From: Ferruginibacter sp.
Lineage (GTDB): Bacteria; Bacteroidota; Bacteroidia; Chitinophagales; Chitinophagaceae
Assembly: GCA_030655145.1 (NCBI GenBank)
Contig: JAURWD010000065.1
Coordinates: 1-50,012 of the forward strand
DNA length: 50,012 bases
Reading direction: 5' to 3'
Positions 1 to 50,012 of the stretch are shown here, one piece after another. Each line of letters opens with the position of its first letter. The first letter of the stretch is position 1. The notes beneath the pieces were generated by a model. That model saw only the letters and a program-made list of their open reading frames with translations. It made no database searches and was not told where the DNA came from. Made by a program: the position numbers and the translations under genes.

Positions 1-71
1 AGATCCGGCAACAACATCGCGCCAAAAACAAGCGAGCCTGACTGTTTAATAAAATTTCTTCTTGATTGCAT
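1..71 (-). CDS. Partial CDS: Tat signal peptide of an exported protein, truncated by the window edge
   Basis: An ATG at 69-71 on the minus strand opens a frame that runs without a stop to the left edge. It reads M-Q-S-R-R-N-F-I-K-Q followed by a short hydrophobic stretch (SLVFGAMLLP). The S-R-R-N-F-I-K core is a textbook twin-arginine signal, so the product is probably exported folded, possibly with a bound cofactor. In Bacteroidota such starts are common on Gfo/Idh/MocA oxidoreductases and sugar-phosphate isomerase-like proteins, but only 23 residues are visible and the family cannot be told. It starts 18 nt after the stop of the upstream esterase gene on the same strand, so the two are probably co-transcribed. 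Confidence 0.7.
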   Translation of the reverse strand, partial: MQSRRNFIKQSGSLVFGAMLLPD

Positions 72-89
72 ACCTGGATTTTAAATTAA

Positions 90-956
90 TTATTTCGCTT
101 TGATCCACCCATTGTCATTTAACCATTCGGTCATTCTTTGAGGCCAGCTTTTAATGCTGCTCAACTTCGTTCGTAAGCCCATGTTGAATGCATGGTCACC
201 CTGTGCATAGAGGTGCATTTCTACCGGCACCTTCGCTTCCCGGTGCAGGCGCAAGAGCTGGATCAATGGTTCGGAACAACACGTATCATCGTTAGCGGCC
301 AACATGAAAGTTGGCGGCGCGTTCGCAGGAACTTTTTCGGGTACAACTAACGGCCCGGGATATACGAGCACCTGGAAAGCAGGCCGTGCCGAAAGCTGAT
401 CAATGTCGTCTGGAATTGTATAATAGGTGTCGGTGAAATGATAGGCTACCCAGCCGGAGACTTCTCCGCCTGCGGAGAAACCCATCACGCCGATCCTTGC
501 CGTATCGATATTGTATGATTTTGCGAGGTTCCGAGCCAACCGCATCGCCCTGAAAATATCCTGGCGGGGATGCAGGTCGGTATAGCCTGAGCTATCCTGC
601 CGAAACAAGCGGTATTTCAACACGAAGGCTGCTACGCCAATGCTATTCAGGTATTTCGCTGCCTGGACTCCTTCAGAATTGAAGACAAGATTTCGAAACC
701 CACCACCCGGACAAACGACTACCGCGGCGCCCGTTGCAATCTCTTTCGGTGGCAGGAAGATCGTGAGCGAAGGGTTATGAATAGAGCGCACCCACCAATC
801 TTTAGCCAGTTCCGGATCGTTCTTTCTTTTTTCAAAACCCGGCGCGCCATTTTTCCAAAGGGGAACCACGATGCTGTCTTGCGCCTGTAAAAAGCCTGAA
901 AAAATGAGGATAACCAGCGACACAAAAAATGGCCGCTGAAAAGATGTTAGGAACAT
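90..956 (-). CDS. Secreted alpha/beta hydrolase, acetyl-esterase type
   Basis: The protein has an alpha/beta-hydrolase fold with a signal peptide ending near Q-A-Q. A longer frame opens at a TTG at 980; I chose the ATG at 956 because it sits directly before the hydrophobic signal core (288 aa). In the long numbering the oxyanion-type motif PGGGF is at 91-95, the nucleophile elbow GFSAGG has Ser169, the acid is probably Asp231 or Asp232 (ANDDT) and the base His263 (GDHAF). The layout matches the COG0657/dienelactone-hydrolase-like esterases often annotated as acetylxylan esterase. The location next to a mannan locus suggests removal of acetyl groups from plant glycans, but the substrate is inference. 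It is followed by the Tat-protein gene after 18 nt. Confidence 0.85.
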   Translation of the reverse strand: MFLTSFQRPFFVSLVILIFSGFLQAQDSIVVPLWKNGAPGFEKRKNDPELAKDWWVRSIHNPSLTIFLPPKEIATGAAVVVCPGGGFRNLVFNSEGVQAAKYLNSIGVAAFVLKYRLFRQDSSGYTDLHPRQDIFRAMRLARNLAKSYNIDTARIGVMGFSAGGEVSGWVAYHFTDTYYTIPDDIDQLSARPAFQVLVYPGPLVVPEKVPANAPPTFMLAANDDTCCSEPLIQLLRLHREAKVPVEMHLYAQGDHAFNMGLRTKLSSIKSWPQRMTEWLNDNGWIKAK

Positions 957-1277
957 AGGCTTTAAAGATAAAATAGGCAAAACGCAATGGTTATTGGTGG
1001 TATCAAAATCAGCAAGGACCGTGAAAAACTAAGCTACGTTGTTCGTAAGACTTATCAAGCTAAAGGTAACAAAGTAAAACGATTGGTTAAAATAGTATCG
1101 GCGACATTCTCCGTAATTTGCCTTGCTTCGTTGCTGAGAACGATGCCGTTTAATTATTGGTTAATTTCGATAACAGCTAACCACTCTTACTTTGTTCCGG
1201 AATTCGACAGAATAAAAACCTATTCAAAAACGAACCGCTTTCTTTGATTGATTTACTTTTGCGCAAAAGTTTAATCT
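957..1277. other. Divergent intergenic region, 321 nt
   Basis: This gap separates the minus-strand esterase from the plus-strand Dabb gene and should hold both promoters. An open frame at 987-1247 (86 aa) has no recognisable domain and composition unlike the neighbours, so I do not call it. A Bacteroidota -7-like box, TACTTTTG, lies at 1254-1261 just before the Dabb start. No matching box was found for the esterase. Confidence 0.5.
1254..1261 (+). promoter_or_regulatory. Possible -7 promoter box for the Dabb gene
   Basis: TACTTTTG fits the Bacteroidota -7 consensus TAnnTTTG and lies 16 nt before the ATG at 1278. No good -33 TTTG box is found at the usual distance, and the leader would be very short, so this is tentative. 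Confidence 0.35.
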
Positions 1278-1691
1278 ATGTCAAATATTTCACGTCGTAA
1301 ATTTTTAGGAACTGGCACCAAGGCTTCCTTGGCCGGAACAGCTATATTTGCTTCAACTAATTCAATTGAAAAGCAAATGAAAAATATCTTCATCCATCAT
1401 GTGTATTTCTGGCTTAAAAACACGGGAAATCTTGCTGACCGCGATAAACTTGTTGAAGGTTTAAAAAAATTATCAGCCGTTAAAACCATCAAACATTTTC
1501 ACATTGGCAAGCCCGCTAACACAAATCGTGAAGTGATCGATAGTTCTTACGCCGTAAGCTGGATGCTGATGTTCGAAAATGATGCGAACCAGGCAAGTTA
1601 CCAGACAGATCCTGTGCACCTGAAATTCATCGAAGAGTGCAGTCACCTGTGGTCGAAAGTAATAGTATACGACGCAGTGGATGTTTCCTGA
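1278..1691 (+). CDS. Tat-tagged Dabb (stress-responsive alpha/beta-barrel) domain protein
   Basis: This 137-aa protein starts with a twin-arginine signal (SRRKFLG, Arg6-Arg7) and a weak hydrophobic stretch to about residue 30. The rest looks like a Dabb ferredoxin-like domain: the opening H-H-V-Y-F-W-L-K at 40-47, a central I-K-H-F-H-I-G segment, a W-M-L-M-F-E-N strand, and the terminal motif in which a Y-x-x-D-P-V-H-L-K-F helix leads to a V-x-V-Y-D strand. Dabb proteins are dimeric barrels; many small exported Bacteroidota members have no known substrate. It stands alone between the esterase operon and a terminator, and its role is unknown. Confidence 0.85.
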   Translation: MSNISRRKFLGTGTKASLAGTAIFASTNSIEKQMKNIFIHHVYFWLKNTGNLADRDKLVEGLKKLSAVKTIKHFHIGKPANTNREVIDSSYAVSWMLMFENDANQASYQTDPVHLKFIEECSHLWSKVIVYDAVDVS

Positions 1692-1726
1692 TTGAAATCT
1701 TAGAATTTACCTGTCTTTATACGAAG

Positions 1727-1763
1727 ATCCGGGCGCTGCCAGTATAGTGCCCGGATTTCTTTT
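1727..1763 (+). terminator. Rho-independent terminator after the Dabb gene
   Basis: An 11-bp stem (arms at 1727-1737 and 1746-1756, ATCCGGGCGCT against AGTGCCCGGAT, one G-T type pair) encloses an 8-nt loop and is followed by TTCTTTT at 1757-1763. It lies 35 nt after the Dabb stop and just before the stop of the convergent GH5 gene. The minus-strand side has no T-run, so it looks one-directional. Confidence 0.8.
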
Positions 1764-1769
1764 GCATGA

Positions 1770-2720
1770 TCAGTTCTTCTTTTTCCGCAGGTAAGCCCGC
1801 GTTTTTTGGCCCGACTCTTTTAAGTCTTTCGTTTCCCAGTTTCCATCTGATGACGCACTTGTATTCAACACGGAACAGGTTTCATTTTTATCTGACACAG
1901 ACCAGGTGATCCAGCTTAGTTTTTTTGCCTCCATCCAATCGATCCACTTCTGCCATTCCGCTTCATTCAGAGGGCCATCGCCCGTCGCTTCCATTCCTGC
2001 ACTTTCTGAAATAAATATAGGTAAGCCCTTCGCGATCGCGGCGTCGGTGCGGTCACGTAATTCCTGCTTGTGTGTTGCTGCATAAAAATGAACCGTGTAC
2101 ATCAGGTTATCATATCCTTTGATCGGATCGTTTGCTGGCAATAAAATATCCTGGTCCCAATGCGGACTTCCTACGAGGATGATGTTGGTGGGATCAATGG
2201 CCCGGATGGTAGAGATGATGTCCTCGGAATATGCTTTCACCTCCGGCCAGGTCTCGTAATCCGGTTCATTGAATATTTCATAAATAATATTTGGATGCCC
2301 TTTGTAAGTGGTTGCCATTTCTTTGAAGAAAGCCCTGGCCTCTTTCAAATTAATGTTGTGACTGTGCCAGTCAATAATTACATATACCCCTTCCTGGATG
2401 GCTGCATCAACCACAGTTTTTATGAGGCGCATGGAAGTAGCGGAGTCTTCGAGGTAACCGCGTTTCGGTTCGACACCAAGGGCTGCCCGTACCACGTTGC
2501 TGTTCCAATCTTTCACCAGCCATTTCACCGCCCCGGCGGTATAGAACCGCGGATGAAAACAACTCCAGCCAAAGCTCATCCCGTTAAGAACAAGTGGCTT
2601 GTTATGTTGATCCACCAACTGGCTTCCTATCACTTTTAGTTTACCGTGTTGTTTCACCGGTTGAGCGATCAGGGGGGCGAAAGCCACAAGTAAGAATAAC
2701 GCTGAAAAAAAATGCTTCAT
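1770..2720 (-). CDS. GH5 endo-glycanase (cellulase-like, GH5_2 type)
   Basis: This 316-aa secreted TIM-barrel glycosidase has a clear signal peptide (cleavage near A-Q at 19-20). GH5 hallmarks are visible: I-D-W-H-S-H at 116-121, the acid/base Glu152 in E-I-F-N-E-P (148-153), H-F-Y at 211-213, the nucleophile Glu239 in I-S-E-S, and W273 in W-S-V-S-D-K. These signatures resemble subfamily GH5_2, mostly endo-beta-1,4-glucanases, rather than the GH5_7 mannanases. In this locus the likely substrate is the glucan-containing stretches of glucomannan, or mixed beta-glucan met with it. It is the last gene of the CE2, AKR, GH26, GH5 operon, 8 nt after GH26. Confidence 0.88.
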   Translation of the reverse strand: MKHFFSALFLLVAFAPLIAQPVKQHGKLKVIGSQLVDQHNKPLVLNGMSFGWSCFHPRFYTAGAVKWLVKDWNSNVVRAALGVEPKRGYLEDSATSMRLIKTVVDAAIQEGVYVIIDWHSHNINLKEARAFFKEMATTYKGHPNIIYEIFNEPDYETWPEVKAYSEDIISTIRAIDPTNIILVGSPHWDQDILLPANDPIKGYDNLMYTVHFYAATHKQELRDRTDAAIAKGLPIFISESAGMEATGDGPLNEAEWQKWIDWMEAKKLSWITWSVSDKNETCSVLNTSASSDGNWETKDLKESGQKTRAYLRKKKN

Positions 2721-2728
2721 AGAAATGC

Positions 2729-3940
2729 TTAAAAAGTTTTGTTGAGGTATTTATCTTTTAAGTGGTAGATATTATCCAGGTCGTTTTCAAACAAGGTGTA
2801 CTTGTTGTTGTAAAATTTTCGAAAGTCTTCAACACCTGGATGCCCGGGAAACGGCGCGTAATAATGGGTAGGACTGGTAACGTCGTTGCGCCAAACAAGT
2901 ACATAGACCAGGCGTAATTTTTCTTTCTTCAATGCTTTCAAAAGCGTGCTGGTATACCAACTGCTGTCTTTCACAGACTCCAGCCCGGTCTCAGTAAAAG
3001 CCGCGAGCTTACCGGCTTTTCGGGCGAAGTCTGCAACGATCTTTAGTTTCAATATTCCCGAATCAACATTGTAGCGGCCGTATCGTCCAAAGTCCGCGTA
3101 GTTGTCCATACCCACCATATCTACCCACTGATTGCCCGGGTAGCGTTCGAGAAATTGGGCTTCGGTTGTAAACAGGCAATCCGGGGAAAAAGCGTACACC
3201 AGGTTATGCACCTGCAGGCTGTCCCGCAAATAACCAACAGTAAATTTCCAGAGGTTGGTAAACTCTTCAACTGTTGAGTGAGACCTCCCCCACCAAAACC
3301 AATCGCCATCAAATTCATGGAAGGGACGGAAGATCATCGGGGCGAGCGTGCCATCTTTTCCCTTTACAGATTTTACAAAGCCGCCGATGGTGGTTAAAAT
3401 GGATTTGTATTTTTCATGTGCTTGTCCTCCAGGAATGAGGTAACGAACGGCAGGCAATGAAACTGAATCTTTCCAATAAAAACCGCCGCCGGAAACAGGA
3501 TTAATAAAATGCCAGGCAACTGTAGTGACGCCACCGCGATCGTAGGTTGCCGCGATGTTTTCCCGCAGGAGTTTTTTTTCTTTTTCGATTTGTTCGTCCG
3601 GTCTGCCGGACAGTCCGCTAAAATCTACACCGATCACGGCTGGATGAGAGCCAACCACTGATTTTACATCTGAGCGATCTTTTTCATTACGCCAGCCATG
3701 ACCATACTCGGTTGCATGTTGATGTCCAAATAAAATATGTTTTTTGGAAAGCTTCGCCAGGTTGTAAAACAACGCCTGCGTTTCCCTTGTTGCCAGGGTA
3801 TCAACCAGGCGCATAGGTGCCTGGCAAAAACTTGTGAAGGAAACCAGCACCACCAGCGCGAGGGAGCTCCAACGTAATACATAATTTAAGGTTGTCCTCT
3901 GCCCGGACATTTGTTGTGCTTCAAATTTTTTGTTGATCAT
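2729..3940 (-). CDS. GH26 endo-beta-1,4-mannanase (first copy)
   Basis: This 403-aa GH26 enzyme has the acid/base Glu209 in R-P-F-H-E-F and the nucleophile Glu317 in A-F-T-E-T-G, with the aromatic W-F-W-W-G segment typical of mannanases at 214-218. Internal beta-mannan cleavage is the expected reaction. The start ATG overlaps the upstream reductase stop by 4 nt (ATGA), pointing to translational coupling; the alternative ATG at residue 11 gives a more normal signal peptide (hydrophobic core 26-38). Cys39 sits near the cleavage site, but S-F-C is not a good lipobox, so lipoprotein status is uncertain. No carbohydrate-binding module is visible. GH5 follows 8 nt downstream. Confidence 0.92.
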   Translation of the reverse strand: MINKKFEAQQMSGQRTTLNYVLRWSSLALVVLVSFTSFCQAPMRLVDTLATRETQALFYNLAKLSKKHILFGHQHATEYGHGWRNEKDRSDVKSVVGSHPAVIGVDFSGLSGRPDEQIEKEKKLLRENIAATYDRGGVTTVAWHFINPVSGGGFYWKDSVSLPAVRYLIPGGQAHEKYKSILTTIGGFVKSVKGKDGTLAPMIFRPFHEFDGDWFWWGRSHSTVEEFTNLWKFTVGYLRDSLQVHNLVYAFSPDCLFTTEAQFLERYPGNQWVDMVGMDNYADFGRYGRYNVDSGILKLKIVADFARKAGKLAAFTETGLESVKDSSWYTSTLLKALKKEKLRLVYVLVWRNDVTSPTHYYAPFPGHPGVEDFRKFYNNKYTLFENDLDNIYHLKDKYLNKTF

Positions 3941-4935
3941 GAATGTGCTAAAATGGTTTCAATTTTTTCCAGCTCGGCCGCTGAAAAATGAATGTTGTTT
4001 AAACTGTCCAAATTATTGTCCAGCTGTTTGACGGAACTGGCCCCGATCAACACGGACGTAATGCGTTTGTCCCGCATCAACCAGGTGATCGCCATTTGTG
4101 CAAGACTCTGCCCGCGGGTTTGGGCTATTTGATTCAAGTCATTGATCTGTTTCAACCTGGTGTCCGTGAGGTCGCTTGATTTTAAAGAAGCATCGGGTTT
4201 TGCTGCGCGGGAATTTTCCGGGATGCCTTTGAGGTATTTGTCTGTCAACATTCCCTGCGCCAGCGGCGAAAATGGAATACACCCTACGCCCATTTCTTCC
4301 AACACGTCGAGCAGCCCATCTTCTACCCATCTTTCAAACATGGAATATTTTGGTTGATGGATCAAACAAGGTGTGCCCAATTGTTTCAGAATAACAATTG
4401 CTTTCATGGCTTCCTCTGCTTTGTAATTGGAAATACCGGCATAAAGCGCACGGCCACTTCTGACAGCGGTATCGAGTGCCATCATGGTCTCTTCCAACGG
4501 AGTGTTTGGATCGGGGCGATGAGAATAAAAAATATCGACATAGTCCAGTTGCATTCTTTTCAGGCTTTGATCTAAACTGGATAACAAATATTTCCTGGAG
4601 CCAAAATCACCATAAGGTCCGTCCCACATCGTATAGCCGGCCTTGGTAGAAATGATGAGTTCATCACGCAGGTTCCCACCAAAATCCTGTTTCAGGATCT
4701 TACCAAAATTTTCTTCCGCAGAACCCGGCACCGGGCCATAGTTATTTGCAAGATCAAAATGCGTAATGCCCCGATCAAAAGCGCGGCGAATGATGGCCTG
4801 CCCGTTTTCAAAATTGTCGACCGAACCAAAATTTTGCCAGAGGCCCAAAGAAATTGCTGGCAGCAGCACCCCGCTTTTCCCGCACCGATTATAGGGAATG
4901 CTATTGTACCGATTGCCTGATGGAGTGTAACTCAT
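3937..4935 (-). CDS. gpr: Aldo/keto reductase, L-glyceraldehyde 3-phosphate reductase (YghZ/GpR) type
   Basis: This 332-aa cytoplasmic NADPH-dependent reductase closely resembles E. coli YghZ along its whole length, including S-L-G-L-W, H-F-D-L-A-N-N-Y-G-P, P-G-S-A-E-E-N-F-G and G-C-I-P-F-S-P-L-A-Q-G. The AKR catalytic tetrad is intact: Asp61, Tyr66, Lys98, His139. YghZ-family members detoxify L-glyceraldehyde 3-phosphate and methylglyoxal, but this family often appears in Bacteroidota sugar loci with unknown substrate. Its stop overlaps the start of GH26 by 4 nt, so it is made together with a secreted mannanase. Its role here could be reduction of a released sugar or aldehyde, which is inference. 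Confidence 0.88.
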   Translation of the reverse strand: MSYTPSGNRYNSIPYNRCGKSGVLLPAISLGLWQNFGSVDNFENGQAIIRRAFDRGITHFDLANNYGPVPGSAEENFGKILKQDFGGNLRDELIISTKAGYTMWDGPYGDFGSRKYLLSSLDQSLKRMQLDYVDIFYSHRPDPNTPLEETMMALDTAVRSGRALYAGISNYKAEEAMKAIVILKQLGTPCLIHQPKYSMFERWVEDGLLDVLEEMGVGCIPFSPLAQGMLTDKYLKGIPENSRAAKPDASLKSSDLTDTRLKQINDLNQIAQTRGQSLAQMAITWLMRDKRITSVLIGASSVKQLDNNLDSLNNIHFSAAELEKIETILAHS

Positions 4936-4994
4936 GATTAAAATTTAATGATTGTGAAAGATGAACGCGAAATCGCTGGCGTCAAATTTAATCA

Positions 4995-6101
4995 TTACCA
5001 ATGCATTTTCTTCTTAATAAAAGATCCAAGCTCGTCAGCAATTTGCTTATGTTCTGCAAGATCAGGATGACTGTCGCACCCGTTGCGATATTGCTTCTTA
5101 TAAACATAGGTGCTAAGCTTCTTGTCGCCCTTTGCTTTTACCTTCCGGGTGATGCCAGCGAGGTAATTTTTTAGCATGGCCGTCAATTTTGCATCGCCCA
5201 TCGGGCTCGACAATAAAATAAACTCGGCGCTGGGATAGAAGGTTCGTAAGCGGCTAATAAAATCGACATACGCACCACAAAATTTGATCGAGTCCTGGAG
5301 GCCATCGTTTTGCCCGAGACAAATGGTTACCACGTCGGGTTGGTACCGTTTGAAATCCCACTGCAACGAATCCCCGCGAAGTTCAATTTTGTCAAACACC
5401 TGGGGCATGGTAATCGGTAAGCCACAACAACTATGAATGAGACCGATTCCCGAAACGGCACTTAATACCCATTGGGCATAGAGTTTGCGTGCAACCGTAG
5501 GACCATAACTCAAGTATGCATTGTGTTGATCTTGCCAGACACCCTTGCCGCAAGGAATATCCGACAGATCGCTGCTGGCGCCGCAGGTGATTGAGTTACC
5601 GATAAATTCTATTTTGCGTGCAGGCTTTGGCGGTAGTGGCAATAAGGCGGCACATCTAAGCCCGATGAATTCGAGGTAGCCAATGTTGGATTCCGTGTTT
5701 TTGCAAATCGTAATGATGTGCTCGCCTTGAGATAGTTTGTCGGCTACGACCAGCCTGTTCTCCTCTCCCGTAGTCTGGATCTTAAACGGCTTGTTATTGT
5801 CAATTTGAATCTCGATGTAATTATGATTCTTTCCCCATAGCTCCTGGTCATTCACCAACAATTCGCAAACACTACCTTTAAACTTTGCCTTTATGTAAAC
5901 TCCGGGGCTCCAAAATCGCGGCCTTGCCGGGTTAGAAAAATCAATACGGCCTACATATTGAAACAGCTGGTTGTCGGCAGTAAAAGTTTTAAGTTCCATC
6001 TGCGGAACGCGTGCTGTTAAGTTGAGCGTACTAACAACCAGGATCATCAAATGAAAAGCCTTGATGGTATCGCCAACGGCTATTCGAAATTTCATAAACA
6101 T
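4995..6101 (-). CDS. CE2-type SGNH acetyl esterase
   Basis: This 368-aa protein has an N-terminal beta-sandwich (about 40-150) of the CE2 type and a C-terminal SGNH/GDSL hydrolase domain. The serine is Ser170 in F-I-G-N-S-I-T, block III is Gly263-Asn265 (G-Q-N-D), and the His is His345 in D-S-H-P (Asp343-His345). CE2 enzymes remove O-acetyl groups from xylan, mannan or cello-oligosaccharides, which fits acetylated glucomannan. Two ATGs are possible, at 6101 and 6095; the second gives a cleaner signal peptide (K-F-R start, hydrophobic core to about 30). It is the first gene of its operon, directly after the terminator that ends the SusCD operon. Confidence 0.85.
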   Translation of the reverse strand: MFMKFRIAVGDTIKAFHLMILVVSTLNLTARVPQMELKTFTADNQLFQYVGRIDFSNPARPRFWSPGVYIKAKFKGSVCELLVNDQELWGKNHNYIEIQIDNNKPFKIQTTGEENRLVVADKLSQGEHIITICKNTESNIGYLEFIGLRCAALLPLPPKPARKIEFIGNSITCGASSDLSDIPCGKGVWQDQHNAYLSYGPTVARKLYAQWVLSAVSGIGLIHSCCGLPITMPQVFDKIELRGDSLQWDFKRYQPDVVTICLGQNDGLQDSIKFCGAYVDFISRLRTFYPSAEFILLSSPMGDAKLTAMLKNYLAGITRKVKAKGDKKLSTYVYKKQYRNGCDSHPDLAEHKQIADELGSFIKKKMHW

Positions 6102-6192
6102 GTTCGTCTATCGATTTTTAAACACTATTGTGGAAGGTTCTTCAACATCAAAACAAGTATTGCCTGTCGGCAAAATTCCTCAAACGACCACC

Positions 6193-6230
6193 AACAAAAA
6201 AAGTACGTCGGTAGCGTACTTTTTTTTGTT
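6193..6230 (-). terminator. Strong bidirectional terminator ending the SusCD operon
   Basis: An almost perfect inverted repeat: left arm 6193-6207 (AACAAAAAAAGTACG) and right arm 6215-6230 (one extra T) around a 7-nt loop, with A and T runs on the two sides so that it works in either direction. It lies about 75 nt after the stop of the IPT lipoprotein and 90 nt before the CE2 start. It separates the SusC-SusD-SGBP operon from the CE2 operon, which must therefore have its own promoter or depend on read-through. Confidence 0.85.
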
Positions 6231-6302
6231 AGTCTTCCCAGGAATATTTCAATTGATACTGATCGGTGACCAGTTTTTCCAGTAAGTCTGAATGCTTATA
6301 AT

Positions 6303-7853
6303 TTAACGCAATCCCATATGATCGATGTGGACAGTTCCACCCCAACCAGCAGATTGCAAAACAATTTCATTAATCGTTGCCGGGTTGCCCAGGCTCGAAA
6401 GTGTAATACTGAAAGTAGCCCACTCACCAGCCAGTACGGTTACCTGTGGCGGAGCACCATAATTGCCGTTTACAACTACATTCAATTTTTTCCCTGCCGT
6501 TCCTGCCTCTCCAAATACAGAGAACTCCAATTTGGTAAAGCCTGTCGTAGAAGGCGCTGTACCAGCATGGAAGGTTACACCCTGGTATCCACCTGCGGCA
6601 TACACCGCACGAACAGATTTTGTTCCCTGGCGCACATTTGCCGTGCTGTTGAAATCATGAATATCAGAATAAGACCAGTCCTGGAAAGTGTTCTGAAGTC
6701 CATCTGTATAAATAGCCAGGCCCAAGTCGGCCAGGGGTGGCAAACCACCGTTGATCTTCAGGTCTTCGGGCGACTGCACGGTAAGTGTTGAATTAAGTAC
6801 CGCGAGCGTGATCTTTCCTTTCAGCGTTCCTTCCGGAACCTTCACCACAAGCTGGGTAGCGGTTTGGCTAACAAAGCTGGTAACAGCAGTAAGTCCGCCG
6901 GTGAATGAGATAGAAGTTACCAGGTCAAGATTGGTTCCAACAATGGTAAGGTTTGCCAATGCATCGATCGGGTTCGGGCTCATTGAAGTAACAGCGGGTA
7001 AAACCACATCCAGCTCCGTGGCTGACTCTGTGGATACACCAGACTGGGCAACGAGTTTTATTTTTCCTTTCGTAGTTCCTCCCGGAACTTTTACCACAAT
7101 TTGAGTAGCGGATTGGCTCACAAAACTTGTTACAGCAGCACTAACGCCATTGAACAGTATTGATTTTGTAAGGTCAAGATTTGTACCTGTGATGGTAAGA
7201 TTTGTTTGATGTTTTACCGGGTTAGGCGCCATCATAGCGGCCATTGGTAAGGTCACTTTGAAAATACTGTCGGTCTCAATAACCAATGGTTCTGTACCAG
7301 CAGAGTTGAGAATCAATGTTCCCGTTTGCGCATCCATTGGTACTTTAACTACCAACTGCGTCAAGGATTTGCTGACGAATGAATCAACTGATTTATCGTT
7401 GGCAAAGGTTACGCGGGTAACCCAATTCAGGAAATTACCGGTGATGGTGATGTTCTCCCCTGGACGGGCTTCCATGGTCATTGAAGTTACTTTTGCCGGA
7501 ATTTCCAGGTCAAGCTGTGTTTTAGATTTGATGTCTCCCTGTGGTGTTTTTAAAGTAACAAATCCTTTCTCCGTTGATGCAGGAACAATGATCGTGATCA
7601 ATTCGGGAGATTGAGAAACGAAGGCCGGTTGTGCAACCATAGCACCGGTCAGTTGAATCTCGGTAACCAGGTTCAGGTTAGCTCCAATGAACTTGAGGGT
7701 GTCGCCTGGCATCGCACCTGTGGGCCCAAAGCTCATCAGTTGCACCATCCCGTTATTCTTTTCGTCGTTGTCTTTTTTACAGGCACTGAATATTCCAATG
7801 GTCATCAGCAGGCACATTAAAGTAAACAGCTGCTTATTGAAAACTTTAATCAT
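6303..7853 (-). CDS. IPT/TIG-repeat surface glycan-binding lipoprotein
   Basis: This 516-aa lipoprotein has Cys25 after I-F-S-A, followed by K-K-D-N-D, an acidic tail of the kind seen on surface-exposed lipoproteins. Four tandem Ig-like IPT/TIG repeats cover about 37-118, 120-200, 203-285 and 286-367. The third and fourth are close duplicates that share T-S-F-V-S-Q, A-T-Q and V-V-K-V-P. The C-terminal domain (about 375-516) looks like a beta-sandwich carbohydrate-binding module: it opens I-Y-T-D-G-L-Q, has W393 and ends in a strand with H-I-D-H-M. The design fits an SGBP holding mannan at the surface near SusCD, with the repeats as a spacer. It is the last gene of the SusCD operon. Ligand specificity is inferred from context. 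Confidence 0.8.
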   Translation of the reverse strand: MIKVFNKQLFTLMCLLMTIGIFSACKKDNDEKNNGMVQLMSFGPTGAMPGDTLKFIGANLNLVTEIQLTGAMVAQPAFVSQSPELITIIVPASTEKGFVTLKTPQGDIKSKTQLDLEIPAKVTSMTMEARPGENITITGNFLNWVTRVTFANDKSVDSFVSKSLTQLVVKVPMDAQTGTLILNSAGTEPLVIETDSIFKVTLPMAAMMAPNPVKHQTNLTITGTNLDLTKSILFNGVSAAVTSFVSQSATQIVVKVPGGTTKGKIKLVAQSGVSTESATELDVVLPAVTSMSPNPIDALANLTIVGTNLDLVTSISFTGGLTAVTSFVSQTATQLVVKVPEGTLKGKITLAVLNSTLTVQSPEDLKINGGLPPLADLGLAIYTDGLQNTFQDWSYSDIHDFNSTANVRQGTKSVRAVYAAGGYQGVTFHAGTAPSTTGFTKLEFSVFGEAGTAGKKLNVVVNGNYGAPPQVTVLAGEWATFSITLSSLGNPATINEIVLQSAGWGGTVHIDHMGLR

Positions 7854-7886
7854 TATATATTTTTTATAGCAAGAATGAAATGAATG

Positions 7887-9038
7887 TTATTTAGAAACCT
7901 TTGGCACCACGCGGAAATTATCAAGAGAAATATCCGCATCTAAATCACCAGGGCCATGAAACAACAACCGTGTCCAATATCCATTTGGATTAACTGTTGG
8001 CTTCACTTTGTAGCTGGCAACAATTTCTTCGAATGGGATAACAACTGTCTGCCACTGTCCTTTTGTGTCGTAGGGAGGCTTCCATTGGTAAGCATCATTG
8101 TCTTCAGCCTGGAGCCCAACGTTGATCTTCAACATGTTGGCGCTGTAAGGTTTGATCGTGTTCACTTCAAATTTCAAATTGTAATCCTCAGGTTTTAAAA
8201 TGGCCGCATCAGGAACAGATTTACTGATCGCTCCCATTGCACTTGCCGGGCCACCTGCTAATTCATTCCAGCTCCAGGCACCGATCGGTTTCTTAAAACG
8301 AATGTAGTTGCCACTAATAGTTGCCGGATCGCTCGGACCGACACTTGCAGGAGCAATTACATAAGAAGAATTCCACCACCCGGTATATGGATCACTGCTC
8401 AGGAAAATGTTCCTGTTGTCACGAAACCAAAAATCAGATTTGGTTTCACCAAAGTTTGTTTTTACAGTGATTGACCCAGGTTGAGCACCAGCTGGTACCC
8501 GCACCCGAAGGGTCTTATCTTCCACCGAAACCAATTCACCAACAGCTCCGCCGGTAAACGTCACCGTTAGCGGTGCGTAAAAGAAGTCGCCACGGATGGT
8601 AGCAACGTCGCCGGTATTTACGTATTCCGAAAGCATGTTGTTCAATCTCGGCTTGGCGATCTGAACTTCGAAATCATATAACAATGAATCCCCGTTTTCA
8701 AAATAGATCTTCAGCTTGTTATTGATCTCTGTAGGAATCGGTGTTGGTACCGCAACCAGGATAGATGTGTTGGTGATGTACGTTGGGTTTAAGCTCGCAG
8801 GTTGGTTGTTGAACCACATGCTTTTAGCGCCGCCTAAGTTTTCGCCGATGATGGCGATCAGTTGGCCCTGCCCGGCACCTACCAGGAGTGAATCGGCTGA
8901 AGTTGGGGTTGTAACCCGTACATAGTTGATGCGTGGTTTGCCACCGTTTGAAAGGTCATCTTTCTTGCAGGAAGCAAAGGCGCCAACCAGGGCTACAGCC
9001 ATGATAAGAAATACGGTGAGTTTATTTATTGTTTTCAT
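7887..9038 (-). CDS. Surface glycan-binding lipoprotein, SGBP-B type
   Basis: This 383-aa lipoprotein has Cys24 after A-F-A-S and a K-K-D-D-L tail. Two IPT/TIG-like Ig domains (about 37-125 and 128-210) precede a larger C-terminal domain (about 212-383) with W-W-N-S and W-S-W-N-E-L aromatic motifs and an ending S-L-D-N-F-R-V. This matches the Bacteroidota glycan-binding surface proteins carrying a domain like that of xyloglucan SGBP-B. Such proteins capture polysaccharide chains at the cell surface for the SusCD complex. The gene lies 35 nt after susD and 33 nt before the IPT lipoprotein. The name reflects the fold; in this locus the ligand is more likely mannan. Confidence 0.85.
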   Translation of the reverse strand: MKTINKLTVFLIMAVALVGAFASCKKDDLSNGGKPRINYVRVTTPTSADSLLVGAGQGQLIAIIGENLGGAKSMWFNNQPASLNPTYITNTSILVAVPTPIPTEINNKLKIYFENGDSLLYDFEVQIAKPRLNNMLSEYVNTGDVATIRGDFFYAPLTVTFTGGAVGELVSVEDKTLRVRVPAGAQPGSITVKTNFGETKSDFWFRDNRNIFLSSDPYTGWWNSSYVIAPASVGPSDPATISGNYIRFKKPIGAWSWNELAGGPASAMGAISKSVPDAAILKPEDYNLKFEVNTIKPYSANMLKINVGLQAEDNDAYQWKPPYDTKGQWQTVVIPFEEIVASYKVKPTVNPNGYWTRLLFHGPGDLDADISLDNFRVVPKVSK

Positions 9039-9073
9039 TTGACTTGCAAATTTGTGTGTATGAATGTAATGGC

Positions 9074-10777
9074 TTAAGGATAATCAACAGCGGGTTGCGT
9101 GAGGTTTGGTGCCTGCGTAATTTCTGCCGACGGAATCGGTAAGCGGAAATTACCTGCGTTGGCATTTACCTTCCGTTCGGTTGTTGCCCAAACTGTTTTC
9201 TTGATCGTCCAGGAAGTTGGGTTCGGGAAGGCATCCGGTGTAATGTTATACAATCCACGGTCCTGGCTGTTTAAGATCGAGTAGGCTTTCTGCGGGTTGT
9301 AATAATGCAGGCTTACAAGATCGTACCAGGCCACGCCTTCCATTGCAAACTCAAGGACTCTTTCTTTGAAAATCACGTCCAGTGTGAGTGGGGTTGCGGT
9401 TCCTGTTACCGGATCAGTTGCAGTGAATGGTGACAAACCAGACCTTGTATGAACCCTGTTGAAATAATCCAGCGCTGTGGCGTCGGCGGTAGAGGTTCCG
9501 TTACCGATCACCGCTTCCGCGTAGATCAGGAATATTTCCGCTAAACGCTGCATGTAAGTATCGTTCGGGTAGTTCTGCTGCGCAGCCTGTCCGCCCACAT
9601 CTTCCGCCTTACCTACCACATATTTTTTAATGCTCGCAAAGGTTACATCCCCACCATTGTTCGGGAAAATAAGTTTTTGTTTACCCGTTGGCAGTGCCTG
9701 GGTAATCTCAGGATAACTGGCACCCGGGAGCATGTAAGTCGCTTTTAAGCGTTGATCAACAGTACGCCCTTTTATCATGGTATCGCCTGAAGCTGCAAAA
9801 CCTTCATACTGGCTCAGCATCCACCAGGTAGCACCTTTATCTCCACCCCAACCATCGCCATTGGCGATATCCGGACTAAAATTCAGGTATGCAGGTGTAC
9901 TGTTTTGTGCACCCCATTGGCCTGGTTGGTAAACCCACTGTAATTCAAATAAAGACTCTTTGTTGTTGTCGTACGGGAACTTGAACAGATCTGCGTATAC
10001 AGGTAACAGTTGAGCACCACTATTATTAATTACGCGTTGTGCATAATATTTGGCACTATCCAAAAACATTTGATTACGTGCATTGATCCCAGTGGCTTCT
10101 ACGCCGGCTCTTGTCAGGTAGAACCTGGCAAGCATACCCTCGGCTGACCATTTTGTAAGACGCCCGGGTTGAACAGCGATTTCAGGAAGATCTTCTGCAA
10201 CAGCACGCATTTCGCGGGTAATAAATCTCCAGATGCTTGGCACAGTATTCCTGCGAAGTGTTGTGTCATTTAAATGCTCAAGGTTATTCGTGATCACCGG
10301 TACTTCACCCCAGTTCATAACCAGGTAACGATACGCAAGGGCCCGCATAAATCTTGCCTCGGCAATTGCCATTCGTTTAACCGCTGGCGTTACACCATCT
10401 CCGGCGTTTGCATTGATATTGATGATGGTAAGATTTGATTGGGCAACCACCTGGTAGAAAGACCGGTAAGAAGCATTGTTCTCGCCATTTTCGGCAGTGG
10501 TGTTAAACAACACGTTTCCACGATCATTGTAAGCGGAGAAGGTTGTACCCGACCTGAAATCGCCAATGTTATAAGAGGCTTTGTCGTTATAATCGAACCA
10601 CACTTTGTTGTACAAGCCTGCGGTTCCGGCCAGCACTTGTTCATCTGTTTTGTAGAAGCTGGCATCTGTGATGGCATCCGTTGGTGGTTTTTCCAGGAAG
10701 TCTTTTTTACAGCTGGAAAAAACGATCGTTGAAACAACTAAACCAACGAGGTATTTTTTATAATTGATAGTCTGCAT
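9074..10777 (-). CDS. susD: SusD/RagB family nutrient-binding outer membrane lipoprotein
   Basis: This 567-aa SusD-like protein has Cys23 after V-F-S-S, followed by K-K-D-F-L-E-K-P-P, the usual start of SusD lipoproteins. Typical features are an N-terminal TPR-rich half (including R-A-L-A-Y-R-Y-L-V and W-G-E-V-P), a middle glycan-binding portion rich in tryptophans, and the C-terminal R-L-P-I-P-S-A-E-I motif. It forms the lid over the SusC pore and delivers oligosaccharides. The gene starts 11 nt after susC and is followed by two SGBP genes, the standard order of a polysaccharide utilization locus. Confidence 0.95.
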   Translation of the reverse strand: MQTINYKKYLVGLVVSTIVFSSCKKDFLEKPPTDAITDASFYKTDEQVLAGTAGLYNKVWFDYNDKASYNIGDFRSGTTFSAYNDRGNVLFNTTAENGENNASYRSFYQVVAQSNLTIININANAGDGVTPAVKRMAIAEARFMRALAYRYLVMNWGEVPVITNNLEHLNDTTLRRNTVPSIWRFITREMRAVAEDLPEIAVQPGRLTKWSAEGMLARFYLTRAGVEATGINARNQMFLDSAKYYAQRVINNSGAQLLPVYADLFKFPYDNNKESLFELQWVYQPGQWGAQNSTPAYLNFSPDIANGDGWGGDKGATWWMLSQYEGFAASGDTMIKGRTVDQRLKATYMLPGASYPEITQALPTGKQKLIFPNNGGDVTFASIKKYVVGKAEDVGGQAAQQNYPNDTYMQRLAEIFLIYAEAVIGNGTSTADATALDYFNRVHTRSGLSPFTATDPVTGTATPLTLDVIFKERVLEFAMEGVAWYDLVSLHYYNPQKAYSILNSQDRGLYNITPDAFPNPTSWTIKKTVWATTERKVNANAGNFRLPIPSAEITQAPNLTQPAVDYP

Positions 10778-10788
10778 GTCTGGTTCTT

Positions 10789-13700
10789 TTAAAAGTTTAC
10801 GTTCAAGCTAAAGGTGTAGATCGGGGTTAACGGGTAACGGCCATAATCAAGACCAATTGCACCACCGCCGTTGCCGGCATTTGGACCTGTATAAGATCCG
10901 ATCTCGGGATCAAAACCAGAGTAGCCTGTAATTGTAGCGATGTTCTGCACACCGACTGTCGCACGCACGCCACGAACTAATTTCTGGCGAGCCATTAAGG
11001 TTGGAGGAATATTGTAGGAAAGAGATACGTTCTTCAATCTTAAGTAGCTACCGTCTTCAACCCACTTGCTTGTTTGACGGGAGTAGTTACCATTCACATC
11101 AACACCGGAAATGATACGGGCCACGTCTGTACCAGGATTGGCCAACATTGGGTTGCCATCTTTATCCGTGGTTAATCTTGCGTAGTCGTAAGCATGTAAC
11201 ATCATGTTACGGCCAAGGTTAATGTTGTTTGGATTTGAATTTTCCCAGGCCATGAAGTTGTAAATATCATTACCATAACTACCGGTGATCAATACACTCA
11301 GATCAAAACCTTTATAGCTGAATGAGTTTGTAAAACCGCCGAATAATTTAGGCCAGGGGTTACCGATGTACGTTTTATCATCGCTGGTGATCTTTCCGTC
11401 ACCGTTTACGTCTCTTAACTTGATGTCGCCGATCCAGATACCATTCGTTGGTGAAGTTGGACGCCTGTTGCCACTGTTGTCAACCGGAACTGCGCTTTTG
11501 TTGATCTCTTCAACTGAAGTAAATAAACCTTCTTCAATGTATCCCCTGAACAACCATGGCTCGTAACCCACAGCAGAACGTTGTGCCCATGGATCAGCCT
11601 GGTTTAACCACCAGGAAGAACGCTCGAGGAAGCCATTTTCAGAGTTCAGGCTTTGTACGATCGTTTTAAATTTGGAAAGGTTGAGGTTTGATTCCCATTT
11701 GAAATTTTTTGAAGCGACGTTCACTGTATTCAAGGTGAAGCTCCAACCTTTAGTTTCAAGTGCACCGGCATTTACCTGTGGCGCAGTTACCTGTGCTGTA
11801 CCGTTTGAACCCATGTACCATGGAATAGAAGCGGTAAGGATCATCTTGTCGGTTTTCTTAATATAGTAATCGTACTCAACTGATACCCTGTTGTTCAACA
11901 CTCCAAGATTGAAACCGATGTTGTTTGTATTTGTTTCTTCCCACTGTAAAGCTTTGTTAGGATAAACAGAAGGCAAAAATGAAGTACCCCAGGGACTTGC
12001 TCCGGCAGCCAGCGGAGAATAAATGCCCGCATTGCCACCACCCTGGCTTCCTGTTAAACCTGTTTCTAACCTTAATTTTAATTCGCTTACAAAAGGAACA
12101 TTGAAAAATTTCTCCTGGCTAACTCTCCATGCCGCTGATACAGACGGAAAATCTCCCCATCTTTTTTCTGGTCCAAAATTCACAGAACCATCCCTGCGGT
12201 AAGTACCTGTCAGGATGTAGCGGTTGTCATAATTGTAATTCAACCTGGCGAGGTAAGACTCCATAGCCCACTGTCCTGATCCGCCGGTATTGCTGGCTGT
12301 TGTTGCATTACCTGCACTGAGATCCAAAATGTCGTTGGTAAGAAAACCTGTTCTTCTACCACCAACATTTTTCCAGTTTGATGCCTGCGACTCATGACTG
12401 GCCATTAAACCGAAATTGTGTTTTTTGATCTGCTTCGTATACTCCAGCAATTGGTTCCAGCCCCAGTATGAACTTTGACTTGTACCATTTTCCAATGTAG
12501 CTGTTGCATTGATCGCCCAGCCAATTGAATACGTTGGTTGATAATAAGTAGACCCGCCGTAACCGAGGTTGGTATTGAAGGAAGTTCTGAAAGTAAGTCC
12601 CTTTGCAAGGTTCAGACCTAAGTTAAGACCGCCGAGCAATTGTTTGCGGCTGTTCTTATTCGTAGTAAGTGTAGAGATCGCGATTGGATTCACCGGTGAG
12701 AATTGGTGCGCAGGATTTGAAAGATCTCCACCACCCCAACTGCCGTTGATATTTTTTACTGGTACTTCAGGGCTTAATTGAATGGAGCTGGTAATAAGAC
12801 CATTCTGGCTCGAAGTTGTTGATTCATTCGTTTGGTTGAAACTTAAATTAGTCCCGATTGTGATCCAGTCTCTCGGCTTGCTATCAAGGTTGATGCGAAA
12901 GCTGTAGCGATCAAAACCTGAACCTGCAGCAACGCCATCCTGGTTTAAATATTCGCCCGACATATAATAAGTAGTATTGTTGCTACCACCACTTAAACTT
13001 AACTGGTGTTTCTGCATGGCTGCATTCTGGAACAATTGATCCTGCCAGTCAGTACCCGGTCCAAGAATTGATGGGTCAAGCAACTCTCCTCTTACAACAC
13101 CACCCGCGATGCCTTTATAATCGATCTGCATTTGCGCATACTGTTGCAGGTTCATCACCTTAACCCTTTCCGGAGGTGTTTGAATGTTATATTGAAATCC
13201 ATAATTCAATCTTGCTTCACCTGCCTTACCACGTTTGGTAGTAATTAGGATAACGCCGTTGGTTGCACGCGAACCGTAGATCGCGGTAGCCGACGGGCCC
13301 TGGAGAATCTGCATGTCATCAATATCAGCCGGGTTCAATCCCGCAAGGTTGTTCGCGGAATTCCCTGAGCGGTTACCTTCTATTTGCACACCGTCCACAA
13401 CATATAGTGGCTCAGTGTTTCCATTGATAGAACTAATACCGCGGATGGTCACGGATAATCCACCACCAGGTTGTCCTGAATTTTGTGTTACAAACACACC
13501 TGCCGCCCTTCCCTGGATGGCTTGCTCAATGGTTGTGTTCACCGTTTTTTCTATATCCTTTGCCGAAACCGTTGTTTGCGAAGAAGTAAGGTTTACGCGT
13601 TTAGCGCTACCATAACCAACCACAACTACATCACTCATTAATTTAGAATCATCTCTTTCTAGTGACACGTCGAGAGATGTTCTTCCATTGAGCGCAAAGG

Positions 13701-13956
13701 TTTGCGTTCTCATGCCAATGTAGGAAACCTGGATGGATTTAACAGAAGGCGGAACAGAAAGCCGGAAAGCTCCGGCAGCATCTGTCATAGCCTTTGCTTT
13801 ATCACCGACACCTGAAACAGTTGCACCGGCAAGTGGAAGACCTTTGTCATCCAGGATCTTACCGGAAAGAACAACATTTTGCGCTAAAGTTTTTTGAAGA
13901 AATGCTCCTGAGACGAAGACAAGAATTGCCAGGAACTTACACAGTACTTTATTCAT
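10789..13956 (-). CDS. susC: SusC/RagA family TonB-dependent oligosaccharide transporter
   Basis: This is a TonB-dependent outer membrane transporter of about 1055 aa. A TTG at 13980 would extend it, but that codon lies inside a -7 promoter box, so I chose the ATG at 13956, which starts a good signal peptide (M-N-K-V-L-C-K-F-L). After the signal come a carboxypeptidase-regulatory-like domain (about 27-105), the TonB-box-like V-V-V-V-G-Y-G, a plug domain with P-L-Y-V-V-D-G-V-Q, and a long 22-strand barrel ending in a C-terminal Phe. It imports mannan oligosaccharides together with SusD. It is the first gene of the susC-susD-SGBP-IPT operon, with its own promoter and candidate regulator site upstream. 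Confidence 0.95.
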   Translation of the reverse strand: MNKVLCKFLAILVFVSGAFLQKTLAQNVVLSGKILDDKGLPLAGATVSGVGDKAKAMTDAAGAFRLSVPPSVKSIQVSYIGMRTQTFALNGRTSLDVSLERDDSKLMSDVVVVGYGSAKRVNLTSSQTTVSAKDIEKTVNTTIEQAIQGRAAGVFVTQNSGQPGGGLSVTIRGISSINGNTEPLYVVDGVQIEGNRSGNSANNLAGLNPADIDDMQILQGPSATAIYGSRATNGVILITTKRGKAGEARLNYGFQYNIQTPPERVKVMNLQQYAQMQIDYKGIAGGVVRGELLDPSILGPGTDWQDQLFQNAAMQKHQLSLSGGSNNTTYYMSGEYLNQDGVAAGSGFDRYSFRINLDSKPRDWITIGTNLSFNQTNESTTSSQNGLITSSIQLSPEVPVKNINGSWGGGDLSNPAHQFSPVNPIAISTLTTNKNSRKQLLGGLNLGLNLAKGLTFRTSFNTNLGYGGSTYYQPTYSIGWAINATATLENGTSQSSYWGWNQLLEYTKQIKKHNFGLMASHESQASNWKNVGGRRTGFLTNDILDLSAGNATTASNTGGSGQWAMESYLARLNYNYDNRYILTGTYRRDGSVNFGPEKRWGDFPSVSAAWRVSQEKFFNVPFVSELKLRLETGLTGSQGGGNAGIYSPLAAGASPWGTSFLPSVYPNKALQWEETNTNNIGFNLGVLNNRVSVEYDYYIKKTDKMILTASIPWYMGSNGTAQVTAPQVNAGALETKGWSFTLNTVNVASKNFKWESNLNLSKFKTIVQSLNSENGFLERSSWWLNQADPWAQRSAVGYEPWLFRGYIEEGLFTSVEEINKSAVPVDNSGNRRPTSPTNGIWIGDIKLRDVNGDGKITSDDKTYIGNPWPKLFGGFTNSFSYKGFDLSVLITGSYGNDIYNFMAWENSNPNNINLGRNMMLHAYDYARLTTDKDGNPMLANPGTDVARIISGVDVNGNYSRQTSKWVEDGSYLRLKNVSLSYNIPPTLMARQKLVRGVRATVGVQNIATITGYSGFDPEIGSYTGPNAGNGGGAIGLDYGRYPLTPIYTFSLNVNF

Positions 13957-13977
13957 ATAGCAGATTGTTTTGAAGTT

Positions 13978-13985
13978 CAAAGGTA
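13978..13985 (-). promoter_or_regulatory. susC promoter -7 box
   Basis: On the minus strand this reads TACCTTTG, a perfect match to the Bacteroidota TAnnTTTG box, 22 nt upstream of the susC ATG. It gives a leader of about 15 nt and rules out the upstream TTG start. Confidence 0.65.
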
Positions 13986-14007
13986 TTTGATAGGCTGAAA
14001 GAATATC

Positions 14008-14019
14008 AATACTTTTTTA
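14008..14019 (-). promoter_or_regulatory. Candidate AraC-family regulator site at the susC promoter
   Basis: The plus strand reads AATACTTTTTTA. Eleven of 12 positions match AATACTTTCTTA at 19895-19906 before the GH26 gene. Both copies have the same orientation relative to their gene and lie 22 and 23 nt upstream of the respective -7 box, a spacing typical of activator sites that replace or overlap the -33 element. Confidence 0.45.
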
Positions 14020-14239
14020 ACCGTTACTTGACACGTAGTGTCATTCTTTGTTATGGGTGAAAAATTGTTTGCTAGATTTTTTTTGTAATCGTGAGAAGTT
14101 TGAAATGGGCGAAAACATAGTGTAAAACCGGGTGTGAATGCTCCGATAAGGGAAACCAGCTGAAGGTCCAAACGAATGGAGAAACAAATAGAAAGCAATT
14201 GTCATATCAACCCTATAAACTGTACTATTTTAGCTTAAA

Positions 14240-15514
14240 TTAGTGGTTCATGCCACTGGAAACGTTTGAAAGGCGATCCTGGTTCAACATTTTATTGATC
14301 CGGTGAATGATCTCTATGCAGGCCCGGCTGTTGTGGTAAGGACATTTCCAAACACCCACTTTGTCCTGCTTCTCCATCACCGAGCCGGTGGATGTTATGC
14401 CCCAAAACCACTCCCCGTGAACTTGGTCTTTAAGACTTTTTTTGACGAATTCCCAGGCATCGACCGATTTCTCCAGGTATGCGCCATCACCTGATAATTG
14501 CCAGGCGTTGAAGAATCCCACCATTGCTTCAGCCTGTACCCACCAATGTTTTTCTTTTATTAAATGTTGATTGAAAATTTCATATTCGTACCAAAGTCCA
14601 CCATCGCTGTCCAGGCCCTCTTGAGCTGCTGACGCGATGTGTAGTGACAAGCGTTTTACATCTGCTAACCCAGACGCCTGATTGATCAATTCCGCTGCAT
14701 CAAACAATAACCAGGATGCTTCAATATCATGACCAAAAGAAATTGTGTCAGCTTTCGCATTCCAACGCTCATCAAAAAACAAGCGGAGGTGCCCTGATCC
14801 ATCAACAATGTGCTGCTTAAAATTGTCGAGCAAGGTATCAACCCGGCCTTTCAATTTTTCGTTGGGCCATATGCGATACAGGCTGGTATAGGCCTCCAGC
14901 ACATGGAGATGCGTATTCATGGTCTTCTTCTCATTGGCATCTTTGGCGCTTAGGCGCAGGTCGTCCAGGGGCTGCCAGTCGCGGGTAAACGCTTCGAGGT
15001 AACCGGTATTAACGGTATCAAAACTGTGTTCTTCAATAGTATTGAACAGCCCTATCGCGATCTCCTTCGCGGCTTCACTTTTGCTGACTTCGTAATACGT
15101 GGCACAACCATAAATGGCGAAGGCCAGGGCATAGACCTGTTTTTTTGTATCAAGCGGTTTTCCCTGCGGATCCACGGTCCAATACACGCCGCCAAATTCT
15201 TTATCAATAAAATATGCCTGGAAATAATTGAATGCGATCCTTGCGAGGTGAAGATGTTCAGGATCGTTGGTGAGGGTATAGGCTGCGGAAAAACTCCAGA
15301 GGATGCGACTGTTGAGCACTGCGCCTTTCGGAGCATTCGGATAGGCGACATTATTTTCGTCTATGCGACCAATAAAACCTCCATTGAGGGCGTCGTAGGT
15401 ATTTTTTATCCAGTAAGAAAGAATGTCATTTAATTCCTGGCTTAGCTCCTGCCGAAATTGAACAAGCCTGGCTACCCGTTCACTGCTTAATGATCCAGTG
15501 CTATTGTCAATCAT
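14240..15514 (-). CDS. AGE-family cellobiose/mannobiose 2-epimerase
   Basis: This is an (alpha/alpha)6-barrel epimerase of the N-acylglucosamine 2-epimerase family, 424 aa from the ATG at 15514 (a TTG at 15526 would add 4 residues and overlap the previous stop). Conserved His residues in the short numbering are His202 (N-T-H-L-H-V-L-E), His262 (G-H-D-I-E-A-S-W) and His394 (C-P-Y-H-N-S-R), matching the catalytic and binding histidines of cellobiose 2-epimerase, along with K-H-W-W-V-Q-A-E. There is no signal peptide, so it acts in the cytoplasm. With GH130 directly upstream, the likely reaction is beta-1,4-mannobiose to mannosyl-glucose. It is 8 nt after the phosphorylase and last in its operon. 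Confidence 0.92.
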   Translation of the reverse strand: MIDNSTGSLSSERVARLVQFRQELSQELNDILSYWIKNTYDALNGGFIGRIDENNVAYPNAPKGAVLNSRILWSFSAAYTLTNDPEHLHLARIAFNYFQAYFIDKEFGGVYWTVDPQGKPLDTKKQVYALAFAIYGCATYYEVSKSEAAKEIAIGLFNTIEEHSFDTVNTGYLEAFTRDWQPLDDLRLSAKDANEKKTMNTHLHVLEAYTSLYRIWPNEKLKGRVDTLLDNFKQHIVDGSGHLRLFFDERWNAKADTISFGHDIEASWLLFDAAELINQASGLADVKRLSLHIASAAQEGLDSDGGLWYEYEIFNQHLIKEKHWWVQAEAMVGFFNAWQLSGDGAYLEKSVDAWEFVKKSLKDQVHGEWFWGITSTGSVMEKQDKVGVWKCPYHNSRACIEIIHRINKMLNQDRLSNVSSGMNH

Positions 15515-15522
15515 TACCTGTT

Positions 15523-16752
15523 TCAATTGTTTGCCCGTGATTTTGTGAGGGATTTTTTTTCAACGGTTGCTTCCGGTTGAAGCGTTTTATTATTGTCGAT
15601 GATGGTATAGATCTTTTCTACCGATGCAGCAGATCGCAGTCCATCTTCCGCGGTGTTAACCACGTAATCGACGAGGCGGTCGATGCTACTAACGGCAACG
15701 TGCAGCCGCGTATCGGAGGACGCGTAATAAATAAATACCTGTCCATCTTCATCCCTGATCCAGCCATTCGTGAAAACCACGTTTGACACATCTCCTACCC
15801 GCTCCTCACCTTCCGGGGCGAGAAAATAACCTGCGGGCTTGTAGATAACTTTTGTAATGTCGGCCAGGTCGGTCATAAACATATATAGCACATAACGCAA
15901 GCCGGCCGCGGTATTGCGTACGCCATGGGCGAGATGAAGCCATCCCTGTGCGGTTTTTAATGGCGCAGGCCCCTGCCCGTTTTTAAGTTCAGAAATGGTA
16001 TGATACTTTCTTTCATCAATCACGATCTCGTTGAAGATCTCGGCATTGGTAATGTCTTTTGCAAGTCCAAAGCCAATACCTCCGCCACTGCCAGCTTCAA
16101 TGAAACCATCCTGCGGCCGGGTGTAAAATGCATACTGTCCTTCTACAAACTCCGGATGAAGCACGACATTTCTTTGTTGGGCTGAAGGCGTTTTTAGATC
16201 TGGCAAACGCTCCCATTCCACCAGGTCACGCGTACGGGCAATGCCACATTGTGCAACGGCTGAAGACTGGTCACCGATCGGCGCTGCAGGATCTTTGCGT
16301 TCCGTGCAAAAAAGGCCATAGATCCAGCCATCTTCATGTTCCACCAACCGGATATCATAAATATTTGTATCCGGAATTTCTGTCGACGGCATATGAATGG
16401 GATATTCCCAGAATCGAAAATTGTCAATACCATTATCACTTTCAGCGACAGCGAAAAAACTTTTACGATCTACCCCTTCTACCCGTGGCACTACGATGTA
16501 TTTATTTTTCCATTTGATGGCGCCGGCATTGAGCACCGCGTTGATGCCAAAACGTTCCACGAAAAATGGATTGGTCAGCGGGTTCAAATCATAGCGCCAG
16601 TTCAATGGGGTATGTGCAGCCGTTAGTACAGGATACTGCATGCGGTTGTATACACCGTTCCCTCCTTCGACCAGTTCATTTCTCCTTGCCAATAGATCCG
16701 CCTGTTGTTCTTCCAGCAATTGTTTTCTTGCGGCAAAAAAATCCTTATTCAT
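15523..16752 (-). CDS. GH130 4-O-beta-D-mannosyl-D-glucose phosphorylase
   Basis: This 409-aa cytoplasmic five-bladed propeller enzyme shows GH130_1 features: N-P-F-F-V-E-R-F-G at 61-69, N-A-G-A-I at 75-79, P-R-V-E-G-V-D-R-K at 89-97 and the probable catalytic Asp133 in N-I-Y-D-I-R. The length and the motif around the catalytic Asp fit mannosyl-glucose phosphorylase from Bacteroides fragilis. Expected reaction: mannosyl-beta-1,4-glucose plus phosphate to mannose-1-phosphate and glucose. Direct coupling to the 2-epimerase gene is strong support. GH130_2 mannooligosaccharide phosphorylase is the alternative and less likely. It begins 22 nt after the symporter. Confidence 0.92.
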
Positions 16753-16774
16753 ATCAGTGTTTTAAGCGTATAGA

Positions 16775-18631
16775 TCAATCTTCAAGTTTATCCCACCAGG
16801 TTCTTTTCAAAACCAATACGATGGCTACGATCAGGGCTATCACCATCCAGAGTGGGCCCGTCATTCCCAGGATCAGGTACATGGGCAGCAGGGTAAAACA
16901 AAGCTGGCCAATGATGCCGATCACAACATTGAACATGTCGAGCCGGAATCTTTTATTTCCAACAAAGCCCGGGTCATCCTGCACAACCAGTTGGTGAATG
17001 GGTTTCCAAAATCCCCAGGGACGAACAGTTTTATAAAATGATTTCAATACATCCGTGTCCGTAGCCGGGGAAGCATAAGTGCCAATAAAACATCCGGCAA
17101 GAGACAAGACAAATAACACCGGCCACCAATATAACGGTAACGACTGGGTGATGTATTGATGAGAGATTCCCCATTCTATGGCACCTGGCATGAGCAAGGC
17201 ACCCGCAACTCCCACAGCCATGCCCCAGAAAAATCCGTTCGCGTTAAACCGCCACCAGTACCATTTAAGGCAGTTAGCCGCGACATATCCACCATACAAT
17301 CCGCCCACGATCCATTGTAAGATCTCATTTACATCATTCGCTAAAAAACCAAAAAATACACCCACCGCAACAACGACAACACCAACAACGTAATTAAGCC
17401 TGATGACTTTTTTCGTGGAGGCGTTGGGGTTAACATACTTCAGGTAGATATCATTCGTGATATAAGCCTGGGCCGCATTGAGCGTACCGCTGAAGGTGCC
17501 CATAAATGCGCCCAGCAAACCGGTGAGGACAATACCGAGAATACCAACCGGTAAAAAATTATTGACGGCAGCGGGAAGAATGCGTTCGAAATCAGTCACG
17601 CCGTCAGGCCCTTTGAGGTAAAGCTGGTTATAATATAATAACGCCAACACCGTAAGCCCGGTGATCATGGAATAACGGATCGGTAATAAAATGATGCTCA
17701 CAAAACCGGTCATCTTGCTGGCCTCTTTCGGACTGCGGGTGCTGAGCACTTTCTGCATGTCGTAGTTTGGTGCCGGACCGGCAAGAGAAGCAAAAATTCC
17801 CTTTAGCAACATCATCATAAAAAACAATCCAAACAAACTATAGCCGTCTGCTGCGATCTTTTTATTTGCGTCAGCAGCAATGCGGCTCCAGTCGAGGTTG
17901 AGGTTCCAGCTAAAAAATGGATCGCTCCAACCTTCAGGAACATTAAGCGTTTTTCCCGCCAGGTTCTGCATGGCAATTACAGCGATGGCGATGCACCCGA
18001 TGGTCATGATGATGTACTTGATAACGTCACCTAAAACAATGCTGTGCATTCCGCCGAGGATAGAATAGAACATGGCGAACAAGGTGAAGACAATGCCATA
18101 AAAATGCGGTACATATTTTTCAGAAACGGCAAAAGGAACATAATCTTTTATGGAATCCCAGGGGATGAACACCTGCATGAATTTTCCGAGGCCGACAAAT
18201 CCATATGCAAGGAAACCAAGACAGCTGATCAACGCAAACGCGATCACGATGATGTGGGAACCTCGTACGCCCGGACCTTTCAATCCAAATCTCGTCTGCA
18301 GCCATTCTGCGCCCGTGTTGGCATTGCTGCGCCGCAGCCACTTGCTCAGGAACATCATCATAAAAACCTGGTTGAACACCGGCCAGAGCCACGGCACCCA
18401 GATACTTTTCAACCCATACACAAAACACAGGGCCACCATCCACATGGTGCCGCTGATGTCAAACATGTCAGAGGCATCGCTTAAGCCAAGCATATACCAC
18501 GGCAGGCTTTTACCGCCCATGAGGTAACTCTCTTTATTTTGCTTCGCCTTTTTCCGCATCCAAAATCCAACCAGGATCATGGTGATTAAATAACCTACCA
18601 GGATAAGGATGTCTACCAGTTGTAATTTCAT
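16775..18631 (-). CDS. SSS-family sodium:solute symporter, probably for manno-oligosaccharide
   Basis: This 618-aa inner-membrane protein has about 14-15 predicted transmembrane segments, starting with a hydrophobic first helix and G-Y-L-I-T-M-I, and the SSF signature region with K-E-S-Y-L-M-G-G-K-S-L-P-W. The length suits sodium/sugar symporters of the SLC5-like family. It lies between GH26 and GH130 in the mannan operon, so the likely substrate is mannobiose or mannose crossing the inner membrane. There is a 73-nt gap to GH26 that holds a strong stem-loop. Confidence 0.9.
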   Translation of the reverse strand: MKLQLVDILILVGYLITMILVGFWMRKKAKQNKESYLMGGKSLPWYMLGLSDASDMFDISGTMWMVALCFVYGLKSIWVPWLWPVFNQVFMMMFLSKWLRRSNANTGAEWLQTRFGLKGPGVRGSHIIVIAFALISCLGFLAYGFVGLGKFMQVFIPWDSIKDYVPFAVSEKYVPHFYGIVFTLFAMFYSILGGMHSIVLGDVIKYIIMTIGCIAIAVIAMQNLAGKTLNVPEGWSDPFFSWNLNLDWSRIAADANKKIAADGYSLFGLFFMMMLLKGIFASLAGPAPNYDMQKVLSTRSPKEASKMTGFVSIILLPIRYSMITGLTVLALLYYNQLYLKGPDGVTDFERILPAAVNNFLPVGILGIVLTGLLGAFMGTFSGTLNAAQAYITNDIYLKYVNPNASTKKVIRLNYVVGVVVVAVGVFFGFLANDVNEILQWIVGGLYGGYVAANCLKWYWWRFNANGFFWGMAVGVAGALLMPGAIEWGISHQYITQSLPLYWWPVLFVLSLAGCFIGTYASPATDTDVLKSFYKTVRPWGFWKPIHQLVVQDDPGFVGNKRFRLDMFNVVIGIIGQLCFTLLPMYLILGMTGPLWMVIALIVAIVLVLKRTWWDKLED

Positions 18632-18674
18632 AAACTCTTAGATCGTTGGCCGGTGCACGGCGTTATTAAAACTA

Positions 18675-18704
18675 TTTTTACCGGCTCTTCTTCGCCGGTA
18701 AAAT
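18675..18704 (-). other. Intercistronic stem-loop between GH26 and the symporter
   Basis: A perfect 10-bp stem (TTTTACCGGC at 18676-18685 against GCCGGTAAAA at 18694-18703) with an 8-nt loop begins immediately after the GH26 stop codon at 18705-18707 on the minus strand. Downstream sequence is AT-rich (ATAGTTTTAAT) rather than a pure T-run. It may be a partial terminator or an mRNA processing and stability element that sets mannanase against transporter expression. Confidence 0.65.
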
Positions 18705-19826
18705 CTACTGGTATAAATTTAGCTTTCGCGTTTTTTTCTCAAATAACATCTTGCCATATCTATAAAATTCAAGAAAATCTGGAACGGATGCATGTCCCTT
18801 GTGCGGGGCATAGTAATGCATATTTCCGTTGGATTGCATCCCGTGATTTCTCCATAACAACACATAACTCACCGGTGACTTATCCATTGCCTTCAACAAG
18901 GTATTGGTCCACCATTGTGGGTAAGGAATTTTTTCATAACCTGTTTCTCCAAAGGCCGGCAATTTACCATGGGCAGTCGCGACACTGTCGATGATCGCCA
19001 ACTTTTCACTGACTTCTGTTATAAATGAATTGCTTTGGGTCGGGTCATTGTATTGATAATTATCAAAGCTTACAACATCTACGTAGGCATCACCCGGGTA
19101 ACGCTCGAGGAACGAGTTGCCATCACCGAAGTTGGCCGTGTTGTAGACATAAATAAAATTATGGACCTTCTTTGTATGCACCAGGTAGTTGAAAGTAAAG
19201 CGCCATAGGGTTTTGAATTCATCAGGCGTGCAGGTATTTTTCGTCCACCAAAACCAGTTGCCGGTAAGTTCGTGAAAGGGACGAAACAGGACTGGGATCA
19301 ATTCGCCTTTCGGTCCTTTTAACGACAATGCATAAGCGGCCACTTTGTCCAGCCAGGACATATATAATTGGTGCGCTGCGCCGCCGGGCAACACTGCCGC
19401 GACGCCACCAGGCGTAGTATCCCAGGCATTTTTCCCGGTAACGGGATGATCTAGGTGCCAGCTAACGGTGATTACCCCACCCCTGCGGTATCCCTCCTGG
19501 ATAAAGGCCCGCATTTTATTAAAAGGAACACTGTCTATGTTGACTACCTTGTCCGTCTCAAGGCCCGCCCACTCCCAGCCATACAGTCCGGGGTACTCGC
19601 CGGTAACATCCCGGATGTCGCTCCGGCCCGGTTGATATTTCCATCCTACGCCGTAGGCGAGATCGTCCTGGTGACCAAATAAAATTCCGGTTGGTAAATG
19701 AGCCTTAAGATTTTTGAGCAGGTTCCGTGTTTCCGAGGTGGCAGCAGTATCGGCAATTTGCGCGGAGGATGCCAGGCCAATACAGGATAAAACAATAACG
19801 CAGATGCACAAACGTAGATTTTTCAA
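18705..19826 (-). CDS. GH26 endo-beta-1,4-mannanase (second copy)
   Basis: This 373-aa secreted GH26 enzyme has the acid/base Glu186 in R-P-F-H-E-L, the nucleophile Glu294 in A-F-G-E-T-G, and W-F-W-W at 191-194. The start is a TTG at 19826: no in-frame ATG exists between the upstream TAA (19851-19853) and the mature protein, and the signal peptide (N-L-R-L-C-I-C-V-I-V to A-Q at 22-23) starts at this codon. It is the first gene of the GH26-SSS-GH130-AGE operon, divergent from the AraC regulator. Lacking a lipobox, it is probably periplasmic or secreted and may trim imported oligomers to mannobiose, dividing labour with the other GH26. Confidence 0.92.
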   Translation of the reverse strand: MKNLRLCICVIVLSCIGLASSAQIADTAATSETRNLLKNLKAHLPTGILFGHQDDLAYGVGWKYQPGRSDIRDVTGEYPGLYGWEWAGLETDKVVNIDSVPFNKMRAFIQEGYRRGGVITVSWHLDHPVTGKNAWDTTPGGVAAVLPGGAAHQLYMSWLDKVAAYALSLKGPKGELIPVLFRPFHELTGNWFWWTKNTCTPDEFKTLWRFTFNYLVHTKKVHNFIYVYNTANFGDGNSFLERYPGDAYVDVVSFDNYQYNDPTQSNSFITEVSEKLAIIDSVATAHGKLPAFGETGYEKIPYPQWWTNTLLKAMDKSPVSYVLLWRNHGMQSNGNMHYYAPHKGHASVPDFLEFYRYGKMLFEKKTRKLNLYQ

Positions 19827-19863
19827 TATAGCAGTTTTTAAACCCGGCCTTTAACGAAGCATG

Positions 19864-19871
19864 CAAAAATA
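19864..19871 (-). promoter_or_regulatory. Promoter -7 box of the GH26-SSS-GH130-AGE operon
   Basis: The minus strand reads TATTTTTG, matching TAnnTTTG. It lies 37 nt upstream of the TTG start at 19826, giving a leader of about 30 nt, and supports that start. Confidence 0.55.
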
Positions 19872-19894
19872 GCCGAATTCATTATCTGGTAACT

Positions 19895-19918
19895 AATACT
19901 TTCTTATCCTAGTATTGC
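19895..19918. promoter_or_regulatory. Candidate regulator operator upstream of GH26
   Basis: Inverted repeat AATACT (19895-19900) and AGTATT (19911-19916) with a 10-nt spacer, located 23 nt above the GH26 -7 box and in the GH26/AraC divergent region. The first half, AATACTTTCTTA, is matched at 11 of 12 positions before susC (14008-14019). The second half, AGTATTGC, recurs exactly at 6156-6163 before the CE2 gene. A probable binding site for the neighbouring AraC regulator. Confidence 0.45.
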
Positions 19919-20030
19919 TTTAAATGAATATCGAAATGTCCATGTCATAGCTAATGATCAAGCCTATCCTTGTTTCACCATCAATTATCCCGCCCATATG
20001 CGAATAAGTTAATGGTACTATTTTAATATT

Positions 20031-20038
20031 TATATTTG
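20031..20038 (+). promoter_or_regulatory. Promoter -7 box of the araC-type regulator
   Basis: TATATTTG matches TAnnTTTG and lies 45 nt upstream of the ATG at 20084. A longer frame starting with a TTG at 20036 overlaps this box, so the box helps to reject that start. Confidence 0.55.
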
Positions 20039-20083
20039 TACTTTCACCTTCAATACCTATACACTTCACAAAATTGCTTGTTA

Positions 20084-20962
20084 ATGAATAAGAATATTGT
20101 CCGTGAAATAACGCCTTTAACCCAAAATGACTGTTTTACCATCTTTTCCCGCGTTAAGCGGGAATTCAATTTTCCCCTTCATTACCACGAAGAATTCGAA
20201 TTAAATCTCATCCTGAATGCAAAAGGTGCCAAGAGGATCGTTGGCGACCACATCGACCAGATCAACGACCTCGAACTGGTACTGATCGGTCCCAATCTTT
20301 CGCACGCCTGGTTCACACATCAATGCAAAAGCAATGACATTAAGGAAGTTACCATTCAATGGCACAAGGACCTGTTAGATGAAAAGTTGTTGCGTAGAAA
20401 CCAACTTAGTTTTATCCGGAAGATGTTTGACCTGTCAGCAAAAGGAATTTTATTCAGTAATGAAACGGTACAGGCCATTTACCCGAGGATCGTTTCCCTT
20501 GACCGGGAAAGCGGTTTCGATTCCGTAATGGCATTGATCAATATTTTGCACGACCTATCGACCTCCCGCAATATGCGCACTTTATCCGAAGCCGGTTTCA
20601 ATAGTGATTTCCAGTTAAACTACAACAGCCGCCGGATTGAGAAAGCGTTTGAATACATGAATAAAAACTACGACAAACCCATCACTTTAAATGATATCGC
20701 GAAGCTCGTAAACATGACGGATGTATCCTTTAGCCGCTTCATAAAAAAGCGAACCGGGATCACGTTTATCGATAGCCTGAACGAGATCCGGCTTGGACAT
20801 GCGTCGAGAATTTTGATCGATACGACCAACTCGATCGCGGAAGTTTCTTATAGCTGCGGATTTAATAATATCTCCAACTTTAACCGCCTTTTCAAAAAGA
20901 AAAAAGGCTGTACCCCAAAAGAATTCAGGGAGAATTTTTCCGGTACCCGGACTTTTATCTAA
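20084..20962 (+). CDS. AraC-family transcriptional regulator of the mannan locus
   Basis: This 292-aa regulator starts at the ATG at 20084 (the TTG at 20036 is rejected). The N-terminal cupin-like sensor has F-P-L-H-Y-H-E-E-F-E at about 30-39 and a second His patch (L-S-H-A-W-F). The C-terminal two-HTH DNA-binding domain covers about 185-290, with HTH1 near 202-225 (L-N-D-I-A-K-L-V-N-M) and HTH2 near 251-275 (I-A-E-V-S-Y-S-C-G-F). It is divergent from GH26, the position expected for a dedicated activator. The likely effector is a mannan-derived sugar, which is inference. Many Bacteroidota PULs use HTCS or SARP-like systems, so an AraC regulator is a simpler design. Confidence 0.9.
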   Translation: MNKNIVREITPLTQNDCFTIFSRVKREFNFPLHYHEEFELNLILNAKGAKRIVGDHIDQINDLELVLIGPNLSHAWFTHQCKSNDIKEVTIQWHKDLLDEKLLRRNQLSFIRKMFDLSAKGILFSNETVQAIYPRIVSLDRESGFDSVMALINILHDLSTSRNMRTLSEAGFNSDFQLNYNSRRIEKAFEYMNKNYDKPITLNDIAKLVNMTDVSFSRFIKKRTGITFIDSLNEIRLGHASRILIDTTNSIAEVSYSCGFNNISNFNRLFKKKKGCTPKEFRENFSGTRTFI

Positions 20963-20979
20963 GCGTTTTAAAAAATTTA

Positions 20980-22074
20980 TTACCGTTCAAAATCTTCCCA
21001 CCAGGAGGCAAATTCCCTGCTGTCAGACAAACTAACGGCTTCGCCTATCTGCGGAGTTAATAAAGGAAGATTTTCATTGATGGCTGCTTTTGTTACGCGG
21101 GTGATCGGGTCATCCCAGGCATGATTTCCCAGGGAAAACTTGGCCCAATGCACGGGCATAAGAGTTGTTGCCCGCAGGTCAAGCGCTGCCTCAACTACTT
21201 CTTCGGGCATCATATGAATGTATTTCCAGCATTTGTCGTATTGGCCGCATTCAAGTATAGCGATATCGAATGGCCCATGCTCCTCACCGATCTGTTTAAA
21301 ATGAGTGTCGTATCCTGAATCGCCGCCCAGGTAGAGTTTCATGCCTGGCGTGGTTAACGCGAAGGAACTCCAGATAGAACTGTTTCTTTTAAAACCCCGG
21401 CCCGAAAAATGGCGTGCCGGAAGTACGGTCACTTCAAAACCAGCGTCTAGCACGGCGTGCTCGTTCCAATCTTTTTCTATAACATCCTGCGCAGCAAAAC
21501 CCCAGCGTTCAAAATGCTGACCCACGCCAAGACCGCAGATCACCTTCCCGATCCGGGGTTTTAATTTCATGATCGTACGGTAATCCAGATGATCCCAATG
21601 ATCGTGTGAAATAAACAAATAGTCAATGTTTGGAATTTCGTCTGCGGAATAGATATCCGCTCCTTTAAAACTTTTCGTGGTAAATGACAAAGGCGAAGCA
21701 TTGCCACTCAGCACCGGATCCACCAAGATTTTCTTTCCGTCTATTTGTAACAGGTAGGAAGAATGCCCGAACCAGACAACCTGGTTGATCGCAGGATCCA
21801 GTGAAAACAGGTCCGTTTTGATCGATGGGATCAGGTGGGCGGGCACATTGCGTTTGTTCTTATTAAACAGGAATTCTTTCATTACGGCATAATAGCTGAC
21901 GCCTTCGGCGAGATCCGGTGTTGGACTAAGATTTTGAAATTTCCCGTCGCGGTAGTTCGGCGATTGCTGGATTCTCCCCAGCCGCTCGCCAGAAGGTAAC
22001 TGGCCAAATGGCGCCCGTCTTACAAAAACATAAATTGCTGTTATTAATAGGAGCAATATCAAAAGAAAAATCAT
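20980..22074 (-). CDS. MBL-fold metallo-hydrolase, NAPE-PLD/UlaG-like
   Basis: This 364-aa protein has an N-terminal membrane anchor (residues 1-18) and a metallo-beta-lactamase fold with the metal-binding H-D-H-W-D-H motif at 157-162 and other ligands in A-R-H-F-S-G, G-G-D-S-G-Y and M-P-V-H-W-A. F-G-H-S-S-Y-L-L at 102-109 and the overall length match the group that includes N-acyl-phosphatidylethanolamine phospholipase D and related bacterial lipid hydrolases. The substrate is unknown. It converges with the AraC gene across a 17-nt gap and is probably unrelated to the mannan locus. Confidence 0.85.
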   Translation of the reverse strand: MIFLLILLLLITAIYVFVRRAPFGQLPSGERLGRIQQSPNYRDGKFQNLSPTPDLAEGVSYYAVMKEFLFNKNKRNVPAHLIPSIKTDLFSLDPAINQVVWFGHSSYLLQIDGKKILVDPVLSGNASPLSFTTKSFKGADIYSADEIPNIDYLFISHDHWDHLDYRTIMKLKPRIGKVICGLGVGQHFERWGFAAQDVIEKDWNEHAVLDAGFEVTVLPARHFSGRGFKRNSSIWSSFALTTPGMKLYLGGDSGYDTHFKQIGEEHGPFDIAILECGQYDKCWKYIHMMPEEVVEAALDLRATTLMPVHWAKFSLGNHAWDDPITRVTKAAINENLPLLTPQIGEAVSLSDSREFASWWEDFER

Positions 22075-22217
22075 GGTGCCTGGTATTTGATGCTTTTAAG
22101 CAAAATAGAAAACCCTGTAAGGAGCTTTGTTATTTGCACGAACATTCGCTCCCTGGTAGACGGACGAAGCTTCCCAATGTTTTAAGGTAAACCAGTTTTA
22201 AGATTTTTTGTGCCCGA

Positions 22218-22727
22218 TCAGTGCTTTTTCAGCACGTCGAGAAAGGATTGATAGATAGCGTTGGTGTACAACACCTGCACGTTTTGCTGGTCCAATTTTT
22301 CGACATCGATCCTTGCTGTCGTTATTTCCTTGTCTTTCAAACAGAAAGAATAAATAGCAAACAATTCTTCTACACCCTGCTCCGGATCGGGCGTCGCATA
22401 CCCGGTAACCCCGATGCCCCAGTCACTGCAAAAAATATTGGTGATGCCTTTTGCCAAACTAACTGCAACGCGATCGGAGACGCAATTACAGCCCAGGGCA
22501 TGAATGGGATCTACTGCAAAATGCCTGGCTTTTTGCCCAAGATTATAAGCGGTAAGGCCGCCCTGGAAAAACTGCATCGCTTTCGAAGCCAACGAGAAGC
22601 CCGCCTGGAGATGGCCAGAAGTTACACTTTCCGCAACTGCAACAGTTTGCTCCCTGGCAATCAGATGATCCCTGATGCTGTTGATCACCGCCCGGTTGTA
22701 GTTTTCTTTACGTGGTGGTTTTGCCAT
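22218..22727 (-). CDS. Stand-alone CinA C-terminal domain (nicotinamide-nucleotide amidase, PncC-like)
   Basis: This 169-aa protein starts at the ATG at 22727 (a TTG at 22745 would add 6 residues). The CinA-C nucleophile region reads A-E-S-V-T-S-G-H-L (Glu33, Ser34), and the later G-V-T-G-Y-A is the conserved G-[IV]-[TA]-G motif. PncC enzymes deamidate NMN to NaMN. The usual A-E-S-C-T-G-G is changed to A-E-S-V-T-S-G, placing it in a divergent subgroup for which the activity should not be assumed. It follows gluconokinase after 63 nt. Confidence 0.8.
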   Translation of the reverse strand: MAKPPRKENYNRAVINSIRDHLIAREQTVAVAESVTSGHLQAGFSLASKAMQFFQGGLTAYNLGQKARHFAVDPIHALGCNCVSDRVAVSLAKGITNIFCSDWGIGVTGYATPDPEQGVEELFAIYSFCLKDKEITTARIDVEKLDQQNVQVLYTNAIYQSFLDVLKKH

Positions 22728-22790
22728 AAAATGTTTATGAGTCAAAAAACACTCAGAAAAATCTATGCCATGGCAACCTTTGTCAGCGGA

Positions 22791-23291
22791 TTATTGTGGC
22801 CAGTTGAGATGGACAAGAATTTCCGCAACAATCGCGGCAGGAGATTGGGCAATATCAATAGTGACAGCGTCTTCCGGCGCTTCGAGCGCATCAAATTGTG
22901 ACTGTAATAAGGAAGATGGCATGTAGTGTCCTTTGCGCTCATTCAGTCGTTGTTGTACCAGGTCGAAATCTCCTTTCAGGTAGATCCAGGTGCAGCTTTC
23001 TTCGATCGCATTTGCAAGTCTTTCGCGGTACGATTGTTTGAGGGCAGAACAAACGAGGATCACGGGTTGCAAGGCAGACTTGCTGACCACGAATTCGTGG
23101 ATATTTTTTAGCCAGGGCCAGCGGTCGTCGTCCTGCAAGGGAATGCCACTATTCATTTTCGCTTTATTCTCTGCAGGATGAAAATCGTCCGCATCAAAGA
23201 AAGCATAGCCGGTGGTGGTGGATAATATTTGGCCAATGGTGGTCTTGCCTGTTCCCGATACGCCCATGATAAAAATTACCGGATGCCTCAT
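22791..23291 (-). CDS. gntK: Gluconokinase, GntK/thermoresistant type
   Basis: This 166-aa cytoplasmic P-loop kinase has the Walker A motif G-V-S-G-T-G-K-T-T at 10-18, the substrate region F-F-D-A-D-D-F-H-P, D-D-R-W-P-W-L, V-C-S-A-L-K and Y-L-K-G-D-F, all diagnostic of GntK. It phosphorylates D-gluconate to 6-phosphogluconate for the pentose-phosphate or Entner-Doudoroff route. No gluconate permease or dehydrogenase is adjacent. It may supply a general sugar-acid route rather than serve the neighbouring glycan loci. Confidence 0.95.
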   Translation of the reverse strand: MRHPVIFIMGVSGTGKTTIGQILSTTTGYAFFDADDFHPAENKAKMNSGIPLQDDDRWPWLKNIHEFVVSKSALQPVILVCSALKQSYRERLANAIEESCTWIYLKGDFDLVQQRLNERKGHYMPSSLLQSQFDALEAPEDAVTIDIAQSPAAIVAEILVHLNWPQ

Positions 23292-23462
23292 GTTATCTCA
23301 AGTTTAAGTGTAAAATTCCAATGTGACCTTTCCTGATTATTGAAGTTAGATTTTAACCGGTAAATAAGCCCCGCTAACACTGCGACGAATTTATTTTTTT
23401 AATGTCTGTCCTGATGCAAATGAATTCAAGTACTTTCAGTGATCTCAAAAGCAGTTCGTTTT

Positions 23463-23900
23463 ATGGCACAGCAAAATTACCGGAATCATGCAAAGTTCTA
23501 TATTCCGCATCATTTCATTTTCTACCCGATCGTCACAGCACTAGCGGTGTACAGTATACGTAAATCTTTTATCAATCCCGATCGTCATTTTGAATGGATG
23601 GCACTGGGGATCGTCTTTATCTTATTGGCCTGGCTATCGTTTATGATGCGGCAACATTATGCGCTTGTTTTACAGAACAGGCTCGTGCGCCAGGAAATGC
23701 GCCTGCGATATTTTCGTCTTACGGGGAAAGCCCTGGAAGACATTGAAGCACGCCTCACCTTCGCCCGTATTGCCGCGTTGCGTTTTGCGCCAGATGAAGA
23801 ACTCCCGGGATTGATTTCAGAAACACTCGAGAAAGATCTATCACCTAAAGAGATCAAAAAGTCGATCATTAACTGGTTTCCCGATCACATGCGGGTATAA
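23463..23900 (+). CDS. DUF6526-like small membrane protein
   Basis: This 145-aa protein starts at the ATG at 23463 (a GTG at 23439 adds 8 residues). It begins M-A-Q-Q-N-Y-R-N-H, then has two transmembrane helices (about 20-32 and 45-60) and a charged C-terminal cytoplasmic helix region (R-L-T-F-A-R-I-A-A-L-R-F, D-L-S-P-K-E-I-K-K). This order matches the DUF6526 family, widespread in Bacteroidota and of unknown function. It is followed by a bidirectional terminator. Confidence 0.75.
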   Translation: MAQQNYRNHAKFYIPHHFIFYPIVTALAVYSIRKSFINPDRHFEWMALGIVFILLAWLSFMMRQHYALVLQNRLVRQEMRLRYFRLTGKALEDIEARLTFARIAALRFAPDEELPGLISETLEKDLSPKEIKKSIINWFPDHMRV

Positions 23901-23901
23901 A

Positions 23902-23935
23902 AAAGCCAGGGATCTCGCCCGGCTTTATGTTTTTG
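23902..23935. terminator. Bidirectional terminator between convergent genes
   Basis: Stem AAAGCC(A)GGG at 23902-23911 against CCCGGCTTT at 23918-23926, with one bulged A, a 6-nt loop and an ATGTTTTTG tail on the plus side; the left flank gives a T-run on the minus side. It can end both the DUF6526 gene and the PepSY-like gene. Confidence 0.75.
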
Positions 23936-23950
23936 TAATTTTCAACAGGT

Positions 23951-24496
23951 TTAATAATCGTATTGAACCCTGACGCCATTTTCATTATAGTAGTAAGCTG
24001 CATTGCTCGCGGTCACGATGCGGAAAATGCGTTCAGCGGTCGACGGCCTGTCGATCTGCACATAACGTGTGGGCACAATCCTATCCCGTTTAAAGATCAC
24101 ATCCCAGATAGAACCAGGTAATTGCTGCCGTGTCAAAGGTGTGCGGGTATCCCGACGCTCACCATTCGCATGATACACTGCGGTTGATCTCCAGGGGCCA
24201 TTGTTGAAAGTAGCTGTGTAATCGCCTTTGTATTTTGTCCAGTGTACGTTGCCTGCATTTGGATAATCCCGCAACAGTGCAGCTTGTACCTTTTTAGGTT
24301 GATTCTTCGATGACTTGCCCGGGCCGTAGTTGCCATTGGGTGCGTCCCAACTACCTTCGTTATCCTTCACCTGGCCTGACTTGGCGGACTTGCCGTGATT
24401 TTTTGATTTCCCCTTGCCGTTGTTTTGACTGTTACCCTGTGCAACAACGGTAGACGTAATGGCAAGGATGGTAATAGCCAGCAATAATTTTTTCAT
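23951..24496 (-). CDS. Secreted PepSY-like small protein
   Basis: This 181-aa protein has a signal peptide (cleavage after V-V-A-Q at about 20), a long basic Gly/Asn/Lys low-complexity linker (about 21-65), and a domain at about 67-180 with P-K-K-V-Q-A-A-L-L-R-D-Y-P-N-A, W-T-K-Y-K-G-D-Y-T and T-A-V-Y-H-A-N-G. That pattern recalls the PepSY-like/DUF2874 putative beta-lactamase-inhibitor-like domains common in Bacteroidota envelope proteins. Function is unknown. It is a single-gene unit with a terminator on its 3' side. Confidence 0.7.
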   Translation of the reverse strand: MKKLLLAITILAITSTVVAQGNSQNNGKGKSKNHGKSAKSGQVKDNEGSWDAPNGNYGPGKSSKNQPKKVQAALLRDYPNAGNVHWTKYKGDYTATFNNGPWRSTAVYHANGERRDTRTPLTRQQLPGSIWDVIFKRDRIVPTRYVQIDRPSTAERIFRIVTASNAAYYYNENGVRVQYDY

Positions 24497-24830
24497 ACTT
24501 GTGGTTTTAATTTGAGTAAAGCAATAATCGGTTAAAAATGTGCCAAACTGTTTCCTGCGTCTGTTTAAGAACCGTAGTGCCGCTTCTTTTAACAGATTGT
24601 ATACTGCATTTATTGTAGCCTCCCGATGATGGTGTGTGGTATCCTGCTAAAGACATATGTTAAATGAAATATTGCGATAGTACCCTTCTTCCACTTTCAG
24701 GAAAGAAAATTTGGCCAGTGTATAATGAACTGCACAGCTCATCAATGATGGTTTGCGCACCCAGGACTGCAGGGCATAACAGCATCATGTCAGCGATTGC
24801 ACAATAGATTTTTAGCGAGGAAAGGCGATT
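24497..24830. other. Intergenic region, 334 nt, nothing recognised
   Basis: Lies between two minus-strand genes. It should contain the promoter of the PepSY-like gene, but no good TAnnTTTG box, hairpin terminator or open frame with coding features stands out. Confidence 0.4.
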
Positions 24831-25238
24831 CTAAAGATTGGTTTTGTTAGCGATTGATGCCCGTTGCGTTGAGAAGAACGGGATGGGATCATAATGTTCA
24901 CAGGCTGTCCTGTTATGGTTCCAGCCACCGGCACTGATGTATTTCACCAGGCCTTGCCGAAGGAATTTTAATGCGGGATACCTAGCCTCGGTGAGCCCGG
25001 TTTTAAAAGATTTCTGGTATTCGAGGTTAAGAAACTGCAGGTGAAATTCGTAGGTTTTGTCCGGCTCAATGCTAAAAACAAAACTGTATTGAAATGTATT
25101 CAGGATCTTGTACAATCCTAACCGGTGATCGTCATCGTCACAAATAAGCACCAGTATCTGGCTTTGGTCCTGGTAAGGTTGGATGCTCAGGTCGTCCCAA
25201 CATAGATCCTTTTTTAATTGCTTGATTGACTGCGTCAT
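24831..25238 (-). CDS. Hypothetical protein, 135 aa
   Basis: I do not recognise this gene. The ATG at 25238 opens a 135-aa soluble protein with no signal peptide or membrane segment. The N-terminal part is acidic (D-D-D-D-H at 35-39) and strand-rich (I-L-V-L-I-C, F-V-F-S-I-E, Y-E-F-H-L-Q-F-L); the tail is polar and looks disordered. It is flanked by non-coding gaps on both sides and may be lineage-specific or a false ORF, though the strand pattern looks like real protein. Confidence 0.5.
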   Translation of the reverse strand: MTQSIKQLKKDLCWDDLSIQPYQDQSQILVLICDDDDHRLGLYKILNTFQYSFVFSIEPDKTYEFHLQFLNLEYQKSFKTGLTEARYPALKFLRQGLVKYISAGGWNHNRTACEHYDPIPFFSTQRASIANKTNL

Positions 25239-25561
25239 GTTCTGGTTCGTTTTAAGGTTTACAGCGCGGGTTGCGGATCAAGCCAGCAGAATTTTGCGTT
25301 TCCCGAATTTCACTCGCAGAAAGCAACTTCAGAAATTGCCTTAGTGCATTTTTTTAGAAATAACAGCACACAAAATAAATTGGGAGCGCCAGGCACTTTT
25401 GAATTAAGTCATGGCGTGGATTACCTACACCGCAATTAACGGACCATTAAAAAACTTAAGTAAGATACCCCATTTTTGCAAGTCGAAAATTCCCCGACTG
25501 TACAGGATAGTACCATTGAAAAAACACCGAATTTCATACCTCAAAAAAAATCCTTCAAAGC
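25239..25561. other. Divergent intergenic region before the esterase, 323 nt
   Basis: Separates the minus-strand hypothetical gene from the plus-strand sialate O-acetylesterase-like gene, and should hold the promoter of the latter. The nearest -7-like sequences are imperfect (CACTTTTG near 25395 and CCATTTTTG near 25475). Nothing else is recognised. Confidence 0.4.
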
Positions 25562-27013
25562 TTGCGAATAAAATATTCCTTCAGGGTTTCAACAGTTTGC
25601 GCTTTCACTCTGCTTGTGTTGTTGCTGTCGCATAAAATAAGTTTCAGCCAGGTTTCTGTCGCTTCAATTTTCACCGATAACATGGTCCTGCAACAGCAAT
25701 CCAGTGTACCGGTCTGGGGCTGGTCAACACCCGGCGCTCTTGTCAGGTGTACAAGTTCCTGGGATAAGAAGGAAATTACTGCCAGGGCGGGTAGTGACGG
25801 TAAATGGATCGCCTGGTTAAAAACTCCCGTAGCCGGTGGACCCTACGAGATCACGCTGGCAGACAAGGTAACGCTGAAATTATCAAATGTCCTGATCGGG
25901 GAAGTCTGGCTTTGCTCGGGCCAGTCTAATATGGAAATGCCCATGATGGGATTCAAAGGACAATCCGTGGAAGGATCAAATGAGGCGATCTTAAGATCGG
26001 CCAATGAGCAGGTGCGGGTGTACACTGTACCTCGGGCGCCTGTTACCACACCGCAGCCAAACAGTAAAAATGCTGCCTGGAAAATTGCCGGCCCGGAGAG
26101 TATCAGCAACTTCAGTGCAACGGCTTATTATTTCGCGAGGCTCCTGAATGAAATTCTTCATGTACCCGTTGGTGTTATCAACGCGAGTTATGGCGGCAGC
26201 GAAATCGAAAGCTGGATGCCTGCCACTGCTTTAGGATCTTTCCCTACGGTTAAAATACCATCTCCGGCTGACTCTATCAAAGTTCCAAACCGCACGCCTA
26301 CTGCTTTGTACAATGGAATGATTTATCCGTTGATCGGCTATGGCCTCAGGGGTTTTACCTGGTACCAGGGTGAATCAAATTACGATCGTCCCCAACAATA
26401 TGCAGCGCTCTTTGCAGCGATGATCAATAACTGGAGACGCAGCTGGAAGAAAGATGACCTCCCGTTTTATTTTGCACAAATAGCGCCATTCAATTATGCA
26501 CTGTATAGCCCCAAAGATTTGTCCCCGCATTTGAATTCCGCCTATCTCCGCGAGGCACAGGTTGCAGTTGCTGACCGGGTTGCTAATACCGGCATGGCCG
26601 TACTTCTTGACGCAGGCAACGAACAAAACATACATCCTGCCAATAAACAAGTTGCGGGTGAACGACTGGCCTTCCTTGCCCTTGCGAAGACATATGGCTT
26701 AAAGGGCCTTGGTGCAACAAGTCCGGCCTTTGATTCTTTAGTGATAAAAGATTCGGTGGCGATCGTGCAATTTAAAAATGCGCCCAATTGGCTGACATCC
26801 TTCGACCGGCCACTCTTGAATTTCGAGATCGCCGGGGCGGATAAGATCTTCTACCCTGCTACCGCGATCATTTATCGAACAACCGTCCACGTAACTTCGC
26901 CACAGGTAAAATCACCGGTTGCGGTGAGGTATGCTTTTAAAAATTTTGTCAACGCAAGCTTATTCGGTACCGATGCTTTGCCCGCCTCCTCTTTCAGAAC
27001 AGATAACTGGTAA
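25562..27013 (+). CDS. Sialate O-acetylesterase-family (SASA) carbohydrate esterase
   Basis: This 483-aa secreted SGNH-type esterase starts at a TTG at 25562; no in-frame ATG lies between the upstream TGA (25517) and the signal peptide, whose hydrophobic core is L-L-V-L-L-L-S. Features: N-terminal beta-sandwich (about 31-110), G-Q-S-N-M-E at 120-125 with the catalytic Ser122, W-Y-Q-G-E-S-N at 267-273, and the catalytic His358 in N-I-H-P-A-N-K-Q. Bacteroidota SASA enzymes often deacetylate pectin or other plant glycans rather than sialic acid. It is followed 3 nt later by the DUF5703-type gene, so the pair is co-expressed. Confidence 0.87.
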   Translation: MRIKYSFRVSTVCAFTLLVLLLSHKISFSQVSVASIFTDNMVLQQQSSVPVWGWSTPGALVRCTSSWDKKEITARAGSDGKWIAWLKTPVAGGPYEITLADKVTLKLSNVLIGEVWLCSGQSNMEMPMMGFKGQSVEGSNEAILRSANEQVRVYTVPRAPVTTPQPNSKNAAWKIAGPESISNFSATAYYFARLLNEILHVPVGVINASYGGSEIESWMPATALGSFPTVKIPSPADSIKVPNRTPTALYNGMIYPLIGYGLRGFTWYQGESNYDRPQQYAALFAAMINNWRRSWKKDDLPFYFAQIAPFNYALYSPKDLSPHLNSAYLREAQVAVADRVANTGMAVLLDAGNEQNIHPANKQVAGERLAFLALAKTYGLKGLGATSPAFDSLVIKDSVAIVQFKNAPNWLTSFDRPLLNFEIAGADKIFYPATAIIYRTTVHVTSPQVKSPVAVRYAFKNFVNASLFGTDALPASSFRTDNW

Positions 27014-27016
27014 CGC

Positions 27017-29476
27017 ATGGTTCAATTAAAACAACGGAAAATCAGCAAGATGGCAGGACAAACTCTTATCCAGTTGCCCGGCGTTGTGCAACCAGGTCGA
27101 CGGGTTGTTATTCTTGACAGGTATAGGAATATTTTCGTGGGCTTATCACCGTTAGTGCTGCAGAAAAGCTCGATGCTTTTATTATTTTTCGTATTGATAG
27201 GCTGTTTTGCAAAAGCGCAAACTTCAGCGATTGACGCCAACAACATTGTGTGGACGAAACAAAGTCAACATTCAGGTGAATCAATGCCCTGTGGCGGCGG
27301 TGACATTGGTTTAAATGTGTGGGTCGAAAACGATGAGCTTTTTTTTTACATTGCTCAAAGTGGAAACTTTGATGAAAACAATGCGCTCTTAAAAAACGGC
27401 CGGTGCCGCATCAAATTATTTCCCAATCCGTTCCAGGGCGGAAGGTTCCGGCAGGAACTTATTTTACAGAAAGGCCAGGTAGAAATTACAGCTGGCAATT
27501 CGCTCCTGTCAACAAAAATATTATTGTGGGTAGATGTGCACCAACCGGTTGTTCACCTTTCCATTAATAGCACAAAACCTGTAACGACAACGGCTACTTT
27601 TGAAAGCTGGCGCTACCAGGATCGTCCTTCGGCAGGGCGGGAAAACAATGCCAATTCATACAAATGGGCGCCGCCCACGCCGGTCGTTACATTTAAAGAT
27701 GAGATCGGGTTCCTCAAAGCAGGTGTGCTGTTTTACCATCGCAATAAAACTTCTCCTTCAATCTTTGATGTGACGGTAAAACAGCAGGGGCTGGAGGCGG
27801 TGAAAGATGAGTTGTTGAACCCCATCAAGGACCGCCAGTTTGGCGGATGGATGGAAGGCGAAGGAATGATCCCAGCGGGCACAACAACCGGGACATATAA
27901 AGACACGGATTTCAAAGGTTGGAAACTGCAGAATGCGCATCCGCGAAAATCGCAGGAGATCAATATTTATCTTTTGAATGCCCAGGTGCCTGCATCAGAT
28001 GATTGGCGCAGCGAATTAGTGGAAAAGATCTTAAAAACAAAAGGTAAAGAAAAACTGGCCAGTCGTACTACGATTGAATGGTGGCAACAATTCTGGCAAC
28101 GCAGCTTTGTATTTATGGGCGATGCTGTTAAGCAGGATACTGCGTGGGAGGTAGGCAGGAACTACCAGCTTTTCCGTTACATGCTTGCCTGCAATACATT
28201 TGGGAAATACCCAACAAAATTCAACGGCGGGTTATTTACCTATGATCCGGCATTCGTAGATTCTACCTACAAGTTTACACCCGACTTTAGAAACTGGGGC
28301 GGTGGCATCCATACGGCGCAAAACCAGCGCCTGGTTTATTTTCCACTTATCCGTTCCGGTGACTTCGACGTACTTAAACCACAGCTTGATTTTTATCTTC
28401 ATCTCCTTAAAACCGCGGAGCTGCGCAGCAAGGTATACTGGAACCACGCCGGCGCTTCATTCACTGAACAGCTTGAAAATTTTGGTCTGCCCAACTATGC
28501 GGAATATGGAACAAAGAGGCCCGCCAATTATGACAAGGGAATGGAATATAATCCCTGGCTGGAATATGAATGGGATACCGTGCTTGAGTTTTGTTTGATG
28601 ATGCTGGAGACGGAAAGATATGCCGGTCAAAATATCCAGGTTTATCTTCCCTTCATTGAAAGTTGCTTGGAATTTTTTGATGAGCATTACCAGCAGCTTG
28701 CCAAAGCGCGTGGAGCGAAAACCTTTGATGCTTCCGGGCACCTCGTGTTGTACCCGGGATCCGCGGCGGAAACTTACAAGATGGCTTACAATGCATCGAG
28801 CACGGTGAGTGGGTTGAAAACCATTCTTACCCGGTTGCTGCAATTGCCTGCGCAATACGAAACTCAACAGCCACGTGCGCACTGGGATTCGATGCTGCGG
28901 CGCATACCGCCGATCTCCTACGCCAGTTTCGAAGGCCATACCACCATCGCACCCGCGAAGTTGTGGGAACGCATCAATAACACAGAAACGCCGCAGCTTT
29001 ACCCACTTTATCCCTGGGGCATTTTCGGCATCGGCAGGCCCGGGCTTGACACTGCGCTTAATACTTACCGTTATGACACAAACGCGATAAAATTCCGGAG
29101 TCATGCTGGCTGGAAACAAGACAACATTTTTGCCGCCCGGCTCGGCCTGCGGGAAGAAGCCGCAGCGCTCACGGTAAAAAAATTACAGAATTCTGGTCGT
29201 CGCTTTCCCGCTTTCTGGGGACCGGGGTTCGATTGGACGCCTGACCACAATTGGGGAGGTAGCGGCATGATCGGGCTACAAGAGATGTTGCTGCAAACAG
29301 ATGGCGAAAAAATTTACATGTTGCCCGCCTGGCCAGCAAGGTGGGATGTGCATTTTAAATTGCATGCTCCATACAATACCACCGTTGAATGCGTACTAAA
29401 AAATGGAAAAGTAATACAGCTAAAAGTTACTCCTGCATCGCGGATGAAAGACCTGGTGAATATGTTGCCTCAATGA
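27017..29476 (+). CDS. DUF5703-type putative glycoside hydrolase, GH95-like fold
   Basis: This protein has an N-terminal beta-sandwich (about 70-330) with W-T-K-Q-S, S-G-E-S-M-P-C-G-G-G-D-I-G-L-N and D-E-L-F-F-Y, the hallmark of DUF5703 proteins, then a predicted alpha/alpha toroid (about 360-740) with R-N-Y-Q-L-F-R-Y-M, F-N-G-G-L-F-T and N-W-G-G-G, and a C-terminal beta domain. The architecture recalls the GH95/GH65 clan. The frame from the ATG at 27017 gives 819 aa, but the signal peptide (L-L-L-F-F-V-L-I-G-C-F-A-K-A-Q) begins near residue 53, so the true start may be the GTG at 27155 or the ATG at 27173. The substrate is unknown; pairing with SASA suggests a decorated plant glycan. Confidence 0.78.
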   Translation: MVQLKQRKISKMAGQTLIQLPGVVQPGRRVVILDRYRNIFVGLSPLVLQKSSMLLLFFVLIGCFAKAQTSAIDANNIVWTKQSQHSGESMPCGGGDIGLNVWVENDELFFYIAQSGNFDENNALLKNGRCRIKLFPNPFQGGRFRQELILQKGQVEITAGNSLLSTKILLWVDVHQPVVHLSINSTKPVTTTATFESWRYQDRPSAGRENNANSYKWAPPTPVVTFKDEIGFLKAGVLFYHRNKTSPSIFDVTVKQQGLEAVKDELLNPIKDRQFGGWMEGEGMIPAGTTTGTYKDTDFKGWKLQNAHPRKSQEINIYLLNAQVPASDDWRSELVEKILKTKGKEKLASRTTIEWWQQFWQRSFVFMGDAVKQDTAWEVGRNYQLFRYMLACNTFGKYPTKFNGGLFTYDPAFVDSTYKFTPDFRNWGGGIHTAQNQRLVYFPLIRSGDFDVLKPQLDFYLHLLKTAELRSKVYWNHAGASFTEQLENFGLPNYAEYGTKRPANYDKGMEYNPWLEYEWDTVLEFCLMMLETERYAGQNIQVYLPFIESCLEFFDEHYQQLAKARGAKTFDASGHLVLYPGSAAETYKMAYNASSTVSGLKTILTRLLQLPAQYETQQPRAHWDSMLRRIPPISYASFEGHTTIAPAKLWERINNTETPQLYPLYPWGIFGIGRPGLDTALNTYRYDTNAIKFRSHAGWKQDNIFAARLGLREEAAALTVKKLQNSGRRFPAFWGPGFDWTPDHNWGGSGMIGLQEMLLQTDGEKIYMLPAWPARWDVHFKLHAPYNTTVECVLKNGKVIQLKVTPASRMKDLVNMLPQ

Positions 29477-29513
29477 TACCTGCAGGCAGTTGGCTTGTAG
29501 TCCTACCTGGTTC

Positions 29514-32500
29514 TTATTCGTGGGTTGTTTCCACCACAACGGGACCTAGAAGTCCAGCTTTCAGCAAAGAACCGCTGTTCAGCCGGTACGGCGAATTTGT
29601 CTGCGTCACTCTTTTCTCCGCGGGTAATTGTTGATCACCTACGATGCGGTTCGCCCAGGTATTTGTCACTTCGATACGAAGCTCATTCATCCCGGGGCGC
29701 AGGGCTTTGTCAATGTCCACACGAAATGGGGCTGTCCATACGATGCCACAATTGATACCATTCACAAACACTTCTGCAATATTGGCAACCTCGCCAAGCT
29801 CCAGCCAGCTTGAACTTCCCGCTTCTAAATATCCTTTCATTTCAAACTGGTTTGAATATGTCGCGGTGCCGGAAAAATATTTTACTAACGGTTCCGGGTG
29901 CCTGCTCCAGTCCTGCAAACTATCAAAGACAATTGGGTTCGGATATCCATGCATGGCAGTATCGAATTGAACTGCCCAGGGAGTGTTGATGTACTGTGTG
30001 ATTGAAGAGGTTTTCTTATGAATGGGTTCACTCAAAGTTTTGCCGTTTGTTGGTTGTTGAAAAACGACGAACATAGAACCATTGGCAGGCAATGAAAGCT
30101 GGCAGGTGGTGCGTCCTGCTTCGATCTTCCACGATGGTGCGGTACGAATTTGCCCGGTAACCGCATCCCATAGTTCCGGCACCCTACCCGCGACTCTTAG
30201 CGAAAGATCAACCACGCGGAATGAATCCAATTGGTTAGCAATAAAATAAATGTCAATACCCGGCGCAGCACGATGCGTCCAGTCAAGCCCGGTTGATTTT
30301 TTATTGCCTGCATCCATCGCCATAACATCTCGCGTGATGCCTAACCCATCAAAGTTCGCAGCCGCATAGGGGCCACGGAGGACCACTCCTGCGCCGGCTT
30401 TATTGCCAGGAGAGATTTGTTTGATCGTAGTGCCGTCATTCCCTTTTGCCCGATCCCAAAGCCTCGTTGCAAGCGCCTGCATGGCTTTATCCTGCGCAGG
30501 ACTACTGTTCATACCCGGCTTGTAAGTAGGTTTTTCTTCCAGGATCAGCGTGGCTCCCTGTTCAACAAAGGCATTTAGCTTCATCAGTACTTCGCCGGAC
30601 AAATAGTTAGCACCGGGATTCATTTTGCTTTTACCGGGCACCACCAGGAGTTGGTAACCATTACTCCCGCCAACGATTAGCCGCTTATTTTTAATGGACG
30701 TCAAACGCAGCATCGCATCCTTGTTGTACGAATCATACGCATATCCATCGAGGGGATCAACCCAGTTACCAGCTTCGGTGATGTTGGCAGAATGATTTAC
30801 GCCGGGCGGCGACTGCTTCATGGGCTCACCCACATTTAATAATCTTTGGGCTTCTTGCTGCACCCGTTCTTCTCCAAAAATACCAGGCAAAGTTTTAACT
30901 AAGCGATCCGGTAAAATGGAGCGTCGCGGAAAATCTTCACCGGTAAAGACAGCGATGTCGGTGACAGGCACGCCTACCTGCAGAAGTGCCTGGCAACGCC
31001 GGGCATAATCTACCCAGGCCCTTCCCTGTTTCCACCACGTTTGATCACGCTGGAAGTACAGTCCAATTCCATCCAGTGTCATCCCAGGTTTGCGATCCAT
31101 CCAGGGATTGTGCATAAACACATGATAGGAAAGCCGGTTAATGCCAAGCGCATAATTACGATCCTGTAGGGTTTTTAACATGCCGGGATGTTCATCCCAT
31201 AACATCCTGAGTTCAGTGAAAGCCTCTGCCTGTATAATATTCTTTCCATAGATATGCGCAGCGGAAATGGCGTCGAGCATATCGTTTGGTTTGTCGTGGG
31301 TTGGACTGCGTAACCAAAATTCACCCATCGGTACATCTGCATGCTGGTAATGCAGCATGCCGTCACTGACCATGGTTGGTGCTACACTTTCTGCTGTAAA
31401 ACTGCAGCCTTTGTTATGCGCCAGGTCGCGAAGTGTTTTATAAAAATTATCATTTATCAATTCACTGATGGTGGCTTTTACGTCCTGTAAAAAAGTTTCG
31501 GACACCTGTGCGTTTTCTATTGGTATACCCGCAATTGCCGGGAGATAATTAAATAAGTCGTAGCCACGGCGACGCCTAAACGCTTCGCGGAAAACCGGCG
31601 ACCAGTTTTGACTGCCACACTCCCAACTGTCGAGGTGAAAGGTGGTTAGCACCGAATCTGTCACCTTGGGGGGAATGCTGTCGAAAACAGCTCCGAACCA
31701 TTTCGCAAATTGAAGCCTGGTCGCAACCGGGTTGAATTTATCACACTCCAGCCCTTTACCACCCCCGCCGGTCGCATTCCGGTGACCCGTGCTGGTATGT
31801 CCCATCCGCAGGATGGTCCAGTTTCCTGGCGGTGCTTTCCATTGAAGTCTGCCATTGGCATCCAGCCTGGAACTGAGGTTTATGATTTTGTTGAGTGGGA
31901 TAAAATCTTTCGGCGAAGCAGGTGCGTTGGCTTTATTTTCACTGATCCTCCACACTTCGCCGTTTTTTCCTTCGAAGTGGTCAATGCGGGCTTCGGAGGA
32001 GAGTTCGATACCAGCTACCCTCAAGGTCGGTTTCCACTTGGCAGCATCCAGGTCTTCGGCGCCGGGTTCAGAATTTGTTTTATCAAAAATAAACCTGAAG
32101 TATTTTGCGGTAACCGCCGGGATCGCATGCGTGTAGGCAGCATCCCAGTCCTGCCAGCCATGCCTCGGTGGCTCCAGGCGGGTGTGAGGCGTGAAGTTTA
32201 TTCCATCGTTACTAACGGCGACCTGTAGGCGATTTGAATGGTAATTATTTACGCTGTGGATCACAATGGTGCGACAGGTAAATGGCCGCTCGAATTCATA
32301 CTGGATCCAGCAATTGTCATTTGAGGCGAAGTTCTTTTTGTTACCCGGCACTGTTAAGAGTTGCAGGGCGGAATCCAGTTTGTTGGAACTGATTCGAGGT
32401 TGTATAGTTTTTGTTGAGCTACCCGAACCCGCAGGAGACGGATAGGCAAACACCGCGACATCCTTGTAATAATTTTCGTTCGTCGGCGGCTGGGCAAGGG

Positions 32501-33011
32501 TGTCATTAAAATTCATTCCTCCCTTGATTTGAGTGGAAGACCAAACCATTTTCTGCATGGATAATTCCGGCGTGATCCAGGGCCCGCCGCCGAGGGCAAA
32601 GCCGTCGCTGAAATGGATCCCAATTTGCAGGTGAAGGCGTTTTGCCTCTGTCAATGCAAACCGCACCATTTTCCACCAGAGGGGTGAGAGTTGTTCCACA
32701 GGCGGTTCCATCAACGGCGGATTAGCAACCCCCTTAATAAACATGAGGTAAGCTCCTCCGATCCCAACCTGCTTCATGGCTTCCAGGTCGGCCGTAATGC
32801 CTGCCTGGCTTACGCTTGCCTGGTTCCAATACCAAAAAACCCAGGGACTTGCAGCTGGTGGAGGCGATTGAAAAAGTTGCTCAAGTGAAGCCTGTTTCCC
32901 CGCCTGTGGTAATTGGGCCTGGCTGGTAAAGACTGACAGCGACGCAAGAAGTAACCAGCAATACCGGGCGGCAAAAAAAAAGCTTACGATATGCTGGCAA
33001 AATTTGTTCAT
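29514..33011 (-). CDS. GH106 alpha-L-rhamnosidase
   Basis: This 1165-aa secreted protein has a signal peptide ending near S-Q-A-Q (30-33) and a GH106 TIM barrel beginning P-W-V-F-W-Y-W-N. Acidic motifs of the type used in catalysis are Glu464 in H-L-D-S-W-E-C (459-465) and Glu596/Glu600 in I-I-Q-A-E-A-F-T-E. An F5/8-type beta-sandwich is inserted at about 225-340, and a galactose-binding-like domain lies at about 1040-1150 (V-F-V-N-G-I-N-C-G). Characterised GH106 enzymes release L-rhamnose from rhamnogalacturonan II or I. It is the last gene of the minus-strand operon, 50 nt after the FucP permease, and converges with the DUF5703 gene. Confidence 0.9.
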   Translation of the reverse strand: MNKFCQHIVSFFFAARYCWLLLASLSVFTSQAQLPQAGKQASLEQLFQSPPPAASPWVFWYWNQASVSQAGITADLEAMKQVGIGGAYLMFIKGVANPPLMEPPVEQLSPLWWKMVRFALTEAKRLHLQIGIHFSDGFALGGGPWITPELSMQKMVWSSTQIKGGMNFNDTLAQPPTNENYYKDVAVFAYPSPAGSGSSTKTIQPRISSNKLDSALQLLTVPGNKKNFASNDNCWIQYEFERPFTCRTIVIHSVNNYHSNRLQVAVSNDGINFTPHTRLEPPRHGWQDWDAAYTHAIPAVTAKYFRFIFDKTNSEPGAEDLDAAKWKPTLRVAGIELSSEARIDHFEGKNGEVWRISENKANAPASPKDFIPLNKIINLSSRLDANGRLQWKAPPGNWTILRMGHTSTGHRNATGGGGKGLECDKFNPVATRLQFAKWFGAVFDSIPPKVTDSVLTTFHLDSWECGSQNWSPVFREAFRRRRGYDLFNYLPAIAGIPIENAQVSETFLQDVKATISELINDNFYKTLRDLAHNKGCSFTAESVAPTMVSDGMLHYQHADVPMGEFWLRSPTHDKPNDMLDAISAAHIYGKNIIQAEAFTELRMLWDEHPGMLKTLQDRNYALGINRLSYHVFMHNPWMDRKPGMTLDGIGLYFQRDQTWWKQGRAWVDYARRCQALLQVGVPVTDIAVFTGEDFPRRSILPDRLVKTLPGIFGEERVQQEAQRLLNVGEPMKQSPPGVNHSANITEAGNWVDPLDGYAYDSYNKDAMLRLTSIKNKRLIVGGSNGYQLLVVPGKSKMNPGANYLSGEVLMKLNAFVEQGATLILEEKPTYKPGMNSSPAQDKAMQALATRLWDRAKGNDGTTIKQISPGNKAGAGVVLRGPYAAANFDGLGITRDVMAMDAGNKKSTGLDWTHRAAPGIDIYFIANQLDSFRVVDLSLRVAGRVPELWDAVTGQIRTAPSWKIEAGRTTCQLSLPANGSMFVVFQQPTNGKTLSEPIHKKTSSITQYINTPWAVQFDTAMHGYPNPIVFDSLQDWSRHPEPLVKYFSGTATYSNQFEMKGYLEAGSSSWLELGEVANIAEVFVNGINCGIVWTAPFRVDIDKALRPGMNELRIEVTNTWANRIVGDQQLPAEKRVTQTNSPYRLNSGSLLKAGLLGPVVVETTHE

Positions 33012-33061
33012 GGAAAATTTGAAGTGTCGTTACCCGGACCTGGTTTGGTATGCAATACCCG

Positions 33062-34360
33062 TTAGCGCAATTTAGCCGGCTTGTACCCCGTAAGAGCAAA
33101 CAAGACAATGACGATGAAACACGCTAACGGTACTGAATACCCGATCTGGATATCATCGCCGTTCAGGTCAATGATGGTGCCCATCAAATACGGGAAAATT
33201 GCGCCGCCAACAATGGACATCACGAGTAAGGAGGCGCCGATCTTCGTTTCTTCCCCGAGGTTGGTAAGACCAAGGGAAAAGATCGTTGGAAACATGATCG
33301 ACATAAAAAACCCAAGCGCTCCCAGGGAATAAATGACCGAAGCGCCCTGGCTCCAAATGGCAAGAATACACAGCAAAGAAGCAATTCCCGCATAGATCAG
33401 CAATAACCTGTGCGAGGCGATGTATTTTAAAAAGAAGGTGCCAATAAACCTTCCGGCCATAAACAACAATCCGTAGACCACGAGATAATAACCGGCAGTT
33501 TTTTCATCAATGCCCCCACCCTGCTTCGCCATACGTATAAAAAAGCTCGTTACACAAACCTGGGCGCCTACATATGCGAACTGTGCAAGCACCGCCCAGC
33601 TTAAATGCCGGTGCCGAAAGGCTTTGATAAAAGCCATCGGTTTCGCAATGCGGGTCTCATCCTTTACTTCAGGGAACTTGAAAAAACAAAACAGGATCGC
33701 GACCGACAACAATACCACACCAAGAATGATATAAGGAAGTTTAACGGCATTGGCTTCATTGGCCAGGTAGCCTTCTTTCACGTCAAGCGGCATGGCGGCA
33801 AGCGCTTCGCTCGAATGCTCAACGCCGGATAAAATAAATGCCGTTCCCACCAATGGGGCGATGACGGCCGCCAGACCATTAAACGAAGCCGCAAGATTTA
33901 AACGAATTCCTGCGGAAGCAGGTGGACCAAGTATGGCGGCATACGGGTTAGCCGCTGTTTCCAGGATCGCCAATCCGCACCCGATGATAAAGAGCGCCAG
34001 CAGGAACAATTCGTAACTGCGTGTATTCGCTGCCGGTACAAATAAAAAACAACCGACTGCGAATAATAAAAGGCCGGTAATGATCCCGGATTTGTAGCCC
34101 CATTTCTTCAGCAACATCCCGGCTGGAATCGCCATTAGGAAATAAGCGAAGAACACGGAGGTATCGACGAGTGTAGATTGCCTGTTGTTTAGGTCACAGG
34201 CTTTTTTCAAATGTGGGATGAGGATGGAATCAAGGTTGTGCGCCATTCCCCATAAAAAGAAGAGGCTGGTGACGAGGATAAAGGGCACCAGCAATGTTTT
34301 TGTCGGAGCCTTGATTTGTTCGGTATCGGCCTGTTTTAAAGGGATGGTTTGAAGCGCCAT
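33062..34360 (-). CDS. fucP: MFS sugar permease, FucP family
   Basis: This 432-aa, 12-TM transporter has the FucP-family opening (L-F-F-L-W-G-M-A-H-N-L-D, residues about 33-44), the conserved E-T-A-A-N-P-Y central motif, and A-A-S-F-N-G-L-A. FucP-type proton symporters take up L-fucose, and relatives take up other deoxy- or hexoses. Next to alpha-L-rhamnosidases the cargo may be L-rhamnose or L-fucose. It lies 14 nt after the MaoC gene. Confidence 0.9.
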   Translation of the reverse strand: MALQTIPLKQADTEQIKAPTKTLLVPFILVTSLFFLWGMAHNLDSILIPHLKKACDLNNRQSTLVDTSVFFAYFLMAIPAGMLLKKWGYKSGIITGLLLFAVGCFLFVPAANTRSYELFLLALFIIGCGLAILETAANPYAAILGPPASAGIRLNLAASFNGLAAVIAPLVGTAFILSGVEHSSEALAAMPLDVKEGYLANEANAVKLPYIILGVVLLSVAILFCFFKFPEVKDETRIAKPMAFIKAFRHRHLSWAVLAQFAYVGAQVCVTSFFIRMAKQGGGIDEKTAGYYLVVYGLLFMAGRFIGTFFLKYIASHRLLLIYAGIASLLCILAIWSQGASVIYSLGALGFFMSIMFPTIFSLGLTNLGEETKIGASLLVMSIVGGAIFPYLMGTIIDLNGDDIQIGYSVPLACFIVIVLFALTGYKPAKLR

Positions 34361-34374
34361 AGTATGCTGCTGGG

Positions 34375-34824
34375 TTATTGGTCTGCACCGGTTTTAACTA
34401 ATAAAAGATGATCGCAAACGAGCACGAGTTCGCCATGCTGGTTAATGATCTCGACGTGTTCTGTAACGGTTCCGTAACCGGGCGTCTTGCTTTCGCCTTT
34501 GTGCGAAATGGTGATCTCGGAATGAATGGTGTCACCAATAAAAACCGGTTTTATAAAGCGAAGGCGGTCATACCCACGCGACATCGCCTCTGGATTTATT
34601 TCCGACGCGGTGAGGCCGATACCGATACTAAATACCATGGTGCCGTGGGCTATCCGCTGTTTGAAAGGCTGTGTTTTACACCATTCCGCGTCCATGTGAT
34701 GCGGGAAAAAATCCCCGGTGTGCCCCGCATGTACGACAAAATCTGTTTCCGTAATGGTACGGCCAAGCGTTACCCGTTTGCTCTCCGGGATATAGTCGTT
34801 AAAAAAAATAGACCTGATATACAT
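34375..34824 (-). CDS. MaoC-family acyl-CoA hydratase/dehydratase (hotdog fold)
   Basis: This 149-aa hotdog protein has the hydratase motif in G-D-F-F-P-H-H-M-D (Asp38, His43) followed by A-H-G at 59-61. MaoC enzymes add water to enoyl-CoA thioesters or remove it; the mesaconyl-CoA and itaconyl-CoA hydratases are in this family. Its presence beside two CoA-transferases points to a real CoA-thioester pathway rather than a stray gene. Substrate unknown. It lies 99 nt after the dehydrogenase gene, with an imperfect inverted repeat in the gap. Confidence 0.88.
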
Positions 34825-34877
34825 ACAATGTTTTTGATCCGGTATTTGCGATGATTGAGTGCTGTTAAATATGTTCT

Positions 34878-34906
34878 ATTCCCGTTACGGTTAGCATAAC
34901 AGGAAT
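34878..34906. promoter_or_regulatory. Imperfect inverted repeat upstream of the MaoC gene
   Basis: ATTCCCGTTA (34878-34887) faces TAACAGGAAT (34897-34906), nine of ten positions complementary, with a 9-nt spacer. No T-run follows, so it looks more like an operator or a structured leader than a terminator. Low certainty. Confidence 0.35.
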
Positions 34907-34923
34907 GAATAAACGATGTAATC

Positions 34924-35994
34924 TTACAGTTGTTCCTGGATGCGAATGCCGCCCGCATCGCTTGACTGGTATGCGGCTTCAACCACTGCCATGGTGCGAA
35001 TCACATCTTCAACATTTGTGGGTAGCGTTGCCTCACCTCCCTCTTTGAAACGCATCAGGCTGGCCATCGTGCCAATAAATGCATCCGGGAACCAGGAGCC
35101 TTCCAACGGAATTGTCTCCCATACCGGGTTCGATCCCGGTTTATGTAAACAATACTCAAAGCTATCGGGCAAACCGCCGGGATAGTTCATCAATAAACCC
35201 ATCTTTGCCTTGATGGCCCCTTTCGTTCCCTCCCACTTGATAAAACTTTCCTGGTGTTGCGAACCAAAATCATGATCATGGTTCGTGTTGATCACCGCGT
35301 GCATGGCTGCGCCATAATCTAAAATGATCGTTGTCCTGGTAGAAGAAAGATCCTTGGCAGGATGCCGCAGGGTCTTGGCCATCACCGAACCAGGTTCTCC
35401 CAAAAAGGAGCGCACGAGATCAATGTAATGAATGCTGTGGTATTGGATCTCGAGCCGCGGATGCACCATCACGTGCGGAAATAATTGCCAGGGCGTATTG
35501 ACCGTCACCCTCACTTCCATGTCATACAAGTCACCGATCAACCCCTGCCCGATCATCCACCTGGCGGCACTAACGTATGGGGCAAAACGCAGTTGACAAT
35601 TGATGGCAGCCACCAGCTTTTTTTTACGACAAGTTTCGAGAATATCTTTTGATTGCTGAAAATGATCACCCATTGGTTTCTGTATTAAAACCGCACTGCC
35701 ATCCGGCAACTGGCTGAGCGATTCAATAAATTGCTCAGGCATAATCGTAAGGTCGTACACAGCATTTGGAGGCGCCTGCCTCACCGCTTCAGCTACCGAA
35801 TCGTACACCAGTGGGATGTCAAATTCCGCTGCTAATTTTTCCGCCTTTGATCTTGTCCTGTTCGTGATGCCCGCCACATCAAATCCTGCCTTACGATAAG
35901 CAGGCAAATGGGCATCTTTTACAATACCACTTGCCCCGATGATGATGATAGGCTGTGAGGTTTTCGGTAAAAGTGGTTTGTACTTGATATCCAT
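34924..35994 (-). CDS. Gfo/Idh/MocA-family oxidoreductase
   Basis: This 356-aa cytoplasmic NAD(P)-dependent dehydrogenase has a Rossmann domain opening with I-I-I-I-G-A-S-G (16-23) in place of the usual G-x-G-x-x-G. The usual E-K-P is Q-K-P here (Gln105, Lys106, Pro107), keeping the lysine. The substrate-domain motif H-S-I-H-Y-I-D-L gives His189 and Asp192. Family members oxidise sugars or inositols, or open lactones in the reverse direction. Its stop-start junction with the amidohydrolase shares one base (35994), so the two are translated together and may work in one step pair: sugar to lactone to acid. Confidence 0.85.
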   Translation of the reverse strand: MDIKYKPLLPKTSQPIIIIGASGIVKDAHLPAYRKAGFDVAGITNRTRSKAEKLAAEFDIPLVYDSVAEAVRQAPPNAVYDLTIMPEQFIESLSQLPDGSAVLIQKPMGDHFQQSKDILETCRKKKLVAAINCQLRFAPYVSAARWMIGQGLIGDLYDMEVRVTVNTPWQLFPHVMVHPRLEIQYHSIHYIDLVRSFLGEPGSVMAKTLRHPAKDLSSTRTTIILDYGAAMHAVINTNHDHDFGSQHQESFIKWEGTKGAIKAKMGLLMNYPGGLPDSFEYCLHKPGSNPVWETIPLEGSWFPDAFIGTMASLMRFKEGGEATLPTNVEDVIRTMAVVEAAYQSSDAGGIRIQEQL

Positions 35995-36848
35995 TAAATC
36001 TTATAAAATTGTTCTGCGTTCCTGTAATAAATGTTTTCTTGTTCCGCGGTACCCACGAGCGCTTCGATCACCTTCGCATACGCCTGCCAGGTATGTTGAA
36101 AACTCCCTGCGAGCAAGGCCACTGGCCAGTTACCACCGAGGAATGCCCGGTCGGTGCCAAAATGTTCAAGTGCAAAAGCGACATAGGGTTTAATTTCATC
36201 CGCGGTCCATTTGTCTTCTTTCTGGCTCGTGTTTCCAAGCCCGGAAATTTTGATAAAAAAGTTTGGATTCTGCGCCGCTGCCTTCATCAGTTCTCCCCAG
36301 GTTCCAAACTTTTCACCGCTGTTGATCGGCGGCTGGTTCAGGTGATTGAGTACCATTTTCAGGTGCGGTACTTTTTCACCCAACTGTATGGCAACCTCGA
36401 GATGCTGCGGTAGTACTCCAACCACATCAAATGGAATATCCGCGTCGGCGAGCAGGCGCAGGCTTTCGATGACTGGTTCCTGCAGCAGCCATTTTGGATC
36501 TGGCTCGTCATGGATTAGGTGGCGAACACCTTTAAAAAATGGATGACTCGCATAAGTTTCCTGCAAAGCAACAGCCGCTTGAGTGGGATCCAATAACGGT
36601 ACCCACCCCACGACGCCAGCTACCCAGTCATTACGGGCCGCCACATCCAACATATAATCCGTGTCTTCAAAACTGTTAGCCGCCTGCACCAGTATAGCGT
36701 CAGTTATCCCCGCTGCAATTCTTTCCTTATCATATTCTTCCGGTAAAAAATCACGGTACAACCGAACATTATCTTCTTTCAGCCAGCTATATTTTGCGCG
36801 GGCAAAACTCCAGCAATGTACATGGGTGTCGATTATTTTATCCAGCAT
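35994..36848 (-). CDS. COG3618 amidohydrolase, sugar-lactonase type
   Basis: This 284-aa TIM-barrel protein has the metal-site H-x-H at His9-His11 (D-T-H-V-H-C-W), V-L-V-Q-A (53-56), V-V-G-W-V (79-83), G-V-R-H (107-110), D-V-V-G-V-L (141-146), L-N-H-L (His169) and K-I-S-G-L (200-204), the pattern of L-fuconolactonase-like amidohydrolases. The last barrel-strand motif, normally G-S-D-W-P-V, is G-G-N-W-P-V with Asn240. The reaction expected from family and context is hydrolysis of a sugar lactone made by the Gfo/Idh partner. The actual substrate is unknown. Confidence 0.85.
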   Translation of the reverse strand: MLDKIIDTHVHCWSFARAKYSWLKEDNVRLYRDFLPEEYDKERIAAGITDAILVQAANSFEDTDYMLDVAARNDWVAGVVGWVPLLDPTQAAVALQETYASHPFFKGVRHLIHDEPDPKWLLQEPVIESLRLLADADIPFDVVGVLPQHLEVAIQLGEKVPHLKMVLNHLNQPPINSGEKFGTWGELMKAAAQNPNFFIKISGLGNTSQKEDKWTADEIKPYVAFALEHFGTDRAFLGGNWPVALLAGSFQHTWQAYAKVIEALVGTAEQENIYYRNAEQFYKI

Positions 36849-36910
36849 GCAGGCCTAAAATGAAATTGATTTCTAAAAATGTTGTACCCGAAATAGCAGC
36901 ACCCTCTTTA

Positions 36911-38056
36911 TTAAACTAATGAAAACTGCTTCGCTATCTCGGCATTGTGTTCCCCCAATAAGGGTGCGCCTTTTTGCGAAGTTAAGATTTGACCATCAAC
37001 CCGTATGGGACAACGTGTTGTTAAAATGTGCAGCCCGTTGCTCGTGTTCACTTCCTGTTCCATTTGCAATACTTTGTATCCCTCCGCGGCCACCAACTCC
37101 TCATAATTCAACACGTTGGAACACCAGATATCAGCTGGTTCCAGCAACGAAAGCCAGTATGCTGTAGATCGGGTAAGCAGGTGCGCTGCGAGAATGGTTT
37201 TGATCTCATCGCGGTGAGTAAACCAATCGGCACTATCCGCATAAATCCCGACACCGGCGCAGCCAAGAATCTCTCCGAGCACAATGATGTTACCCATGGC
37301 CAGGGCCAGGTTTCCATCGCTGGTTTTGTAAATCCCATACGGGGCCGAGATGTAGGCATGCCCGTTATTCACGGCGCTGCGTATTGGTAACTGGTTGCTG
37401 TCATTCAAAAAACAAGTGAGTACTTCAAATTGAAAATCAAGTGCACTTTCAAACATGCTGACTTCAACTAACGAACCTCTTTCTTGCACAGTTCTCTGGA
37501 ACAAGGCTGCGAGAATTCCCTGGCTAAGGTGCACGCCGGCGAGGATATCAACAACCGCTACGCCCATCGCCGTAGGCATACTTCCGTTATCGTTTGTCAG
37601 CCAGGTCATACCCGAAGCCGCCTGCAATAACAGGTCCTGACCGGGCAGATCTTTCCACGGACCCTCTTTTCCATATCCACTGATGGCCGCGTAAACGATG
37701 GCGGGATTGAGGGATTTTACAACTTCGTATCCCAGGCCAAGGCGCTCCATTACTCCCGGCCGAAAATTATGAATCAGCACATCTGCCTGTGCCAATAATT
37801 TTTTAATTCGCTCCAGGTCTTCCCCCAATTTAAGGTCGGCCATGTAGCTTTGCTTGTTGCGGTTGATCGCATGAAAAATGGTGGACTCGCCCTGGATCAT
37901 CACATCGGAAACATAGAGTTCACGACAAATGTCTCCCACATACGGTTTCTCAATTTTTATCACCTGGGCCCCAAGATCTGCCAGGCGTAACCCTGCCGAC
38001 GGCCCGGAGAGAAACTGGCTGAAATCTACAACAACAACGTCTTCGAGTAATTTCAT
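36911..38056 (-). CDS. Class III (CaiB/BaiF) CoA-transferase, paralogue 1
   Basis: This 381-aa CoA-transferase has [10 protein letters not shown] near the start, H-N-F-R-P-G (96-101), S-G-Y-G-K-E-G-P-W (126-134) and the catalytic Asp141 in P-G-Q-D-L-L-L-Q. Family members move CoA between carboxylic acids (for example formyl-, carnitine-, benzylsuccinate- and malate-CoA-transferases). Its start overlaps the stop of paralogue 2 by 4 nt (ATGA). Both copies keep Asp and the same flanking motifs, suggesting a heteromer or two sequential steps. The substrate is unknown. Confidence 0.9.
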
Positions 38057-39210
38057 GCGGGTTGGGTTAAAGTAAGTCCTACTAAAATTTGTTCATTGTT
38101 TGCGCCAAGTGCTGGAGCTGGTTTTGGTGAAAACAGGCGCTCACCATTGAAGCGGATCGGGCACCGGGTGGTGATGATTTTTTTTCCGCGGCTGGTCGTG
38201 ATGGTCTGTTCCATTTCCAGTACTTTATACGCCGGGTGATCCTTGATCTTATTCCAATTGAAAACCTCCATGGCCCAGATATGGCCCTCTTGTAATTTCC
38301 CGATCCAATCTGCCGATGAGGCGCCTACCATATGTTTTGACAGAATATTTTTGATCGCATCCCTGCAACTAAATGTATCGGCCTGGCAATAATCTTTTAA
38401 AGCCTCACAGTTCAAGGCCCTTCCAAGTCGTTCAATATCTACCATCGCGATCGCAATGAATCCATCTGCTGTGGCGTAAATTCCATAGGGAGCGCTGAGC
38501 AAGGGATGCGCATTATTTTCGGCGGAGCGTTTTGGCAACTCCCTGCTCGTGTAATAGGTTGTTAACAATTCAAACTGGAAGTCGAGCAGCGACTCAAGCA
38601 AGCTGAGTTCGATGAGTGCGCCAACCCCTTTTTTCTGGCGACGGATCAACGCGGCGAGTATCCCCTGTACGAGATGGCTTCCACAAATGATGTCAGCGAT
38701 CGCGATGCCGAAAGGAATGGGATTATCATTTTCGTTGCCGCTCGTATAGACAAGACCGGATAAAGACTGGAGCAAGAGATCCTGGCCAGGCCGATCTTTC
38801 CATGGGCCTTCTTTGCCATATCCCGAGATGGTTGCATAGATGATCTTCTTGTTGATGGCACTAACGGACGCATAATCCAATCCAACTTTTTCCATCACGC
38901 CCGGGCGAAAATTATGCGTGACCACGTCTGCGCTATCTATGAGTTTTTTGACCAGTAGCAGATCACCCGGATCTTTGAGGTCAGCAGCGAAACTTTCTTT
39001 ATTTCGGTTGATAGTATGAAAGAGCAGGCTGCTGCCATCATCGGCCCATAAATTTTTTATCGCCAACTGGCGACAAGCATCTCCTGCACCCGGTCGTTCA
39101 ATTTTTATGACCCGGGCTCCAAGATCCGCGAGGCGCAGGCCTGCCGAAGGGCCGGATAAGTATTGGCTGAATTCCAACACGGTCAAACCTTGTAATGGTA
39201 AGTGGTTCAT
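38053..39210 (-). CDS. Class III (CaiB/BaiF) CoA-transferase, paralogue 2
   Basis: This 385-aa CoA-transferase is clearly paralogous to its neighbour: it shares [33 protein letters not shown] and the catalytic Asp144 in P-G-Q-D-L-L-L-Q. It overlaps the solute-binding-fold gene upstream (stop and start share 4 nt) and overlaps paralogue 1 downstream in the same way, so all three are translationally coupled. Adjacent paralogous class III pairs are known to form heteromers (benzylsuccinate BbsEF, malate SmtAB), the nearest precedent. Confidence 0.9.
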
Positions 39211-40424
39211 AATACACGATTACTTTCCTTGTTAACACAATCTTTGTAAAGGAGGTTGATCCCCTTGATCACACTTGAAGGATACCCGCCGTTCATGAGG
39301 AAATCGCGGATGGGATGCCCGGCCCGGTCCTGGAAATGCAGGTAACCATTGTACCGGGGCCGCACATACGCTTTTTCGATCGCGGGTAAAGTATTTTTAA
39401 AAAAATCATTGCAAAGTTGGTTGACTTCTTTACTCACCCAGGCGCTGCGATGTCCCGGCTGGCCTCCATGTTGCACATAGAAAGTGGATTGGCAACTTGA
39501 AGATGTTATGGCCGCTGCAAACTCCAGGGCTTCTTTAGGATGCTTACTGAATGCGGAAACGGCGATACCTGTGCCGCCGAGCGTACTTCGTAAAGGCGCA
39601 TCATTTACGCTGATCATATCGGTGTATTGAAGCAGGTTTTTGGCGTACCCGTTTCGGGAATAATTAGAATAACAATATGCAAAGGGGCAATACCAGTAGT
39701 CATCTCCGGCACTCATGAGTTCCGCAACAGCGATGGGGTTAAGCTCAAACATTTTTGGATCCACGCGCCGGTATAATTCCTGCATCATCAATAATGCGGC
39801 GGTGCCGGTGCTTACATCAATCACTTCATCTTTATTTTGGAATGGCTCCTTTCCATTCGCGATGCAGAACATAAAGAAGTTCATGAGCAGATCGATCGGG
39901 ATGCCTGGTACTGCGACCTTTCCCTTGTCTGCCAACGCAAGCAGTTCTTCCCAATTAAGGGGACGGAACAGTTGTGCTTTTTTGAAGAGGTCGGGGCGAA
40001 AGCTGGCCACCGGGGTCGCCGCGTCTATTGCCAGCGCCCATTGGTGACCGTTATACTCGTAACTCAGGTGTGACTGACCTACCGTGTTTTTCAATTGATC
40101 TGCCAGGAATTCCGGGCTGAGGTATTCGTCAAGTGGCAGCACACATTTAGTGGCCGCGGCACAGCCAACCCAGGGATGATCGATGATGAGCAGGTCATAA
40201 TCATGGGTAAGATCCTCTAAGGGCTGATCGGCAAACTCCTGCAGGCTGCGTTTTGTCCAGGTAATTTCTATTGCGGGGTGCAGTTCATTAAAACGTTGTG
40301 CAAAAGCCAGCAACGGTGTTAGCCCGCGGCTATGTCCCCAGGTGATACCTTTTAATTTAATTCTTTGTTTTTTAGTGCCCAATGAAAGCGTCGATACTTC
40401 CGGCGATATGGTTGCGTTGTTCAT
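39207..40424 (-). CDS. Solute-binding-fold protein without a signal peptide
   Basis: This 405-aa protein matches the type 2 periplasmic-binding fold (bacterial extracellular solute-binding protein family 1): an early strand [13 protein letters not shown], the helix [18 protein letters not shown] at 75-82, and a hinge-like [10 protein letters not shown]. The N-terminus ([14 protein letters not shown]) is polar, so it appears to stay in the cytoplasm. No ABC permease or ATPase lies nearby. It is coupled by a 4-nt overlap to a CoA-transferase and is 8 nt after GH2. Possible roles are ligand sensor, substrate chaperone or enzyme subunit, all inference. Confidence 0.82.
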
Positions 40425-40432
40425 CGCGGGTT

Positions 40433-43795
<3,363 letters not shown>

Positions 43796-43821
43796 TTAAT
43801 TAATACAGTTGTACCTGGGAA

Positions 43822-45837
43822 CTAGTTTCTCGCCACCGGCAACCAAACCGACATATCGCCTTGACCCCGGTTCGACCAGGCATAATAGGGAATCAATCGG
43901 ATGTTTACAGGTGTCGATGTTGTTTGGAGCGGCCGAAATAATTGGTTGCTCCATTGGTCGTTTGGCAACAGCCTCGCTTCGCCTTCCAGCATTGTAACGG
44001 TTGCATCGTTGATCTTTGTTGATACGGGTTTGAACCGGATACCAGCTGGCAATAACACACGGGAAATATTTGCCGCAGGCAGATCAGCCGATTCGAGGCA
44101 ATACACGATTGGGCCACGTTTTACGGCAACCTGGTTCCGTGTTTCCTCCACCAGTGGATTTGATTCCAACAGGCTAACGGGCATGTCTAACTGCAGTTCT
44201 ATTTGGTCTCCGCTTTGCCATACTGCGGAGGTCAGGAGGTAACCCTGTTTTACAAGCGTATCCTTTACCAGTTTCCCGTTTACTTTTAAACTATAGTTGG
44301 TACACCAATCTGGAATGCGCAGGTGAACCAGCAAAGGTTTGGCCGGTGCTTTGTTGATCCTTATGTTGATCTGTCCATTCCAGGGATAGGATGTTTGCTG
44401 TTCCAGCGAAACAGGAGAACCATCTTTCAACGTGGTCGAGAGGTTATTGCCACCATACATGTTGACGTAGAGCCCTGCCTCGCCAATGCTGTACATATAG
44501 TTGCTTACCTGGGCAATGGTACGAATGATATTGGGCGGGCAACAATTGCTGCGGCTGATATAGGTGGAGCGTCCGCCATTCCACCGCAGGTCGTAAGGGT
44601 AATCCCTGGATGCAGCCAATGGGTTCGTGTAGAAAAAAGAATTGCCGTCGAGACTGATGCCACTTAAAACACTGTTGTACAAACACAGCTCCATTTTGTC
44701 AGCATACTTCGCATCGCCTGTTAATTGGAGCATGCGCCAGTTCCAGAGCACGTTGCCGATATTGGCGCAGGTTTCATTGTGTGCTGTTTTATTGGGCAGC
44801 TGGTAGGCCTTACCGTAAGCCTGTTGAATTTTTTCAATTGAATCGGGTTTGTAAGAGATGCCTTCCTGGGACAGGCCATCGTACAGCGCGCCACATCCAC
44901 CGGTTACGTACATTTTTTCATTGATCACATTGTCCCAGAGCACATTCAAGGTGGACAGCAAGGTCGGGTCACCTGTTTCTGAGAAAACATCGGCCACACC
45001 TGCAAACAAATAGTTTGCTCTTACAGCATGACCGTTTACTTCCTTCATTTCGCGAAAAGGCAGGCGGTCAGAGTTGTCATCAGAGCCTTGCGACTGCCCG
45101 CGGATATCGATCAGTTTTTTTACCAGTTCCAGGTATTTTTTTTCACCGGTTGTACGGTACATTTCCGTGATGCCCATGTAATGAGAAGGACAGATCGCAT
45201 TGCGGGCCTGCTCGGGAGAAGCTGACTGGTAAAAGGAAACCAGGAAATCAGTGGCCTTCGTAGCGACCTTCAGCAAACTCGTCTTACCGGTTACACGGTA
45301 ATGAATACACGCCGCTGTCATCAGGTGGCCGAAATTATACGCCTCGAAACTTAGCTTGTCGTCAAACATCTCCGTCTTGCCGGATTTCCGCTGCTCGATG
45401 ATTGATTTCGTATAGATGTATCCATCGGGTTTTTGTGCCGCTGCGATCACCGCGATGGCGGTGTCCATCATCCTGTCCAACTTCGGATCTTTCGTGATCG
45501 CGTATAAACTGGCAACCGCTTCTAAAGTTTTGTAGAAATCCCCATCATGAAACGAAGGACCGCGAAATCTTCCCGTGTCCAAACCGGCCGCCACCCGGAA
45601 ATTCTGGAAAGCAAAACACCTTTCTTTGCTCGTATAAGTATTCCAGAGATGCGGCACCATCGAGTCGCGGCAAACCTTGAAACGTTCGGCCCAGAAACCG
45701 TTTGTCCATTGAACATCCTGCATCCCCACCCCAGCCAGGCGGGCGTACCGGCTGTTTGATGTATGTACGAGGCTTGTCTGTGCAGTGATTGAAACACACA
45801 ACACCCAGCAAATACAGGTATAAAAAATTGATCTCAT
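43822..45837 (-). CDS. GH127 beta-L-arabinofuranosidase
   Basis: A frame opens upstream at 45942, but it would overlap the GH78 stop and lacks a signal peptide there. I chose the ATG at 45837 (671 aa), which begins a signal peptide (M-R-S-I-F-Y-T-C-I-C-W). The GH127 metal-site residues are clear in this numbering: Glu355 and Cys357 in H-N-E-T-C-A, and Cys432-Cys433 in S-N-C-C-P-P-N. These match the Glu and three Cys of HypBA1, which uses Cys as nucleophile. It should release beta-L-arabinofuranose from pectic arabinan, hydroxyproline-linked arabinan or RG-II side chains. Confidence 0.92.
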   Translation of the reverse strand: MRSIFYTCICWVLCVSITAQTSLVHTSNSRYARLAGVGMQDVQWTNGFWAERFKVCRDSMVPHLWNTYTSKERCFAFQNFRVAAGLDTGRFRGPSFHDGDFYKTLEAVASLYAITKDPKLDRMMDTAIAVIAAAQKPDGYIYTKSIIEQRKSGKTEMFDDKLSFEAYNFGHLMTAACIHYRVTGKTSLLKVATKATDFLVSFYQSASPEQARNAICPSHYMGITEMYRTTGEKKYLELVKKLIDIRGQSQGSDDNSDRLPFREMKEVNGHAVRANYLFAGVADVFSETGDPTLLSTLNVLWDNVINEKMYVTGGCGALYDGLSQEGISYKPDSIEKIQQAYGKAYQLPNKTAHNETCANIGNVLWNWRMLQLTGDAKYADKMELCLYNSVLSGISLDGNSFFYTNPLAASRDYPYDLRWNGGRSTYISRSNCCPPNIIRTIAQVSNYMYSIGEAGLYVNMYGGNNLSTTLKDGSPVSLEQQTSYPWNGQINIRINKAPAKPLLVHLRIPDWCTNYSLKVNGKLVKDTLVKQGYLLTSAVWQSGDQIELQLDMPVSLLESNPLVEETRNQVAVKRGPIVYCLESADLPAANISRVLLPAGIRFKPVSTKINDATVTMLEGEARLLPNDQWSNQLFRPLQTTSTPVNIRLIPYYAWSNRGQGDMSVWLPVARN

Positions 45838-45898
45838 TCCATCTAATAGTTTACCCAACTGGGGTTGATAAAAAATACTTCCCGGTAAAATGATTTCT

Positions 45899-48067
45899 TT
45901 AGAGCGCCTGGTACCGGATGCTGTATTCAACGCCGGGATCAATGCTCACTTCATATTGATTTTTTGCTGTTGATCGAACCAGCACATTCTTCCCGGAAGG
46001 TTTAGATTTACTATTGAGAACCAGCGTGCCGTTCCCAGTTGCTCCCTTTATTTTAATTTCGGTCCGACTGCAATACATTTCGATATCGCCATCCGGCGTT
46101 GGGATCTTACCCTGCATCCATTGCAAGCCGCCAAGCGCGGGCTGAACTTTATAGGTGGCGTAGCCAGGCGTGGTTGGACTTACGCCAAGGAAGTATCTGC
46201 CCAACAGGTAGATAGGGCTGGCGCCCCAGGCATGACAAAGGCTTTTTCCAAATTTTCTTCCGTACATGGCCAGGTGTTCTGCTCCTTTTTTAGTAGGATC
46301 GTATTCTTCCCAAAATGAGGTTGCACCGAGATTTAACATGCCTCCCCAATAATTTTTCATCTCTTGTAACACATAGGCTTGCTCACCAAGGGCACTTAAT
46401 GCTTCCAGTTCATAAAAGCGCATATACGGCGTCGTGATCTTCTGAATGGAATCATTTAATAACACTTGTTTTTTTACCGCTTCTTTTTGTCCGGCGTCAA
46501 AATAGTCGAAGAAAATACCAAACATATTCGCATAGCGGGTAATGTTCGCGGTTGATTTTCCGTCAACCCGGCTGTGCACCAGGGCATTTTTTTCTTTGTT
46601 CCAGTACGCATCAAAAATCCGTTGCTTCAATAAGGACGCTTCTTTGGAATAAGTTGCAGCACTGGCATTATCATCGGCCAAGGTTGCACAGAGCGACATC
46701 GTCTCCAGGCTTCTCGCAAAAAGCAATTGTTCAAAGCTGATCTCTCCTTTCTTACTCAGCCCGGTCGCCCAATCAATAAAGGTCCAGTCGCCAGACCGGC
46801 CCTCGATAAAGCCATTCGCATTCCTACGGCCGAGGCAGTATTGCATCAGCGTTTGCATCCGGGGATACAGCTGTTTGATGAAAGTTTTATCACCGGTGTA
46901 ACGGTAGTAATCGTAGACGCTGATGAACCAGTAAAAAGTATAATCAACGATCGTATTGATGTGGCTTGTAACAGGATCCTTGCCTCGCAGGGCCAGCATG
47001 GTCCTCGTCACCGTCGGGTTATCAAAATAGCTGTAGAAGTTCATGAGGTAACTCTGCGAGGCGTCGCCACTCCAGATCCAGCGATCCCGCTTAATGCCAT
47101 CAATAAAAAATTCACGCGTATTTAACTCGAGCGTGTAGGCTGACACGTTATAGATCCGGTTGATCAAGGTGTCCGAACAAGTGAAGGATCCGCGGTTGCT
47201 TAACCCCGCGTGCTCATACAACATGCTGGCTGAATCGAGCGTAATGGTGGGATCGAACACAATGTTAACATAGCGAAAGGCTTTGGATAACGGCATCGTT
47301 GTATCCAGGCTCACTGCGGTTGCAAAATGAAGACGGTCAAGTGTCATGGCATCCGCTTCGGCCTGCGCTTCTTCTTTAGATTCGCCATAGTACAGCGAAA
47401 TCTTCCCCTTCCCTTTCAAGCCGTGCAGCTTTATAAAGCCAAAGGTTTCTTTCCCAAAATCAACGAGGTATTGCCCCTGCTTTTTCTCTGTCGCGACCGG
47501 GCTTACAGGTCGGGTAGGCAGACGGAACACTGAAGGGGGCTGTAAATGATTCTTAAAATTCCAGGTGCCAGCATTCATCCAAACGGTTGCTGAAATATCG
47601 GAGGTTCTGCCAGTTTCGTCTATCCATTCCTTGTCTTCGAAAGTCACGAGCCAGCTTGTGTCAGAAACAATCGTTTTTCCCTGTACAAAAAGTGCGGGAA
47701 CATTTGCCTGGTTCCACACCTTTACGGTTATAGTATGTCTTCCCTTGGGAACAGTGAATTGATGAATACCGGTTTCAAACGCAACGCCATCCAGCTTGAT
47801 ATTGCAGGTGCCTTCAGCGTATACCCGTACTTCTTCAGGTGCAGTAAGTTCTACTACGCGATTAAAGTTCATGAGCACGTAGTGTGCATCCAGTTTCCAA
47901 AACGGTGGAAAAAAACTGTTGCGGTCTGTGCGCCGGTTCTGCATTTTATTGCTCATCCAGGTTTCAAAATCCCCGGGATACCAGATCCAACTCGCCTGCT
48001 GCGCATAGCCACCACCGGTAGCAACGACAAGCACGAGGAAAACAATATATTTCTTAAGATGATTCAT
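45899..48067 (-). CDS. GH78 alpha-L-rhamnosidase
   Basis: This 722-aa protein has a signal peptide (cleavage after G-Y-A-Q at 20-23), an N-terminal beta-sandwich region (about 24-285), an (alpha/alpha)6 catalytic barrel with D-G-I-K-R-D-R-W at 323-330 and G-D at 334-335, and later S-F-W-E-E-Y-D-P (Glu587/Glu588) and H-A-W-G-A-S-P (His612-Pro618), all typical of GH78. The C-terminal beta domain follows. It likely cuts alpha-L-rhamnose in the same glycan that GH106 attacks. It lies 17 nt after the beta-helix gene and 61 nt before GH127. Confidence 0.88.
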   Translation of the reverse strand: MNHLKKYIVFLVLVVATGGGYAQQASWIWYPGDFETWMSNKMQNRRTDRNSFFPPFWKLDAHYVLMNFNRVVELTAPEEVRVYAEGTCNIKLDGVAFETGIHQFTVPKGRHTITVKVWNQANVPALFVQGKTIVSDTSWLVTFEDKEWIDETGRTSDISATVWMNAGTWNFKNHLQPPSVFRLPTRPVSPVATEKKQGQYLVDFGKETFGFIKLHGLKGKGKISLYYGESKEEAQAEADAMTLDRLHFATAVSLDTTMPLSKAFRYVNIVFDPTITLDSASMLYEHAGLSNRGSFTCSDTLINRIYNVSAYTLELNTREFFIDGIKRDRWIWSGDASQSYLMNFYSYFDNPTVTRTMLALRGKDPVTSHINTIVDYTFYWFISVYDYYRYTGDKTFIKQLYPRMQTLMQYCLGRRNANGFIEGRSGDWTFIDWATGLSKKGEISFEQLLFARSLETMSLCATLADDNASAATYSKEASLLKQRIFDAYWNKEKNALVHSRVDGKSTANITRYANMFGIFFDYFDAGQKEAVKKQVLLNDSIQKITTPYMRFYELEALSALGEQAYVLQEMKNYWGGMLNLGATSFWEEYDPTKKGAEHLAMYGRKFGKSLCHAWGASPIYLLGRYFLGVSPTTPGYATYKVQPALGGLQWMQGKIPTPDGDIEMYCSRTEIKIKGATGNGTLVLNSKSKPSGKNVLVRSTAKNQYEVSIDPGVEYSIRYQAL

Positions 48068-48084
48068 ATAATGATACAGCTTCC

Positions 48085-50012
48085 TTAATGACTAGTATTG
48101 GTGGCGTTTGATTTAACCGGTTGTGCAGAATGCGGTGCAAGATTTTTCAAAAATTTTTTATACGGCTCCTGTAAACCTGCAGCATTGCGGATCTTCGGCG
48201 AAACCATGGGCCCGTTATTCGTCCAGGTATTGCCCGGACCATTCGCGTTTTGCAAAAATTTTTCAGACGGGCACCAGTTGTCTGCTACCGTCATGAAGGA
48301 GGATCCTTCGTCCGTATACAAATAGAACCAATATTCTGGCAGATGTGCATACGGCGCTTTATAAATACTGTCAATGCTATTTTCACTGATCAGGGTGCCG
48401 GGTTGTGCTGACAGGGTATAGATCCCAGCCACGTCATACATGTGTTTTGCGTAATGATGAATTTTGTTGGCAATGACCCTGTTGTTGCGCATGGCGTTTA
48501 AACTTTTTGTCCAGCCCCAGCCCACGCAAATTCCTGAATAGGATAGCTCTGATAATTCATTGTGCTCGATCAATACACCCCGCACATAACCTGCGCTGAT
48601 ACCGGTACATCCCCAGTCCTCGTTGGTAGCATCAGTTATAAGGTTGTTCGAAATGACGAGGTTTTCGCAGAGTTCCCGCTCATCGGTTGGGTTGTACGGC
48701 AGGTGTGTTTCCACGCTTTCTTCTGAAAAGATTCCGAGGTTGATCGCAGTGCCACCAATATCCTTGAGCAGGCAGCCGGTCACGGAACTATTCTTTGCGC
48801 CTTTGGCAAAGTCAAGGGCAGTTGAAGTGGTATGTAAAAAACTACAATCGCGGAACCTGATGTTGCTGCTGTTCGTCAATGTCACTGCTGCTGACGGACG
48901 ACCGATCCATCCCTGGTTATCCAGTCCTTTGTTGTGGATGGTTCCAGGCACTTTAAGTTTATAGGCATCCAGCAGGTACATGCCTGCCTGCAACGGCACA
49001 TGGCCGGCCAACGATGGTCGCGGGAAACTGGTGTGTTGAAAAGACAGGCCTGTGATGTAAATATTTGAAACGGGTTGATCCAGCGTTCCCTGGAAGCTGA
49101 GCAGGGTTTCCAGCACAGGGGCAATAACGGTGGCGGTTAAGGGATCTTCACCGGAACGTGGCCAGTAGTAGAGTTTGCGTTCCGATTCATCGAGGAACCA
49201 TTCACCCGGCTCATCCAGGAACTGCAGCGCATTCATTAAGTAAAATGCAGAGTTGCCTGTTTCTTTCGAGATCCAGGGCGCTGGCCAGGGATGTTCGCTT
49301 TGCAGGCGACTCTCCGGCTGGCGGAAAGTCAAGAGTGCACTATCGCGTTCAATAACGATACCCTGTATGCGCAGTACGGCCGTGGCCCACCACTGATGGA
49401 TCAGCATTTCCATGCCTGCTGTTAAATGAAGTCCGGGTAAATCTTTTGTGGGTATCAGGCAAGTTTGTGTTTGTTTATCCCAGGAAAGGATGCGACTCAT
49501 GGAGTCGCCGCTTCCTGTTTTAGCCCGCACGGCTTTTTGGCCATTTACCCAAAGCTGGCGGAAGCTGGTAGGCTGACCTTTTGAAACATCCAGGTCAGCA
49601 ACCCAAAGCTTTCCTTTTGCAACGCCGGAAATTTCTGTCGGCGAGCCCGATAATTTTTTCCATCCTTTAACCTGGACACCACCACTAAAGACCGGGTGTT
49701 CATTTGGAGCTGCCTCAATAATTGTAGGTGATGTTGCCGTACCGCCATCGGAAGGCCCGATCAATATGGATTCGTTTAAATAGTAGGTGCCGTTTTTTAC
49801 GAGGATTCGTGCGCCGTTTTTTATGCTGCTGTCGTTGAGCCTTCGTAGCTCCCGTACCTGGCGCAGCGCACCCCGGAGAGTAGCTTTTGGCGCATCTGCG
49901 CTACCGATCTGTGCATCATTGCCATCGATTGCAACATATACCTGCGCCATTGCTCCCGGGAAGAAAAGGGAGAAAACACAAGCATAAAAAAAAGCAAGCA
50001 ATCGTTTAATCA
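48085..50012 (-). CDS. Right-handed parallel beta-helix glycosidase, GH141-like (start cut by window edge)
   Basis: At least 638 aa are visible from an in-frame TTG at 50001, but upstream codons (I-K-R) continue to the last bases, and a start ATG one base beyond the window would give M-I-K-R-L-L-A-F, a normal signal peptide. The visible part carries a beta-helix fold with N-S-S-N-I-R-F-R-D-C-S-F, G-C-L-L-K-D-I-G-G-T-A-I-N and H-N-E-L-S-E-L-S-Y-S-G-I repeats and W-S/G rich loops. The length and an early A-P-K-A-T-L-R-G-A-L suit GH141 (alpha-L-fucosidase of rhamnogalacturonan II, or xylanase) and related PbH1 proteins. Family assignment is moderate. It is the first visible gene of the pectin-type operon. 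Confidence 0.8.
   Translation of the reverse strand, partial: IKRLLAFFYACVFSLFFPGAMAQVYVAIDGNDAQIGSADAPKATLRGALRQVRELRRLNDSSIKNGARILVKNGTYYLNESILIGPSDGGTATSPTIIEAAPNEHPVFSGGVQVKGWKKLSGSPTEISGVAKGKLWVADLDVSKGQPTSFRQLWVNGQKAVRAKTGSGDSMSRILSWDKQTQTCLIPTKDLPGLHLTAGMEMLIHQWWATAVLRIQGIVIERDSALLTFRQPESRLQSEHPWPAPWISKETGNSAFYLMNALQFLDEPGEWFLDESERKLYYWPRSGEDPLTATVIAPVLETLLSFQGTLDQPVSNIYITGLSFQHTSFPRPSLAGHVPLQAGMYLLDAYKLKVPGTIHNKGLDNQGWIGRPSAAVTLTNSSNIRFRDCSFLHTTSTALDFAKGAKNSSVTGCLLKDIGGTAINLGIFSEESVETHLPYNPTDERELCENLVISNNLITDATNEDWGCTGISAGYVRGVLIEHNELSELSYSGICVGWGWTKSLNAMRNNRVIANKIHHYAKHMYDVAGIYTLSAQPGTLISENSIDSIYKAPYAHLPEYWFYLYTDEGSSFMTVADNWCPSEKFLQNANGPGNTWTNNGPMVSPKIRNAAGLQEPYKKFLKNLAPHSAQPVKSNATNTSH

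Follow-up and report, generated by a model that had tools for sequence, protein, structure and literature searches.

Which sugar, if any, is handled by six genes lying between a glycosidase and a sugar permease in a Ferruginibacter genome? The genes were found in a 50,012-nucleotide stretch of contig JAURWD010000065.1 (the window), in which their ORFs form one contiguous minus-strand run (34375-40424). The first-pass annotation had placed six same-strand genes between GH2 and FucP, and this is borne out by ORF coordinates and Pfam; each of the six proteins exceeded its Pfam gathering cut-off. Four of the five internal junctions had been called tight or overlapping. The coordinates give overlap in three (4, 4 and 1 nt; SBPc and CaiB1 overlap by 4 nt) and gaps of 62 and 99 nt in the others. 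The flanking gaps are short (GH2-SBPc 8 nt, MaoC-FucP 14 nt).

Table 1. The six-gene cassette and its neighbours in the window, with the supporting matches.
Feature	Position	Strand	Match
SASA-family esterase adjoining GH139	25562..27013	+	Pfam SASA
GH139-type 2-O-methyl-alpha-L-fucosidase (DUF5703)	27017..29476	+	9hyq 874.8 bits, 9hmb 295.5 bits
GH106	29514..33011	-	closest solved relative 5mqm/5mwk, 1160.3 bits
FucP-type sugar/H+ symporter	33062..34360	-	TIGR00885 377.1 bits (cut-off 280.4)
MaoC-type hydratase/dehydratase	34375..34824	-	Pfam MaoC_dehydratas 77.1 bits
Gfo/Idh/MocA dehydrogenase, probable sugar 1-dehydrogenase	34924..35994	-	Pfam GFO_IDH_MocA
COG3618-type amidohydrolase, probable sugar lactonase	35994..36848	-	Pfam Amidohydro_2
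CaiB2, class III CoA-transferase, second paralogue	36911..38056	-	Pfam CoA_transf_3 311.8 bits
CaiB1, class III CoA-transferase, first paralogue	38053..39210	-	Pfam CoA_transf_3 316 bits
SBPc, signal-less SBP-fold protein, 405 aa	39207..40424	-	Pfam SBP_bac_1 55.1 bits
GH2 LacZ-type glycosidase	40433..43768	-	
GH127 aceric acid hydrolase	43822..45942	-	NF049879 1125.3 bits (cut-off 950); 5mqo 818.3 bits
GH78-type alpha-rhamnosidase	45899..48067	-	Pfam; 3cih 929 bits
GH141, closest to Glycoside hydrolase BT_1002	48085..50001	-	5mqp 667.6 bits

The surroundings had been described as a rhamnoside-degradation operon. Rhamnosidases are present, yet the setting is not a generic one: judged from sequence, it is a rhamnogalacturonan-II (RG-II) locus. 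Some sugars of RG-II are hardly known from other sources. The GH127 protein reaches the equivalog level of the RG-II aceric acid hydrolase. In the GH139 protein, offset mapping placed counterparts of the catalytic-site residues W403, Q411, N412, W490 and E561 and gave no placement for W162, N639, E641, W683 and D723. PMC12282258, the source of 9hyq and 9hmb, names GH139 as the sole family known to release 2-O-methyl-L-fucose (MeFuc), a sugar nearly confined to RG-II among plant wall glycans; GH29 and GH95 are reported as active on L-fucose, not on MeFuc. The earlier guess of an unusual pectic sugar as substrate is supported; for the other guess, an acyl decoration of the glycan, no indication emerged. 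The esterase-GH139 pairing also occurs in genomes G188 and G073. The SusC/SusD pair of the window (9074-13980) sits amid mannan-type genes, and the contig ends at 50012.

What do the six proteins resemble? CaiB1 and CaiB2 are 51% identical and belong to the class III CoA-transferases by fold family and active-site Asp (Asp170 in CaiB2). The respective alignment column holds Asp in all 144 CaiB sequences and presumably represents the catalytic residue of the class. The best NCBIfam match of both was a dicarboxylate transferase, at 196.8 and 231.3 bits far below the cut-off of 750. In the proposed comparison with mesaconate, citramalate and malate enzymes, mesaconate-type models matched weakly and below cut-off, and neither citramalate nor malate transferase models were among the NCBIfam matches of the pair; no equivalog cut-off of the known class III subfamilies (mesaconate, succinate-glutarate, formyl, oxalate) was reached. 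The amidohydrolase matched L-fucono-1,5-lactonase best (153.5 bits, below the equivalog cut-off of 400) and, among structures, the 4dlf group (78.1 bits). MaoC matched 4ffu with 200.8 bits. The pattern D..P.H...HG, which we take to be the MaoC/R-hydratase active site, was seen in 58 of 63 MaoC sequences; the remaining five, read individually, have it too, with M or L before AHG. By Pfam, no sugar-acid dehydratase of the enolase or UxaA type is among the six. FucP scored 350.7 bits against PRK10133, below that model's cut-off of 427.

SBPc adopts the fold of a solute-binding protein in the predicted model (AF2 pLDDT 93.7; Foldseek best match MalE3, SmoF type, TM ~0.8). Inspection agreed with the first-pass annotation that a signal is absent, as the model has only 21 residues ahead of its first strand and these contain no hydrophobic run. 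In the relatives, 12 residues at most precede the first-strand GITW motif in 71 of 80 and 13-25 in four; the other five have a longer N-terminus or lack the motif. Neither an ABC permease nor an ATPase was found among the 29 window proteins scanned. SBPc thus shows neither the signal peptide nor, within that set, the partner proteins of an ABC transporter component. No SBPc relative turned up in the single scan of viral contigs. In the window SBPc appears translationally coupled to CaiB; it may be a partner of the transferase or a holder of its substrate. The CaiB-SBPc pair recurs in Bacteroidota, Alphaproteobacteria, Variovorax, Microbulbifer (L077) and a single record (L069) that carries the label Bryobacteraceae.

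The distribution was examined in 295 genomes of the class of the source organism (Bacteroidia). SBPc, CaiB and MaoC each occur in seven, and these seven are identical; therefore, the cassette is no chance string, and the genes are strongly linked in other genomes as well. The Gfo/Idh orthologue is present in the same seven and in G031. MaoC identity is 81-85% in five carriers and 64% in G203. Not all six genes are invariant. The CaiB/MaoC core recurs, with MaoC seen in 55 of 71 CaiB-bearing loci (the stretches examined were limited and short ORFs may be missed), but the amidohydrolase is present in only 39; a second SBP-fold gene takes its place in 24, the two never occur together, and eight have neither within the stretch examined. 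FucP- or RhaT-like transporters of at least 38% identity accompany 59 of the 71 loci (62 by best label). The GH139 domain PF18961 was strong in six of seven carriers and in four of the other 288 class genomes (Fisher 1.7e-9). A marginal match was seen in a fifth non-carrier, G278. Aceric acid hydrolase homologues of at least 52% identity are distributed alike (6/7 versus 4/288). G203 has the cassette with neither GH139 nor GH127.

The selection made from the 80 SBPc loci comprised 44 records whose titles say neither MAG nor uncultured, three titled MAG (L019, L025, L042) and three titled uncultured (L076, L078, L080); with L043 dropped, 49 genomes were searched and 30 loci left out. Strong PF18961 was found in 38 of the 49, and CaiB was seen in the stretch examined in 47 of the 49 and in 37 of the 38. 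An aceric acid hydrolase homologue of at least 51% identity was present in 35. Eight of the 14 genomes without a close hydrolase have a GH29- or GH95-type gene in the locus (Pfam-verified on three representatives); the gene in L025 is a 31% relative only. Both enzymes occur in 34 genomes, in 29 of which at least one lies on the cassette contig. There, aceric acid hydrolase was nearer, or alone, in 20 and GH139 in nine; among six class carriers the ratio was four to two. Distance therefore failed as an argument for MeFuc. Botryobacter (L071) and Rufibacter (L101, L131) have no glycosidase other than GH139 in the interval from SusD to the cassette, and their aceric acid hydrolase is on another contig or ~60 kb away.

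Orthologues also occur in an L-fucose-type context. In Labrenzia and Sinorhizobium medicae they accompany annotated L-fuconate dehydratase, FAH, SDR and rhamnose mutarotase genes; across three loci of Alphaproteobacteria, MaoC identity is 63-68%. SBPc, CaiB and MaoC orthologues lie on pSymB of Sinorhizobium meliloti 1021. In G031 the Gfo/Idh orthologue (55%) is part of an L-fucose-type gene run which also holds a 61% relative of the Labrenzia/Sinorhizobium-type L-fuconate dehydratase; for the homologues of this dehydratase no name was among the NCBIfam matches listed. All seven class carriers own an L-fucose-type FAH/SDR pair, away from the cassette in six, beside it in G065 and in both positions in G203; all FAH matches are below the model cut-off of 500. 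A fucose-isomerase-type domain is above cut-off in four of the seven.

Taken together, the cassette very probably constitutes a real, co-inherited pathway which in the window serves an RG-II sugar. That the substrate is fuco-configured is somewhat favoured; that it is MeFuc itself we propose tentatively, from sequence comparison, at rather less than even chance. MeFuc freed by the nearby GH139 would be imported by FucP and oxidised at C1 by Gfo/Idh. The amidohydrolase would open the lactone to 2-O-methyl-L-fuconate, onto which the CaiB pair would load CoA. MaoC would then remove the 3-OH and leave 2-methoxy-2-enoyl-CoA, an enol ether. Addition of water could open it with loss of methanol, yielding 2-keto-3-deoxy-fuconate as CoA ester or, if the CoA is first handed on, as free acid. 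SDR and FAH of the L-fucose-type pathway of the cell may finally produce pyruvate and lactate. As a methyl group at O2 should bar the isomerase as well as the usual fuconate dehydratase, a CoA route of its own would make sense. Co-inheritance, the GH139 association, the Botryobacter and Rufibacter operons, GH29/GH95-type genes in the loci of genomes that have no close aceric acid hydrolase, and the fucose-type context with FAH/SDR in all carriers are in favour. Against MeFuc stand the 11 of 49 genomes without strong GH139, the reported L-fucose specificity of GH29/GH95, G203, the sub-threshold lactonase and FAH scores, the 32 of 71 CaiB loci in which no lactonase was seen in the stretch examined, the incomplete presence of MaoC, and a rhamnose-mutarotase-like gene in two of 80 loci (limited stretches, short ORFs possibly missed). 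MeFuc also leaves the presence of two CoA-transferases and of the SBP-fold protein unaccounted for.

A serious rival, favoured by physical distance, is aceric acid, the branched RG-II sugar acid. C1 oxidation and lactone opening would yield a C6 dicarboxylate, activated by CaiB and dehydrated by MaoC. The adjacent GH127, an association as strong as that of GH139 and the dicarboxylate transferase as best, though far sub-threshold, CaiB match agree with this, and the chance of MeFuc was slightly lowered when the distances among class carriers were added. Yet CaiB, Gfo/Idh and MaoC are all present in eight named loci, in two separate sub-clades, whose genomes have no close hydrolase; G203 is a ninth case. 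In addition, the alphaproteobacterial and G031 orthologues lie in L-fucose-type operons and the Rufibacter operon retains GH139, not GH127. On balance we regard aceric acid as unlikely. Rather unlikely, too, is that the cassette gives the cell another path for an unmethylated sugar of fuco configuration, such as plain L-fucose or L-galactose: the transporters, the G031 gene run and the loci L064 and L065, where the glycosidase that separates SusD from CaiB1 is a GH95, would fit, but the carriers already own FAH/SDR and in part a fucose-isomerase-type domain, and the cassette, itself uncommon, goes with RG-II markers. Rarity also speaks against a CoA route for L-rhamnose, since rhamnose use is common. 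Such a route could draw on the GH106 and GH78 neighbours, on the RhaT-like label that ranks first in 44 of the 80 loci, on the lack of PF06134 (RhaA) in all seven carriers, a weak point concerning one isomerase family, and on Fodinibius (L090), in which SBPc adjoins what by eye is an apparent classical rhamnose operon. The orthologues, however, accompany L-fuconate dehydratase. As the cassette is rare and RG-II-linked, L-rhamnose was set aside as main substrate; we consider it very improbable. Similarly improbable is 2-O-methyl-D-xylose, the other O2-methylated RG-II sugar, or a mixed function. It would share the block at O2 and the RG-II association, but transporters of deoxyhexose type and the fucose-type context argue against it.

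Our searches of the open-licence PMC literature brought up no pathway matching the cassette, no account of how bacteria break down MeFuc or aceric acid, and nothing pertinent on CoA-dependent use of fucose, rhamnose or aceric acid; the first-pass annotation, likewise, could name no pathway. It is conceivable, at somewhat longer odds than MeFuc, that a new sugar catabolism is at hand, in which class III CoA-transferases with a cytosolic SBP-fold partner activate sugar acids as CoA thioesters, MaoC/crotonase proteins dehydrate them and O2-methyl sugars are demethylated without oxygen via an enol-ether thioester. If CoA activation holds, this would add a further way of sugar-acid dehydration and, possibly, an oxygen-free removal of sugar O-methyl groups. 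With a defined six-gene cassette and orthologues in isolates the question is directly testable; Flavobacterium hibernum and Niastella vici are examples of cultured carriers.

The closest likeness is to the oxidative (non-phosphorylating) L-fucose pathway. Both use a sugar dehydrogenase, a COG3618-type lactonase and a deoxysugar transporter, and cassette orthologues occur in its gene runs; in place of its enolase- or UxaA-type dehydratase the cassette has CoA-transferases, MaoC and the SBP-fold protein. CoA-cycling dehydrations are known for carnitine (CaiB and a hydratase) and phenyllactate. They share a class III CoA-transferase and a CoA-thioester hydratase with the cassette, which differs in its expected substrate, a sugar acid, in its two transferases and in the SBP-fold neighbour. 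The closest solved relatives of the window GH141, GH127, GH106, GH78 and GH139 are from the B. theta RG-II system, presumably BT_1001-1003, BT0984 and BT_0986; 5mqm/5mwk we take to be BT_0986. Neither G188, whose genome has this CAZyme set, nor G073, with part of it, yielded SBPc, MaoC or CaiB. D-Apiose, another RG-II sugar, has its own catabolic pathway (OiaK/OiaX) with a kinase and a RuBisCO-like decarboxylase and, unlike the cassette, no CoA. In G110 the cassette has OiaX- and OiaK-like genes, below cut-off, at a distance of ~11 kb. The 29 window proteins scanned include no P450. P450 demethylation of 6-O-methyl-D-galactose, as described in PMC10033563, also takes the O-methyl group off a sugar that comes from a polysaccharide, there oxidatively and with release of formaldehyde.

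The six minus-strand open reading frames of the cassette, as proposed in the first-pass annotation, were confirmed by their coordinates. Four of the five junctions had been described there as very tight or overlapping; actually three overlap (by 4, 4 and 1 nt), and the reported gaps of 62 and 99 nt stood. The gap to the upstream GH2 is 8 nt and that to the downstream FucP 14 nt. Because of this spacing the larger stretch in the table is considered as one operon candidate within the window, which is the entire contig of 50012 bases.

Features of the window and of related loci (L, SBPc-bearing loci from a scan of species genomes; G, genomes of the class)
Sequence	Position	Strand	Feature
Window	1770-19826		Second polysaccharide locus: GH5, two GH26, GH130, AGE-type epimerase, SusC/SusD, SGBP, CE2; looks like mannan utilisation
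Window	25562-29476		SASA esterase and GH139 pair; recurs in G188 and G073, where genome searches did not find SBPc, MaoC or CaiB
Window	27017-29476	+	DUF5703 protein, GH139 type
Window	29514-50001		Operon candidate
Window	34375-40424	-	Cassette: SBP_bac_1, CoA_transf_3 (x2), Amidohydro_2, GFO_IDH_MocA, MaoC (Pfam)
L009 (G110)	7083-9679		Apiose-type OiaX/OiaK-like genes near cassette, below cut-off; homologues in Anditalea (L049)
L015	10885-12123		SBP2, second signal-less SBP-fold protein; AF2 pLDDT 93.3, MalE3-like
L097	13460-14695		SBP2, as in L015
L077 (Microbulbifer)	9995-15904		SBPc, two CaiB, then aldehyde dehydrogenase
L080 (Tenacibaculum)	9995-15749		As L077, additionally crotonase
L090 (Fodinibius)	9046-18060		SBPc inside an apparent classical rhamnose operon (by eye), near GH106- and GH29-type genes
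L108 (Variovorax megaplasmid)	3481-12126		Sugar ABC, CoA-transferase, SBPc, enoyl-CoA hydratase and FAH, consecutive

That the cassette genes belong together was borne out elsewhere. SBPc (the signal-less solute-binding-fold protein), MaoC and CaiB (the class III CoA-transferase, two copies in each genome) are present in the same 7 of 295 class genomes; the Gfo/Idh set (8/295) consists of these and G031. SBPc, both CaiB, Gfo/Idh and MaoC were close neighbours in all six other carriers. The scan of species genomes yielded at least 543 SBPc relatives; the 80 best serve as the loci described here. CaiB was seen in 71 of these 80 (69 with two copies), and the 71 contained Gfo/Idh in 63, MaoC in 55 and, with an identity of at least 38%, a FucP- or RhaT-like gene in 59; the counts are lower bounds because the stretches reach at most 10 kb to either side. 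The amidohydrolase was not a constant member. It adjoins the cassette in two of the six other carriers, and four have a second SBP-like gene; it occurred in 39 and a second SBP-fold gene in 24 of the 71 CaiB loci, never both together. Within these flanks CaiB was not seen in nine loci (L021-L024, L026, L029, L035, L052, L090). In L021-L024 and L026 SBPc (64-65% identity) adjoins an SSF symporter and has an enolase-family gene (cluster C6) upstream. L077 and L080, with gene families assigned by eye and by homologue scan, carry the tabulated genes in place of Gfo/Idh and MaoC. The Variovorax gene row suggests a general module.

Several lines point to a fuco-configured sugar. Solved relatives of the amidohydrolase among the matches listed are 4dlf, 4dlm, 4dnm and 4do7, which we take to be L-fucono-lactonase; the protein scored below the NCBIfam equivalog cut-off for L-fucono-1,5-lactonase. 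The FucP-type transporter was above the TIGR00885 (fucP) and below the PRK10133 cut-off. In Labrenzia and Sinorhizobium medicae CaiB-SBPc, amidohydrolase, IclR, sugar ABC, mutarotase, Gfo/Idh, MaoC and SDR are co-located with FAH and an annotated L-fuconate dehydratase; in S. medicae about 10 kb separate CaiB-SBPc from the other genes. MaoC of Shinella, Thalassospira and Ponticoccus is 63-68% identical to that of the window. In G031, where a genome search did not find CaiB, MaoC or SBPc, Gfo/Idh (55%) stands in a run with SDR, FAH, a lactonase-type gene and a 61% relative of the alphaproteobacterial annotated L-fuconate dehydratase. The SDR/FAH set lies away from the cassette in five of the six other carriers, beside it in G065, and on a separate 7.2-kb contig in the window genome; FAH scored below the model cut-off in all seven carriers. 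By its SMc prefix SMc02774 of S. meliloti is presumably chromosomal, therefore a fucose-type locus on pSymB would be the second in this species. SMc02774, an L-fucose-binding protein, is described as adjoining a putative L-fucose dehydrogenase (PMC3454389).

The flanking CAZymes have solved RG-II enzymes as best matches: 5mqo for GH127, BT_1002 for GH141, 5mqm/5mwk for GH106 and 3cih for GH78. We take 5mqo, 5mqm and 3cih to be BT_1003, BT_0986 and BT_1001, respectively. A member of cluster C0 was in the flanks of 20 of the 80 loci, and one member exceeded the NCBIfam cut-off for alpha-D-galacturonidase, presumably a GH138 role in RG-II. The window GH127 is above the NCBIfam cut-off for aceric acid hydrolase. 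The DUF5703 protein matches 9hyq and 9hmb, two GH139 structures of PMC12282258, and has counterparts for the catalytic acid, the base and two of three tryptophans (offset from the W-x7-QN motif; the third unplaced). Judged by sequence it likely releases 2-O-methyl-L-fucose (MeFuc); we do not grade this higher because the full triad is reported for just over 40% of GH139 sequences and other specificities are hinted at (PMC12282258).

Both enzymes accompany the cassette. Strong matches to the GH139 domain PF18961 were in 10 of 295 class genomes, i.e. 6/7 carriers versus 4/288 others (Fisher 1.7e-9; a marginal match in G278 is outside this count). Relatives of the aceric acid hydrolase with at least 52% identity had the same distribution (6/7 versus 4/288), with 41% relatives in two further non-carriers. 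Among 49 SBPc-bearing genomes searched (CaiB seen in 47 within flanks of at most 10 kb) PF18961 was strong in 38 and GH127 present at 51% identity or more in 35, with three more at 42-43%; 34 had both.

MeFuc is our leading, if tentative, candidate for the cassette substrate. Aceric acid, likewise an RG-II sugar, is a serious but less likely rival, and proximity speaks for it: GH127 is nearer to the cassette than GH139 in four of six class carriers. Of the 34 genomes that encode both enzymes, 29 have one or both on the contig of the cassette; there GH127 is the nearer or the sole one in 20 versus GH139 in 9. However, in Botryobacter and Rufibacter GH139 is inside the operon and the aceric acid hydrolase sits either on a separate contig or some 60 kb off, and in Filimonas (L045) the distances are 5 kb for GH139 versus 47 kb for GH127. 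Our ranking results from weighing these GH139 cases against GH127 nearness. A Gfo/Idh plus MaoC tree (63 rows, quick method) split the Bacteroidota into two clades and placed three alphaproteobacterial rows separately. Each Bacteroidota clade has a sub-clade whose genomes lack a close aceric acid hydrolase, together eight loci; seven of these contain GH29-, GH95- or divergent DUF5703-type genes (weak in L025; the exception is L078).

We infer every one of the cassette reactions. The CaiB Asp is conserved in 144 of 144 sequences and the order of the paralogues is kept (first gene nearer CaiB1 in 67/69, second nearer CaiB2 in 69/69), the MaoC active-site pattern is present, and SBPc has a high-confidence predicted SBP fold and by inspection no signal peptide. 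CoA activation raises the acidity of the C2 proton, therefore MaoC could eliminate the 3-OH from a sugar acid bound as CoA thioester. With an O2-methyl substrate the product would be an enol ether, and its hydrolysis would yield methanol and a 2-keto-3-deoxy acid. FAH adjoins the cassette in eight Flavobacterium loci and L014; within flanks of at most 10 kb a UxaA-type dehydratase was not seen in these nine, nor an enolase-type match in the eight. This would fit with the cassette providing the dehydration step itself, but a dehydratase may sit elsewhere in the genome. In L010 an enolase-type gene accompanies FAH.

The first-pass annotation could name no pathway for these genes, and the open-licence literature likewise gave no match. 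We regard the cassette as a variation on the oxidative breakdown of deoxysugars, and there is a genuine possibility that it represents a new pathway type.
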